Notes under the pieces: model-generated
Databases searched by the model: none
Seen by the model: the letters and a program-made list of their open reading frames with translations, nothing else
Told to the model about the DNA's origin: nothing
Program-made: the position numbers and the translations under genes
Part shown: positions 1 to 64,000 of the stretch, in pieces
Layout of the letters: each line of letters opens with the position of its first letter
How positions within the stretch are numbered: position 1 is the stretch's first letter
NCBI RefSeq assembly: GCF_017654505.1
Contig: NC_054560.1
Location: 480,389-544,388 of the forward strand
Origin: Polyodon spathula
Lineage: Eukaryota; Chordata; Actinopteri; Acipenseriformes; Polyodontidae
Length of the DNA: 64,000 bases
Direction of reading: 5' to 3'

Positions 1-400
1 TTTATATACATAACAGGTATTTTAAAAGCACATCCCAACCCTTGTCACAGTAAGGTTTGTTCTCTTTAAATAACAATATAAATATATGTAATGTATTTTT
101 GTGATTCTTTACTCAACTGTGTAACTATGATTATCCAAAATGCACATATCCTGCACAGAGTAGACATCCAAATCCATGCTGTACAGAGTGAAAAATAACA
201 GTTTATTTCACCACAATTATGACATGCTCGCTAAAGAAAATGCCAAAAGATTCTGAGTGATGGGACACTCACCTCCCATCTAACAGTCACCACAGATACT
301 ATGCAGCATCTGATACAGCAATAAAGAAAAAAGGGGACTGTCCAGAGTTAATATCCGAGAGTACACCAAGAGGCTTAAATTTATTGGGTTAGCACTCTAG
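1..400. other. AT-rich DNA without recognisable feature
   Basis: No open frame of note, RNA gene or repeat structure is visible here. It lies outside the gypsy-1 LTR-like repeat that begins at about 401. Confidence 0.5.
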
Positions 401-1560
401 AAGTTAACAATAGTTTCCCTAATATCCAACCCATAGCCACACAAAACAAAGTAAGACAACTGAAAAATAAGAAACCTAATAGAAACGAAGTAGGACACCC
501 AAAACGTGTACAAATAAACTACAGTTAACAAAAAAGAAAGAACTCTTAATAACAACAACAACGCACAATAACTTAAGCTAAGGTTATAGCATAGTATTCT
601 AATAAGCTGTAGGAAAACAGTTAATGAATAGCTCCTGCAAGTCGTCTCCTTAACATCCTACCCAGCTAACACAGATGTGAGAAACTAGACCATCAATATC
701 ATTGTTCACCATGCATGACACAGCGGTAACGCGTGTCACCACGTACGTGAATTCAATTGAACTCGCAGGAAAGTAAAACAAAAAATAGTCCAAAAAACAA
801 ACAGATGAAATCCCAAATATAATCGCCTCCCAGCGAAATGCGATTGTCCCGCGAACAAACTAAATGTCCATCCGATAAGAGAAGAAAAAAAAATAATCCT
901 CCAGGGGAAACCAACCAACAAAAAACAATGGATCAATCTCACCCAGTCCCGATCGCACGCTGCTGTGATAAACTCCAAATGCTGGTACAATCTCCGTCGA
1001 AATCCTCCGCGTTGCAGACTTGATACAAAGTAACAAAACAAAATAAAAAAAAAAGACGAACAGGCTTGTGAAACCAAAGTATCAAAGAAAAACTATAAAC
1101 TAAAATGACCCTGTGTTAAACCCACTGTGCTACAGTTTCTCTCTACAGCCAAACAACTCTACACACCAAACATAAGTGGAAGCACGTTAGACTACTTAAA
1201 TTAGACGAGACAATAAAACCACTACTAAAGATACGTAAACCAAAATTCTAAATAATAAAATATCCAGTCTACAAAGCATACAGGAGAAATACGGGGTACC
1301 TTACCGCCCCTTCCAGCTCTTTAAATCCTGAGAGAACCCATACTCTGCCTCTAAAAGGTACGGCGAGCCTGAGGGACCACACGCGAAAAAGCGTTCAGAA
1401 ATTCAGAGCCAATACACACAAACCAAACAAACCAAAGCCTCTCAACCTTCATAAATAACTGCTTTTCATAAACCCGTTCATTCCATATATTTATATACTC
1501 ATATTTATTTTATTTTTGTATTATTATTAAAACGAATATCAAAAGGATTGAATAAGACTA
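401..1560 (-). repeat. Gypsy-1 putative 3' LTR
   Basis: This block of about 1.16 kb recurs in the same orientation at 9091-10262, roughly nine bases in ten by eye with small indels. It lies downstream of the minus-strand integrase end. Both copies contain the same landmarks, for example TAGGACACCCAAAACGTG and GAATATCAAA near the end. No TG...CA termini are obvious, so calling it an LTR rests on its position and duplication. Confidence 0.65.
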
Positions 1561-1803
1561 GAGTAAATAAATCTGTCTGGCCAGGTTTTCTCACCTTGCA
1601 CCTAAGCAAGGCAAATGAGACTTTCATTGCCTCATAATAAATATGCGGCACATGCCACAATCAGGGGGGGGGTGTGTGTGTGGTTCGCCTCATTGATGAT
1701 AAACCCCTGTGGGGTTTTAAGTTCCCAAAATTGATTGGTTCAACTTTTCAAAGTTGGAAAGTCCAGCTTAGTGGGTAAAATGGACCTGGTAAATTTGACT
1801 GGA
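1561..1803. other. Gypsy-1 internal 3' non-coding segment
   Basis: This is the non-coding gap between the integrase end and the LTR-like repeat. It carries a G9 run followed by a short GT run at about 1663-1682. No convincing polypurine tract abuts the LTR on the minus strand. Confidence 0.4.
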
Positions 1804-3090
1804 TTAAAGGAAAATTGGTATCCACCAGGGTCCTGACCACTTAGGGGCTAATTTGGCAGAGTAAAAAGCAATGGCTTCTGACACTGAATGGCTCCTTACC
1901 CAAACCAAATCCCCTTCTTGAAATACTACCTCTCTCCTCCGAGAGTTGTAGTTTTTCGCCTGCCGACCTTGTGCTACCTTAACTCGTTGCTTAACTAATT
2001 GCCCCAATTGCATTTGTCTTTCAAGTAATGAGTACCTAGCGTCATTTGGAGAGGGAGCCTTACCAATCAACCGATCTAATGGACCTTTGATAACCCTACC
2101 TAGAGCCAGCTCAGCAGTATCCTGCTTAGCCGTATTTAGGGCAAACCTGAATTCAGGCAACCACTGATCCCAGAGCTGGTGATTTTGTCCTAAATAAGAA
2201 GCAATCATAGGTTTCAAAGTCCTATTAACTCTCTCTGTCAAATTAGTCTGTGGGTGATAACTAGTTGTTAATTTACGAGTGACCCCTCACTTTCTACACA
2301 CCTCTACTAGAACGGCACTGGTAAATTGAGCCCCTCTATCGGATAAAAGATACTTGGGGGTTCCCCAACGAGTAAAAATCTCTTGAATCAGTATCTGAAC
2401 TATTTTAGAAGTCTTCCCATCACGCAGGGAAAACAATTCCACCCACTTTGTGAAATAGTCCACAATGACCAAAAGATAGACATTTCCTTTTTTACTTCGA
2501 GGAAGGGGTCCCATTAGGTCCAGACCTAGCATCTTCCTAGGTTCTTCAATGATGGTAGACTGTAACAAACCCGCTGGCTTCTGATTTGAAGGCTTGTACA
2601 ACTGGCACTCTTCACATTCCTTTACATGTTTGACCACATTACGCCTAACAGTCAGCCACCATGTTACCTCCAATATGCGAAACAAAGTTTTAGTACGTCC
2701 CAGATGTCCACTCAGGGGGTTATTGTGGTACCACTGCAAAAATGTAGGCACCATTGACGCGGGAACCACTAGTTGGTAACGTTCTCCTTTACCTTCTTGG
2801 AGTGGCACCCTCCTATACCACACTCCTTGTTCCTTCAAAAACCCGCTGCGGTCCGAACGCTGTGGCTCAGTCCCCCTCTGCAACTCTTGAATCTTTGACT
2901 CCTTAGCCTGTGCCTCAGCAATTTCATTCACGGAAGATGGAAGGTCTAAAAAAGCAAAAGACTCCTTTTTCTCTTTATATACAGCAATGCTAGCGCCATC
3001 TATCTGTGATATTCTAGACAGAGCATCCGGGACCACATTTAAACTTCCTTTATGATAAACCACCTTAAATGTAAAGGCTTGTAAACGCAA
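1804..3090 (-). pseudogene. Gypsy-1 integrase, broken by a stop codon
   Basis: Integrase inserts the retrotransposon cDNA into chromosomal DNA. Reading down the minus strand, the HHCC zinc-binding region comes first (HNNPLSGHLG, then CEECQLYKP). It is followed by the DDE core: Asp in GLDLMGPLP, Asp in LLSDRGAQF, and Glu in NLTERVNRT. A C-terminal segment ending in PKWSGPWW follows. The frame is cut by one in-frame TGA just after VEVCRK (about 2284-2286). The same frame continues beyond it into TSYHPQTN, so this is a point nonsense change and not a deletion. RNase H lies directly upstream, out of frame by a small indel near 3100. The identification as integrase is secure and the copy is non-functional. 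Confidence 0.88.
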
Positions 3091-3101
3091 TGCCCACCGT
3101 G

Positions 3102-3398
3102 TTAAACGTGAGTCACCTTGGGTGAGTTAAATACCCAGGTTAAGGCGGCGTGATCTGTTACTACCTGGAATTCCTTCCCCTCAAGGTAGTGCTTCCACTT
3201 CTCGATAGCCCATATGACTGCCAAACATTCCTTCTCTGAAGTAGAGTAATTGGCCTCGGGCTTAGCAAGGACCCGGGATGCATAAGCGACTACCCATTCT
3301 TCCTCCACCGATCCTTGAGCCAGCACGGCTCCCAGCCCCACTTCACTGGCATCGGTATACACTCGAAAGGATTTCAACCAGTCTTGATGTGCCAGCAC
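3102..3398 (-). pseudogene. Gypsy-1 RNase H segment
   Basis: This continues pol in the same frame as the gag-RT block upstream, from which it is separated by one in-frame TAA (3408-3410). It contains the RNase H-like core of Ty3/gypsy elements: [13 protein letters not shown] with the first catalytic Asp, YASRVL, then [19 protein letters not shown] with the Glu, and TDHAALTWV with the next Asp. The domain degrades the RNA strand during reverse transcription. Near 3100 the frame shifts and the tail (TRWALRLQAF...PDALSRI) continues in the frame of the integrase block. Confidence 0.88.
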
Positions 3399-3407
3399 AG
3401 GAGCAGT

Positions 3408-5582
3408 TTACAACTCCTGCTTCAATTGATCGAACCTTTGTTGACACTGCTCTGTCCACTCCCATGGTACTCCTTTCTTCTTAAGATTATTCAGAGGAGA
3501 GGCAATGTCTGCAAACTTAGCTATAAATTTATGGTACCACCTGGCTAAACCCAAAAATCTCTGTAGGGTTTTAAGATTGATAGGAACCGGGTAATCCCTA
3601 ATAGATTGCACCTTCTCTGGGTCCACCGCCACCCCCTTCCCGGACACAATGTGTCCTAGAAACCTAAGAGAGGATTGAAAAAAACTGCATTTCTCTAAAT
3701 TAAGTGTTAACTTTGCTTCCTCAAGAGTGCGGAACACAGCTGCCAAGTCCGTGACATGTTGTTTCTCATTGGGGGAATAAACAATGATGTCATCGATATA
3801 TACAAAGCAAATGCTCTCTCTCAATGTTCCCAAGACCTGCTGCATCAGCCGTTGGAAGGTTGCTGCGGCATTTTTCAATCCAAAAGGCATTACCTTGAAT
3901 TGATATAGACCAAAGGGTGTGGTAAAAGCAGTCTTTGGCTTACTCAACACGTCCATAGCAACTTGCCAATAACCCAACTTCAGATCCAGAGCGCTGAAAA
4001 CAGAAGCTCCTTTTAAAGACTCCAGGATATCGTGGACTTGTGGCATGGGAAACGCATCTAAGTTTGTCTTAGCATTTATCCCACGATAATCCACGCAAAA
4101 CCTGTAGGTGCCATCTTTCTTTTCGACTAACACCACCGGTGCAGCCCAGGCAGATGATGATGGCTCCACAATACCATCCCTAATCATATCCTGAAGATGT
4201 TGATAGATAATGGTTTTCTTGTACTCGGACACTCGATAAGTGGGAGCACGTACAGGTACCTCATCTACAGTATAGATCACATGGCTGGCTACAGTGGTTC
4301 TCCCTGGTCGGGAAGTGCAAACAGCAGGCCACTGCTTTATTAGTTGCACCACCGGATCTTGAGATATGACCCCCCTCTCTCCAGTAACTTCTACCTTCTT
4401 CACCACCTTAGCACACCCCATAGGTATCGCCACATATAACTGCATCAGCAACTGATCTTCCTGAACCTTCTGCTTCCATATTTTTCCCCACACCATCTCA
4501 AGTGAAAATGGATAGAACACATATCTTTTGTCAACCTTCACGCCATATACTTGCGCCCCCAAATCTAGTAAAGTAGAAGTCTTCTTCAAAAAATCCAATC
4601 CCAGAATCAAAGGGTGAGCTAAGTGGGAGTCATCTATTATAAACGTATCTATGGACCAAAACTGTCCATGAAGATTAAAAGTAAACCTAAATTTTCCCAA
4701 CGCAGAATGAGACTGACCATTAGCTAAAACAAATAATTTGTCAGCACATGGAGCTAATTGATCCTTCGGTTGGCAAAGTTTTGACCACAGATCATTTCTC
4801 ATCAAAGTATAAGTACACCCTGTATCCACTAGAGCCAAGCCTTCCCACCACGGGACAGATATAGCCATGGATAGCAAAGTGAGCTTTTTGTTACCATTGC
4901 CGTCTAGCCGAGGCGCTTGAACATTGTGAACCACAGACACATCTGCTGACATCTTGACTAACCCTTTATTACTTTTCTTAGAGATATTCTCTGCTTTGGC
5001 ATTCACCTTAGCCCAATATTCCTTCTGGGCGGCCCAGTCTCTTTCTACCATCGCTCCTACACGAACCAAATCTGAAACAGTAGATACTGATCCTCTAATA
5101 AAGCTAGCTAGCTTCGGATTTGCATTACCCAAGATCCTTTCTGCCAACTCTGCCTCGCTCATTTCAGGACACCATTTGAGACAGAGTGCACGATAATCAT
5201 AAGTAAAATCACGAATGCACTCACTTGGGTCTTGGACCCGTTCAAGCAATCTCTTCTCAACTTCTGATAAATAATCTGTGGGGAGAAAAGCCTCCACAAA
5301 AGCCGTTTTAAACTGTTTCCAAGTTTTAACCTTATAACGCTCCGCCATCCACCAGCTCTTAGCCGGTCCCTTCAGTACCGTGGATAAGGTAGCCAAAATC
5401 TCAGCCTCAGTCATAGACACTACCGCCAAAAAATCTTGACAGGCATCTACAAACCCCAACACATCTACATGCCCTTCCCCTTCCCCATAAACAGGAAAGT
5501 TCAGCTTAATGGGGGGTTTAGAGGAATAAACTGGATATTTACAGGTTTCAGTTACCATGGGTCTAATAGACAACCCCTCCAA
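3408..5582 (-). CDS. Gypsy-1 gag-protease-reverse transcriptase polyprotein (724 aa, stops early)
   Basis: Residues ~30-200 are a gag capsid-like helical region, with WWMAERYKVKTW and FLPTDYLSEVEKRLLERVQ resembling Ty3/gypsy capsid. I see no CCHC knuckle. An aspartic protease follows, with active-site DTG at 253-255 and a LILGLDFL flap-like strand near 326. Reverse transcriptase covers ~440-700, with DFAYR-type motif CVDYRGINA, SALDLKLGYWQ, VMPFGLKNA and catalytic YIDD at 595-598. Thumb and connection follow to QRFDQLKQEL, where a TAA interrupts pol before RNase H. Gag and pol are in one frame. The start shown is the first ATG; the true gag start may be the internal Met at residue 9. LINE-A begins within the first codons, so the 5' leader is lost. 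Confidence 0.9.
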   Translation of the reverse strand: MEGLSIRPMVTETCKYPVYSSKPPIKLNFPVYGEGEGHVDVLGFVDACQDFLAVVSMTEAEILATLSTVLKGPAKSWWMAERYKVKTWKQFKTAFVEAFLPTDYLSEVEKRLLERVQDPSECIRDFTYDYRALCLKWCPEMSEAELAERILGNANPKLASFIRGSVSTVSDLVRVGAMVERDWAAQKEYWAKVNAKAENISKKSNKGLVKMSADVSVVHNVQAPRLDGNGNKKLTLLSMAISVPWWEGLALVDTGCTYTLMRNDLWSKLCQPKDQLAPCADKLFVLANGQSHSALGKFRFTFNLHGQFWSIDTFIIDDSHLAHPLILGLDFLKKTSTLLDLGAQVYGVKVDKRYVFYPFSLEMVWGKIWKQKVQEDQLLMQLYVAIPMGCAKVVKKVEVTGERGVISQDPVVQLIKQWPAVCTSRPGRTTVASHVIYTVDEVPVRAPTYRVSEYKKTIIYQHLQDMIRDGIVEPSSSAWAAPVVLVEKKDGTYRFCVDYRGINAKTNLDAFPMPQVHDILESLKGASVFSALDLKLGYWQVAMDVLSKPKTAFTTPFGLYQFKVMPFGLKNAAATFQRLMQQVLGTLRESICFVYIDDIIVYSPNEKQHVTDLAAVFRTLEEAKLTLNLEKCSFFQSSLRFLGHIVSGKGVAVDPEKVQSIRDYPVPINLKTLQRFLGLARWYHKFIAKFADIASPLNNLKKKGVPWEWTEQCQQRFDQLKQEL

Positions 5583-6297
5583 AGAGGTGGAAGGTCAGAA
5601 CAGCTGGGTTCAGGTAGGCAGAAGCAGGGAAAAAAAGAAACTTCGTCAAACACAACCACCAGAAATCAAAACAACCAACAGATTTGAGTCACTTCAGAAT
5701 TTTGATGAGCAGAACCAACAACAAGAGAATGAAAGGAACAACATCCAGGACCCTATTGACAGTGGTGACCAGACAGCAAAAAGAAGGGAGGTCATGATTG
5801 TTGGGGACTCCATATTGAGAAACACAGCAAGTTCAGTTCGCAGTTTGGACCCCCTTACTACAACAGTGTGCTGCCTTCCGGGAGCCTCGGTCAAGCACAT
5901 CACTGAGAACGTGGACAGGCTCCTAGAACGAACAGGAGACGACCCGGTAGTAGTCGTCCACATCGGTACAAACAACATTGGAAGAGACAGACCAAAATCC
6001 CTGCAAAACAAATTCAGAGAGCTAGGAAGGAAATTAAAAGAGAAAACCAAAACTGTGGTATTTTCTGGTATACTACCCGCACCTTGCAAAGGACCATATG
6101 GACAGCTGGAAATAATTAATCAAAACCAATGGCTGAAGACGTGGTGCACACGGGAAGGCTTCACCTATCTTGATCATTGGACCACATTCTACAACGAGGA
6201 CTATCTGTATAGACGGGATGGACTGCATTTAAATAACAAGGGAACTAGTCTACTTGGAGAAAAGATCCTCGAGCAGGTTCGGAAGCATTTAAACTAG
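5557..6297 (+). CDS. LINE-A ORF1, esterase-type ORF1 protein, 5' truncated
   Basis: The C-terminal ~230 residues match ORF1 of copies B and C. A basic/Gln-rich linker (REKKKLRQ, NFDEQNQQQENERN) is followed by an SGNH-hydrolase-like domain: GDSILRN with the Ser, HIGTNNIGRDR, and the terminal RRDGLHLNNKG carrying the Asp and His. ORF1 proteins of some vertebrate CR1/L2 LINEs are known to carry such an esterase domain. The N-terminal zinc and coiled-coil part of copy B is missing. The apparent start ATG is fused with flanking gypsy-1 sequence and is not the native start. The frame ends at TAG directly after T-TTA-AAC. Confidence 0.85.
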   Translation: MGLIDNPSKEVEGQNSWVQVGRSREKKKLRQTQPPEIKTTNRFESLQNFDEQNQQQENERNNIQDPIDSGDQTAKRREVMIVGDSILRNTASSVRSLDPLTTTVCCLPGASVKHITENVDRLLERTGDDPVVVVHIGTNNIGRDRPKSLQNKFRELGRKLKEKTKTVVFSGILPAPCKGPYGQLEIINQNQWLKTWCTREGFTYLDHWTTFYNEDYLYRRDGLHLNNKGTSLLGEKILEQVRKHLN

Positions 6298-9077
6298 AAA
6301 GGAAGGGGGGAGAAATCAACAAAAAAACAGAAGGGAGACCGCATCAAAACAAGAACAACAACTCAGGTAAGACAACCATTAAATGTATTTATCTAAATGC
6401 TAGAAGTATCAGAAACAAAATTCTAGAACTTGAAGCTACTGCACTAACAGGTAACTATGATGTGATAGGTGTTACAGAAACGTGGTTGTCTGAGAGTGAT
6501 GGGGACGAATATAATATTTGTGGGTATACACTGTATAGGAAAGACAGGCAGGACAGAAGAGGAGGAGGGGTAGCGCTATACATAAGAAACAGTCTTGAAG
6601 CCCAGGTGTTAAACCTGGACAAAGAAAATAAAACCGAATCAATATGGGTCAGAATAACAGACAAAAATTCAAAAGGCATAATAATAGGAGCATGCTATAG
6701 ACCGCCAGATTCAGACGGTGAGCACAATAATCTGTTATACAATGACATTAGAAATGTGTGTAGCAAAGGAGAAGCCATACTAATGGGGGATTTCAACTTC
6801 CCCCAAATAAAATGGGAAAACCCGGTGGGTAGCGCGAAGGATGAAATAGAAATGGTGGAAATGACAAATGACTGCTTCCTAACACAATTTGTGAAGGCAC
6901 CCACTAGAGGGGAGGCATGCCTTGATTTAGTCTTTTCAAATAACGAAGATAGAATAACTAAAACAGAGGTCAGAGAACCACTGGCAAACTCAGACCACAA
7001 CATGGTCTCATTTGAAGTGTTTTTTAAATCCCCAAAAGTAAAGACTAAAGCTAAGGTTTACAATTTTAGAAAAGCAAACTATGAAGGTATGAAACAGAGA
7101 CTAACAGAAGTAGATTGGAGTAAAATAGAGAAAACACCCACAGAAGAAGGATGGTTGTTCTTCAAAAATGTAGTACTAGAGGCGCAAAACAATTATATCC
7201 CTAAAGTAGACAAATCTAAATGTAAAACTAAATTGCCAAAATGGTTTAATAGATCAATTAAAAAAATATTCAGCGAAAAAAGGCACTTTACAGAGCATTA
7301 AAAAAGGACCAAAAAGAAAGTACACAGAAAGAGTACACAGAACTGCAAATGCAAGTCAAAAAGGAAGTTAGAAAGGCCAAGAGAGAAATAGAAATGAACA
7401 TTGCTAAGGGAGCTAAAACCAATTCCAAAATGTTTTTCCAATATTACAACAGCAAGAGAACATTCAAAGAGGAGATTAAATGTTTAAGAGATACAAATGG
7501 CAAAATCGTAGAGGAAGAAAAAAAAATAGCAAATATGTTAAATGATTACTTTTCACAAGTTTTTACAAAGGAAGATACTGACAACATGCCCCACATGTCA
7601 TCCAGTTCCTATCCAGTTTTAAATAACTTTAGCATAACTGAGGCAGAAGTGTTAAAGGGACTAGGAGCTCTTAAAATAAACAAATCCCCTGGGCCGGATG
7701 AGATCCTCCCAGTAGTACTCAAAGAAATGAAAGAAGTAATTTACAAACCGCTAACCAAGATCATGCAGCAGTCTCTTGACACAGGGGTGGTACCGACAGA
7801 CTGGAAAATTGCAAACGTAATACCGATCCACAAAAAGGGAAACAAAACTGAACCAGGTAACTACAGACCAGTAAGCCTGACTTCTATTATATGCAAACTT
7901 ATGGAAACTATAATAAGATCCAAAATGGAAAATTACCTATATGGTAACAGGGTACTGGGAGACAGTCAACATGGTTTTAGGAAAGGGAGATCGTGCCTAA
8001 CTAACTTGCTTTGATTTTTTTGAGGATGCAACATCGATAATGGATAATTGCAAAGCATATGACATGGTTTATTTAGATTTCCAGAAAGCTTTTGACAAAG
8101 TCCCGCACAAAAGATTAATTCTCAAACTGAACGCAGTTGGGATTCAAGGAAACACATGTACATGGATTAGGGAGTGGTTAACATGTAGAAAACAGAAAGT
8201 ACTGATTAGAGGAAAAACCTCAGAATGGAGTGTGGTAACCAGCGGTGTACCACAGGGATCAGTATTAGGTCCTCTGCTATTCCTAATCTACATTAATGAT
8301 TTAGATTCTGGTATAGTAAGCAAACTTGTTAAATTTGCAGACGACACAAAAGTAGGAGGAGTGGCAAACACTGTTGCAGCAGCAAAGGTCATTCAAAATG
8401 ATCTAGACAAGATTCAGAACTGGGCAGACACATGGCAAATGACATTTAATAGAGAAAAGTGTAAGGTACTGCACGCAGGAAATAAAAATGTACATTATAA
8501 ATATCATATGGGAGATATTGAAATTGGAGAAGGAATCTATGAAAAAGACCTAGGAGTTTTTGTTGACTCAGAAATGTCTTCATCTAGACAATGTGGGGAA
8601 GCTATAAAAAAGGCTAACAAGATGCTCGGATACATTGTGAAAAGTGTTGAATTTAAATCAAGGGAAGTAATGTTAAAACTGTACAATGCACTAGTAAGAC
8701 CTCATCTTGAATATTGTGTTCAGTTCTGGTCACCTCGCTATAAAAAAGATATTGCTGCTCTAGAAAGAGTGCAAAGAAGAGCGACCAGAATTATTCCGGG
8801 CTTAAAAGGCATGTCATATGCAGACAGGCTAAAAGAATTGAATCTGTTCAGTCTTGAACAAAGAAGACTACGTGGCGACCTAATTCAAGCATTCAAAATT
8901 CTAAAAGGTATTGACAGTGTCGACCCAAGGGACTTTTTCAGCCTGAAAAAAGAAACAAGGACCAGGGGTCACAAATGGAGTTTAGAAAAAGGGGCATTCA
9001 GAACAGAAAATAAAGCTGACACCCTGGGATCCTTCAAGAAGCTGCTTGATGAGATTTTGGGATCAATAAGCTACTAA
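6249..9077 (+). pseudogene. LINE-A ORF2: AP endonuclease and reverse transcriptase, frameshifted
   Basis: ORF2 supplies target nicking and target-primed reverse transcription. The frame opens at 6249, overlaps ORF1 in the -1 phase and has no ATG before the endonuclease. Endonuclease motifs are TETWLSE, ACYRPPDSDGE, MGDFNFPQ and NSDHNMV (to ~7015). RT motifs are INKSPGPDEI, IPIHKKGN, NYRPVSLTS, VYLDFQKAFDKVPH, SGVPQGSVLGPLLF and FADDTKVGG (catalytic FADD at about 8335). The C-terminal region has RPHLEYCVQFWSP and VQRRATRI. Breaks: one A is missing from the A8 run near 7262, and an extra T sits near 8010 in GCTTTGATT. The ~65 bp deletion near 9010 keeps the reading frame. Family assignment is firm and activity is unlikely. 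Confidence 0.9.
6288..6294 (+). promoter_or_regulatory. Candidate -1 ribosomal frameshift site in LINE-A
   Basis: ORF1 ends CAT-TTA-AAC-TAG, so TTTAAAC is in the X-XXY-YYZ phase of a canonical slippery heptamer. Slipping back one base gives the ORF2 frame, which is open from 6249 to 7301. A purine-rich stretch (AGGAAGGGGGGAG) follows; I cannot identify a pseudoknot by eye. Confidence 0.6.
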
Positions 9078-9090
9078 CAACCAAACGAGG

Positions 9091-10262
9091 AAATTAACAG
9101 TAATTTCACAAATATCCAACCCATACACACACGAAACAATGTAAGACAATAGAAAAATAAGAAACCTAATAGAAACAAAGTAGGACACCCAAAACGTGTA
9201 CAAGTAAACCAAAACAGAAAGAACTCTTAATAAGAACGCACAATAGCTTAAGCCAAGGCTATAGCATAGTATTCTAATAAGCTGTAGGAAACCAGTTAAT
9301 GAGTAACTTCTGCAATAACCCCAGGAAGTCTCTAACACCCTGCCCAGCTAATACAAAAGAAACTGTGTAGCGAGAAACTGGACCATCAATATCATTGCTC
9401 ACCCCGCATGACACAGCGGTAAAGCATGCAACCACGTACGTGACTTCAATTGAACTTGCAGCAAAGCAAAACAAAAAAAAAAGAAAACAAACAGTCCAAA
9501 AAACGAAATCCCAAATATAATCGCCTCCAAGCGAAATGCGATTGTTGTGCAAACAAACTAAATTTCTATCCGACAAAAGAAGGAAAAAAAATAATCCTCC
9601 AGGAGAAACCAACCAACAAAAAACAATGGATCAGTCTCACCCAGTCCCGATCTCTCGTTGCTGTGATTAACTTCAAATGCTGGTACAACCTCAGTCGAAA
9701 TCCTCCACGTTGCAGACTTGAAACAAAGTAAAGAGAAAAGACGAACAAGCTTGTGAAACCAAAGTATCAAAGAAAAATTATAAACTAAAATGACCCTGTG
9801 TTAAACCACTATGCTACAGTTTCTCTCTACAGCCAAACAACTCTGCACACCAAACATAAGTGGAAGCATGTTTGACTATTTAAATTAGACGAGATGCTGA
9901 ACACAGACTAACAAGTTAAAACGCCACTACTAAGGATACGTAAACCAAAATTCTAAATAATTAAATATCCAGTCTCCAAAGCAAACACGAGAAATACGGG
10001 GCGACCTTTCTGTTCCTTCCAGCTCTTTTAAATCCTGAGAGAATCCATAGTCTGCCTCTAAAAGGTTCGGCAAGCCTGAGGGACTATATGCGAAAAAGAG
10101 TTCAGAAACTCAGAGACAATACACACAAACCATCAAACCGACAAAGCCTCAAACCTTCATGATAAATACCTTTCATAAACACATTCATTCCATATATTTA
10201 TATACTCATATTTATTTTCTTTTGTTATTATTAAAACGAATATCAAAGGATTGAAAAGACTA
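9091..10262 (-). repeat. Gypsy-1 putative 5' LTR
   Basis: This is the direct-repeat partner of 401-1560, present downstream of LINE-A. Similarity begins at AAATTAACAGTAATTTCAC (compare AAGTTAACAATAGTTTCCC at 401) and ends at GACTATA before the MITE. Differences between the two copies are substitutions and short indels, for example ACAACAACAACG against AGAACG near 560/9232. They suggest a fairly old insertion. Confidence 0.65.
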
Positions 10263-10264
10263 TA

Positions 10265-10817
10265 GGGTCACGCTTTATTTTAAGGGGCGCCTAGTAACTA
10301 TTAACAAACTATTAGTAAATACATTAATAAACGTTAGTTACTAGTCTGTTAACAGTTAGTTAACAGTTGATAGACTGTTTGTTACTTGTATTAATAATCA
10401 TTGGTTACCAGTTAGTTATCAGTTAATAGACTATTTGTTACTTGTATTTATAAACATTAGTAACTAGTCTGTTAACAGTTTGCTAACAGTTAATATACTA
10501 TTTGTTACTTATATTAATAGACATTAGTTACTAGCATGTTAACAGTTTGTTAATATTTGTTACTTGATGATTGTAACTTTTCTCAGTTAATAAATTAATG
10601 AATATATGGGCCTACTTTGATGTAGACATATGGAGTAAATGTGGTAGGACTTAGAAGTAAACCCATGAATAAATCATTATTAACTATTACAAACTAATAG
10701 TAAATATATCAATAAACACCAGTTACTAGCCTGTTAACAGTTAATAGGATATTTGTTAATAACCATATTTATAAAGAGTTAGTTAATAGTGAATAGGCCC
10801 TTAAAATAAAGTGAACC
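10265..10817. mobile_element. MITE with ~20 bp inverted ends
   Basis: The left end reads GGGTCACGCTTTATTTTAAG. The right end, reverse-complemented, reads GGTTCACTTTATTTTAAGGG. Between them are several diverged copies of a 60-75 bp AT-rich motif containing TTAACAGTT and TTTGTTACTTGTATT. There is no coding capacity, which fits a non-autonomous DNA transposon. No target duplication is clear because the left side abuts the gypsy-1 LTR. I cannot assign a superfamily. Confidence 0.6.
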
Positions 10818-10880
10818 ACATTTTCATTTGTTAACAGGTTGTTAAGCATTTGAAGCATGGTTGTAAGCACATTAATAAAG
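10757..10880. repeat. Direct repeat copy 1 (MITE right end plus flank)
   Basis: About 124 bp, nearly identical to 11372-11495. It includes the MITE right end and about 65 bp beyond (ACATTTTCATTTGTTAACAG). Because the flank is shared, this looks like a local duplication and not two independent insertions. Confidence 0.75.
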
Positions 10881-10996
10881 CGAGTCAATATTTACAAGTC
10901 AAATCTTTAGGAATCTATCTAAGTCTAAAATAACAAACTAAGTTCAAACAGGCAGACTAATTACAATCCCTACCACAGGTCCCCTTTATAGACTTA

Positions 10997-11262
10997 TTAT
11001 TATTTATTTATTAGCAGACACCCTTATCCAGAGTGACTTACAATTGTTACAAGATATCACATTATTTTTACATACAGTTACATTATTTTTTACACATATT
11101 ATTTTTGCATACAATTACCTGTTTATAGAGTTGGGTTTTTACTGGAGCAACCTAGGTAAAGTACCTTGCTCAAGGGTACAGTGGCAGTGTCCCCCACCTG
11201 GGATTAAACCCACAATCCTCCGTTCAAGAGTCCAGAGCCCTAACCACTATTCCATACTTACC
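10997..11262 (-). mobile_element. tRNA-derived SINE
   Basis: On the minus strand it starts near 11262 with a tRNA-like head: an A-box-like TAGTGGTTAGGGCTCTGG at about 11231-11249 and a B-box-like GGGTTTAATCCC at 11210-11221. A conserved body follows (CCTTGAGCAAGGTAC, then TAAGTCACTCTGGATAAGGG). The end is a (TAA)n-type tail at 10997-11019. The anticodon region and cloverleaf are not intact, so it is a SINE and not a tRNA gene. It separates the two copies of the 124 bp direct repeat. Confidence 0.75.
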
Positions 11263-11371
11263 TTCAAACCTTTGACTGATGCCACCCATGTCTTCATAAT
11301 GCTGTGGTCTGCATAGTTTAAACTGTTTACCAACATAGCTATCAACTATCAACAAAGTACATGTAACTAAT

Positions 11372-11495
11372 TAATAACCATATTTATAAAGAGTTAGTTA
11401 AGAGTGAATAGGCCCTTAAAATAAAGTGAACCACATTTTCATTTGTTAACAGGTTGGTAAGCATTTGAAGCATGGTTGTAAGCACATTAATAAAA
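11372..11495. repeat. Direct repeat copy 2 (MITE right end plus flank)
   Basis: Partner of 10757-10880, offset by ~615 bp. The left half of the MITE is absent here. Confidence 0.75.
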
Positions 11496-11844
11496 CAAAT
11501 AAAGAACAGGAAAAAAATCTACTAAAGACAAGGCACCACTTTAGTTTAGACATGACTTTATTTCTCACAATTAGACCGTCAAGCAAAACCAACTTTATCA
11601 AACTTTGAAACCCATCAATGAAAACATCTTATCAATTGCTCATTCACTCAATTTCACTATTAAAACCGTAAAAACAACATTTCAAAAATATCTTTACAGT
11701 GATTGGTGATTAATTAATTGGTTAAGTAATTAATACTAATTCAAACAAATAATGTTCAAAATAAAAAAAAAAAAACAATTATATATGATATAGTTTCCTT
11801 ATGTCATCAATAAGATGACCTAAAGGCCCATGTTTGTGTTTCTT

Positions 11845-13412
11845 TGTTAGCCAGTAGGTCCATTCAATTACATAAGGTGCACTTTGAGTGACTTCTCTGT
11901 CATGTTTCCTCTCAGCCTCCATATGTTTGATTTAAACTGACCCCATGCCCTATATAGCCATCAACAAAGTTTCTGCTGTGATTACTGTGTGATGTGTATA
12001 TCCATGTTCAGTAAGTCTTTGAAAATATGCTCTCCACTCATCACTTATGATAGTTGGCCCAACCCTTGTGTATTTAACTATTATTGGTATCAATCTCTGA
12101 TGTGATCTGCTTTTCACAAGTTTTAGTACTGGTTTCCGTGAAGATTGGTTACATCCAAGCATTCCAAAGACCCGGCTTTTTCTTTTCCAGGTTTGTCTCA
12201 TTCTTCCTTTGTGGTGCTGCAAAAACATTAATAGAGCATTTTTAATGCATATATACACCTACATTTAACATGTCTTAATTTTGTATTTATATTCTTTTTT
12301 TATCAGTTCCTTAATTATCTTTCTGTGCTTTATGAACACAAAAACATGTATGACTTCTAATGCAATATGAAGAACTTCTAGCATTGTTTATTAATTAAAA
12401 ATGTAATAATAATAAACAAAAATCAATGAGAATGTAATATAAAATTATAGGAAATTACAATAGAAAAGCCAAAAAGGGTTATGACAAATAGTAAAGTTTA
12501 GGACAGGAAATCTCACCATGTTATTTACATTGTTGACTTTTGGTGAGCAATTGTTCGCTGTATTAATGAATACTTGAGATGAAGAACCACATGTGCATTT
12601 CAGTTTTTTTTGACATGTTCCATCTTTTCATATTATCTCTCCAAGTTATATTATAATTCTGTACTTGTGCTTGAAACATTTCTATTTTAAGTCATTGATA
12701 AAGGGAACCTAAGCACACTGTGTAGGGGGAGTTAAAATGCATATGTTTCTTCTTCTGAAGGATTAAATAAAGGTAGACAATTACTTTTCTGTGATGGCAG
12801 AACTTGCTCTTATCAATTACAACACATTTGTGCCCTCCAACTTTCATGCTTCCCTTTCTTTGTAGACAGTGTACAACCTTAATGCAAATGTGTCTGCATT
12901 TTTTTGCCATTTTTGAGTGTGTTGTGGAACTACCACAATGTTTTCATCAATCATGTCCACTTGTCACAAATGCAGTCCCTGAGAAAACTTAATGAACAAG
13001 CAAGAAAAAAAAAAAAATCATTTTAAATCTACAAAATGTAGATTCTACTCAGTCTACCTACTTAATTAAAATGCTTATATATCTAGAATATATTATTTCA
13101 ATGCTTAGTTTAAATTATTAGTGTACACATTAATAACAAAGAACACATGATTATATGCAATTTCATATTTAAAAAATCATGGATCCTCTCAAAGAGCAGC
13201 TAATATAATATTAATTATTTGCACATCCATACATATAAAAGTCAGTACACAATCCCTACCAACTGGGTCAATATATATAAATACCTAAAATATTACCTGA
13301 ACAGGAACTTCATCCAACAGAAGAGACTTGAATGGGAACGAGCAAAAAATGATTTTTCTCTGATGGATTTTGTAGATTTGTTCCGATGTCTTCTGCAAAC
13401 CCTGAAATATAG
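11845..13412 (-). pseudogene. Merlin-like (ISXO2/IS1016-type) transposase gene, decayed, with introns
   Basis: Three blocks on the minus strand resemble one split transposase. Block 1 (~13412-13303) has a Cys/Arg-rich CRRHRNKSTKSI and a KSFFARSHSSLFCWMKF segment, ending at a CAG|GTAATA donor. Block 2 (~12980-12765) starts after a TTTTCTCAG acceptor and carries GGHKCVVIDKSKF, matching the VDESKF motif with the first catalytic Asp. Block 3 (from ~12219, after a TTTTTGCAG acceptor) has RVFGMLG, KLVKSRSHQRLIPII, ISDEWRAYF with the second Asp, and GYTHHTV. Beyond a stop at 11950, WGQFKSNIWRLRGNMT continues the C-terminus. Several stops make it inactive. The family call rests on these motifs; I did not find matching terminal repeats. 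Confidence 0.7.
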
Positions 13413-13520
13413 TTGAAAATGTTAACTTATTTTATATCAGAAAAGCATCATATTATTGTTAAGCATTCAAGAGATTTATTCATTTACAAATTACTACCAA
13501 ACACCAAAACAACACTGATT

Positions 13521-13636
13521 ACACTATGTAACACAATTTTTGTTCCTGGGTAGTAAGTGTTATTTCCTAATTGCTTATGCCTCAAAAGTATAGAAAATGG
13601 CTATTATTCCCCACAAACTTTGCTTTTGTGACCAGG
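13521..13636 (+). repeat. Left terminal inverted repeat
   Basis: Reverse complement of 16141-16261, apart from a short A/T-run length difference just inside the tip. Confidence 0.85.
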
Positions 13637-13784
13637 ACAGGTAAATTTCAAAATATCACTATTTCCAATGAGAAAACGGGAGCTTTTGTGTCTTTTCGTT
13701 CACATAAAGTCAGAAAAAAACAACATATGAATCCAAATTAACATGTATTTATACTAAAGTAATACAAAAATGACTACAAAAGAT

Positions 13785-15632
13785 TTAGAAGTGAGTAGTT
13801 TTTCGAGATTTACGATTATACTGTAAATCACTTTCACGAATCAGCCCCCAGATGTAGTCTCCCATCATGTTCTCGTTATACTGTCCTTGGTAGCGGCGTT
13901 CAAAGTCCAGTATATCCTGGTGGAAGTGTTCGCCTTGCTCCTCCGAGTACGCTCCCATGTTCTCCTTGAATTTATCAAGATGAGCATCAAGGATATGGAC
14001 TTTGAGGGACATCCTACAGCCCATTGTGCCGTAGTTCTTCACCAGTCTCAACCAGCTCCACATAGTTTTCGGCCTTGTGATTGCCCAGGAAGCTCCGAAC
14101 CACTGCGACAAAGCTGTTCCAAGCCGCTTTCTCCTTACTAGTGAGCTTCTTGGGGAATTCATTGCACTCCAGGATCTTCTTTATCTGTGGTCCGACTTTG
14201 ACCTTTGCCTCAGACAGCTTAGGGAAGAAGTCTTGAAGGTACTTGAAGGCTGCCGACTCCTTATCTAGAGCTTTCATAAGGCCCAATTTGATGTGCAGTG
14301 GTGGCATCAGCACCTTCCGGGGGTCCACCAGTGGCTCCCACTTGACGTTGTTCCTCCCCACAGAGAACTCGGTCCGCTGTGGCCAGTCCCGCCTGTGGTA
14401 GTGCGCCTTGGTGTCCCTGCTGTCCCAAAGGCAAAGATAGCAGGGAAACTTGGTAAAACCGCCTTGGAGACCCATCAGGAATACCACCATTTTGAAGTCT
14501 CCTATGACCTCCCAGCCGTACTCATCATACTTCAAGACGTCCAGCAAGGTCTTGATGCTGTTGTAATCCTCTTTGCGGTGCACCGAGTGAGCCAGGGGAA
14601 GAGACGGGTACTTGTTACCATTATGGAGCAGCACGGCTTTGAGGCTCCTGGATGAGCTGTCAATGAAGAGGCGCCACTCGTTCTGGTTACAGGCGATTTC
14701 GATTGCCTCGAACAGACTGGTCACATTACGGCAGAAGCAGAGCCTATCTTGACGGGTGAAGAAGCTGGAAAAAGGTTGGTGACGCTTCTTCTGATCTGCG
14801 ACTTGCACGTCAAAAGCTCAGCATTGGACTTGGTGAGACCAAGATCTCTAATCAAGTCATTGAGGTCTTTTTAGTTGGGGTAGTATGGGTTTCTCTCCTC
14901 AGCTCCACCTCTGAAATTGTCATCTGGATCTACAACGTCTTCCTCGCTCTCTGACTTGCTGCTCTCTTCTAAAGACGGCTGCTCTCTCTCCGGAGGAGTG
15001 GGTATGGGGAACTCATGGCAGTGTGGCACCGGGGCGATGGATGAAGGAAGGTCCGGATACGTGACAGCAGGTGCATTCTTGCCAGTCCGACGTTTGGAAG
15101 GGTCCACCATGCAGAAGTAGCAGTTGCTTGAGTGGTCAGTGGGTTCCACCCAAATTCTTGGGATAGCGAACTTCATGGCTCTCTTTTCCCCTCTGTACCA
15201 TCCTACAAAAATACATTTATTTCACCCATGACTAAAGTGTAAGAGATTCTCACAACATTTTTCATATATGATATATTTTTTCAATAACATTGAAAATTGT
15301 AAAACATTTTAAAATTAAAAACTTTTACAATTTAAAAAATTGTAACAAATTTTATAACATAAAATTCCGAGCAACAATTGTCCATCTTACCTTCCAGAGA
15401 TTTTTTTGCAGTGCTCGCAGGTGAAATGAGGTGCCCAGGGTTTGTCTTGATCCCCGCCAGGCATGCCGAAATATGCCTTGTAGGCCTCACACATCTTAGC
15501 AGATGCTTCCACTGAGTACTTTTTCGCTCTTGTCTTGACAAATTGGCCGCAGACATAGTGTAAAGCGCGGGGATAGCAATAATAGGGCACAGTCCCGAAC
15601 AAAAACAAAAACACAGTTCTGGGTGAGTGCAA
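13785..15632 (-). pseudogene. Transposase-like gene with one clear intron, function unassigned
   Basis: Exon 1 (15632-15391) ends with a Cys pair motif, FTCEHCKK, at a GAAG|GTAAGA donor. Exon 2 begins at 15202 after TTTTTGTAG, and splicing the 188 bp intron restores the frame into GWYRGEKRAMKF. Later segments carry a second Cys pair (SSNCYFCMVDP), an acidic Ser/Glu-rich linker, FIDSSSRSLKAVLLHNG, VIGDFKMVVFLMG, PCYLCLWDSRD and, near the end, EEQGEHFHQDILDFERR. The Asp, Asp and Glu in these blocks could be a DDE triad; this is inference. Damage: a TAA at 14871-14873, a short deletion with frameshift near 14820, and a frameshift near 14050. It ends at RKSRKTTHF. I know no accepted function. Confidence 0.7.
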
Positions 15633-16140
15633 TCGTGCTGGTGGTCAGTGCAAACACAGGTATTTCGTGACAGTGGTGCAGTAGTGATCCGAATCGTGCT
15701 GACCCTCGGCGACAGCTCTGGATTTGTGCTTCAACTGTCTGGTGGTGCAAACACGGACAATTATTACACAGATAAACATAAAACACGTAACCCATCTTCT
15801 TTTTTTAATAATGAGAGCTCCTCTCTCGGTCCTTCTCTCTCCACGCATTTACCCAAACGAAGGAAAAGATCAGCGTTACCCTGGCCCCTATATGTAATCC
15901 CGCATGACATCGAGGTAAACGGTTGCAGCTGCCTTATTACTTGCAGCTGCCTCTCGTTTACCTTTCAAATCAATACGGTCTTACAACAGAGTCTCGCTTC
16001 TTTCCAGGCTGACTCACTTCCCTGACCCGGAAACGAACTGTCAGGCCAGCCCTTCCAGATACTTCTCCTCTCATTCTTTAGTGCCCTCACAGGTCGGGAG
16101 GAAGATTCATCACCAGAACTCATCTTTCTGTCACACCTGG

Positions 16141-16261
16141 TCACAAAAGCAAAGTTTGTGGGGAATAATAGCCATTTTCTATACTTTTGAGGCATAAGCA
16201 ATTAGGAAATAACACTTACTACCCAGGAACCAAAAAAAATTAAAAATTTGTTACACGGTGT
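16141..16261 (-). repeat. Right terminal inverted repeat
   Basis: Inverted partner of 13521-13636. It contains an A8 run and TTAAAAATTTG near the tip that the left copy lacks. Confidence 0.85.
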
Positions 16262-16561
16262 TATTATTAAGCTTTTTAGTTTGGAGTTCCTTTATTATTT
16301 GATTATTTGTTAAACCCTTCTAGGTGTGCTCACATTTATTGTGCGCATTTAACCTCCCCATTCTACTAAAGCTTTGAATGCATAATGTCACTTTATATTG
16401 TTGTTACTGTTTGTAATGACTGAAAGATATTTGATTTAATATGATTTTAATTAGATTAGCAAATACATATTATTGGTTTTTATTTCTTGTGTAAAATTGG
16501 TATTCTTTGAGCTCCCCAGTTCCTCCGTTCTTTTATTGCTAATACCCAGACCTCACTGGAC
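16262..16561 (+). repeat. Gypsy-2 5' LTR remnant (inferred)
   Basis: A/T-rich segment ending in CACTGGACA, followed by AAAGTGGTGGAAGCGGC, which resembles the tRNA-primer region of fish gypsy elements. No second LTR exists in the window for comparison. Confidence 0.35.
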
Positions 16562-16685
16562 AACAAAAGTGGTGGAAGCGGCTGCGCTACCCGAACCCGA
16601 ACGACCTCACCTGTAGACAGGGAGTGAGCGTTACACTTGGTTGGCTGGCTGGCTTAACACTGGTTAAGAGAATTAAAAAGAGAGA

Positions 16686-17429
16686 ATGTCGGAACCTGGC
16701 AGCTCAAATAATATCACTAGGGCGAGAGAGAAAATATCTCGTCCCATATTTATGCCAGAAGTGTTTAGTGGTACTGGACGGAATTGGAAAGATTGGACGG
16801 ACCAATTTGATTTGGCGGCAGATATAAATAATTGGGATGATCGGCTTAAACTTAAATTTATGGGGCTCTTGATTTCAGGTCGGGCAAGAGAAATTTATGA
16901 AGGGTTGCCAGTGGAAGCACAAGATAATTATGAAAATTTAAAAACTGCTATGCAGAGGTATTTGACTCCTCAGACCAATGATGAAGGCTAACGTATTGAA
17001 CTGCAAAATCGAAAGCGTCAGATGAAGTAAAATATTAGAGAGTTTGGTAGTGCTGTCACACGATTGGTTTTTAAGGCATATCCTAGAGCCGATGTCAATA
17101 CCTGAGATCTAATAGCTCGTGATCATTTCATAATGCATGTAGGCAGTGGAGAGCTGAGAGTACAGTTTTGTAGTGCTAAACCAAGGAATTTGGAAGAAGC
17201 AATCAATCTGGCTTCAGAAATTGAATTGATTAGGGGACTGGAGAACAGCACTATAGTATCCCCTAGTGACGTTGCTATACGGACTGTGAATGCACCGGAA
17301 ACAACTGCTTCTACAGTATCTAAAGTGTTGGGAATAGTAGAGGGATTACAGAAGGAAATATACCAATTAAAAGCGGTTAATCGGGGAAGGTTTAGGGAAC
17401 AGCGTTACTGGTCACCCCCCTCCCCGTAA
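16686..17429 (+). pseudogene. Gypsy-2 gag
   Basis: The first block (16686-16991) is a gag capsid-like domain, with FSGTGRNWKDWTDQFDLAADINNW, cleanly recognisable as the N-terminal part of Ty3/gypsy gag. A TAA at 16989-16991 interrupts it. The domain resumes in another segment (17133-17429) with RNLEEAINLASEIELI, the end of the capsid region. A Cys/His knuckle-like remnant (CWNCGSWRHLSRACP-like, shifted) lies at about 17490-17535. Gag packages element RNA into particles; this copy cannot be translated through. Confidence 0.75.
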
Positions 17430-17585
17430 CAATGGGCCTTGGAGGTTATCGCCCCCAAGAATTAGGAGAAATCAAGGGGATAGACAATGCTGGAATTGTG
17501 GGAGTTGGAGGCATTTAAGCAGAGCTTGGCCTGAACCGATGGAAAAATAGAGGGGGTAGGGGAGTTTGGTCGCTCATCTGCCCAA

Positions 17586-17870
17586 TTGCTTACATCTGAA
17601 AATCGGCCAGAGGTGTACTGCCCTTCTTTAAGTGTGGGAGATGGTGTGTACTTGGAGGGGAAGATATTAGGTGTATCTTGCCAATTTTTGATTGATACTG
17701 GAGCTCAAGTCTCTCTATTGAGTGAAACTTTTTTTAACCAGATTTCCCCTGGTGTTGCTCTCACTCCTTATAATAAAAGTGTTAGAACGGCTAATAATGG
17801 GACACTGGAAGTGTGTGGTGTATGGGTTGCTTCTTGTGATTTTGATAGATTACAGTTGCTTGTACACTAG
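17586..17870 (+). pseudogene. Gypsy-2 aspartic protease
   Basis: Contains CQFLIDTGAQVSLLSETFF, with catalytic Asp-Thr-Gly, the retropepsin active-site turn. A second strand region, NKSVRTANNGTLEVCG, follows. The frame stops at 17868-17870, and LGTDFLFKLGVSIDL-type sequence just downstream shows that the domain continued. Confidence 0.8.
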
Positions 17871-17933
17871 CACTGTTGGGCACTGACTTTTTATTTAAAT
17901 TAGGTGTTAGTATAGACTTAAGAGCAAAAACTT

Positions 17934-19707
17934 GTGTTTTTTTTAAATCAGACTTTCTCTTTGGTGTCCAAGTTTAAGGAGTGTGTAGTTAAGCAGGTCT
18001 GTCTGAGTGAGACTGTGATTATTCCAGCTCGTACTGAAAGGATGTTGGCTGCAGAGGTGAGGGGGTTGTATGGTCAAGGTTGTGAGGGGATAGTAGAACC
18101 AGCCTTTACCTTTACTGAAAAATATAATATTTTTGTGGCTAGAACTGTTGCGCACCCTTGTGGTGGACAGTTAGTAGTTCATGTGGCTAATTTGCAGGGG
18201 GAACCACAGGAGTTGTGGAAGGGAACAGTTATTGCTGAGTTTACGTCAGGAGTGACAGTGATGCAACTTGAACAGGGGGAGGATAAGAGTTCATGTGCTA
18301 GTGTGGATATATTAGTTCAGGAGTTGGGATTACCAAATCGTGGGCTATCTACTGTACAATATGAAGCAGTTGGACGAGAACTGCAGAAATACCTACCGGT
18401 GTTTAGCTTGGGCGATAATGACCTTGGCAAAACTTCTCTTGTATATCATCAAATCGATACAGGATCCTCTAGACCTGTCAAGATGGGTCCCAGGAGGATG
18501 CCGGTGCACCTCCAAGAAGAAGTTAATATCCACCTGCAAGAGATGCTGGATAGTAACATCATTAGGCCATCACACAGCCCCTGGGCGGCTCCAGTGGTGC
18601 TGGTGCGGAAGAAGGATGAGAAGCTTCGGTTCTGTGTTGATTATAGGAAGTTGAATGAGGTCACAGTAAGGGATGCATATCCCTTCCCTCAAATAGATGA
18701 CACGCTTGATACTTTGGCTGGAGCACAATGGTTTTCAACTCTCGACTTGGCCAGTGGTTACTTTCAGCCTCTGCAATGCTCTGAGCATGTTCCAACGGTT
18801 GATGGAGCTGGTGCTGGCTGATTTGCAGTGGACCAAGTGTTTGGTCTATTTGGACGATATCATCGTTTTCAGTCAGACTTTTGAGGAACACTTGGCGCGT
18901 CTGGGGGAAGTACTTGGGAACCTGAAGCAAGCTAACTTGAAGGTCAAGCCAAGCAAATGTCAGTTATTTGCTTCTGAAGTTAAATACTTGGGGCATGTCA
19001 TATCAGGAAAAGGTGATGCTATTCGATCTTGGCCTGTACCGACAAACTCCACTGATGTAAGGAGCTTTCTTGGTTTAGCATCGTATTACAGGCGTTTTGA
19101 CGCGGAATTTGCTGCTGAAGCCCTTCCTTTACATCGACTAACTGACAAGTGTGCAAAGTTTGAGTGGACTATGAACAGTCAACAAGCTTTTGATGAACTG
19201 AAACAATGCTTGACCCACTCCCCTGTCCTGGCATACCCTGAAATGAACAAGCAGTTCCTGTTGGATACCGACACTAGCAATATGGGCATTGGAGCGGTGC
19301 TATCCCAGATGGATGGAGGTCATGAAAGAGTGATAGCTTATGCTAGCCGCGCCTTGACCAAACAAGAACGCAATTATGCTACTACCAAGAAGGAGCTGTT
19401 AGCTGTAGTGACTTTTTGTGAGTATTTTCGACATTTCTTGCTGGGGAAGGAGTTTATTTTGTTAACTGATCATGGGTCATTGCGATGGCTACATAATTTT
19501 AAAGAGCCTGAGGGCCAATTGGCATGGTGGCTGGAACGGTTAGCACCTTTTCATTACTCAATTATACATCGCCCAGGGCGTCTTCACCAAAATGCAGACG
19601 CGTTGTCTCGTCGACCATTAGAGGCCACTTTTGCCCCAGCTTATGTAATCCAACCGAATGAGGCTTTGCAAGCAAACCAGGATGCAGGAGATGTTCAAGA
19701 AGCCTAG
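17934..19707 (+). pseudogene. Gypsy-2 reverse transcriptase and RNase H
   Basis: A linker with MLAAEVRGLYG leads into RT: SPWAAPVVLVRKKDEKLRFCVDY, KLNEVTVRDAYPFPQIDDTLD and WFSTLDLASGYF. About 90 bp normally encoding the KTAFSTPFGLYQFNVMPFGL-type block is deleted here, and the frame jumps to CNALSMFQRLM and catalytic YLDD (about 18849-18860). A smaller deletion follows ISGKG. RNase H has LLDTDTSNMGIGAVLSQ, YASRALTKQERNYATTKKELLAV and LTDHGSLRWL, ending at NADALSRRP. The deleted RT palm block means it could not function. Domain identity is certain. Confidence 0.88.
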
Positions 19708-20111
19708 AGGGCTGACCCTGATTTGTGCAAACTTTAAGTGGAAGACTGAAGGCAGAGAGCTGCGCCCAGAGTTGCAAGATCATCCTGAGCTGGGAAGGTT
19801 CCTTGGGGTGTGGGGACAACTGATTATACAAGATGGCATCCTGAAGAGATGTTTGGGAGATCCTAATCGATTAGCTTCAGAGTACCGGGTTGTATTGCCA
19901 AGGTCATTAATACCAGTGGCCTTGCGGTCTCTCCACGATAGTATTACTGGGGGTCATTTGGGGATTGCAAAACTGAAGGAGAAGGTTAGGGAATGGTTCT
20001 ATTGGCCGGATTGGGTGGGAAAATGTGAAGCATGTAACGTTTTTAAAACTACAGGTACTGCCCCACGTGCTCCAATGTGCCCTGTTCAAGCTTTTCGCCC
20101 CTTTTCACTCC
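19708..20111 (+). pseudogene. Gypsy-2 integrase N-terminus, truncated
   Basis: The zinc-binding H2C2 module is visible: LHDSITGGHLGIAKLKEKV then WPDWVGKCEACNVFK. It breaks off at AFRPF just before LINE-F sequence (CATAGATTCC at ~20113), so the D,D-35-E core is missing. Confidence 0.8.
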
Positions 20112-20944
20112 CATAGATTCCTTCTCCAATTTCAGTATCTCCCATATGATATTTATAACATACATTTTTATTTCCTGCATGCAGTACCTTACACTTTTTT
20201 CTATTAAATGTCATTTGCCATGTGTCTGCCCAGTTCTGAATCTTGTCTAGATCATTTTGAATGACCTTTGCTGCTGCAACAGTGTTTGCCACTCCTCCTA
20301 CTTTTGTGTCGTCTGCAAATTTAACAAGTTTGCTTACTATACCAGAATCTAAATCATTAATGTAGATTAGGAATAGCAGAGGACCTAAAACTGATCCCTG
20401 TGGTACACCACTGGTTACCACACTCCATTCTGAGGTTTTTCCTCTAAGCAGTACTTTCTGTTTTCTACATGTTAACCACTCCCTAATCCATGTACATGTG
20501 TTTCCTTGAATCCCTAATGCGTTCAGTTTGAGAATTAATCGTTTGTGCGGGACTTTGTCAAAAGCTTTCTGGAAATCTAAATAAACCATGTCATATGCTT
20601 TGCAACTATCCATTATCGATGTTGCATCCTCAAAAAAATCAAGCAAGTTAGCTAGATACAATCTCCCTTTTCTAAAACCATGTTGTCTGTCTCCCAAGAC
20701 CCTGTTACCATATAGGTAATTTTATTATTTTATAAGGTAAATCTTATTATAGTTTCCATAAGTTTGCATATAATAGAAGTCAGGCTTACTGGTCTGTAGT
20801 TACCTGGTTCAGTTTTGTTTCCCTTTTTGTGGATTGGTATTACGTTTGCAATTTTCCAGTCTGTCGGTACCACCCCTGTATCAAGAGACTGCTGCATGAT
20901 CTTGGTTAGCGTTTTGTAAATAACTTCTTTCATTTCTTTGAGTA
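20112..20944 (-). pseudogene. LINE-F ORF2 fragment, part 1 (RT core)
   Basis: Minus-strand reverse transcriptase core with KAFDKVPHKRL, SGVPQGSVLGPLLF and FADDTKVGG, matching copies A-E. The 3' part of the LINE is missing at the gypsy-2 junction. A short insertion/deletion near 20730 (ATTTTATAAGGTAAATC) breaks the frame. The element resumes at 24158 beyond an inserted LTR retrotransposon. Confidence 0.88.
20940..20944 (+). repeat. Target site duplication GAGTA, left copy
   Basis: GAGTA occurs immediately before the LTR start and again at 24158-24162 after the LTR end. Intact LINE copies have a single GAGTA at this place. Confidence 0.9.
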
Positions 20945-21497
20945 TGTGACAAAGTGCCTGCCCCTGTGTATATTATCTGTTATGTGTTGCGTGTGGTGTG
21001 TTTAAATGTTGGTGTATAGACATTGGTACACAGGATATAAACGGGTCTGTGTAACACAAGTGTTTAAAATGTATATGTGTATTTAGGCACGAGGATTGCA
21101 CTTCATGTGCAAGTAAAATGTAGTAATATGTGAGCACGGGGAATTGCACTTTATTAATTCTTGTGCTGGGATTCAAGTGAATAATTAATTGGTAATTGAA
21201 TCCCAGCACAACGGTATATATATAGAGAGAGAAAGAGATAGATAAGTGTAAATACAGATTTCAATTGTTTGTGTAGCGTTTGTCCACTCTGTGTTTTGGC
21301 CATGTCTATTCGTTTTGTTTGTCTGTTTATTTTGGCGTGAAGTGCCGTGTCCTGTCTTTTGTTTGTTAACCCTTTTATTTTACAATAAACCGGCGCCAGC
21401 CAGCACCATCATCATTTCATTTCATCCGTCCTGTCTTTTGTGTATTTCATTCCTTTTCCTGGTTCTGACGCCGCCCACTTTGGCCGTCTCTGTGACA
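20945..21497 (+). repeat. 5' LTR of pol-less element (553 bp)
   Basis: Begins TGTGACA and ends TGTGACA. A TATA-like GATATAAACGGG lies at about 21037, and a polyadenylation signal AATAAA precedes CCGGCGCC near 21385. It lacks ~70 bp that the 3' LTR has around 23817-23890, including a GA microsatellite. Confidence 0.9.
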
Positions 21498-21600
21498 TGT
21501 GGTGTCCTGCGTGGGATAACAGCGCCTCCAAGCGTCAGACCAGGAGAGGTGTTTTTGTGGGAAAAAAAAAACAAAACCAAAAAAAAAAATTTAAAAAATG

Positions 21601-23340
21601 GAAAAGGACAGCACAAGGCAGCAACCACAACACCAGCTGGAGGAAAAGCAGCCCGGGTGTTACTGTTGCGCTGAGCCAGGGCATTCTAGCACCAACTGCC
21701 CCCGGTACCCCCTCGGACAGCTACCCCAACTGTGGAGGTGAGAACTATGTGGCCCGCTGCCCTGTCCATCAGGAGAAGGAGGAGCAGAGGTCGCCTCAGT
21801 CTTCCCCCACCATCAGCTGGGAGCAGAGTTATGTCCGGGCTGTGGGGCATATGGGCACACGTTAGCCATATGCCCTACGCAGTATGGAGAGGAGGAACTG
21901 GCCCAGGAGAGGAAGGTGAGGAGAAGGCAGAAAAGGGGAAAGGGGAAGAGGAAGGCAGAGGTCCCACCGCTGTCTCCAGAGCTGCACCAGTCCCCTGCAA
22001 GTGAGGGAGAGCCGCACCAGTCCCCTGTAACAAGGGTAGACTACCCGCTACTCTCACCTCCGTCGCCAGGAGACTGCACGCCACCTCCACTGGCAGGAGA
22101 CTACACGCCTCCGCCACCTCCATCGGCGGGAGCAGAGCAGCAGGAGCTGTCTCTGCCTCCACCACCTCCATTGGCAGGAGCTTCCTCTGCCTCCGCCACC
22201 TCCATCGGCAGGAGCAGAGCAGCAGGAGCTGTCTCTGCCTCCGCCACCTCCATTGGCAGGAGCAGAGCCGCAGGAGCTGCCTCTGCCTCCTCCACCAGCA
22301 GAGGGTGAATGCCTGCTGGGTCCCTGTCCACCAGCAGAGGGTGAATGCCTGCTGGGTCCCTGTCCACCAGCAGAGGGTGAATGCCTGCTGGTATCACTTC
22401 CCCAACCAGCAAAGGGTGAATGCCTGCTGGTATCACTTCCCCCACCATCACAAGGAGAGGAGCTGGAGCTTCCTCTGCCTCCACCTCCATCAGGGAGAGA
22501 GGAGCAGGAGCTGCCTCTCCCTGCACCAGAAGGACCAGGACTAGATGCTGGCGGTCCTCAGCAGCCCTTGCATAGGCTGCTGAGGGAAGCACAGGGAAGA
22601 ACCTCCCAGCCGCAGTGGCTGAAAAGAGGGCCAACACCCACACCTCAGCTTGTCCCGACTGCCTGTCTCGCTCGCCCAAGGATTTCAGCCTCGCTTCGCC
22701 CAAGGATGCCTACGCATCACCTGGGGTCGCCCGCCGCTCCGCATCGCCTGGGGTTGCCCGCCGCTCCGCATCGCCTGGGGTCGCCCACCGCTCCGCATCT
22801 CCTGGGGTCACCCGCCGCTCAGCATTGCCTGGGGTTACCCGCCGCTCAGCATCGCCTGGGGTTGCCTGCCACTCCGCATCACAGCCGGAAGTACTGTGGC
22901 CGGAACCCCACAAAGGGGAGCTGCCGGCCATGAAGAAGGGGGAGGAGGTCTGGAGACCACCAACCCCAGCAGCAGTTTTGCTGCCGGAGAAGGGGGAGGA
23001 GGTCTGGAGACCACCAACGCCAGCAGCAGTTTCGCTGCCGGAGATCGTGGGGGAGGAGGTCTGGAGACCACCAACCCCAGCAGCAGTTTCGCTGCCAGAG
23101 AAGGGGGAGGAGGTCTGGAGACCACTAACCCCAGCAGCAGTTTCGCTGCTGGAGATCGTGGGGGAGGAGGTCTGGAGACCACCAACCCCAGCAGCAGTTT
23201 TGCTGCCGGAGATCGTGGGGGAGGTCCGGAGACCTGCTCCCTCTGCAGTTTCTTCCCTGCAGGAAGAACTGTGGTTGAAGCCCCACCAAGGGGAGCTGCC
23301 GGCGCCGAAGAAGGGGGAAGGTCAGGAGACCACACCCTAA
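21601..23340 (+). pseudogene. Gag-like ORF: two CCHC zinc knuckles and proline-rich repeat tracts
   Basis: The first frame encodes CYCCAEPGHSSTNCP, a perfect C-x2-C-x4-H-x4-C nucleocapsid knuckle at about 21660. A second, in a shifted frame near 21834, reads CPGCGAYGHTLAIC with the same spacing. A basic segment (RKVRRRQKRGKGKRK) and a Pro-rich region follow. In-frame tandem repeats come next: PPAEGECLL units (~36 bp, 22300-22440), SPGVARRSA units (27 bp, 22710-22870) and EEVWRPPTPAAV units (~57-63 bp, 22935-23220). Frameshifts split the reading frame. RNA binding by the knuckles is known of the family; the role of the repeats is unknown. No capsid fold or protease is recognised. Confidence 0.65.
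22300..23225 (+). repeat. Three coding minisatellites within the gag-like ORF
   Basis: Periods of ~36, 27 and 57-63 bp are all multiples of three and preserve the frame. The third alternates between units containing EKG and EIVG. Confidence 0.8.
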
Positions 23341-23536
23341 GCAGCCTTTCTGCTGCCAGGACTACCCTGGCAGGAGAATGCCACCCCACTGTCAACATTG
23401 CTGCTGACAGCATTACGACCCGTGGGCCCCTGGAAGCCTCCGGTCCTGGCCAAGGACTTTGGGCGGGACTTTTGGGCTTTTAAGGGGGGAGGTGGCCATT
23501 GAGGCCATGTGTGCTTTGCACAGGGGGGGGGGTATA

Positions 23537-24157
23537 TGTGACAAAGTTCCCACCCCTGTGTATATTATCTGTTATGTGTTGCGTGTGGTGTGTTTAAATG
23601 TTGGTGTATAGACATTGGTACACGGGATATAAACGGGTCTGTGTAACACGAGTGTTTAAAATGTATATGTGTATTTAGGCACGAGGATTGCACAGCACTT
23701 CACATGCAAGTAAAATGTAGTAATATGTGAGCACGGGGAATTGCACTTTATTAATTCACGTGCTGGGATTCAAGTGAATAATTAATTGGTAATTGAATCC
23801 CAACACAACAGTATATATAGATGCACGTTGTCACATACTGGCGGTTGTGTGTTTGGGAGTGGAGAACGGGAGAGAGAGAGAGAGAGAGAGAAAGAGATAG
23901 ATAAGTGTTAATATAGATTTCAATTGTTTGTGTAGCGTTCGTCCACTCTGTGTTTTGTCCGTGTCTAGTCATTTTGCTTGTCTGTTTATTTTGGCGTGAA
24001 GTGCCGTGTCCTGTCTTTTATTTGTTAAACCATTTTATTTTACAATAAACCGGCGCCAGCCAGCACCATCATCATTTCATTTCATCCGTCCTGTGTTTTG
24101 TGTATTTCATTCCTTTTCCTGGTTCTGATGCCGCCCACTTCGGCCGTCTCTGTGAGA
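23537..24157 (+). repeat. 3' LTR of pol-less element (621 bp)
   Basis: Same sequence as 20945-21497, with a ~70 bp segment containing (GA)n that is lost in the 5' copy. Ends TGTGAGA and is followed by GAGTA. Confidence 0.9.
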
Positions 24158-24466
24158 GAGTACTATTGGGAGGATCTCATCCGGCCCAGGGGATTTGTTT
24201 ATTTTAAGAGCTCCTAGTCCCTTTAACACTTCTGCCTCAGTTATGCTAAAGTTATTTAAAACTGGATAGGAACTGGATGACATGTGGGGCATGTTGTCCG
24301 TATCTTCCTTTGTAAAAACTTGTGAAAAGTAATAATTTAATATGTTTGCTATTTTTTTTTCTTCATCTATGATTTTGCCATTTGTATCTCTTAGACATTT
24401 AACCTCCTCTTTGAATGTTCTCTTGCTGTTGTAATATTGGAAAAACATTTTGGAATTGGTTTTAGC
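24158..24466 (-). pseudogene. LINE-F ORF2 fragment, part 2
   Basis: Continues LINE-F beyond the inserted LTR element, with KINKSPGPDEI, SSSYPVLNNFSITEAE and MFFQYYNSKRTFKEE. It stops at GGTTTTAGC against the Gmr1-like LTR. Confidence 0.88.
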
Positions 24467-24468
24467 CC

Positions 24469-24903
24469 TGTGAGGCGAGAGTGTATTAAATGGAATGTCC
24501 AGACAGTAATTTATGTGTACAGAAATAAAATAATTTATTTTTATTATCTATACACAACAAAATAATTAAATAACAAAAGAAAACAAAATGGTGTGAGGGA
24601 AGGAGTGCAGGGGTGAAATCCAAAACAGACCGTGATAACTCGTCTTTAATCGTCTTTGTGGCAAACCATACATAAACAAAAAAAGACAAAAGAAATGTTA
24701 GTGTTTTTTTAAAAAATCCCGCTGCACCAAACTAGTCTCTCCCTCCACCCGTTACTCCTCCTATTTTACTTTCGGACCAACCCCGAACACAGTAGTACGT
24801 TCCCTTTAGTATGTAATGTCCCGCCTCTGTAGTCAGTGGAACACCAATCCCCAACTGACAAGTGTCCTTATCCTTCACTTGACTCCAGTGGCTGGAATTT
24901 ACA
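24469..24903 (-). repeat. Gmr1-like 3' LTR
   Basis: On the plus strand the segment begins TGTGAGGCGA and ends TTTACA, giving TG...CA on either strand. The adjoining minus-strand sequence GAGGGGCGGAAG is a plausible polypurine tract. The other LTR is not in the window, so the borders rest on these signals and the LINE-F junction. Confidence 0.6.
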
Positions 24904-25339
24904 TACTCGTACTTCCGCCCCTCACCAAGGTGCCGCCCCTCAAAAGATGACTTTTGCCATGGTCACGAGATCTTGGTAAGGGAAGTCCCGAGTTGGTTTG
25001 ATGCCATCTACTGTCGGGAGGCTGAATCACAGACCGAAATCCCTTTGACTCATCACATATCCCACCCCTCAGAGTGGAGCCGAAGGAACACTCGGAAACC
25101 TCTAACCCTTCCCTTTTCCCTCCCTCCCGGGAAAAAAAATCAGCATTTTGATGTAACTTACCCGCACGATACCTTATTTGAAAGGCGAAGGGTTGGAGCG
25201 CCAGGTACCACCGCGTAATCCTAGCGTTTGAATCCTTCATCGTGTCTAACCACTTTAAAGAAGCGTGATCTGTGATGAGTACAAAAGGTCGTCCCAGAAG
25301 ATAGTATTTTAAAGATTTGCCCATTTCACTGCCAGGCAT
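24904..25339 (-). pseudogene. Gmr1-like RNase H C-terminal part, frameshifted
   Basis: Continues pol after a frameshift near 25315-25330. It shows KSLKYYLLGRPFVLITDHASLKW, with the RNase H Asp, and the closing GKLHQNADFFSRE (usually ALSR). After that only an unrecognised tail runs toward the LTR. There is no integrase after RNase H, which confirms the unusual gene order. Confidence 0.85.
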
Positions 25340-27661
25340 TCTTTCTCCACTACCGAATACCTCTGTTCTCTGGGCAGTAACTTCCGACTGATGTATAGTA
25401 TCGGGTGTTCTATACCATCTCTCTCCTGGGACAGAACCGCCCCCAGACCAGTCTGCGATGCATCTGTCTGCAGGACGAACTCTCGGCTGAAATCCGGGCT
25501 TATTAATGCTGGGGCCTGACTCAAATTAGTTTTAATAGATTCAAAGGCTGTCTGACACTCTGCACTCCACTTAATTTTATTTGGAGCGTTCTTTTTAGTG
25601 AGATCAGTGAGAGGGGCGGCTATAGTGGAAAAGTGTGGAATAAAGCGGCGGTAATAACCAGCCAACCCTAACAGTGATCTCACCTGGGTTTTCGTGGTAG
25701 GTACCGGTGAATCCAACAAAGCCTGGACTTTTGAAACCAACGGTTTCACTCTACCCTTACCCATTATGAAACCTAAATATTTAGTTTCTTCTTTTCCAAT
25801 AGCGCACTTTGCCATGTTCGCTGTGAGCCCCGCCCTCCTCAGAGACTGTAAGACGGCTTCTAATCTAGTCAAATGTTCTCTCCAGGAAGAACTATAAATG
25901 ACTACATCATCGATATACGCAGCTGCATACTCTCGATGAGGTTGTAAAACCCTGTCCATTAGTCTCTGAAAAGTAGCAGGCGCTCCATGAAGTCCGAACG
26001 GCATAGTACAAAATTGAAAAAGACCCTCTGGGGTTGAAAATGCCGTTTTCTCACGAGAGGCTTTCGTTAATGGAATTTGCCAATATCCTTTCGTCAGATC
26101 CAGAGTTGAAATAAACCGAGCTTGCCCCAGTTTGTCTAAGAGTTCATCTACTCGAGGCATGGGATATGCATCAAACTTGGAGATAGCATTCACCCTCCTA
26201 AAATCGATACATAATCGTAGTGACCCATCTGGCTTGTCTATTGGTACTATTGGGCTACACCACTCACTTCGGGAAGGTTCAATTACCCCAAGTTTCAACA
26301 TACACTCCACCTCCCTTCGAACAGAATCTCTCCGACTCTCTGGAATGCGATACGGTCTCTGTCTAACTCTTAGACCTGGCGGAGTGATAATAGCATGTTC
26401 GATCAAATGCGTTCTTCCAGGCACGTTAGAAAACACATCACTGAACATTTTAATTAGATTGCTTACCTCTTCACGCTGATCAGGAGTTAATTGTTCCCCC
26501 ATCGGGACCTCAATTGCTGACTCTGGCTCAATTGAGGGTCCAAAATCCTCTCCCTCCTGTACAGGAGATATAAAATGGACTTCCCGTTCTTTCCACGGTT
26601 TCAGGAGATTAACATGATAAATTTGACTTTCTTTCCGACGCCCAGGCTGTCGGATCTCATAATTGACTTTACCAATTGCTCGAATAACCTGAAAGGGACC
26701 CTGCCATTTAGCAAACAACTTAGATTCCGATGAGGGCAACAATAACAACACTTTATCTCCAGGTCGAAAGTTCCGAATTCTTGCATTTTTATTGTAGCTT
26801 TGTTGCTGCTTCTGCTGTGCCGCTTTGAGATTGTCATGTGCCAATCGACCGACTAATTCTAAGCGATCGCGTAACTGCAACACATATTTTACTACATTTT
26901 TAGACTCCTTTGACTGTTCTTCCCAGCCTTCTCTTATGAGATCCAAGATACCCCGCGGCTGCCGACCGTACAAGAGCTCAAACGGGGAAAACCCCGTTGA
27001 GGATTGTGGTACCTCGCGAACTGCAAAGAGCAAGTAGGGAAGCAGTTTAGCCCAATTGCGTTTTTCTTGATCTACAAAGCGGCGCAACATATTTTTCAAA
27101 GTCTGATTAAATCGTTCAACAAGCCCATCCGTTTGAGGATGAAAAACTGAGGTTCTAATTGAACGAATTTTCAATAATTTATATAGTTGCTGAATACAGT
27201 CTGACATAAAATTAGTGCCCTGATCAGTGAGAATTTCTTTCGGGATTCCCACCCTAGAGAATATTTTTACCAATTCATTCGCTACAGCTACTGCATTCAT
27301 AGAGCGTAAGGGAACAGCTTCTGGATATCTCGTTGCGTAGTCCACTACTACTAAAATATACCGATATCCTGACTCTGTTCCCTCCAGAGGGCCTACTAAA
27401 TCTACACCAATCCTTTCAAACGGTACCCCAATAATTGGAAGTGGAACCAGAGGTGCGGGGCGAACTGACTTAGGGGCAGCTAATTGACATTCAGGACACT
27501 CCGATACATACTTCCGCACAAGACCATAAACCCCAGGCCAAAAAAACCGGGCCAGAATTCGTTCCTGAGTCTTTTCAGTTCCCAAATGACCTGAAAATGG
27601 AATGTCATGCGCCAATCTCATGACTTCTGACTGAAAAGGCCTAGGAACCAATAACTGTTTT
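25309..27661 (-). CDS. Gmr1-like pol: integrase-RT-RNase H
   Basis: This is one long open frame of ~785 residues. Integrase comes first: zinc site H21, H28, C58, C61, then D90 (GVDLVGPL), D149 (LTDQGTNF) and E185 (GLVERFNQT), with a GPF/Y-like module near 324. RT follows: CIDFRRVNA, STLDLTKGYWQ, CTMPFGLHGA and YIDD at 585-588. RNase H has LQTDASQTGLGAVLSQ and VEKECLAVKW, where the frame is lost to a frameshift. The apparent initiator ATG belongs to the LINE-B tail at the junction, so the real pol continued upstream. All integrase and RT catalytic residues appear intact, which suggests a comparatively young copy. Confidence 0.9.
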
Positions 27662-27925
27662 AAGAACATAAGAACATAAGAAAGTTTACAAACGAGAGGA
27701 GGCCATTCGGCCCATCTTGCTCGTTTTGGTTGTTAGTAGCTTATTGATCCCAAAATCTCATCAAGCAGCTTCTTGAAGGATCCCAGGGTGTCAGCTTCAA
27801 CAACATTACTGGGGAGTTGATTCCAGACCCCTCACAATTCTCTGTGTAAAAAAGTGTCTCCTATTTTCTGTTCTGAATGCCCCTTTTTCTAAACTCCATT
27901 TGTGACCCCTGGTCCTTGTTTCTTT

Positions 27926-30636
27926 TTACAGGCTGAAAAAGTCCCTTGCGTCGACACTGTCAATACCTTTTAGAATTTTGAATGCTTGAATTAGGTCGCC
28001 ACGTAGTCTTCTTTGTTCAAGACTGAACAGATTCAATTCTTTTAGCCTGTCTGCATATGACATGCCTTTTAAGCCCGGAATAATTCTGGTCGCTCTTCTT
28101 TGCACTCTTTCTAGAGCAGCAATATCTTTTTTATAGCGAGGTGACCAGAACTGCACACAATATTCAAGATGAGGTCTTACAAGTGCATTGTACAGTTTTA
28201 ACATTACTTCCCTTGATTTAAATTCGACACTTTTCACAATGTATCCGAGCATCTTGTTAGCCTTTTTTATAGCTTCCCCACATTGCCTAGATGAAGACAT
28301 TTCTGAGTCAACAAAAACTCCTAGGTCTTTTTCATAGATTCCTTCTCCAATTTCAATATCTCCCATATGATATTTATAATGTACATTTTTATTTCCTGCG
28401 TGCAGTACCTTACACTTTTCTCTATTAAATGTCATTTGCCATGTATCTGCCCAGTTCTGAATCTTGTCTAGATCATTTTGAATGACCTTTGCTGCTGCAA
28501 CAGTGTTTGCCACTCCTCCTATTTTTGTGTCGTCTGCAAATTTAACAAGTTTGCTTACTATACCAGAATCTAAATCATTAATGTAGATTAGTAATAGCAG
28601 AGGACCTAATACTGATCCCTGTGGTACACCACTGGTTACCACACTCCATTCTGAGGTTTTTCCTCTAATCAGTACTTTCTGTTTTCTACATGTTAACCAC
28701 TCCCTAATCCATGTACATGTGTTTCCTTGAATCCCAACTGCGTTCAGTTTGAGAATTAATCTTTTGTGCGGGACTTTGTCAAAAGCTTTCTGGAAATCTA
28801 AATAAACCATGTCATATGCTTTGCAATTATCCATTATCGATGTTGCATCCTCAAAAAAATCAAGGAAGTTAGTTAGACACGATCTCCCTTTCCTAAAACC
28901 ATGTTGACTGTCTCCCAGTACCCTGTTACCATATAGGTAATTTTCCATTTTGGCTCTTATTATAGTTTCCATAAGTTTGCATATAATAGAAAGTCAGGCT
29001 TACTGGTCTGTAGTTACCTGGTTCAGTTTTGTTTCCCTTTTTGTGGATCGGTATTACGTTTGCAATTTTCCAGTCTGTCGGTACAACCCCTGTGTCAAGA
29101 GACTGCTGCATGATCTTGGTTAGCGGTTTGTAAATTACTTCTTTCATTTCTTTGAGTACTACTGGGAGGATCTCATCCGGCCCAGGGGATTTGTTTATTT
29201 TAAGAGCTCCTAGTCCCTTTAACACTTCTGCCTCTGTTATGCTAAACTTATTTAAAACTGGATAGGAACTGGATGACATGTGGGGCATGTTGTCAGTATC
29301 TTCCTTTGTAAAAACTTGTGAAAAGTAATCATTTAACATATTTGCTTTTTTTTTTTCTTCCTCTACGATTTTGTCATTTGTATCTCTTAAACATTTAATC
29401 TCCTCTTTGAATGTTCTCTTGCTGTTGTAATATTGGAAAAACATTTTGGAATTGGTTTTAGCTCCCTTAGCAATGTTCATTTCTATTTCTCTCTTGGCCT
29501 TTCTAACTTCCTTTTTGACTTGCATTTGCAGTTCTGTGTACTCTTTCTGTGTACTTTCTTTTTGGTCCTTTTTTTAATGCTCTGTAAAGTGCCCTTTTTT
29601 CGCTGAATATTTTTTTTAATTGATCTATTAAACCATTTTGGCAATTTAGTTTTACATTTAGATTTGTCTACTTTAGGGATATAATTGTTTTGCGCCTCTA
29701 GTACTACGTTTTTGAAGAACAACCATCCTTCTTCTGTGGGTGTTTTCTCTATTTTACTCCAATCTACTTCTGTTAGTCTCTGTTTCATACCTTCATAGTT
29801 TGCTTTTCTAAAATTGTAAACCTTAGCTTTAGTCTTTACTTTTGAGGATTTAAAAAACACTTCAAATGAGACCATGTTGTGGTCTGAGTTTGCCAGTGGT
29901 TCTCTGACCTCTGTTTTAGTTATTCTGTCTTCGTTATTTGAAAAGACTAAATCAAGGCATGCCTCCCCTCTAGTGGGTGCCTTCACAAATTGTGTTAGGA
30001 AGCAGTCATTTGTCATTTCCACCATTTCTATTTCATCCTTCGCGCTACCCACCAGGGTTTTCCCATTTTATATGGGGGAAGTTGAAATCCCCCATTAGTA
30101 TGGCTTCTCCTTTGCTACACGCATTTCTAATGTCATTGTATAACAGATTATTTTGCTCACCGTCTGAATCTGGCGGTCTATAGCATGCTCCTATTATTAT
30201 GCCTTTTGAATTTTTGTCTGTTATTCTGAACTATATTGATTCGGTTTTATTTTCTTTGTCCTGGTTTAACACCTGGGCTTCTAGACTGTTTCTTATGTAT
30301 AGCGCTACCCCCTCCTCCTCGTCTGTCCTGCCTGTCTTTCCTATACAGTGTATACCCACAAATATTATATTCGTCCCCATCACTCTCAGATAACCACGTT
30401 TCTGTAACACCTATCACATCATAGTTACCTGTTAGTGCAGTAGCTTCAAGTTCTAGAATTTTGTTTCTGATACTTCTAGCATTTAGATAAATACATTTAA
30501 TGGTTGTCTTACCTGAGTTGTTGTTCTTGTTTTGATGCGGTCTCCCTTCTGTTTTTTTGTTGATTTCTCCCCCCTTCCTTTCTAGTTTAAATGCTTCCGA
30601 ACCTGCTCGAGGATCTTTTCTCCAAGTAGACTAGTT
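27926..30636 (-). pseudogene. LINE-B ORF2: endonuclease and reverse transcriptase
   Basis: The same domains as LINE-A ORF2, with an RT/C-terminal block of 348 residues (VYLDFQKAFDKVPH, SGVPQGSVLGPLLL, FADDTKIGG, RPHLEYCVQFWSP). Breaks include an extra base near 30053 in the endonuclease, a change in CGAAAAAAGGGC near 29595, an extra A near 28991, and a duplicated C near 27828 in the terminal region. Each main copy (A, B, C) is broken in or near the same A-rich patch encoding NIQRKK, by different indels. The frame is in the -1 phase of ORF1. Confidence 0.88.
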
Positions 30637-31529
30637 CCCTTGTTATTTAAATGCAGTCCATCCCGTCTATACAGATAGTCCTCGTTGTAGAATGTGGTCC
30701 AATGATCAAGATAGGTGAAGCCTTCCCGTGTGCACCACGTCTTCAACCATTCGTTTTGATTAATTATTTCCAGCTGTCCATATGGTCCTTTGCAAGGTGC
30801 GGGTAGTATACCAGAAAATACCACAGTTTTGGTTTTCTCTTTTAATTTCCTTCCTAGCTCTCTGAATTTGTTTTGCAGGGATTTTGGTCTGTCTCTTCCA
30901 ATGTTGTTTGTACCGATGTGGACGACTACTACCGGGTTGTCTCCTGTTCGTTCTAGGAGCCTGTCCACGTTCTCAGTGATGTGCTTGACCGAGGCTCCCG
31001 GAAGGCAGCACACTGTTGTAGTAAGGGGGTCCAAACTGCGAATTGAACTTGCTGTGTTTCTCAATATGGAGTCCCCAACAATCATGACCTCCCTTCTTTT
31101 TACTGTCTTGTCACCACTGTCAATAGGGTCCTGGATGTTGTTCCTTTCATTCTCTTGTTGTTGGTTCTGCTCATCAAAATTCTGAAGTGACTCAAATCTG
31201 TTGGTTGTTTTGATTTCTGGTGGTTGTGTTTGACGAAGTTTCTTTTTTTCCCTGCTTCTGCCTACCTGAACCCAGCTGTTCTGACCTTCTATCTCCCTGG
31301 TGGCTTTCAGTCTGTTAGGGGTGATGCAGACTTCCATGAATTGTGGGTGTGCCAGTTCCTCAAGATCCTGTTGCTGTCTCACTTCTTCCAGCTCCATTTC
31401 TAGCATGCTTACTAGTTTATGCAAATCCTGGATCGCGCGGCACTTTACGCACACTTGGTTTAGCTCCGCTGGGTTTTCTCGGATTTCCCACATCAAGCAG
31501 GTGTCACAGATTACTGGCTTGAAGACCAT
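30582..31529 (-). CDS. LINE-B ORF1: zinc/coiled-coil/SGNH esterase protein (315 aa), intact
   Basis: Residues 8-30 hold two Cys pairs (CDTC, CVKC), a likely zinc site. Residues ~33-60 (LVSMLEMELEEVRQQQ) look like a coiled coil, and a basic Gln-rich linker follows. The SGNH-like hydrolase domain covers ~145-310: Ser154 in GDSIL, GTNN at 206-209, and the Asp290/His293 pair in DGLHL. ORF1 proteins of this clade bind element RNA; the role of the esterase is unresolved, with membrane association suggested in the literature. The ATG follows a T-run (A-run on the coding strand) and the monomer array. It ends at TTA-AAC-TAG, preceded by T, over the candidate frameshift site. Confidence 0.9.
   Translation of the reverse strand: MVFKPVICDTCLMWEIRENPAELNQVCVKCRAIQDLHKLVSMLEMELEEVRQQQDLEELAHPQFMEVCITPNRLKATREIEGQNSWVQVGRSREKKKLRQTQPPEIKTTNRFESLQNFDEQNQQQENERNNIQDPIDSGDKTVKRREVMIVGDSILRNTASSIRSLDPLTTTVCCLPGASVKHITENVDRLLERTGDNPVVVVHIGTNNIGRDRPKSLQNKFRELGRKLKEKTKTVVFSGILPAPCKGPYGQLEIINQNEWLKTWCTREGFTYLDHWTTFYNEDYLYRRDGLHLNNKGTSLLGEKILEQVRKHLN
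30585..30591 (-). promoter_or_regulatory. Candidate -1 frameshift site in LINE-B
   Basis: TTTAAAC in X-XXY-YYZ phase, immediately before the ORF1 TAG. The surrounding bases are identical to copies A and C. Confidence 0.6.
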
Positions 31530-31574
31530 GTTGAGGGTTTTTTTTTTTTTTTTTTTTGAAGTTTAGTTTCTTCT

Positions 31575-32219
31575 GCAGCCGTCAACCTGCTTTCAAACTG
31601 CTTCGAAACTGCTCTGTACTTTTCCACGCTGTACTTCTCCCACTCGCTGTCGCTTCCACTCGCTGTCGCTGGGAAGACTGCCTCGTTTAACTGCGTTGTT
31701 CTGCTGTGCTGTCGGCTCCTCCCCTCGCCCGTGTCTCAAAACGGCGCTGAATTTGAATCAGCTGCTCCGAGTTTCAGCTTGTTTGTTATCAGAAAAACAC
31801 ACGCGGCTGTGTTTCCCCAATGTCCTCTGTTTTCTGATTAAAGCAATTCAAGATGCAATTTCTCCTTTCTGCTTCGAAACTGCTCTGTACTTTTCCACGC
31901 CTGTACTTCTCCCACTCGCTGTCGCTTCCACTCGCTGTCGCTGGGAAGACTGCCTCGTTTAACTGCGTTGTTCTGCTGTGCTGTCGGCTCCTCCCCTCGC
32001 CCGTGTCTCAAAACGGCGCTGAATTTGAATCAGCTGCTCCGAGTTTCAGCTTGTTTGTTATCAGAAAAACACACGCGGCTGTGTTTCCCCAATGTCCTCT
32101 GTTTTCTGATTAAAGCAATTCAAGATGCAATTTCTCCTTTCTGCTTGGAAACTGCTCTGTACTTTTCCACGCCTGTACTTCTCCCACTCGCTGTCGCTTC
32201 CACTCGCTGTCGCTGGGAA
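31575..32219 (-). repeat. LINE-B 5' tandem monomers (~271 bp period)
   Basis: The motif CTTCGAAACTGCTCTGTAC recurs at about 31601 and 31872, and as CTTGGAAACT at 32144, giving ~2.4 units. Each unit contains a short internal repeat of CACTCGCTGTCGCT. Tandem 5' monomers act as promoters in some LINEs; that role here is inferred from position. Confidence 0.8.
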
Positions 32220-32221
32220 TG

Positions 32222-34685
32222 ACATAATAATAGGAGCATGCTATAGACCGCCAGATTCAGACGGTGAGCACAATAATCTGTTATACAATGACATTAGAAA
32301 TGTGTGTAGCAAAGGAGAAGCCATACTAATGGGGGATTTCAACTTCCCCCAAATAAAATGGGAAAACCCGGTGGGTAGCGCGAAGGATGAAATAGAAATG
32401 GTGGAAATGACAAATGACTGCTTCCTAACACAATTTGTGAAGGCACCCACTAGGGGGGAGGCATGCCTTGATTTAGTCTTTTCAAATAACGAAGAGAGAA
32501 TAACTAAAACAGAGGTCAGAGAACCATTGGCAAACTCAGACCACAACATGATCTCATTTGAAGTGTTTTTTTAAATCCCCAAAAGTAATGACTAAAGCTA
32601 AGGTTTACAATTTTAGAAAAGCAAACTATGAAGGTATGAAACAGAGACTAACAGAAGTAGATTGGAGTAAAATAGAGAAAACACCCACAGAAGAAGGATG
32701 GTTGTTCTTCAAAAATGTAGTACTAGAGGCGCAAAACAATTATATCCCTAAAGTAGACAAATCTAAATGTAAAACTAAATTGCCAAAATGGTTTAATAGA
32801 TCAATTAAAAAAAATATTCAGCGAAAAAAGGCACTTTATAGAGCATTAAAATAGGACCAAAAAGAAAGTACGCAGAAAGAGTACACAGAACTGCAAACGC
32901 AAGTCAAAAAGGAAGTTAGAAAGGCCAAGAGAGAAATAGAAATAAACATTGCTAAGGGAGCTAAAACCAATTCCAAAATGTTTTTCCAATATTACAACAG
33001 CAAGAGAACATTCAAAGAGGAGATTAAATGTTTAAGAGATACAAATGGCAAAATCGTAGAGGAAGAAAAAAAAATAGCAAATATGTTAAATGATTACTTT
33101 TCACAAGTTTTTACAAAGGAAGATACTGACAACATGCCCCACATGTCATCCAGTTCCTATCCAGTTTTAAATAAGTTTAGCATAACTGAGGCAGAAGTGT
33201 TAAAGGGACTAGGAGCTCTTAAAATAAATAAATCCCCTGGGCTGGATGAGATCCTCCCAATAGTACTCAAAGAAATGAAATAAGTAATTTACAAACCGCT
33301 AACCAAGATCATGCAGCAGTCTCTTGACACAGGGGTGGTACCGACAGACTGGAAAATTGCAAACGTAATACCGATCCACAAAAAGGGAAACAAAACTGAA
33401 CCAGGTAACTACAGACCAGTAAGCCTGACTTCTATTATATGCAAACTTATGGAAACTATAATAAGATCCAAAATGGAAAATTACCTATATGGTAACAGGG
33501 TCCTGGGAGACAGTCAACATGGTTTTAGGAAAGGGAGATCGTGCCTAACTAACTTGCTTGATTTTTTTGAGGATGCAACATCGATAATGGATAATTGCAA
33601 AGCATATGACATGGTTTATTTAGATTTCCAGAAAGCTTTTGACAAAGTCCCGCACAAAAGATTAATTCTCAAACTGAACGCAGTTGGGATTCAAGGAAAC
33701 ACATGTACATGGATTAGGGAGTGGTTAACATGTAGAAAACAGAAAGTACTGATTAGAGGAAAACCTCAGAATGGAGTGTGGTAACCAGTGGTGTACCACA
33801 GGGATCAGTATTAGGTCCTCTGCTATTCCTAATCTACATTAATGATTTAGATTCTGGTATAGTAAGCAAACTTGTTAAATTTGCAGACGACACAAAAGTA
33901 GGAGGAGTGGCAAACACTGTTGCAGCAGCAAAGGTCATTCAAAATGATCTAGACAAGACTCAGAACTGGGCAGACACATGGCAAATGATATTTAATAGAG
34001 AAAAGTGTAAGGTACTGCACGCAGGAAATAAAAATGTACATTATTAATATCATATGGGAGATACTGAAATTGGAGAAGGAATCTATGAAAAAGACCTAGG
34101 AGTTTTTGTTGACTCAGAAATGTCTTCATCTAGACAATGTGGGGAAGCTATAAAAAAGGCTAACAAGATGCTCGGATACATTGTGAAAAGAGTTGAATTT
34201 AAACCAAGGGAAGTAATGTTAAAACTGTACAATGCACTAGTAAGACCTCATCTTGAATATTGTGTGCAGTTCTGGTCACCTCGCTATAAAAAAGATATTG
34301 CTGCTCTAGAAAGAGTGCAAAGAAGAGCGACCAGAATTATTCCGGGCTTAAAAGGCATGTCATATGCAGCAGGCTGAAAGAATTGAATCTGTTCGGTCTT
34401 GAACAAAGAAGGCTACGTGGCGACCTAATTCAAGCATTCAGAATTCTAAAAGGTATTGACAGTGTCGACCCAAGGGACTTTTTCAGCCTGAAAAAAGAAA
34501 CAAGGACCAGGGGTCACAAATGGAGATTAGACAAAGGGGCATTCAGAACAGAAAATAGGTGGCACTTTTTTACACAGAGAATTGTGAGGGTCTGGAATCA
34601 ACTCCCCAGTAATGTTGTTGAAGCTGACACCCTGGGATGCTTCAAGAAGCTGCTTGGTGAGATTCTGGGATCAATAAGCTACTAA
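32222..34685 (+). pseudogene. LINE-D ORF2, heavily mutated
   Basis: Endonuclease C-terminal half (MGDFNFPQ, NSDHNMISF), RT and C-terminal domain are recognisable. Disruptions include an extra T near 32570, TAG near 32852, TAA at 33281 within the EMKEVIY segment, a missing A near 33763, TAA at 34045 and a missing base near 34369. More lesions than copies A-C suggest an older or less constrained copy. The NIQRKKALYRALK stretch, broken in A, B and C, is readable here. Confidence 0.88.
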
Positions 34686-34752
34686 CAACCAAACGAGCAA
34701 GATGGGCCGAATAGCTTCCTCTTGTTTGTAAACTTTCTTATGTTCTTAAGTC
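32222..34752 (+). mobile_element. LINE-D: 5' truncated LINE, head-to-head with LINE-B
   Basis: Starts inside the endonuclease (CATAATAATAGGAGCATGC) directly at the 5' edge of LINE-B and ends with the tail TTATGTTCTTA. Its 3' end contains the GAATTGTGAGGGTCTGG segment missing from LINE-A. Confidence 0.9.
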
Positions 34753-35288
34753 AAAGTTCAAAAGCTTTATTTTGGTTCAAAAATCAAATATGCACAGCAA
34801 ATACAAAACAACAATATACATGACAAACTTCAAAAATCTTTTACAATTACATTCTTAAACTTCACACAATAAAAGAAAACCATCAAATTTGGACAAATCA
34901 ATAGCTCTTTCAATTCACTTTTAACATTTGACAGATACAAAACCAACATCACATTTACAATCATGTCACAGAGACACAAATACATTGGCCAAGTTAATGT
35001 CAATCAAATTCATTAAAGGGGGAGGTAATAGCAGGAGAACTAAAATAAGGGATCAAATCCCAAGGAATAGGCAACACCAGGGTGCTACCAGTGACAAACA
35101 CAACATGTAAACCAACACAAGACAAAAATACATTTAAACAAAGCAAATTCTACAACTAACCCAACAAATTAAGCTCTAAAAGCATCAAAATACAACTAAG
35201 CTTCACCTAACACATGTTATAATAAACTACACCTCAACACACTGAGCTAAAAGCACAAATAATTGCAGTCAAATGAGACATTTACACA
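34753..35288. other. A/C-rich non-coding DNA
   Basis: The plus strand is dominated by A and C, with recurring ACAAAAC- and CACCTAACAC-type words. It contains CAGGGTGCTACCAGTGAC near 35078, a motif that recurs at ~37290, 37695 and 37995. No gene seen. Confidence 0.6.
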
Positions 35289-36420
35289 ATGCACACCAAC
35301 CCAGACAAAAACTACCAGCATGCAAACCAACCCAGACAAAAACTACCAGCATGCAAACCAACCCAGACAAAACTACCAGCATGTAAACCAACCCAGACAA
35401 AAACTACCAGCATGCAAACCAACCCAGACAAAAACTACCAGCATGCAAACCAACCCAGACAAAAACTACCAGCATGGAAACCAACCCAGACTAACACTAC
35501 CAGCATGCAAACCAACCCAGACAAAAACTACCAGCACGCAAACCAACCCAGACAAAAACTACCAGCACGCAAACCAACCCAGACAAAAACTACCAGCACG
35601 CAAACCAACCCAGACAAAAACTACCAGCACGCAAACCAACCCAGACAAAAACTACCAGCACGCAAACCAACCCAGACAAACACTACCAGCACGCAAACCA
35701 ACCCAGACAAAAACTACCAGCACGCAAACCAACCCAGACAAAAACTACCAGCATGCAAACCAACCCAGACAAAAACTACCAGCATGCAAACCAACCCAGA
35801 CAAAAACTACCAGCATGCAAACCAACACAGACAAAAACTACCAGCATGCACACCAACCCAGACAAAAACTACCAGCATGGAAACCAACCCAGACAAACAC
35901 TACCAGCATGCAAACCAACCCAGACAAAAACTACCAGCATGCAAACCAACCCAGACAAAAACTACCAGCATGCAAACCAACCCAGACAAAAACTACCAGC
36001 ATGGAAACCAACCCAGACAAAAACTACCAGCATGCAAACCAACACAGACAAAAACTACCAGCATGCAAACCAACACAGACAAAAACTACCAGCATGCAAA
36101 CCAACCAAGACAAAAACTACCAGCATGCAAACCAACACAGACAAAAACTACCAGCATGCAAACCAACCCAGACAAAAACTACCAGCATGGAAACCAACCC
36201 AGACTAACACTACCAGCATGCAAACCAACCCAGACAAAAACTACCAGCATGCAAACCAACCCAGACAAAAACTACCAGCATGCAAACCAACCCAGACAAA
36301 AACTACCAGCATGGAAACCAACCCAGACAAAAACTACCAGCATGCAAACCAACCAAGACAAAAACTACCAGCATGCAAACCAACACAGACAAAAACTACC
36401 AGCATGGAAATCAACCGACA
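35289..36420. repeat. 31-bp satellite array, ~36 copies
   Basis: Unit words are AAACCAACCCAGACAAAAAC followed by TACCAGCATGC. Variants have CACG or ATGG at the unit end and ACACAG for CCCAG. The unit contains no stop in any forward frame. Because 31 is one more than a multiple of three, all three frames are open and encode the same 31-residue repeat. No start context or conserved flanks support translation. Confidence 0.9.
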
Positions 36421-37124
36421 AAAAAAAAACACATGATATTTAAACAAATCAAATTCTACAACTTAATTTGACAAACTCAACACCTGGCACTACAACAAAT
36501 GAAAGCTTCACCTAACACAATCTACAATGTAACAAATACATTTCGCTTAAAAGCACTAAAAACCACAAAAAATTGACCGTTGACCGCTTAGAGCCTGGAG
36601 GAAGGGCTGCCCTCAGCCACGGATTCCCTGAGGTTTCCCCCTAAAAAAAAAAAAAAAAAAAAAAAAATGTGAGTTGGGTTTTTATCCTTACCTGGGTGCT
36701 GAGTGGTTCGTATTTAGTAGTTCTGCGGGGTGCGTGGTCGGGTTTGAGAGGATGGGCTCTCTCCCTCAGTGCAGTCATGCTCTGGGGGACGGGCCGTGTC
36801 CCAGCTGCTGATTTTCATTAAATTTCAATATTTGGGGGTTAGGTGGTAGAGTGCCACTGTGGAGACCGTTAAATATTTTTTGTTATTCATTCATGGTTTG
36901 GCGGCCTCATCATTCTGGGGAGAGGTGGCTACAGCCACTTATCTGCAGCACTGGCATGCATGTATCTGTTCATGTATTTCTAGCTGGCCTCGCGCAGGTA
37001 GCCGTCAGGCACCCGCGGACGAGACCTCCAGCTAAATTTATTTTTCACTCGGACCCTGAGCGCCCATCTGCAATTGCAATTGCTATCATCATTATTCATT
37101 CACTGCCATTCATTTAAGCCGATT
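36421..37124. other. A/C-rich flank, A25 run and a GC-richer island
   Basis: A/C-rich sequence to ~36580 is followed by GGAAGGGCTGCCCTCAGCC, an A run at ~36643-36667, and ~450 bp of balanced, GC-richer DNA to ~37120. No open frame, RNA gene or known repeat is recognised in the island. Its composition differs sharply from the surroundings, so it is probably an insertion. Confidence 0.4.
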
Positions 37125-38189
37125 CTCCGTGCTGAAAAGAGAAAAGTTACACAAAAAATACACTTGACTTTGTATTCTTGGACACTCATGAAGCAAAACA
37201 CCCGACAAGAAGAATCAAACCTGAAACAAAATCGAAAACAGAGCCAGGAACAATACTCTGTATTTACAGAAACACCGTATTAACTAAACAAGGTGCTACC
37301 GGTGACATCAACACAGCATGCTAACACACACTGGACAAGACAAACACACCAACTCAGTTGAACCACTTCAGAAAAATAAAAAATATACGAGTCCTAATCC
37401 ATTCAACTTACTCCACTTCATGAATTACATTCAAACTAAGCTACCAATGTCATAAACTGCACTTCAGCTAACACTAAACGAATGCATTTCACTTAACAAC
37501 CACACTGAGACAAAAAAAAAAAACACACACACACACAACCAGAAACACAAATACTTAACTTTGTATTCTTCAATTTTCATGAAGGAGACACCACCCCACA
37601 CAAGGAATTTCAAACCTGAAAGAAAATGAAACAAGAATCAAAACAAAGCCAAAGCAAATACTCTCAATGTATAGTAACACTCAACTAACTAAACCCCAGG
37701 GTGCTACCAGTGACATCAACACAACATGCAAACAAACAAACAAAAACACTCAAATCACACCACAACTTAACACTATTCCTCAAATCAATTCAACTTAATC
37801 CACTTTAATACTTACACAAAAAACAAACTTCACCTATCAAACTACAACAAACACCCAACACTTCAACCAATATGTACAACCACTTCCAAAAGCTCTCAAC
37901 TTTTAAAGCTACACACCATCAAAATAAAAAAAAAATAAAAAAATCACAACAAACCCCACAGAAACACTGTAAATCAATACAAATAACTAACTCAACACCA
38001 GGGTGCTACTAGTGACATTAACGCAGCATGCAAACCGGCACTGCACAAAACTCACAGCTTCCGCTCAAATAAATTGAGCACACAGCCAATCAAATCCTTT
38101 GCATCGCTTCCAATAACTTACACAAGCAAAGTCTAAAGTACTTCAGTCCACTGCAACAACTTACATTACATACATCTGAACTAGTCAAT
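37125..38189. repeat. Long-period (~400 bp) A/C-rich tandem repeat
   Basis: Blocks containing TTGTATTCTT...CATGAAG, AAACCTGAAA, then GGTGCTACC(A/G)GTGACATCAACACA recur at ~37160-37310 and ~37560-37720, and partly at ~37960-38030. Units are diverged and the number of copies is small. Confidence 0.6.
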
Positions 38190-39770
38190 TAAACGGCGAC
38201 TCCAGGCGACGGCAGCAGCAGCAGACCCTCGGGAGGAGACGGCAGCAGCAGCAGCAGACCCTCGGGAGGAGACGGCAGCAGCAGCAGACCCTCGGGAGGA
38301 GACGGCAACAGCAGCAGCAGACCCTTGGGAGGTGATGGCAGCAGCAGTGGACCCTCAGGAGGTGACGGTACCAGCAGTGGACCCTCAGGAGGTGACGGCA
38401 GCAGCAGTGGACCCTCGGAAGGAGAACTCGGGAGGGGAGCCCCTGGCCATAGAGGCAGCAGCGGGAGCTCCACTTCTCCCTTGTACCCTTTAACTGGTAG
38501 CTCCCCAAGTGATGCAGAGCAGCGGGCAACCCCAGGTGATGCATGGCAGGCATCCTTGGGCGGAGCAAGGCAGGTATCCTTTGGTGGAGCGAAGCAGGCA
38601 TCCTTGGGCGGTAGAGACAGAAGCAGCAGATACTCACCCTCTGCTAGTGGAGGTGGGAGCTGAAAACAGTCCTCCCATGGCGGTGGAGGCGGAACCAGCA
38701 GGAATTCATCCTCTGCTGGTGGAGGTGGGAGCTGCAAACAGTCCTCCCATGGCAGTGGATGTGGAACCAGCAGGAATTCATCCTCTGCTGGTGGAGGTGG
38801 TGGAGGCAGAGGCAGATCCTACTGCTCTGCTCCTGGTGGTGGAAGTGGTGGAGGTGGGAGCAGCGTGTAGTCTCCCCCTGTTGCAGAGGACTGGTGCAGC
38901 TCTCCCTCACTTGCAGGGGACTGGTGTGGCTCTCCTTTTAATCTTGGGAAAGTGGTACTTGTGTCTGTGCTGTGTTGTGCAGGGAAGATAGTGCTCAGAG
39001 GGTACTGCTGGCTCTGTGGCGGCAGCTCCTGGTTCTCTTCTCGTGAGGGTGGTGGTGAAACCAGCAGGTATTCTCCCTCTGCTGGTGGAGGTGGGAACAG
39101 CAGGCACTTTTCCTCCACTGTTCTCATCTTGGGCTGTGGACCTGGAGGCTTCCCTTTCTTGGGCTGCGGACACTCTGCATCCTCCTTCTTGGGCTGTGGA
39201 CGTTTGTGCTCCTGCCCCTCAGACTGTGGAGGCGAAACCAGCAGACATTCTCCCTCTGCTGGTGGAGACGGCAGCGATGGCTCCTCTCCCTCTAGCACTG
39301 GAAACGATGGAGCTGGAGATAGCAGGAGCCCTGTCATATCTGCAGCCAGGTAGTGGATTACCAGGTCCGCAATGTCTGGGAGGGACACTGGGAGGTGTTG
39401 CTTTTCCCAGGCTTCCCATCGCTCTCCATCTCTGGCCCACAGGAGGTTGATCACATTGGGGAGGGCCTCTTCAGCATTCCTCCCAGGCTCCACCAGCCAG
39501 CCCCAGATTCCCTCAGAAGAGAGGGAATTAGTTGGACTCTGAGCCAGTGGGACCTCTCCCTCTGATGCCCAACACTCAGGCTCCTCCATCTCCTGCCATG
39601 CATGGCTCTGGCTGAGTGGCAGGTACCTGACCTCGACACACAGGAAGCACCACCCTTCCTCATCCAGACAGGCAAGGCGAGCATCCAGCGTCGCACACCT
39701 AGAGATGTAATCAACCCCCCCCCCCCCCCCCCAAAAGGACACCACACAAAAAGCCCCTTTTTAAACAAAA
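38190..39770 (-). pseudogene. Proline-rich gag-like ORF of the minus-strand pol-less element
   Basis: A frame of ~308 residues (39745-38819) starts with a folded-looking segment (RYLPLSQSHAWQEMEEPE, NVINLLWARDGERWEAWEK, SLPDIADLVIHYLAADM) absent from the 21 kb copy. It runs into Pro-rich repeats (PSPPAEGECLLVS, REENQELPPQSQQ). A second frame (38737-38189) carries PPPAEDEFLLVPPPPP and at least eight PSPPEGLLLL-type units, coded by CAGCAGCAG-rich DNA. No zinc knuckle was found here. The segment before the repeats may be a capsid remnant; this is a guess from position. Confidence 0.55.
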
Positions 39771-39851
39771 AAGAAAAAAAAACACAAAAAAAACACTGTC
39801 TTTCCCTTATCTGACTTTGAGGCTGGGTTTATCCCTCTTCAGACACCATAT

Positions 39852-40397
39852 GAGACCAGGATGCCTGTAGTGGTGACGTCAGACCGGGAAGAACGCAGAA
39901 ACCAAAACACATAATGGTGGTGAACCTGAGGCGCTACAGCGTCCAGCGTTGGCCAATCAAACAGACAGACAAAACAGGCGTGGACGAACACTGAACAAGT
40001 GCCGCGCTGGCACTTCCAGCACACTGTAGCAATTGTTTTTAAATAAACTCTACTCTCTCACCTGTTCTCCACTCCCGAACACGCAACCCAGAGTCAGTGA
40101 AAACATGCTGCTTTTATGCAGCTGTACTGAGACTCGATTGCTAATTAATCATTCAATTGGTGTCTTGGTACAACTGCACGTGAATTAATGAAGTGCAATT
40201 CCCCGTACTCACATAATATTGCATTTTAGTGCTGTGCAATCCTCGTGCCTAAATACAAATTACACTTTATAACACTCATAACCATATATGCTCATAACCA
40301 ATATTTACTGTGTATTATGTACATAAACACCAACATTAACACACTACATACAACATAAAACAATAAACACATAAAAGGAGCGGGACACTCCGCCACA
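39852..40397 (-). repeat. LTR of the minus-strand pol-less element
   Basis: On the minus strand it begins TGTGGCGGAGTG. It shares words such as AGTGTGTTAATGTTGGTGT, TTGCACTTCATTAATTCACG and GAGTCTCAGTACAGCTGC with the solo LTR at 58926. The inner end is approximate (near GGTCTCATA). Confidence 0.6.
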
Positions 40398-40720
40398 GAC
40401 TTGCAAAAAAATCACCCAGTGACCCCCACAGTGCCGCATGCACCCACAACACATCTAGAAGCTTCACCTACCATTGTTGTACTACACTACTGATAGAACT
40501 ATCACACTGCACTCAACACCACTGACATGCTACAACCGACACTGCGACCCGCACTTACTCATGGCTCTTCAACAATAAACACACTGGAGTAAAATAGGTC
40601 ACAGATCTTTCTTAGCAAATCCGCCATTGATATTAAAGAGACAAAACAAAGAAATTAGTCAGGTACACTTTTTAGAAAATTAAAGTCCTCGGGGCTAAAA
40701 TTAAAAATCACTCGGTGCAG
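40398..40720. other. A/C-rich flank of the telomeric array
   Basis: Non-coding. Near its end, ATTAAAAATCACTCGGTGCA (40703-40722) occurs just before CCCTAA repeats and recurs at about 40763 before the main array. Confidence 0.55.
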
Positions 40721-41234
<514 letters not shown>

Positions 41235-42366
41235 CTGCCCAAACATACAGCTGCAATAACACAACACCCTCAGAAACTAAAACAAACATCACTACACTCT
41301 TTCTAAACTTCTTTACATACAGTTATTTGCTCATTGAACACAACTTCATTAACATTACAAACAATGCTATATTTCAAACTACAGCAAGCTACAACAGTGT
41401 TGCTCTGGCCATGCAAAAAAACTTAACGGCTCAATCGCAACACTTCAAAAACATGTACTCTACTTCATATTCCCCTCGCAACATTACTATTCAACAATTC
41501 CAATAGAAACCAGAGACCTGACGTCATGTCTCTCTACTGGAAGATCAACTCCATGAGACACAAACCTACCAAAGAAACAAAAACAAAATCAGCTACAAAT
41601 TTGGGCGAAAAAATTATTTGGTTCTTGACATGAAAAAAAAACACCCAATACACCCCAAAAAACACACAACAACATTACACTAGCAAAATTACACACATTA
41701 CAAATACACACAATAGTCCCTTAAATATACTCATACCATACCCCACAACAAGACAAATAATTGTTGCTCATAAAATTACACCTTCAAGACCATTACCAAA
41801 ACTAACTTGCCACCAATAAATCCCGCTTCACATTCATTAAACTCACTACCACAAAAATAAACAAACAAAATAAAAACACATTCATCTTTACCCCTTATTC
41901 CCCTCCGGGTCAGCTAGCAGCTTCATGACTCCAAATCTGTCAAGACAAATTCACACCAATCACACTCAAATGTATTTAGTTTACAAACAAATACACAAGA
42001 AATTCAATAATAACCGTGCTGCAAAACTGAAACAAACACAAAGCATTACCACTGGGAAATGTGCAGCTGCATTTACACAAACAACTCATCTTAAACCACA
42101 GCAACACTCAAGGAAAAGTCAAGACTACAGACACTAGAAAAATACAAACATATCAAATTTCAATATTGTTACAAAGCATTTAGCAAATACTCAATTTACA
42201 AACTTAGTTTACCTGTAAACTATTCTATACCCAACAACCAGGAAGTCAATCCAACCCATCACTTGGGACCCCCTACAAAACAATTTCCAAGTTACAAAAA
42301 CTTAAACATGAAACAGATTTTCTGTAGCTGGAGTGAGTTGAAGGTAGATGTGTACATGTCATTGTG
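41235..42366. other. A/C-rich non-coding DNA
   Basis: Continues the A/C-rich plus-strand composition seen from 34.8 kb. No gene, RNA or clear tandem unit seen. Confidence 0.55.
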
Positions 42367-43052
42367 TGCATTGTACAGTTTTAAAATTACTTCCCTTGAT
42401 TTAAATTCAACACTTTTCACAATGTATCCGAGCATCCTGTTGGCCTTTTTTATAGCTTCCCCACATTGTCTAGATGAAGACATTACTGAGTCTCTCCAAT
42501 TTCAGTATCTCCCATATGGTATTTATAATGCACATTTTTATTGCCTGCGTGCAGTACCTTACTTTTCTCTATTAAATGTCACTTGCCATGCATCTGCCCA
42601 GTTCTGAATCTTGTCTAGATCATTTTGAATGACCTTTGCTGCTGCAACAGTGTTTGCCACTCCTCCTACTTTTGTGTCATCTGCAAATTTAACAAGTTTG
42701 CTTACTATACCAGAATCTAAATCATTAACGTAGACTAGGAATAGCAGAGGACCTAATACTGATCCCTGTGGTACACCACTGGTTACCACACTCCATTCTG
42801 AGGTTTCTCCTCTAATCAGTACTTTCTGTTTTCTACATGTTAAACACTCCCTAATCCATGTACATGTTTTTCCTTGAATCCCTACTGCGTTCAGTTTGAG
42901 AATTAATCTTTTATGTGGGACTTTGTCAAAAGCTTTCTGGAAATCTAAATAAACCATGGCATATGCTTTGAAATTATCCATTATCAATGTTGCATCCTCA
43001 AAAAAAAGTCAAGCAGGTTAGTTAGACACGATCTCCCTTTCCTAAAACCATG
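42367..43052 (-). pseudogene. LINE-G ORF2 fragment
   Basis: Reverse transcriptase core (VYLDFQKAFDKVPH, SGVPQGSVLGPLLFLVY, FADDTKVGG) and part of the C-terminal domain. An internal deletion at ~42485 removes the GIYEKDLGVFV region. Both ends are truncated. The 5' side is cut at CCTAAAACCATG, where a Tc1-like fragment begins. Confidence 0.88.
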
Positions 43053-43415
43053 CTAATGGATTTTTTCAGCAGGATAATGCCCCATGCCACAAGGCTAGGA
43101 TTGTCCAGGAATGGGTCCACAAACATGACAGTGAATTCAGCTTACTGCAGTGACCTGCCCAGTCACCAGATCTCAATCCAATTGAGCATCTGTGGGATGA
43201 GATGGAACTAGCTATTCTGAGTAGAGATCCACTACCAGCCAACTTGACACAACTGTGGGAAGTATTGGAGTCAACATGGACCAGCATCCCTGTGGAACGC
43301 TTTCGACACCTTGTAGAGTCCATGCCCCGACGAATTGAGGCTGTTCTGAAGGCAAAAGGGAGTGCAACTCAATGATAGGAAGGTGTTCCTAATGTTGTTT
43401 TGTACACTCAGTGTA
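43053..43415 (+). pseudogene. Tc1-like transposase C-terminal fragment with right TIR
   Basis: The plus-strand frame (to TGA at 43373-43375) encodes FQQDNAPCH with the second catalytic Asp of Tc1/mariner, then [14 protein letters not shown] with the catalytic Glu. The closing [20 protein letters not shown] is typical of the family's C-terminus. One in-frame TGA replaces a codon after FSLLQ. The N-terminal DNA-binding domain and first Asp are absent. Downstream, GGTGTTCCTAATG...TTGTACACTCAGTGTATA matches a Tc1-type terminal repeat tip. Confidence 0.88.
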
Positions 43416-43443
43416 TATATCAGTATATATATATATATATATA

Positions 43444-43483
<40 letters not shown>
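43416..43483. repeat. (TA)n microsatellite
   Basis: Dinucleotide AT run with a short T interruption near 43445. Confidence 0.9.
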
Positions 43484-43486
<3 letters not shown>

Positions 43487-44384
43487 GCATTTTAATTCCA
43501 GACTATAAGGCACAAAAGGTGAACATTTTGAAAGGGGGTGTAGACTTTCTATAGGCACTGCATATACCATTGTATTATTATGGCTGTACTGTATTATAGT
43601 ATTATCTTAAAAGAGGGCCCCATACATTTTCTGTTTGTCTCCGACATGCCTTCCTGTAAGACTCGAAGATGAAATACGAACAAAAGGAAGTACTGGAATT
43701 GAATTTCGTTCATTTGGATATTTTGTGAAAGAAGCAATGAATAATATACGCCCAGTTCTCCTTTTTGAAATGTTCTAGATAAAAGCCAGACTATGAAAAG
43801 TTTGCTCAATACAGGTTTAAGTCCGCTGTTGGGAAAGAGAATTGTGGTCACTGGTCACGTTAGACAGGTGGTCTCTTCTTAATACAGGTCAATTAAAGCA
43901 GATATCACTGGGAGGAATTTACAGTGGTCACATGAGCAGGTGGTCTCTAAAGGTGAAGGAGGTCACATGAGCAGGTTTGACTGTATACATATATTATAAG
44001 ATACCATTGTACTTTCACACTGCACATGAAACTTTTCTTTCAGGATGTGTCTGACATGAGCTTGGAATTCACCAACACTGAAAACAAGAACAACAAAACA
44101 CAATCCAAGTAAAAAGAAATGACTTTGCTATTGAAAGCCAAGCATCTCTACCAACCCTGTTAGCACAGCGAGGGTGGAGCTCCAGTCAAGCTCTCCTGCC
44201 CCTCAGCTGCCCCAGCTGTGGAGGACAGGGGCACGGTGGCTGCAGAGTCCTGCTCATCCTTCCGGGAGATCAGTGCTGAGCAGCAGGAGAATACTGAAAA
44301 ACAACAAGATTAATCAGGATTTCCACATTGAAGTGCCTTAGCTGGATGCACCACATCAACTAACTATATCTATGATATCACATC
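43484..44384. other. Non-repetitive stretch with weak exon-like signals
   Basis: Two short candidates only. On the plus strand, a TTTTCTTTCAG acceptor is followed by 22 codons and TAA (44044-44112). On the minus strand, a GTTGTTTTTCAG acceptor is followed by a GC-rich 43-codon frame ending in TAA (44293-44160). Neither product is recognised. A GGTCACATGAGCAGGT motif is repeated at ~43922 and 43961. Chance is a fair explanation for the exon signals. Confidence 0.25.
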
Positions 44385-44490
44385 ACGTTATTTGTGTTTT
44401 ATTTACATACAATTACCCATTTATGCAGTTGGGTTTTGGATCATTTATGCAGTTGGGTACCAGTCTGCTTACTCAAGGTTACAACAGCAC
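44385..44490 (-). mobile_element. SINE fragment
   Basis: Shares ACATACAATTACC, GCAGTTGGGTTTT and CTTACTCAAGGTTACA with the SINE body at 11085-11190, with an internal duplication of TTTATGCAGTTGGGT. It joins LINE-E directly. Confidence 0.55.
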
Positions 44491-45978
44491 TGTTAAAGGG
44501 ACTAGGAGCTCTTAAAATAAACAAATCCCCTGGGCCGGATGAGATCCTCCCAGTAGTACTCAAAGAAATGAAAGAAGTAATTTACAAACCGCTAACCAAG
44601 ATCATGCAGCAGTCTCTTGACACAGGGGTGGTACCGACAGACTGGAAAATTGCAAACGTAATACCGATCCACAAAAACGGAAACAAAACTGAACCAGGTA
44701 ACTACAGACCAGTAAGCCTGACTTCTATTATATGCAAACTTATGGAAACTATAATAAGATCCAAAATGGAAAATTACCTATGTGGTAACAGGGTCCTGGG
44801 AGACAGTCAACATGGTTTTAGGAAAGGAAGATTGTGTCTAACTAACTTGCTTGATTTTTTTGAGGATGCAACATCGATAATGGATAATTGCAAAGCATAT
44901 GATATGGTTTATTTAGATTTCCAGAAAGCTTTTGACAAAGTCCCGCAGAAAAGATTAATTCTCAAACTGAATGCAGTTGGAATTCAAGGAAACACATGTA
45001 CATGGATTAGGGAGTGGTTAACATAGAAAACAGAAAGTACTTACTAGAGGAAAAACCTCAGAATGGAGTGTGGTAACCAGTGGTGTACCACAGGGATCAG
45101 TATTAGGTCCTCTGCTATTCCTAATCTACATTAATGATTTAGATTCTGGTATAGTAAGCAAACTTGTTAAATTTGCAGATGACACAAAAGTAGGAGGAGT
45201 GGCAAACACTGTTGCAGCAGCAAAGGTCATTCAAAATGATCTAGACAAGATTCAGAACTGGGCAGACACATGGCAAATGACATTTAATAGAGAAAAGTGT
45301 AAGGTACTGCACGCAGGAAATAAAAATGTACATTATAAATATCATATGGGAGATACTGAAATTGGAGAAGGAATCTATGAAATAGACCTAGGAGTTTTTG
45401 TTGACTCAGAAATGTCCTCATCTAGACAATGTGGGGAAGCTATAAAAAAGGCTAACAAGATGCTCAGACACATTGTGAAAAGTGTCGAATTTAAATCAAG
45501 GGAAGTAATGTTAAAACTGTACAATGCACTAGTAAGACCTCATCTTGAATATTGTGTTCAGTTCTGGTCACCTCGCTATAAAAAAGATATTGCTGCTCTA
45601 GAAAGAGTGCAAAGAAGAGCGACCAGAATTATTTCGGGCTTAAAAGGCATGTCAAATGCAGACAGGCTAAAAGAATTGAATCTGTTCAGTCTTGAACAAA
45701 GAAGACTACGTGGCGACCTAATTCAAGCATTCAAAATTCTAAAAGGTATGGACAGTGTCGACCCAAGGGACTTTTTCAGCCTGAAAAAAGAAACAAGAAC
45801 CAGGGGTCACAAATGGAGATTAGACAAAGGGGCATTCAGAACAGAAAATAGGAGACACTTTTTTACACAGAGAATTGTGAGGGTCTGGAATCAACTCCCC
45901 AGTAATGTTGTTGAAGCTGACACCCTGGGATCCTTCAAGAAGCTGCTTGATGAGATTCTGGGATCAATAAGCTACTAA
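44490..45978 (+). pseudogene. LINE-E reverse transcriptase, one frameshift
   Basis: RT domain with SPGPDEILPVV, IPIHKNGNKTEPGNYRP, VYLDFQKAFDKVPQ, SGVPQGSVLGPLLF and FADDTKVGG (about 45166), and the C-terminal domain through LPSNVVEADTLGSFKKL to the natural stop at 45976-45978. A 2 bp loss at ~45024 (ACATAGAAAACAG) splits it into two frames. Apart from that it is well preserved. Confidence 0.9.
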
Positions 45979-46042
45979 CAACCAAACGAGCAAGATGGGC
46001 CGAATGGCCTCCTCTCGTTTGTAAACTTTCTTATGTTCTTAT
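44490..46042 (+). mobile_element. LINE-E: 5' truncated LINE with complete 3' end
   Basis: Starts in the RT N-terminal region at TGTTAAAGGGACTAGG and ends with the full 3' region CGTTTGTAAACTTTC and tail TTATGTTCTTATG. It provides the best model here of the intact 3' terminus. Confidence 0.9.
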
Positions 46043-46110
46043 GACCCCCCTGCAATAGCCATGCGACCCCCTTGTGGGTCGGGACCCCCAGTTTGAGAAA
46101 TGCTGGTCTA
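46043..46110. mobile_element. hAT-like terminal remnant
   Basis: GCGACCCCC...GTGGGTCGGGACCCCC then CAGTTTGAGAAATGCTG resembles the common end of hAT-type non-autonomous repeats (tip CAGTGGTTCTCAACC on the other strand). Only one end is seen. Confidence 0.35.
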
Positions 46111-47122
46111 TACTATAGTCGTTCTGTAACACAAAAATACATGGAAATGAAACAAGGATAGTCGTTCTGTAAAAGTAGCTGACAGTGTCTTGTTTAAACT
46201 CAACTTTGAGGGGTATGGCACATTTGGTGTCCTTGACATGGATCATTTGTTTGTGGTATAGATGGTGTAAATCAGTTCGGTAGTTTGAAAGTTACAGAAT
46301 ACAGTAATTACCGAGCTATTTGGGCTTTTCTTCGTGCATGCCCACAATACGCCTGCACACTTCGGTCAAATGTCAGAACATTGGGTCGCCCTTGTCGCTT
46401 GTTATACGAATGAGCCGCGATGAGGCAATTTGCAATCCAGTACTCATTTTTCAGTGGCGGTTTTCATAGTGGAAACACTGAATTGCAATCCTGGGTAGTC
46501 TATGTACTGTCTATTTGTACTTTAAAAAAAAAAAAAAAAAAAAACACAGGCTATAGATTGCAAAACAGTTTTGTGGATTGAGAACCCTGGTTCTAAGGCA
46601 TATATATTTGGCTGTTTCAGAGGACTTTTGAATCCTCAGCAACCCACAGACCTGCCCAGTGGTGGTAACTCCCTATGTTGTCTGAAGTGTTCTGTACTTG
46701 TTCAGCAGTGTGTGCTGGAAAGCCTGGTCAGAACATGGTTGAAGTAAGAGTGCAGTGGCAGTCTTAACAATTTCCTATCTTTCAGCTTCCTCAGCTCTTA
46801 CTGTCACTTAAAAAATAGTATCCTTTTTTTTTTTTTTTAGATTATAGGACACTCTGCGTGAGTGGCCTGCAGTGGATAGTATTTTACTGCGTGCGTGGCC
46901 TGCGGTATTCTACTGTGCTAAAAAGGCTGTTCTCAGAGTGCCGAATACTCTTAACTGTGTGTGTGTGTTTTTATTTTTATTATTATTATTGTAGCTACTT
47001 TAAAGATTATTTTTAATTCAAGTTTCAGTTTGGGTCATAAAACACACATATTTTGAATAAAAAAAAGTGGTATTGTGTTGGGTTGTATACATGGTATGCT
47101 AAATGACCCAAGTATAATAGAC
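46111..47122. other. AT-rich DNA without gene
   Basis: Contains A20 (46525-46544), T-runs and TTATTATTATT near 46977. No open frame or element recognised. Confidence 0.5.
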
Positions 47123-47516
47123 TCCTATACAGGACACTTACAGTGTATACTATATTCCTATACAGGACACTCACAGTGTATACTATATTCCTATACAGGA
47201 CACTTACAGTGTATACTATATTCCTATACAGGACACTTACAGTGTATACTATATTCCTATACAGGACACTCACAGTGTATACTATATTCCTATACAGGAC
47301 ACTTACAGTGTATACTATATTCCTATACAGGACATTTACAGTGTATACTATATTCCTATACAGGACACTCACAGTGTATACTATATTCCTATACAGGACA
47401 CTTACAGTGTATACTATATTCCTATACAGGACACTCACAGTGTATACTATATTCCTATACAGGACACTCACAGTGTATACTATATTCCTATACAGGACAT
47501 TTACAGTGTATACTAT
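47123..47516. repeat. 33-bp minisatellite, ~12 copies
   Basis: Unit: CAGTGTATACTATATTCC then TATACAGGACACTTA, with variants at the ACTTAC/ACTCAC/ATTTAC position. A period of 33 keeps several frames open, but no coding signal is present. Units are contiguous with no spacers, so it is not CRISPR. Confidence 0.92.
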
Positions 47517-47548
47517 AATCATATGCAGGCCATTCAGTGTATAATCCT

Positions 47549-47780
47549 CTCCTGGACACTCACGCAGCACAACAGAATATCCAGGACACTCACGCAGCAC
47601 AACAGAATATCCTGGACACTCACGCAGCACAACAGAATATCCTGGACACTCACGCAGTACAACAGAATATCCAGGACACTCACGCAGTACAATAGAATAT
47701 CCAGGACACTCACGCAGTACAATAGAATATCCAGGACACTCACGCAGTACAACAGAATATCCAGGACACTCACACAGTAT
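47549..47780. repeat. 30-bp minisatellite, ~8 copies
   Basis: Unit: GGACACTCACGCAG then (C/T)ACAACAGAATATCC(A/T). It shares the core CAGGACACTCAC with the adjacent 33-bp array. Confidence 0.92.
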
Positions 47781-48308
47781 ATAGAATCATATGAAGAACA
47801 CCGGCGGCAGTCTCCTAGCACAGTAGAAGCCACAACTACGGAAGCGCTGAACCACAGAAAGAAAGGAAGAGACTTTATTACATTTGTACTTCTTACTTTC
47901 TCTGAGGGGGGTTTATTTTTCGTCTGTGGTTTGCAATCATAACAGTCCAAAAAAGCAAATACCACATAAAGGTATGCCGATGACAAACACAATAGCCTAC
48001 CACCCCAAATATTTCTATAACCTATGAAATTAATAATGAATAATAAGGAACAACAACAGTAATCCTAACAATTAATACCGAGAGATGATCAATGAAGTTA
48101 ATATGAAGAATGTAAATTAAAAACGAGTTTATTTTTGTATAGGATGTATCGACCCAACAAAATGCCACTTAGCCTACTATCCCAAATAGTTATTTGTTTT
48201 TTGTACCGATTTAAAACTTGAATTGCAATAAATCTTTACAGACGTCTATAATAAAACAGTTCATAATGTTCGACACACAAGAATGTTTGTTTACCTGCCG
48301 TAAACATG
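47781..48308. other. AT-rich DNA without gene
   Basis: No coding potential or repeat recognised between the minisatellites and the DIRS-like element. Confidence 0.5.
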
Positions 48309-48475
48309 GTTCCCTGAAAGAGATGATGGCCACCAAAACATTGTTATGGGATATACTCCTGCCTACTGGTAGGTGTCACTGAGCTCTTTCTATCAAAGCT
48401 GCCGATAAGCCTTCTCCTCTCAGTGATCCCCTCGGTCCTGCCTACCGAGAGTACTTAACCGTCATGCAGGGGAGA
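48309..48475 (+). repeat. DIRS-like inverted terminal repeat, left
   Basis: Shares ATGGGATATACTCCTGCCTA, TGTCACTGAGCTCTTTC and ATCAAAGCTGCCGATA with the reverse complement of 53097-53265. Confidence 0.9.
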
Positions 48476-49591
48476 CTCTCTTTTCGCTACGAAACCGCGA
48501 TGTCGACTGAAGCGACCTTGCGGTTGGTGGCCATCTTCTTGCCTGCCCATAGAGGACAATGAGGGATCTACCATATTCAGATGATAGAACCTGGGAAAAG
48601 TATGAGGGGTAACCCAGCTAGCCACATCACAAATCTCGAAAGAGGGCACATGACATAGCCACACCTCTCGTGGAATGTGCGGCTACCCGCCCAGATGGCG
48701 GTAAGCCAGTACCATTATACGCAGTCAAGACTGTGTCCGCAATCCGACACGACAGTCGCTGCTTCGAAAGGGGCTGTCCCAGGGTCCGTGTTCCATGGCA
48801 GACAAAGAGCTGGTCAGACTGACGTAGAGCTCTCGTCCTATCGACATAACATCTCTATGCCCTAACCGGGCAGAGAAGGTTCAACTTCTTATCCTCCTCC
48901 GTAGCAAACGGTGGAGGATGAAAGGACTCCAGTTCCACAGACTGATTCATGTGGAAGGCTGTAACCACCTTGGGGAGAAAAGCAGGGTTTGCACTCAGTG
49001 CCACTCTGCTACCATCATCCCAAATACGCATGCAGGAGCTATGCACAGACAGCACCTGCAGCTCACTAACCCACTTTGTGGAGGTGATAGCCAAGAGGAA
49101 GGCTGTCTTCATGGAGAGGTGTTTCAACTCAATGGAGTATATAGGCTCAAACGGGCCCTGCATAAGAGCCTCCAGTACAATCTTAAGGCTCCATTCAGGG
49201 AGAGTAGCTCTCCTGGGACGGTGCAATCACAGAGCGCCTCGGAGAAATCAGGTAGCCAGAAAATGCGCACTCGGGGACACTGAGTCAACGGGGGTATGGT
49301 AAGCAGAAATAGCCGCTAGGTAAACCTTCAGTGTGAAAGGTGATCTACCAGCCTCAAGCAGATCTTGCAGAACTGCAAGATGACAGGCATGGGACAGGAG
49401 ATTGGATCATGACCGTTAGAAGGGCACCAATCTTGAAAACATTTCCACTTATAGGCGTACAGTGACCTAGTGGAATGTGCCCTAGTATTCTGCAGTGTAG
49501 CCACGACTGCGTCTGACAGCCCTAAGGCTGACCAGCGGTCCCTTTCAGGGGTCAGACCCACAACTGGAGCCTGCCCAGCTCCGGGTGCCAA
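48455..49591 (-). pseudogene. DIRS-like tyrosine recombinase, broken
   Basis: The N-terminal SAM-like part (49591-49328) has NTRAHSTRSLYAYKWKCFQDWC. The catalytic core begins at ~49226 with LKHLSMKTAFLLAITSTKWVSELQVLSV. In relatives the residue before VSEL is the first catalytic Arg, here Trp (TGG at 49073-49071), consistent with a CpG change. The frame stops after LCPVRA near 48855. The last part (from ~48640) shows ICDVASWVTPHTFPRFYHLN with the Tyr nucleophile. The enzyme joins circular cDNA into the genome by recombination; this one has lost a catalytic residue and its frame. Confidence 0.82.
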
Positions 49592-49795
49592 AGTGCGCCT
49601 CTCGTCTGGCTGAGGAGATCCTCAGCCAGACCGTTCAACAGCTGGTTCAAAAGACCGTTCAAAACCAGATTCTCCTGGGCCACCTTGGGGCCACCAGGAG
49701 AACTGATGCCTTCTCTGACTTGGCCTTTTCGAGAAAGGCCGGGAGTAATGGCAGAGGCGGGAACGCGTAAAGGAGCGCTCTGGGCCATACGAGGG

Positions 49796-51314
49796 CTAGG
49801 GCGTCGACGCAGAGTGGACCGCCGCAACGGTGGAGGGAGTACCACAGGGGGTAATGTGTAGTCTCCACCGAGGCGAAGAGATTGACCTGCACCTTCCCGA
49901 AATGTGCTCCACCACCTGAGGGTGGAGCCGCCACTCCGACGGAGGAGGGCCCTTCCTCAAGAGGAGGTCCGCTGCCCGATTCTCCACGCCCGGAACATGC
50001 GTCGCCCGAAGGGACAGTATGTGCCATTGTGCCAAATCAGAAGCCTGAAGGCTAGGCGATGCAACCCCGGGGACCGAAGGTCACTCTGGTGGTTGACACA
50101 CACCACCACTGATGTATTGTCCAGCTCCAGCATATTGATATGCAGGGACATCCAATGGCCCGACCAGGGCCCGCTGACTCCTCTGCCTTCGAGACCGTGC
50201 CCCAACCTGAGCTGAGGCATCCGTTGTCACCACCCTGCAGTTGTAGACCACTCCAATTCGGACTCCTTGGCGCAGGTGGGAGGGAATCCACCAGCAAAGG
50301 GCCACCGTAGACGGTGCCTGTCGCGTTTGGGATGTAATCGGAATGCATTGAGCCACGCCTTAGTGGGCGCATGCGCAATAAACCCAGCTCGATGGCGTAT
50401 ACCGCTGCTGCCATCAGACCCAGTAGTTGCTGGAACAAAACAAGGGGCACCCTTGATCCCTGTCGAAATAGGGAGAGGTGGTGCTGTAGAGCTGCTAGCC
50501 TGTCGTCCGACAGGTATGAGAGCATCGTAGTGCAATTCAGCCGGAGCCCCACATACGTTATGCACTGCACCGGTGTCAGCCGACTCTTGGCATCGTTAAT
50601 GGTGAGACCCAGCCTCACTAGATGCTCCGTCACTAGCGCCGTGTGGGCCACCGCTCCCTCCCACGACTGAGAACAGATCAACCAGTCATCGAGATAATTC
50701 ATCACTCTGACTCCTTGCAGCCGCAAGGGGGTGAGGATAGCGTGTACGCACTTTGAAAAAGTATGAGGAGCTAGGGAGAGGCCGAACAGCAGCACAGAAA
50801 ACTTGTACATGCTGCCTTGAAAGGCGAAGCGGAGATATTTGTGCTGTGGACGAATGGGAACATGAAAATACGCGTCCCGCAAGTCCACTGTGGTAAACCA
50901 GTCACCTGGCCGGACAGACTGGAGTATGTGAGGATGAGTCAGCATGCGGAATCCTTTCTGTCACAGAAACCGGTTGACAAACCGCGGGTCCAGGATGGGG
51001 CGAAAGCCACTGTCCCTCTTCGGTACCAGAAAATATCTCGAGTAGAACCCCTCTCCGAGAGAGGTGGGATCTATGAGATGAATGGTGTGCTTGTCCAGCA
51101 AGGCTGCCACTTCGGTCTGGAGCACCGAGGCCTGAAGCAGATCCGTCACGTATGTAGTTGTGACGCCACGAAAAGGAGGGGGGCCCAAGCGAAACTGAAG
51201 CACGTAACCGTATTGTATGGCTGCGAGCCCCCACAGATCGGAGGTGCAGGCGCCCCAGCAGTGCGGCTGTTGTGCCGTGAATTGGGTCTGAGGCTGCCAG
51301 CCCTCAGGGGCCAT
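49796..51314 (-). pseudogene. DIRS-like reverse transcriptase and RNase H
   Basis: RT begins with LVPKRDSGFRPILDPRFVN, then a TGA, then the same frame continues with MLTHPHILQSVRPGDWFTTVDLRDAYFHVPI. FGLSLAPHTFSKC and the catalytic YLDD (NYLDDWLI) follow. RNase H-like sequence in shifted frames includes VVTTDASAQVG, WMSLHINMLELDNTSVVVCV and HVPGVENRAADLL. DLRDAYFHV and YLDDWL are characteristic of DIRS RTs and differ from the gypsy wording elsewhere in the window. Several frameshifts lie between 50200 and 49800. Confidence 0.85.
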
Positions 51315-51341
51315 GCTGGGGCATCTGAGGCTGAGGCGGGG

Positions 51342-52975
51342 CTAGCGGTGGCGGTTGCCTAGGGTGGACATCCTGGAACCGCCTTCTAGGTAGTTGCTGC
51401 GTGGGCTGGCTACGGCCAGGTCCATCACGCTGAGGGAGGGTCCTGCTTCTCGCCTAAGGTCACCTGGCGGGGCTGTGGGTACTGGCTGTGGGAACCGGGT
51501 TCGCATTGGGGTAGAGTGCCAGCGGCTCGACTTGCCCTGCGCCAGGGCGGGGGGAGGGAGCAACACGGCTACCTGTCTCAACGCCTCGCATTCCCAAAGA
51601 CACCGCTGCATGATCTCCTCCACTGCTGGGCCAAAGGTATGGCCTGGTGAAATGGACACGTCCAATAGCGCGGTCTTATCAGCATCAGACAGCTGTCTGC
51701 ACGCGACCACTAGACCTGCTAGACTCCGGTCCAGGGTCTGCCCCTACAGGCAGGATATCTGGAGCAACTTATGCGATAATAATCGCAACTCCGTGGCCAC
51801 CAGCTCTGGGAGCGGGGCATCACGTAAAATCCCATCCAAGTACGCAACCAGCATACTGGATGTGTTTGCCAAGCGGGTACTCTGGGATCCCACCACATAA
51901 GCCCTCCAGATGTGTCTCAGTCACCCTGCACTGCAGGTTCGTGCACACAGGGTCCCTGGGCATACCTCCCACTGGCAGAGCCTTAACCAAGGCTGCGATG
52001 GTGGAGTCCACAGGGAGAAACCCGGCCAGGCCCAGCTTCTCCGCCCCCTCCAGCGAGGCGAGTGGAGAACTGTGTCTCAACTGCCCCGATGCTGTGGCTG
52101 GATGGTTCCAAGAGGAGTGCACCTCCTCCATAAAATTGGGAAATGCTGGGAAGGACTGAGCTCGGGGAGCCACGTCATGTGGTCGAAAGATGTAACGGCG
52201 TGGCTCTGCCTGCGCTGTCCAGGGTACCTGCAGGCAACCTCGGAACTAGGGGCTGTTTCAGCCAGGAATTCAGGCTCTGCCTCAACCTCCATATCCGGAG
52301 AAAAAATTGACTCCCCCCACGAGGCGGCAATGGAGCGCGCGTCCTAGTCTGAACAAAGCGTCCGGTTGATCTGCTCGCCCTGCTCTCCCACGGAAGGGTC
52401 AGGGAGCGGTACAGAGACTGCAACCTGCACAGGACGCCACATGGGGGCTCACAGCCGGAGCCGGTGGGGCCTGCCTCTCTAAAAGCGCCATGATCCGGCC
52501 AATCTGAGCTTTCATGTCCATAATGTCCTGCGCCTGCCGGGACTTCTCACCTGTCTAGCCGGAGGCAATGGGGAGCAGCTGCGAGTGGACAAAGATGCCT
52601 GTGCACAGGGGATCTCCCCGAAGGGGCTCTGTGACGGCGTCGGGAGGTGTGGCTGGGGGGGGCCCGCTGTGGGGGACAAGGAACGCCCCCGTGCGACTCT
52701 TTCCAGGTGATTAACGAGCACGCAGGGCTGAAAAGCCGCGCAATGTCGCAAGATCCTTTCAGGCCTGAGGAGGCGTTCTCGAGTCCTAAGCACTGAGCGC
52801 ACATGTTGTGCCTGTCCTTCTGTGGGATATTGGTCCCACAGGCCTCACAGGCATGGAAGCCAAACCTGCCCGTCATAGCATGGAATGTACTGAACACCGC
52901 GTGCACCGAGCACCATGGGCACCGAGTGTCGTGAAGCACCATGCACACCGTGGTACCGAAGTAGCACGGGCACAC
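51342..52975 (-). pseudogene. DIRS-like gag region
   Basis: Near the start, CEACGTNIPQKDRHNMCAQCLG shows a Cys2...His/Cys2 cluster as in fish DIRS gag. Further down, FPNFMEEVHSSWNHPATASG and MVACRQLSDADKTALLDVSISPGHTFGPAVEEIMQR match the helical gag part in character. The region is split over at least four frames. It is placed correctly, 5' of RT and just inside the right terminal repeat. Confidence 0.65.
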
Positions 52976-53096
52976 ACACCGCGGTATTAAAAAAAATGCA
53001 CAGTACCTACCCTGACCACGTGGTCACACACCTAAGCAGCGCGTAGCGTACAACAGGTAGGCGATTGACTTTCACAACACAGTAATAGAGAGCGAA

Positions 53097-53265
53097 TCTC
53101 CCCTGCGTGACGGTTAAGTACCCTCAGCAGGCAGGACCGAGGGGGTCATCGAGGGGAGGGGGCCTATCGGCAGCTTTGATAGAAAGAGCTCAGTGACATC
53201 TACCAATAGGCAGGAGTATATCCCATAAAGCTGTTTTGGTGGTCATCTTCGAATTGAAAGGGAAC
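53097..53265 (-). repeat. DIRS-like inverted terminal repeat, right
   Basis: Inverted partner of the left repeat. The outermost 20 bases near GAATTGAAAGGGAAC are more diverged. Confidence 0.9.
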
Positions 53266-54527
53266 TCAGTGCAGGACACTCAAGGTGGTGCTGCAGGACC
53301 ATCACAGCAATACAGAATCCAATAGGCTGGCAGTCCAGGACACCTAGCGCTTAGAGTCCTGGCATTCGGCACTCACATTGTTTCAAACTCCTTCTCAAAA
53401 CTTATGAAGAATTTCAAACTGTTAAAAGCTTTGTAAAGCCTTTTATTTTGTTGGCTAGTTTCCCCGGTTTTGTCCCGTTTCCCCACGTATTTGTATGAAT
53501 GATTTGTAGGATGATCCTCTAACAGACTTTGTTTAATTTCTTTTTTTTTTTAACAAGACCATTAAGAACTGTCTTGCTTGTTTTATTTGTGCCTATGAAA
53601 ATGTGTTTACCAGTGTTACAAAACGAAACGGAAATACTGAGTAGATTGAACAGTATACATATAATAAATAGTAGTAAATATAATAAAATACCGAATACTA
53701 AATTATGACCTGAATTGTTTGCAGGGGCCAAGATTGTGACGACACATCTGAGCACGCCTTGCGCCACACAGGTTGAAAGCCACTGCTGTTTGTGAAGAAA
53801 GTAAAACATTTCTCGAGCGGGCTAATAATTAAACACAGACCTGCGGCGGCTGCATGAACCCAGCACAGAATCCAGAGTACCGTCATTCCGATCATCTCAA
53901 AACATCATCAAGTCTTCAGCCAGCAATACATTTCAGTCCAACACTCGGGGTTATCTATGAAACGTAATACAGGAAATGTTCTGCCTTTTTGCCAACCAGG
54001 AACTACGAAGACTTTGTCAGAAACTCTCAGGCTGGAATTTTGTGATTGGCTACGCAACCTGGCTTCTGCCAATAGAGAGGCGAGCGTCACCAGGATCTGG
54101 GTGAAATTGTAACATTTAAATAAGCTAGCTGTTTTTTAATCAACAAACTCTAATTACCACAGAAAGTTGCTTATTTTATATCCTGCTATTGATCGAGTTG
54201 TAAACGACGTGCACTGTTCTCTACAGGTTCCGAACTTGCATTTCGTTATGGCTAAATACAACTTCTGATATCAAGAATGGCGTTTTTTTTTTTATTATCA
54301 AGAATTGTATTTTTGATACCAAGAATGTGATTCCAATACTATATTTGGTGTTCTGTGGAACTGTCACCCGTTTAACCTTCAAAAAGAACTACCTGAAAGC
54401 AGCTATACTGTAAACATTTATCAAGTCAACAACAGAAACGAAAGTGATACAAGTCAAGCAAACATTCTTTTGAAAACTGTCCCAAATGTTTACTTGGGGG
54501 CCAAGAATGATTCATCTGCATTTTTGA
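53266..54527. other. Unique-looking DNA with a hAT-like end
   Basis: At 53718-53795, GGGGCCAAGATTGTG...CACACAGGTTGAAAGCCACTG is a diverged relative of 59885-59955 and ends like a hAT terminal repeat. No gene is recognised. TCAGTGCAGGACACTCAAGG at 53266-53285 recalls the minisatellite core at 47.5 kb. Confidence 0.4.
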
Positions 54528-54600
54528 CATAAGAACATAAGAACATAAGAAAGTTTACAAACGAGAGGAGGCCATTCGGCCCATCTTGCTCGTTTGGTTG

Positions 54601-57501
54601 TTAGTAGCTTATTGATCCCAAAATCTCATCAAGCAGCTTCTTGAAGGATCCCAGGGTGTCAGCTTCAACAACATTACTGGGGAGTTGATTCCAGACCCTC
54701 ACAATTCTCTGTGTAAAAAAGTGTCTCCTATTTTCTGTTCTGAATGCCCCTTTTTCTAAACTCCATTTGTGACCCCTGGTCCTTGTTTCTTTTTTCAGGC
54801 TGAAAAAGTCCCTTGCGTCGACACTGTCAATACCTTTTAGAATTTTGAATGCTTGAATTAGGTCGCCACGTAGTCTTCTTTGTTCAAGACTGAACAGATT
54901 CAATTCTTTTAGCCTGTCTGCATATGACATGCCTTTTAAGCCCGGAATAATTCTGGTCGCTCTTCTTTGCACTCTTTCTAGAGCAGCAATATCTTTTTTA
55001 TAGCGAGGTGACCAGAATTGCACACAATATTCAAGATGAGGTCTTACAAGTGCATTGTATAGTTTTAACATTACTTCCCTTGATTTAAATTCAACACTTT
55101 TCACAATGTATCCGAGTATCTTGTTAGCCTTTTTTATAGCTTCCCCACATTGCCTAGATGAAGACATTTCTGAGTCAACAAAAACTCCTAGGTCTTTTTC
55201 ATAGATTCCTTCTCCAATTTCAATATCTCCCATATGATATTTATAATGTACATTTTTATTTCCTGCGTGCAGTACCTTACACTTTTCTCTATTAAATGTC
55301 ATTTGCCATGTGTCTGCCCAGTTCTGAATCTTGTCTAGATCATTTTGAATGACCTTTGCTGCTGCAACAGTGTTTGCCACTCCTCCTACTTTTGTGTCGT
55401 CTGCGAATTTAACAAGTTTGCTTACTATACCAGAATCTAAATCATTAATGTAGATTAGGAATAGCAGAGGACCTAATACTGATCCCTGTGGTACACCACT
55501 GGTTACCACACTCCATTCTGAGGTTTTTCCTCTAATCAGTACTTTCTGTTTTCTACATGTTAACCACTCCCTAATCCATGTACATGTGTTTCCTTGAATC
55601 CCAACTGCGTTCAGTTTGAGAATTAATCTTTTGTGCGGGACTTTGTCAAAAGCTTTCTGGAAATCTAAATAAACCATGTCATATGCTTTGCAATTATCCA
55701 TTATCGATGTTGCATCCTCAAAAAAAATCAAACAAGTTAGTTAGGCACGATCTCCCTTTCCTAAAACCATGTTGACTGTCTCCCAGTACCCTGTTACCAT
55801 ATAGGTAATTTTCCATTTTGGCTCTTATTATAGTTTCCATAAGTTTGCATATAATAGAAGTCAGGCTTACTGGTCTGTAGTTACCTGGTTCAGTTTTGTT
55901 TCCCTTTTTGTGGATCGGTATTACGTTTGCAATTTTCCAGTCTGTCGGTACCACCCCTGTGTCAAGAGACTGCTGCATGATCTTGGTTAGCGGTTTGTAA
56001 ATTACTTCTTTCATTTCTTTGAGTACTACTGGGAGGATCTCATCCGGCCCAGGGGATTTGTTTATTTTAAGAGCTCCTAGTCCCTTTAACACTTCTGCCT
56101 CAGTTATGCTAAAGTTATTTAAAACTGGATAGGAACTGGATGACATGTGGGGCATGTTGTCAGTATCTTCCTTTGTAAAAACTTGTGAAAAGTAATCATT
56201 TAATATATTTGCTATTTTTTTTTTCTTCCTCTACGATTTTGCCATTTGTATCTCTTAAACATTTAATCTCCTCTTTGAATGTTCTCTTGCTGTTGTAATA
56301 TTGGAAAAACATTTTGGAATTGGTTTTAGCTCCCTTAGCAATGTTCATTTCTATTTCTCTCTTGGCCTTTCTAACTTCCTTTTTGACTTGCATTTGCAGT
56401 TCTGTGTACTCTTTCTGTGTACTTTCTTTTTGGTCCTTTTTTAATGCTCTGTAAAGTGCCTTTTTTTCGCTGAATATTTTTTTTAATTGATCTATTAAAC
56501 CATTTTGGCAATTTAGTTTTACATTTAGATTTGTCTACTTTAGGGATATAATTGTTTTGCGCCTCTAGTACTACATTTTTGAAGAACAACCATCCTTCTT
56601 CTGTGGGTGTTTTCTCTATTTTACTCCAATCTACTTCTGTTAGTCTCTGTTTCATGCCTTCATAGTTTGCTTTTCTAAAATTGTAAACCTTAGCTTTAGT
56701 CTTTACTTTTGGGGTTTTAAAAAACACTTCAAATGAGACCATGTTGTGGTCTGAGTTTGCCAGTGGTTCTCTGACCTCTGTTTTAGTTATTCTATCTTCG
56801 TTATTTGAAAAGACTAAATCAAGGCATGCCTCCCCTCTAGTGGGTGCCTTCACAAATTGTGTTAGGAAGCAGTCATTTGTCATTTCCACCATTTCTATTT
56901 CATCCTTCGCGCTACCCACCGGGTTTTCCCATTTTATTTGGGGGAAGTTGAAATCCCCCATTAGTATGGCTTCTCCTTTGCTACACACATTTCTAATGTC
57001 ATTGTATAACAGATTATTGTGCTCACCGTCTGAATCTGGCGGTCTATAGCATGCTCCTATTATTATGCCTTTTGAATTTTTGTCTGTTATTCTGACCCAT
57101 ATTGATTCGGTTTTATTTTCTTTGTCCAGGTTTAACACCTGGGCTTCAAGACTGTTTCTTATGTATAGCGCTACCCCTCCTCCTCTTCTGTCCTGCCTGT
57201 CTTTCCTATACAGTGTATACCCACAAATATTATATTCGTCCCCATCACTCTCAGATAACCACGTTTCTGTAACACCTATCACATCATAGTTACCTGTTAG
57301 TGCAGTAGCTTCAAGTTCTAGAATTTTGTTTCTGATACTTCTAGCATTTAGATAAATACATTTAATGGTTGTCTTACCTGAGTTGTTGTTCTTGTTTTGA
57401 TGCGGTCTCCCTTCTGTTTTTTTGTTGATTTCTCCCCCCTTCCTTTCTAGTTTAAATGCTTCCGAACCTGCTCGAGGATCTTTTCTCCAAGTAGACTAGT
57501 T
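54601..57501 (-). pseudogene. LINE-C ORF2: endonuclease intact, RT frameshifted
   Basis: The endonuclease frame is open from the ORF1 overlap to ~56371, with TETWLSE, ACYRPPDSDGE, MGDFNFPQ and NSDHNMV. The frame is then lost at an A7 run (should be A6) near 56465. A long T-run near 56215 and an extra A near 55727 cause further breaks. The main RT block (55731-54601, 376 aa) is complete from VYLDFQKAFDKVPH through FADDTKVGG to the end KLLDEILGSISY. Only homopolymer indels seem to separate this copy from a continuous frame, so it is probably young. Confidence 0.9.
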
Positions 57502-58345
57502 CCCTTGTTATTTAAATGCAGTCCATCCCGTCTATACAGATAGTCCTCGTTGTAGAATGTGGTCCAATGATCAAGATAGGTGAAGCCTTCCCGTGTGCAC
57601 CACGTCTTCAGCCATGCGTTTTGATTAATTATTTCCAGCTGTCCATATGGTCCTTTGCAAGGTGCGGGTAGTATACCAGAAAATACCACAGTTTTGGTTT
57701 TCTCTTTTAATTTCCTTCCTAGCTCTCTGAATTTGTTTTGCAGGGATTTTGGTCTGTCTCTTCCAATGTTGTTTGTACCGATGTGGATGACTACTACCGG
57801 GTCGTCTCCTGTTCGTTCTAGGAGCCTGTCCACGTTCTCAGTGATGTGCTTGACCGAGGCTCCCGGAAGGCAGCACACTGTTGTAGTAAGGGGGTCCAAA
57901 CTGCGAACTGAACTTGCTGTGTTTCTCAATATGGAGTCCCCAACAATCATGACCTCCCTTCTTTTTACTGTCTTGTCACCACTGTCAATAGGGTCCTGGA
58001 TGTTGTTCCTTTCATTCTCTTGTTGTTGGTTCTGCTCATCACAATTCTGAAGTGACTCAAATCTGTTGGTTGTTTTGATTTCTGGTGGTGTTTGACGAAG
58101 TTTCTTTTTTTCCCTGCTTCTGCCCACCTGAACCCAGCTGTTCTGACCTTCTATCTCCCTGGTGGCTTTCAGTCTGTTAGGGGTGATGCAGACTTCCATG
58201 AATTGTGGGTGTGCCAGTTCCTCAAGATCTTGTTGCTGTCTCACTTCTTCCAGCTCCATTTCTAGCATGCTTACTAGTTTATGCAAATCCTGGATCGCGC
58301 GGCACTTTACGCACACTTGGTTTAGCTCCGCTGGGTTTTCTTGGA
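57447..58345 (-). CDS. LINE-C ORF1, esterase-type, N-terminus replaced
   Basis: Matches LINE-B ORF1 from ENPAELNQ onward, including the second Cys pair (CVKC), the coiled-coil segment and the full SGNH domain (GDSIL, GTNN, DGLHL). One codon is missing in the QTPPEIK linker. The first residues and ATG come from flanking TGGATGGAATGG sequence, so the apparent start is accidental. The frame ends at the TTTAAAC-TAG junction. Confidence 0.88.
57450..57456 (-). promoter_or_regulatory. Candidate -1 frameshift site in LINE-C
   Basis: TTTAAAC in slippery phase immediately before the ORF1 TAG, followed by the same purine-rich stretch as in copies A and B. Confidence 0.6.
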
Positions 58346-58593
58346 TGGAATGGATGGAAATTGCCAAAATAAAGGGGCAACTGGAAGGTCAATAATCTGA
58401 ACTGGTCTAATGTTATTACTACTGGCAATCTCTGCACTGTAACCGAGGCCGATTACCAAACTTACAATAGGCTATAATTACCTTTCTTTTATTTTGTGTC
58501 TTACTGCACCTTATCACTTGTACTTATCACTGTGTTTTATTGAAGTTTATTGCGTGTCTTTACATCATTAATGGCATGTTCCGTACATATCTT

Positions 58594-58657
<64 letters not shown>

Positions 58658-58925
58658 GTGTTTACTGGGCTATCAAAGTGGTGCAGTGGTATATATCTAT
58701 ATATGCCCATTTCAAGCTGTAATGTATTCAATATAGAATATAACAGACAACAGAGCTGTAGCTCAAAGCAACAAGGACTATTGCAAGTTGCTCCTAATGC
58801 AGGGTATGTGGTTGCCAAGCAATATAGACTAATTATACAATTATAATTAGGGGTTGTAGTTTTCCGTATTTATTTTCCATCTCTCTCTCCCTCCCTTTAA
58901 ACCTCAATTAATAGTTGTTAAGCCT
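58346..58925. other. AT-rich DNA with (TA)n microsatellite
   Basis: A TA dinucleotide run covers ~58596-58652. No gene seen. Confidence 0.6.
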
Positions 58926-59549
58926 TGTGGCAATGTTGCTCCTCCCCTGTGTGTATTTCGATGTTGTATGTTACATATAGTGTGTTAATGTTGGTGTATA
59001 GTCATTGGTACACAGGATGCAATATGGGGTATGCGCACGAGTGTTTAAAATGTATATTTGTATTTAGGCACGGGGATTGCACAGCACTTCACGTGCAGGT
59101 AAAATGTAATAATATGCGAGGACGGGGAATTGCACTTTATTAATTCACGTGCAGTTGTACCGAGACTCCAATTGAATGATTGATTAGCAATCGAGTCTCG
59201 GTACAGCTGCATAAAAGCTGCATGTTTTCACTCACTCTGGGTTGTGTGTTCGGTGAGTGGAGAACGGGATTGGAGACGGAGGTAATAGTAATTATAATAG
59301 CAGCTCACTGTGTTTCCTGTGTGGTTCATTTTGCTTGTCTCTTTTTTTGGGCTGCCAGTGCCGTGTCCTGTGTTTGTTTTTTTTGGGTTGTTATTTGTTT
59401 TGGCATTCCAGTGCCGTGTCCTGTGTTTTGTTCAATTATTAAATGCTGAGCAAAAACAATCACTCAGCTTCATCAAACTCCACCTCTCTGTTTATTTGTT
59501 GGTTCCAGGTTCTGGTCTGACATTACCCACTACAGCCATATTTGTGACA
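58926..59549 (+). repeat. Solo LTR related to the pol-less LTR family
   Basis: Begins TGTGGCAATG and ends ATTTGTGACA. It shares GTGTTAATGTTGGTGTATAG, GGGGAATTGCACTTTATTAA and GTGCCGTGTCCTGT with the LTRs at 20945 and 39852. GCCT flanks both sides (58922-58925 and 59550-59553), consistent with a short target duplication. AATTATTAAATGC near 59436 sits where the other LTR has its polyadenylation signal. Confidence 0.75.
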
Positions 59550-60580
59550 GCCTTAACTGCATACTAGATAACATTGTTTAAATTAGCAGGGAGAGAAAAC
59601 AAACGCACTAGAAACGCAGTGGTTAAGCTGAATTCGGCAATGATTAGGCTGAAGCCAGAATGAAATGCAGCTTTGGAACCAGGGGAGAGCAATTCATTTC
59701 GTTTGTTAACTAAATCGAGATGCATATGAGGATAAAAAGAAGCAATTTCCTTTGGTAATTAGTGTTTGATTAAGAAAGCGAATCAGCTCAAAATGTGTTT
59801 CAAGTGACATCACAGGGTGATCAAAAATAAAACCCCAAAACTTCAAGCCAGTTAGAATACTTGTTAAATGTAATTTTCTCAAGGGCCAAATTATGGCGAC
59901 TCACCTCAGCATGCTTCACGACCCATCCCCACCCACAGGTTGAAAACCACTGCATATGTAGCCAGGCAACCAGAGGGAAACATTTAAACAGCAGTGCTCT
60001 CTGAAATTCGCATCAGACAGCATAACAACATAAAGCTGACAGCATTGATGTACTAAGCCTGCCGTGTACTTGTGTATTTATACGTTTGTCTTTTAAATAT
60101 AACAGGTAAGTGCCTCACTTTCCCTCATTAATTCCTCCCTAAAGTATTCTCTGTTATGGTTTGTCTTGAATGTAGTTAAATTCATATTTTTTAAATTCCA
60201 TGTATAGTTAAGGGACAGGTGGCCATCGGGTTATATTCATTTGTGTTGAATTAATTAGTTACTTTTCTGTCATTTTGTGTTTGTATGGTTAATATTTACA
60301 CTATGTATCATTATTATTTATTTTAGATTTTCTCTGAAATTCGCATCAGATAGCATAACGACAAGAAGCTGACAGTATTAATGTACTAGCCCTGCCGTGT
60401 ACCTGTGTATTTATGTATTTGTCTTTTAAATATAACAGATGAAACTAAATAAAATAGAGCTGGCTTATTGGACTCGAACAACCTGGTCTAGGTGCAAACC
60501 ACACAATGTAAATATGGTATCATCTTAAAACAGTTATCATCACCCCACATGTAACTATTTTCACCGGAGCGCTACAGTAT
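59550..60580. other. Unique-looking DNA with a 107-bp direct duplication
   Basis: A hAT-like end remnant lies at ~59885-59955 (ACAGGTTGAAAACCACTG). A block of ~107 bp at 60003-60110 recurs at 60333-60441, with CTGAAATTCGCATCAGA and TTTTAAATATAACAG shared. The first copy ends in CAGGTAAGT, a perfect splice-donor match. The second ends CAGATGAAAC. No long open frame. Confidence 0.6.
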
Positions 60581-60737
60581 AAAATAGGAGACACTTTTTT
60601 ACACAGAGAATTGTGAGGGTCTGGAATCAACTCCCCAGTAATGTTGTTGAAGCTGACACCCTGGGATCCTTCAAGAAGCTGCTTGATGAGATTTTGGGAT
60701 CAATAAGCTACTAACAACCAAACGAGCAAGATGGGCC
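60581..60737 (+). mobile_element. LINE-H: 3' terminal LINE fragment
   Basis: Short piece starting AAAATAGGAGACAC and ending GCAAGATGGGCC, covering the last ORF2 codons. The tail is missing at the gypsy-4 junction. Confidence 0.88.
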
Positions 60738-62650
60738 TCTGACCTCTGAACTACTATCTCTGACTCCTGGTTGGTCTCACCTTCAACTGGAGTCATCTGA
60801 GGTCACCGGCATAAGGCATCCGCATTATTGTGCAATTTCCCAGGCCGATAGTCAATATCATACTCAAATGGCGCTAGTCGTTCTAGCCCCCTGGCTAGCT
60901 GTCTCTCAACCTGGCTGAAGCTATGTATCCATCATAGGGAACTATGATCTGTCCACAACAAGAATTTTCTCCCCAGTAAATAGTGTTTGAAATAGTCCGT
61001 AAAAGGCCAGTGAAAGGACTCGACATTCTGATGTCCATTGAAATGCTCTCCCCTTCTCTGTTAACTGATGTAAGGGGTGGGCGATCTTGGCGAACCGGCT
61101 AACAAACCGTCTATAATAAGACGCCAAGCCCAAAAAACTTTGGACCTCAGTTACCGTAGTAGGTGCTGGCCAATCTTCTACAGCTACGATTTTATCCTGG
61201 TCCAGTGCCATGCCCTTATCTGAAATGATGTGACCCAGGTACCGGACACGATCAGCAAACAGCTGACATTTAGAGGGCTTCATTTTCAGATCTGCAGCCT
61301 TCAACCTCTTGAGGACACCATCCAATGTTCCTGAAATTTTTTCCCAGAAACAATTATATCATCCAAATAAACAAGACAGGTAACCCATTGCAAGTCTGCT
61401 GGTACTAATTCCACGAGACGTTGAAATGTCCCTGGAGCATTACATAGTCCAAACGACAAGACATTAAACTCGGACAAACCCTGCCGAGTTGTAAAAGCAG
61501 TCTTAGCTCGATCTTTTGGATGAACCTCCACCTGCCAGTAACTACTGGCCAGGTCGAGGGTAGAGAACCACTTTGCTGCTGCCAAAGCATCCAGAGTGTT
61601 GTCAATACGGGGGAAGATAGGCGTCTTTACTAGTTACCTCGTTCAAACATCTATAATCAGTACAAAACCTCCCCCCCCTCCCCCCTCGTCTTTCTTCCGG
61701 ACTAACACCGCTAGTGCGGTCCAGGGGCTGTGTGAGGGCCTAATAATCCCATTATTTTGCATCTCCTAAGGTGGGTATTAACTTTGACTTGGAAGTGGAC
61801 GGGCACAGGGCGAGGGCACATTTCAGTTGGCTGTGCATCACCTGTTACAATCTTATGTTAGACTAATGGTGCCCTACCCAGGTCATGGTCCCCACTACTA
61901 AATACATCAGAATTACTGTGCAACAGCCCACTTACTGCCCTTGGTTCACTACTTGACAACCCCTGCTTATGTAAGCCCAACTCCTGTATAAGGGCATCAG
62001 TACGACCAGGCTTTACCTGCCCCGGCTGATCCTCCCCCAGCTTATCTATCACCACAGCTCGACTATGAAATTCACCCATGTTCATTCCCTTATGCAATAC
62101 CTGTGTTCCTACCATTACACTAATCAGCCTTAGGGGAGTATAACCCTGATCCAATTTAGTCATCACCCTTGCCATAAGCACATCATGTCTTTCTGTAGAG
62201 CGCACTAGAGGTTCTACCATACACTCACCCTCCATGCCCAGCATGCCCTCAATCCACCCCCATACAATCATCTCAGTTCGTGGCATAATAGTAACTCTCT
62301 CTCCCATGACTACTCGCATAACAACTGTCTCTCTAGACACATACATTAGAGGGAGCTGTTACCCCAAAATACAACAGCAATATCTCGCTAAATCCAATTC
62401 AGTACAATATTTCTTTAAAAAGTCCATTCCAATCAAAGCAGGTTGGCTCAAATTTTTAGCAACCAAAAAATCAAATATTCAATGCCAGTCCATCAAAGCT
62501 ACAGGAAACCTCCCATTTTCCCTCAATCTCCAACTGACCCCCATTCGCTGTATATATCTTTTGTTCATACCTTCTAATTTCACCAGGGATCCCGGCATAC
62601 TGCCTCTACTTTGGGTCCCCCATCGACCATCTGTTCTAGTTTCCCTGAAG
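60738..62650 (-). pseudogene. Gypsy-4: Ty3/gypsy pol fragment
   Basis: Reading the minus strand: a protease-RT linker block (62346-61858) with MPRTEMIVWGWIEG and ECMVEPLVRSTERHDVLMAR, then RT with KWFSTLDLASSYWQVEV, KTAFTTRQGLSEFNVLSFGLCNAPGTFQRL and catalytic YLDD (LVYLDDIIV, about 61360). After a frameshift, LKMKPSKCQLFADRVRYLGHIIS, WPAPTTVTEVQSFLGLASYYRRF and a shortened RNase H follow, ending near GKLHNNADAL at ~60810. RNase H has a large internal deletion. No integrase, gag or LTR is found. Wording is close to gypsy-2. Confidence 0.85.
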
Positions 62651-63149
62651 ACAGGGACAGTCTCCTCTCAAGTTTCGATCACATCCACTCACCCAACACA
62701 CCTTATTTAGTTTAGTGTGCTTTCTCTCCCTAATTTAAACAATGTTATCTAGTGTGCAGATAAGGCTTAACAACTATTGATTCATGTTAAGGGAGGGAGA
62801 TGGGAAATGAACACCGACATCTTCAAGACCTACATTTAGTGTGGGATTTACTTTCATGTGAAATTTATATTTGTTTTTTTATTATATAGAAAGACAAACA
62901 TGAATTTCAACACTTGCATAATGTAAATATGAACAACACTTGGATAAACATATGATTGAATAAGGCTTCCATTACTCTGTTGTTTGTGTATGGCGACAGC
63001 ATAGGTGTTGTAATTTTGACTGGTTACCTGCAAAGATGCAAAATCTCTAAGCTCGGTTCAGATGCTTTTATTTCCACTGGCAGGTACTATAAGCTTGTTC
63101 CGTGTCTTCTTTTTATAGCTGAGAGAATTATAAACACTGTAATTAAACA

Positions 63150-63190
<41 letters not shown>

Positions 63191-64000
63191 ATTCAAAAGA
63201 GATCAACCTATGTCAAATACTGTAGCGTGTCGAACATTACAATATTTATAAAGTGTCAAATGCGTTTTTAAGAAGTACAATGTTTGCGTGCAATAACATT
63301 ATTGAATAAAGTTTGTGTGCAATCAGTCTTACCATCTCATTTCCTGACTACCTGTGCTTATGAATGGCAATCTTCACCCTTCTATTATGTTTTGGTACAC
63401 TTGTTATGTTTTGTACAGTAAACTGCAGTTCTTGTTCTGGTGGGTTTTTTTTTTTTGAGTGCTGCTTATATGCAGTTAGAGAGAGAGAGGGAGAGAGAGA
63501 GTAAACACACATTCAAATGATTTATCTAAATTTGCTAGCTCTGGCACACGGGTATGTTTGGATCATAGCTGCTGTTATAAAAACTGATCAGCTCAGTTAT
63601 GTGCCAGACAGCAGCAGAACAAACAGGCCTTGTCAAGTCACAGGGCGTGTTTGTTTATAGGAATTAAACAGCATGGTCTGCATCATCAGTGATGTTAGGA
63701 TAGCAAAATATTTCTTTACCAGTTCTATTGAGGGTTTGTTCTCATGTTTCAGGATGCTATCTAACTACTATTCAAACATGACTAAAAAACAGGAGATCCT
63801 GAGAACTGGTCTGTGGCAGGCTGGCGAGTGGATAGAGGCCCAGAAACAGTCTGCAGTTAAAAAAAAAAAAAAAAAAAAAAAAAACTAATTTTATTATAAA
63901 TAAACAAAAATACAGGTGCACAAGGACAAAACAAAAAATCTTTAAACACAAATAAAACAAAAAACAAAATTCACAAAAATAAAGGTTTCCAGGCTGGGCA
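62651..64000. other. AT-rich DNA with simple repeats
   Basis: Contains (TTA)n at ~63150-63188, (GA)n at ~63478-63502, and an A-run of ~26 at 63859-63884. No gene or element is recognised. Confidence 0.6.

Follow-up and report, generated by a model that had tools for sequence, protein, structure and literature searches.

The junction between the two ORFs of a CR1-type LINE is likely a programmed −1 ribosomal frameshift site. Most ribosomes making the ORF1 protein (zinc-finger-like, coiled-coil, esterase) would terminate at its UAG codon, and a minority, with UUA-AAC in the ribosome, would slip back one base, re-pair on UUU-AAA and read CUA instead of the stop. Reading would then proceed into ORF2, giving a low level of an ORF1-linker-endonuclease-reverse transcriptase fusion. 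The slippery heptamer, its phase, the −1 frame of ORF2, an open linker with no AUG in the family studied here and the conservation of the junction in diverged families and taxa are properties of the sequence itself; from them we infer that ribosomes slip and that the fusion is the working enzyme. A conserved slip site would be a simple, testable answer to the question of how the CR1 enzyme gets translated, and frameshifting, familiar from retroviruses and LTR elements, would extend to LINE expression.

RESULTS AND DISCUSSION

The window LINE is CR1-type and recent

A stretch of Polyodon spathula DNA of 64,000 nucleotides (the 64-kb window) contains one LINE in several copies, and three of these (A, B and C) include the ORF1/ORF2 junction. 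This LINE is CR1-type. A Pfam search assigns an SGNH/GDSL esterase domain (PF13472) to the ORF1 of copies A and C and finds, in ORF2, an APE-type endonuclease (PF03372/PF14529) followed by a reverse transcriptase (PF00078). Copy C terminates at its 3′ end in (TTCTTATG)n, a unit also matched beside other copies, and the esterase ORF1 together with this tail fits the CR1 clade; we take an 8-base 3′ repeat to be the CR1 type of tail. On sequence grounds, placement in the clade also fits the occurrence of ORF1 relatives in turtles and birds. The zinc-finger/coiled-coil/esterase ORF1 and endonuclease-reverse transcriptase ORF2 are likewise those of the CR1 elements of chicken and turtle and of subgroup CR1_7 (ORF1 type IVB) described in excerpts of PMC4120745, and the 8-base tail repeat and heavy 5′ truncation are shared with that clade as well.

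Over ∼3.4 kb, identity to copy A is 98.7% for copy B and 99.2% for copy C. Copy A is 5′ truncated at ∼5590, so the open frame at 5530-6297 begins in flanking DNA, and its ORF2 is split into three frames; among the three window copies, only copy B has a visible ORF1 start with Met. The features of the three copies are as follows.

5590..6297, + strand: copy A ORF1, lacking its 5′ end (copies B and C are similar from 5590 on), with the SGNH/GDSL esterase domain (PF13472)
6249..7301, + strand: copy A −1 frame of ORF2 (ORF1 overlap, linker, endonuclease), no ATG before 6783
6288..6294, + strand: copy A slippery heptamer T TTA AAC, in the X XXY YYZ phase of ORF1 by sequence and phase
6294..6395, + strand: copy A linker of 34 codons, beginning with the shifted codon CTA and ending before the endonuclease motif NARS
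6295..6297, + strand: copy A ORF1 stop TAG, directly 3′ of the heptamer
6301..6312, + strand: copy A G-rich tract GGAAGGGGGGAG, a candidate stimulator
8001..9077, + strand: copy A reverse transcriptase part of ORF2 (open frame, Pfam)
30582..31562, − strand: copy B ORF1 open frame, start and stop included
30585..30591, − strand: copy B heptamer TTTAAAC
54528..54551, − strand: copy C 3′ tail, 8-base repeats (TTCTTATG)n
56371..57495, − strand: copy C open −1 frame of ORF2, with endonuclease
57447..58388, − strand: copy C open frame of ORF1, its 5′ end missing and its stop present
57450..57456, − strand: copy C heptamer TTTAAAC

The original prediction placed TTTAAAC in X XXY YYZ phase before the ORF1 stop, and the codons at the end of copy A ORF1 indeed read CAT TTA AAC TAG, with the heptamer at 6288-6294. 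ORF2 was said to lie in the −1 frame and to be open from 6249 across the junction, and this frame reaches 7301. The same bases recur, as claimed, at 30585-30591 and 57450-57456, both on the − strand. The likeness noted over ∼100 downstream bases goes further, because the three copies are identical from 80 bases 5′ of the heptamer to ∼200 bases 3′ of it. UUUAAAC was also held to be strongly slippery, and passages of PMC5009743 name U_UUA_AAC among the shiftiest heptamers on mammalian ribosomes.

Since the window copies are nearly identical, their agreement is uninformative on selection. The same is seen in the genome: the 40 matches scored, out of 894 candidates, do not differ from one another in 301 bases around the junction, and the family of the window LINE (family A) is recent. 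TTTAAAC is kept in 13 of 16 anchor loci, the other three having no upstream part; these 16 are the loci, from a set of 30, that are legible on one strand, with the other 14 and L001-L008 excluded.

The junction is found in older CR1 families of the same genome

The check on diverged relatives that bears on the original prediction was passed, both at the junctions of two further families and at ORF1 ends across vertebrates. Families B and C are older CR1 families of the paddlefish genome, and in both the junction decamer is TTTAAACTAG by majority base. Family B is represented by 34 rows (30 distinct loci after four repeated loci were counted once), 17 of which pass both flank tests. These copies are old and decayed, and their majority sequence reads ...GGATTTAAACTAGGCAGGGGGGTGGGTGGG..., in which frame 0 encodes RKDLN and then terminates, the −1 frame staying open through FKLGRGVGGNQNQVLVRAKGVSHIESKMKCLCLNARSIRNK. 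Measured from a DGLHL-type motif, the family B ORF1 end runs three residues beyond the usual 26, with LN still at the stop. The exact decamer is kept in 7 of the 17 copies alignable on both sides. We found no extra constraint on the heptamer in these dead family B copies (mean agreement 0.85, versus 0.85, 0.81 and 0.84 in the flanks); decay of the heptamer after insertion is expected in dead copies, and thus it is the majority sequence alone that is informative about the active element.

Nine of the 15 family C loci fetched reach the junction, the other six having a different upstream part. TTTAAACTAG is exact in three of the nine (L102, L113 and L114), differs at one base in L110 and at two in L108, and four near-identical copies (L103, L105, L106 and L107) are missing an A from the heptamer. 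L103 has an open ORF2-frame linker and a heptamer short by that A; in L102 the heptamer is intact and the linker is broken by a length change. The −1 reading proposed for family C is thus taken from one locus, L103, whose heptamer lacks an A.

If the site were merely a common AT-rich heptamer that happens to lie beside a stop codon, we would expect it to be unremarkable in number, as it is: bare TTTAAAC occurs 25 times in the window versus 20.7 expected from shuffles. What is special about TTTAAAC is its place and phase, not its frequency. Its recurrence at one place and in one phase, in all three families and, as judged from protein ends, in ORF1s across vertebrates, makes coincidence extremely improbable.

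ORF1 proteins across vertebrates end in Leu-Asn

Among the matches listed there are 127 ORF1-type relatives (one protein search gave the best 120 of 215), in sturgeon, an eel, sharks, rays, coelacanth, frogs, turtles, lizards and birds, with 26-89% identity to the window ORF1. Acipenser sinensis proteins match at 74-89%, and two predicted proteins of P. spathula itself match at 97% (over 24% of the query) and 94% (over 22%). A readable end, defined by a DG.HL-type motif within the last 40 residues, is present in 94 of the 127; the other 33, including P0075, P0085 and P0107, were dropped as truncated, mosaic or bearing extra tails. Scans of viral contigs found no DNA of these relatives. The search of genome contigs for relatives also returned six bacterial esterase loci (L039-L044), which were left out.

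Of the 94 readable relatives, 89 stop exactly at Leu-Asn (LN), the exceptions being P0006, P0049 (HLS), P0050, P0052 and P0064 (ALI). The residue preceding LN is A in 46, G in 12, Y in 8, T in 7, three each of H, C, F and S, and one each of L, I, V and E. Thus this residue can be encoded by an NNT codon, as T TTA AAC requires, in 88 of 89 cases; in the sole exception, P0083 (ELN), a T before TTA is impossible. We built an 87-row tree from window copy C and 86 of the 89 LN-ending relatives, those at least 200 aa long, with the C-terminal columns included. The residue before LN has changed at least 20 times on this tree, whose rows were selected for the LN ending, so that losses of LN are uncounted. 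The position lacks an NNT codon in only 1 of 87 rows, versus 30 and 32 of 87 at the two positions further upstream, which are mostly R, E, K or Q.

Outside the paddlefish genome, the junction codons are thus deduced from protein ends. Two predicted proteins cross the junction in the ORF2 frame: P0107 (the tortoise Gopherus evgoodei), with ..LIRVFKLGIWG.. up to TNARSLGNK, and P0130 (the stingray Hypanus sabinus), with ..ARGGFKLDVQGAG.. up to LNARSVRNK, the latter being the one junction-crosser added by an ORF2 protein search (the best 120 of 223 matches). Both read Phe-Lys-Leu (FKL) at the junction. FKL in the −1 frame and LN-stop in frame 0 from the same bases imply TTTAAAC or TTTAAAT, then a stop; for stingray and tortoise this would be the likely reading, obtained by combining proteins of different copies. 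Esterase-type CR1 LINEs of vertebrates in general probably share the frameshift site, which would make it more widespread than first claimed.

Conservation of Leu-Asn might instead serve the esterase protein, with TTTAAAC a by-product and ORF2 expressed in some other way. The LN-stop in 89 of 94 relatives would be expected on this account as well, and the DNA is known from three families of one genome. LN has twelve codon pairs, yet TTA AAC with a preceding T is the majority in all three families; the family B end is three residues longer, yet LN is still at the stop; and the residues that the NNT limit admits (A, G, Y, T, H, C, F, S, L, I, V) form no chemical class. We consider protein-level conservation a poor explanation, and quite improbable.

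The linker is open and ORF2 of family A has no AUG before its endonuclease

The −1 frame is open from the shifted codon to the endonuclease in all three families, with linkers of 102 bases in family A, 93 in family B and 120 in family C (L103); dinucleotide shuffles leave these linkers open in 370, 190 and 280 of 2000 cases, respectively. In copy A, the conserved NARS motif begins at residue 50 of the ORF2 frame (6396), and the first Met is residue 179 (6783, ...ILMGDFNF...), inside the endonuclease. With no ATG before residue 179, an intact family A ORF2 cannot be initiated at an AUG in the ordinary way. The family A linker has no CTG, GTG, TTG or ACG in its 34 codons, the only near-cognates being AGG, AAG, ATC and ATT.

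That ORF2 has no ATG ahead of the endonuclease, as originally noted, holds for the window family and not beyond it. In-frame ATGs precede the endonuclease in family B, family C, tortoise and stingray, at places that do not correspond, and the missing ATG is thus a trait of the window family, not of CR1 generally; initiation at these ATGs could be usable for ORF2 in those four. If ORF2 is reached by frameshifting, annotations that start it at the first ATG carry the wrong N-terminus.

The TAG that separates ORF1 from ORF2 invites the idea of simple readthrough. This is refuted by frame, since ORF2 lies in −1 and frame 0 meets a further stop before the endonuclease, and we give readthrough next to no credence. 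Slippage in the transcript is also unlikely because a long homopolymer is absent from the heptamer and the A7 run (6321-6327) is 3′ of the stop. With AUG initiation and readthrough excluded in the window family, frameshifting and an AUG-independent restart are left.

For LINEs with two ORFs, reinitiation or unconventional initiation has been proposed, in the portions of PMC5009743 and PMC2881922 consulted; the latter describes unconventional ORF2 translation for L1 and stop-start coupling for SART1. The window LINE resembles these elements in that an ORF2 located 3′ of ORF1 would be expressed by an unconventional route, but SART1 and L1 are described in those portions of PMC2881922 as using reinitiation or coupling, with no frameshift. 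The UAAUG of SART1 is absent from the window LINE: no ORF2 AUG lies at or overlaps the ORF1 stop, and none is in the ORF2 frame before 6783. A ribosome might still reinitiate near the ORF1 TAG in the ORF2 frame, independently of AUG, with the conserved bases as its signal. This would be in line with the published model for two-ORF LINEs (PMC2881922 and PMC5009743, in part), with the in-frame ATGs of some CR1 relatives and with the lack of a detected frameshift-stimulating structure. However, reinitiation predicts neither an in-phase T TTA AAC, nor a fixed −1 frame, nor a linker open as far back as the heptamer in all three families, and in family A it would have to proceed with no AUG for 178 codons and with none of CTG, GTG, TTG and ACG in the linker. 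We regard it as unlikely, while still the most credible of the alternatives. Frameshifting is favored because it predicts the conserved features, namely the phase, the −1 frame, the open linker and the T before TTA AAC. A −1 frameshift fusion, as originally suggested, is thus the best-supported reading and agrees with the diverged relatives; the parts of that suggestion that did not hold are a downstream structure and a general absence of ATG.

Relation to known frameshift sites and candidate stimulators

According to passages of PMC5009743, pol lies in the −1 frame in many LTR retrotransposons of animals, with heptamers at suitable positions. The proposed CR1 fusion is like −1 gag-pol frameshifting in those elements in that the reverse transcriptase would be a minority product joined to that of the first ORF; unlike them, the window element is a LINE with an esterase-type ORF1 in place of Gag. 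The part of the CR1 literature consulted gives two ORFs and no frameshift-based expression: accounts of CR1 or esterase-type ORF1 (PMC4316615, PMC4120745, PMC3905857, PMC2734521 and PMC4255032) do not mention it in the portions covered, and a search of titles and abstracts, with older CR1 papers outside its scope, returned no report of frameshifting in CR1. A further parallel is with coronavirus IBV-type UUUAAAC sites (PMC5009743, in part), which have the same heptamer in the same phase and fuse an upstream to a downstream ORF; IBV has a structured stimulator, whereas none is detected in the LINE, where the zero-frame stop adjoins the heptamer.

The expectation of RNA structure downstream of the heptamer was not borne out. 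Compared with shuffles, the predicted downstream fold gives z of +0.23 and −0.49 in the window family, −0.44 in family B and +1.48 in family C, thus nothing beyond shuffles in three families under a model that excludes pseudoknots, quadruplexes and long-range pairing. A 3′ stimulatory structure is usual at classical −1 frameshift sites, not universal, and the CR1 junction would be a natural −1 site with no evident pseudoknot. In its place, stimulation might come from the adjacent UAG and a G-rich tract. Because LINEs require little ORF2 protein, a low basal shift may suffice.

A broader and more tentative proposal, which we would put somewhat short of an even chance, is that in esterase-type CR1 LINEs of vertebrates the decamer UUUAAACUAG has been fixed for making the reverse transcriptase as an ORF1-ORF2 fusion by −1 shift since before the split of sharks and bony vertebrates (if CR1 has been inherited vertically), at a low rate set by the A-site stop and the G-rich tract and not by a pseudoknot, and that this is the standard ORF2 route of a major LINE clade. 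The UAG adjoining the heptamer and the G-rich tract are both recurrent in families A, B and C; by eye, the tract begins within ∼10 bases and reads GGAAGGGGGGAG in A, GGGGGGTGGGTGGG in B and TTGGGGGGC or similar in C.

Variation among related CR1 elements

In the consensus of family B, one of two older CR1 families in this genome, ORF1 reads ..ERTLRKTRKDLN and then the stop, with RTL occupying the place of the RTLN end of other families. Judged from this sequence, the original stop and slip site may have given way to another such pair located a few codons further 3′. Kin of family C, the other older family, include loci L047, L100, L101, L104, L109, L111 and L112, which have the linker and endonuclease start in common with family C but differ from it in the upstream part, where both the heptamer (TTTAAAC) and the ORF1 end are absent; these loci may have another 5′ end or form a subfamily. 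Within the window, LINE copy A lacks ∼63 bases near the ORF2 end (at 9012-9013) that are present in copies B and C and in the copies at 32223 and 44485, an in-frame loss of 21 residues.

ORF1-type proteins under unexpected organism labels

Among the matches listed, two CR1 ORF1-type proteins carry unexpected labels. P0047, labeled Pseudomonas aeruginosa, groups with shark and ray rows in the tree, and we read it as contamination. P0028, labeled Protopolystoma xenopodis, a frog parasite, groups with frog-type rows, and may reflect either contamination or transfer.

Other long open frames

Other long open frames in the window, as read by eye

3408-5594, minus strand, presumably a Gypsy-type gag-pol piece
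17922-19707, plus strand, presumably a Gypsy-type gag-pol piece
22040-23483, several frames, short tandem repeats (minisatellites)
25309-27732, minus strand, presumably a Gypsy-type gag-pol piece
35263-36443, several frames, short tandem repeats (minisatellites)
47025-47942, several frames, short tandem repeats (minisatellites)
50052-50960, minus strand, presumably a DIRS-type RT

By eye, the frames at 22040-23483, 35263-36443 and 47025-47942 are minisatellites and not genes. LINE copy A starts directly at the edge of the open frame at 3408-5594.
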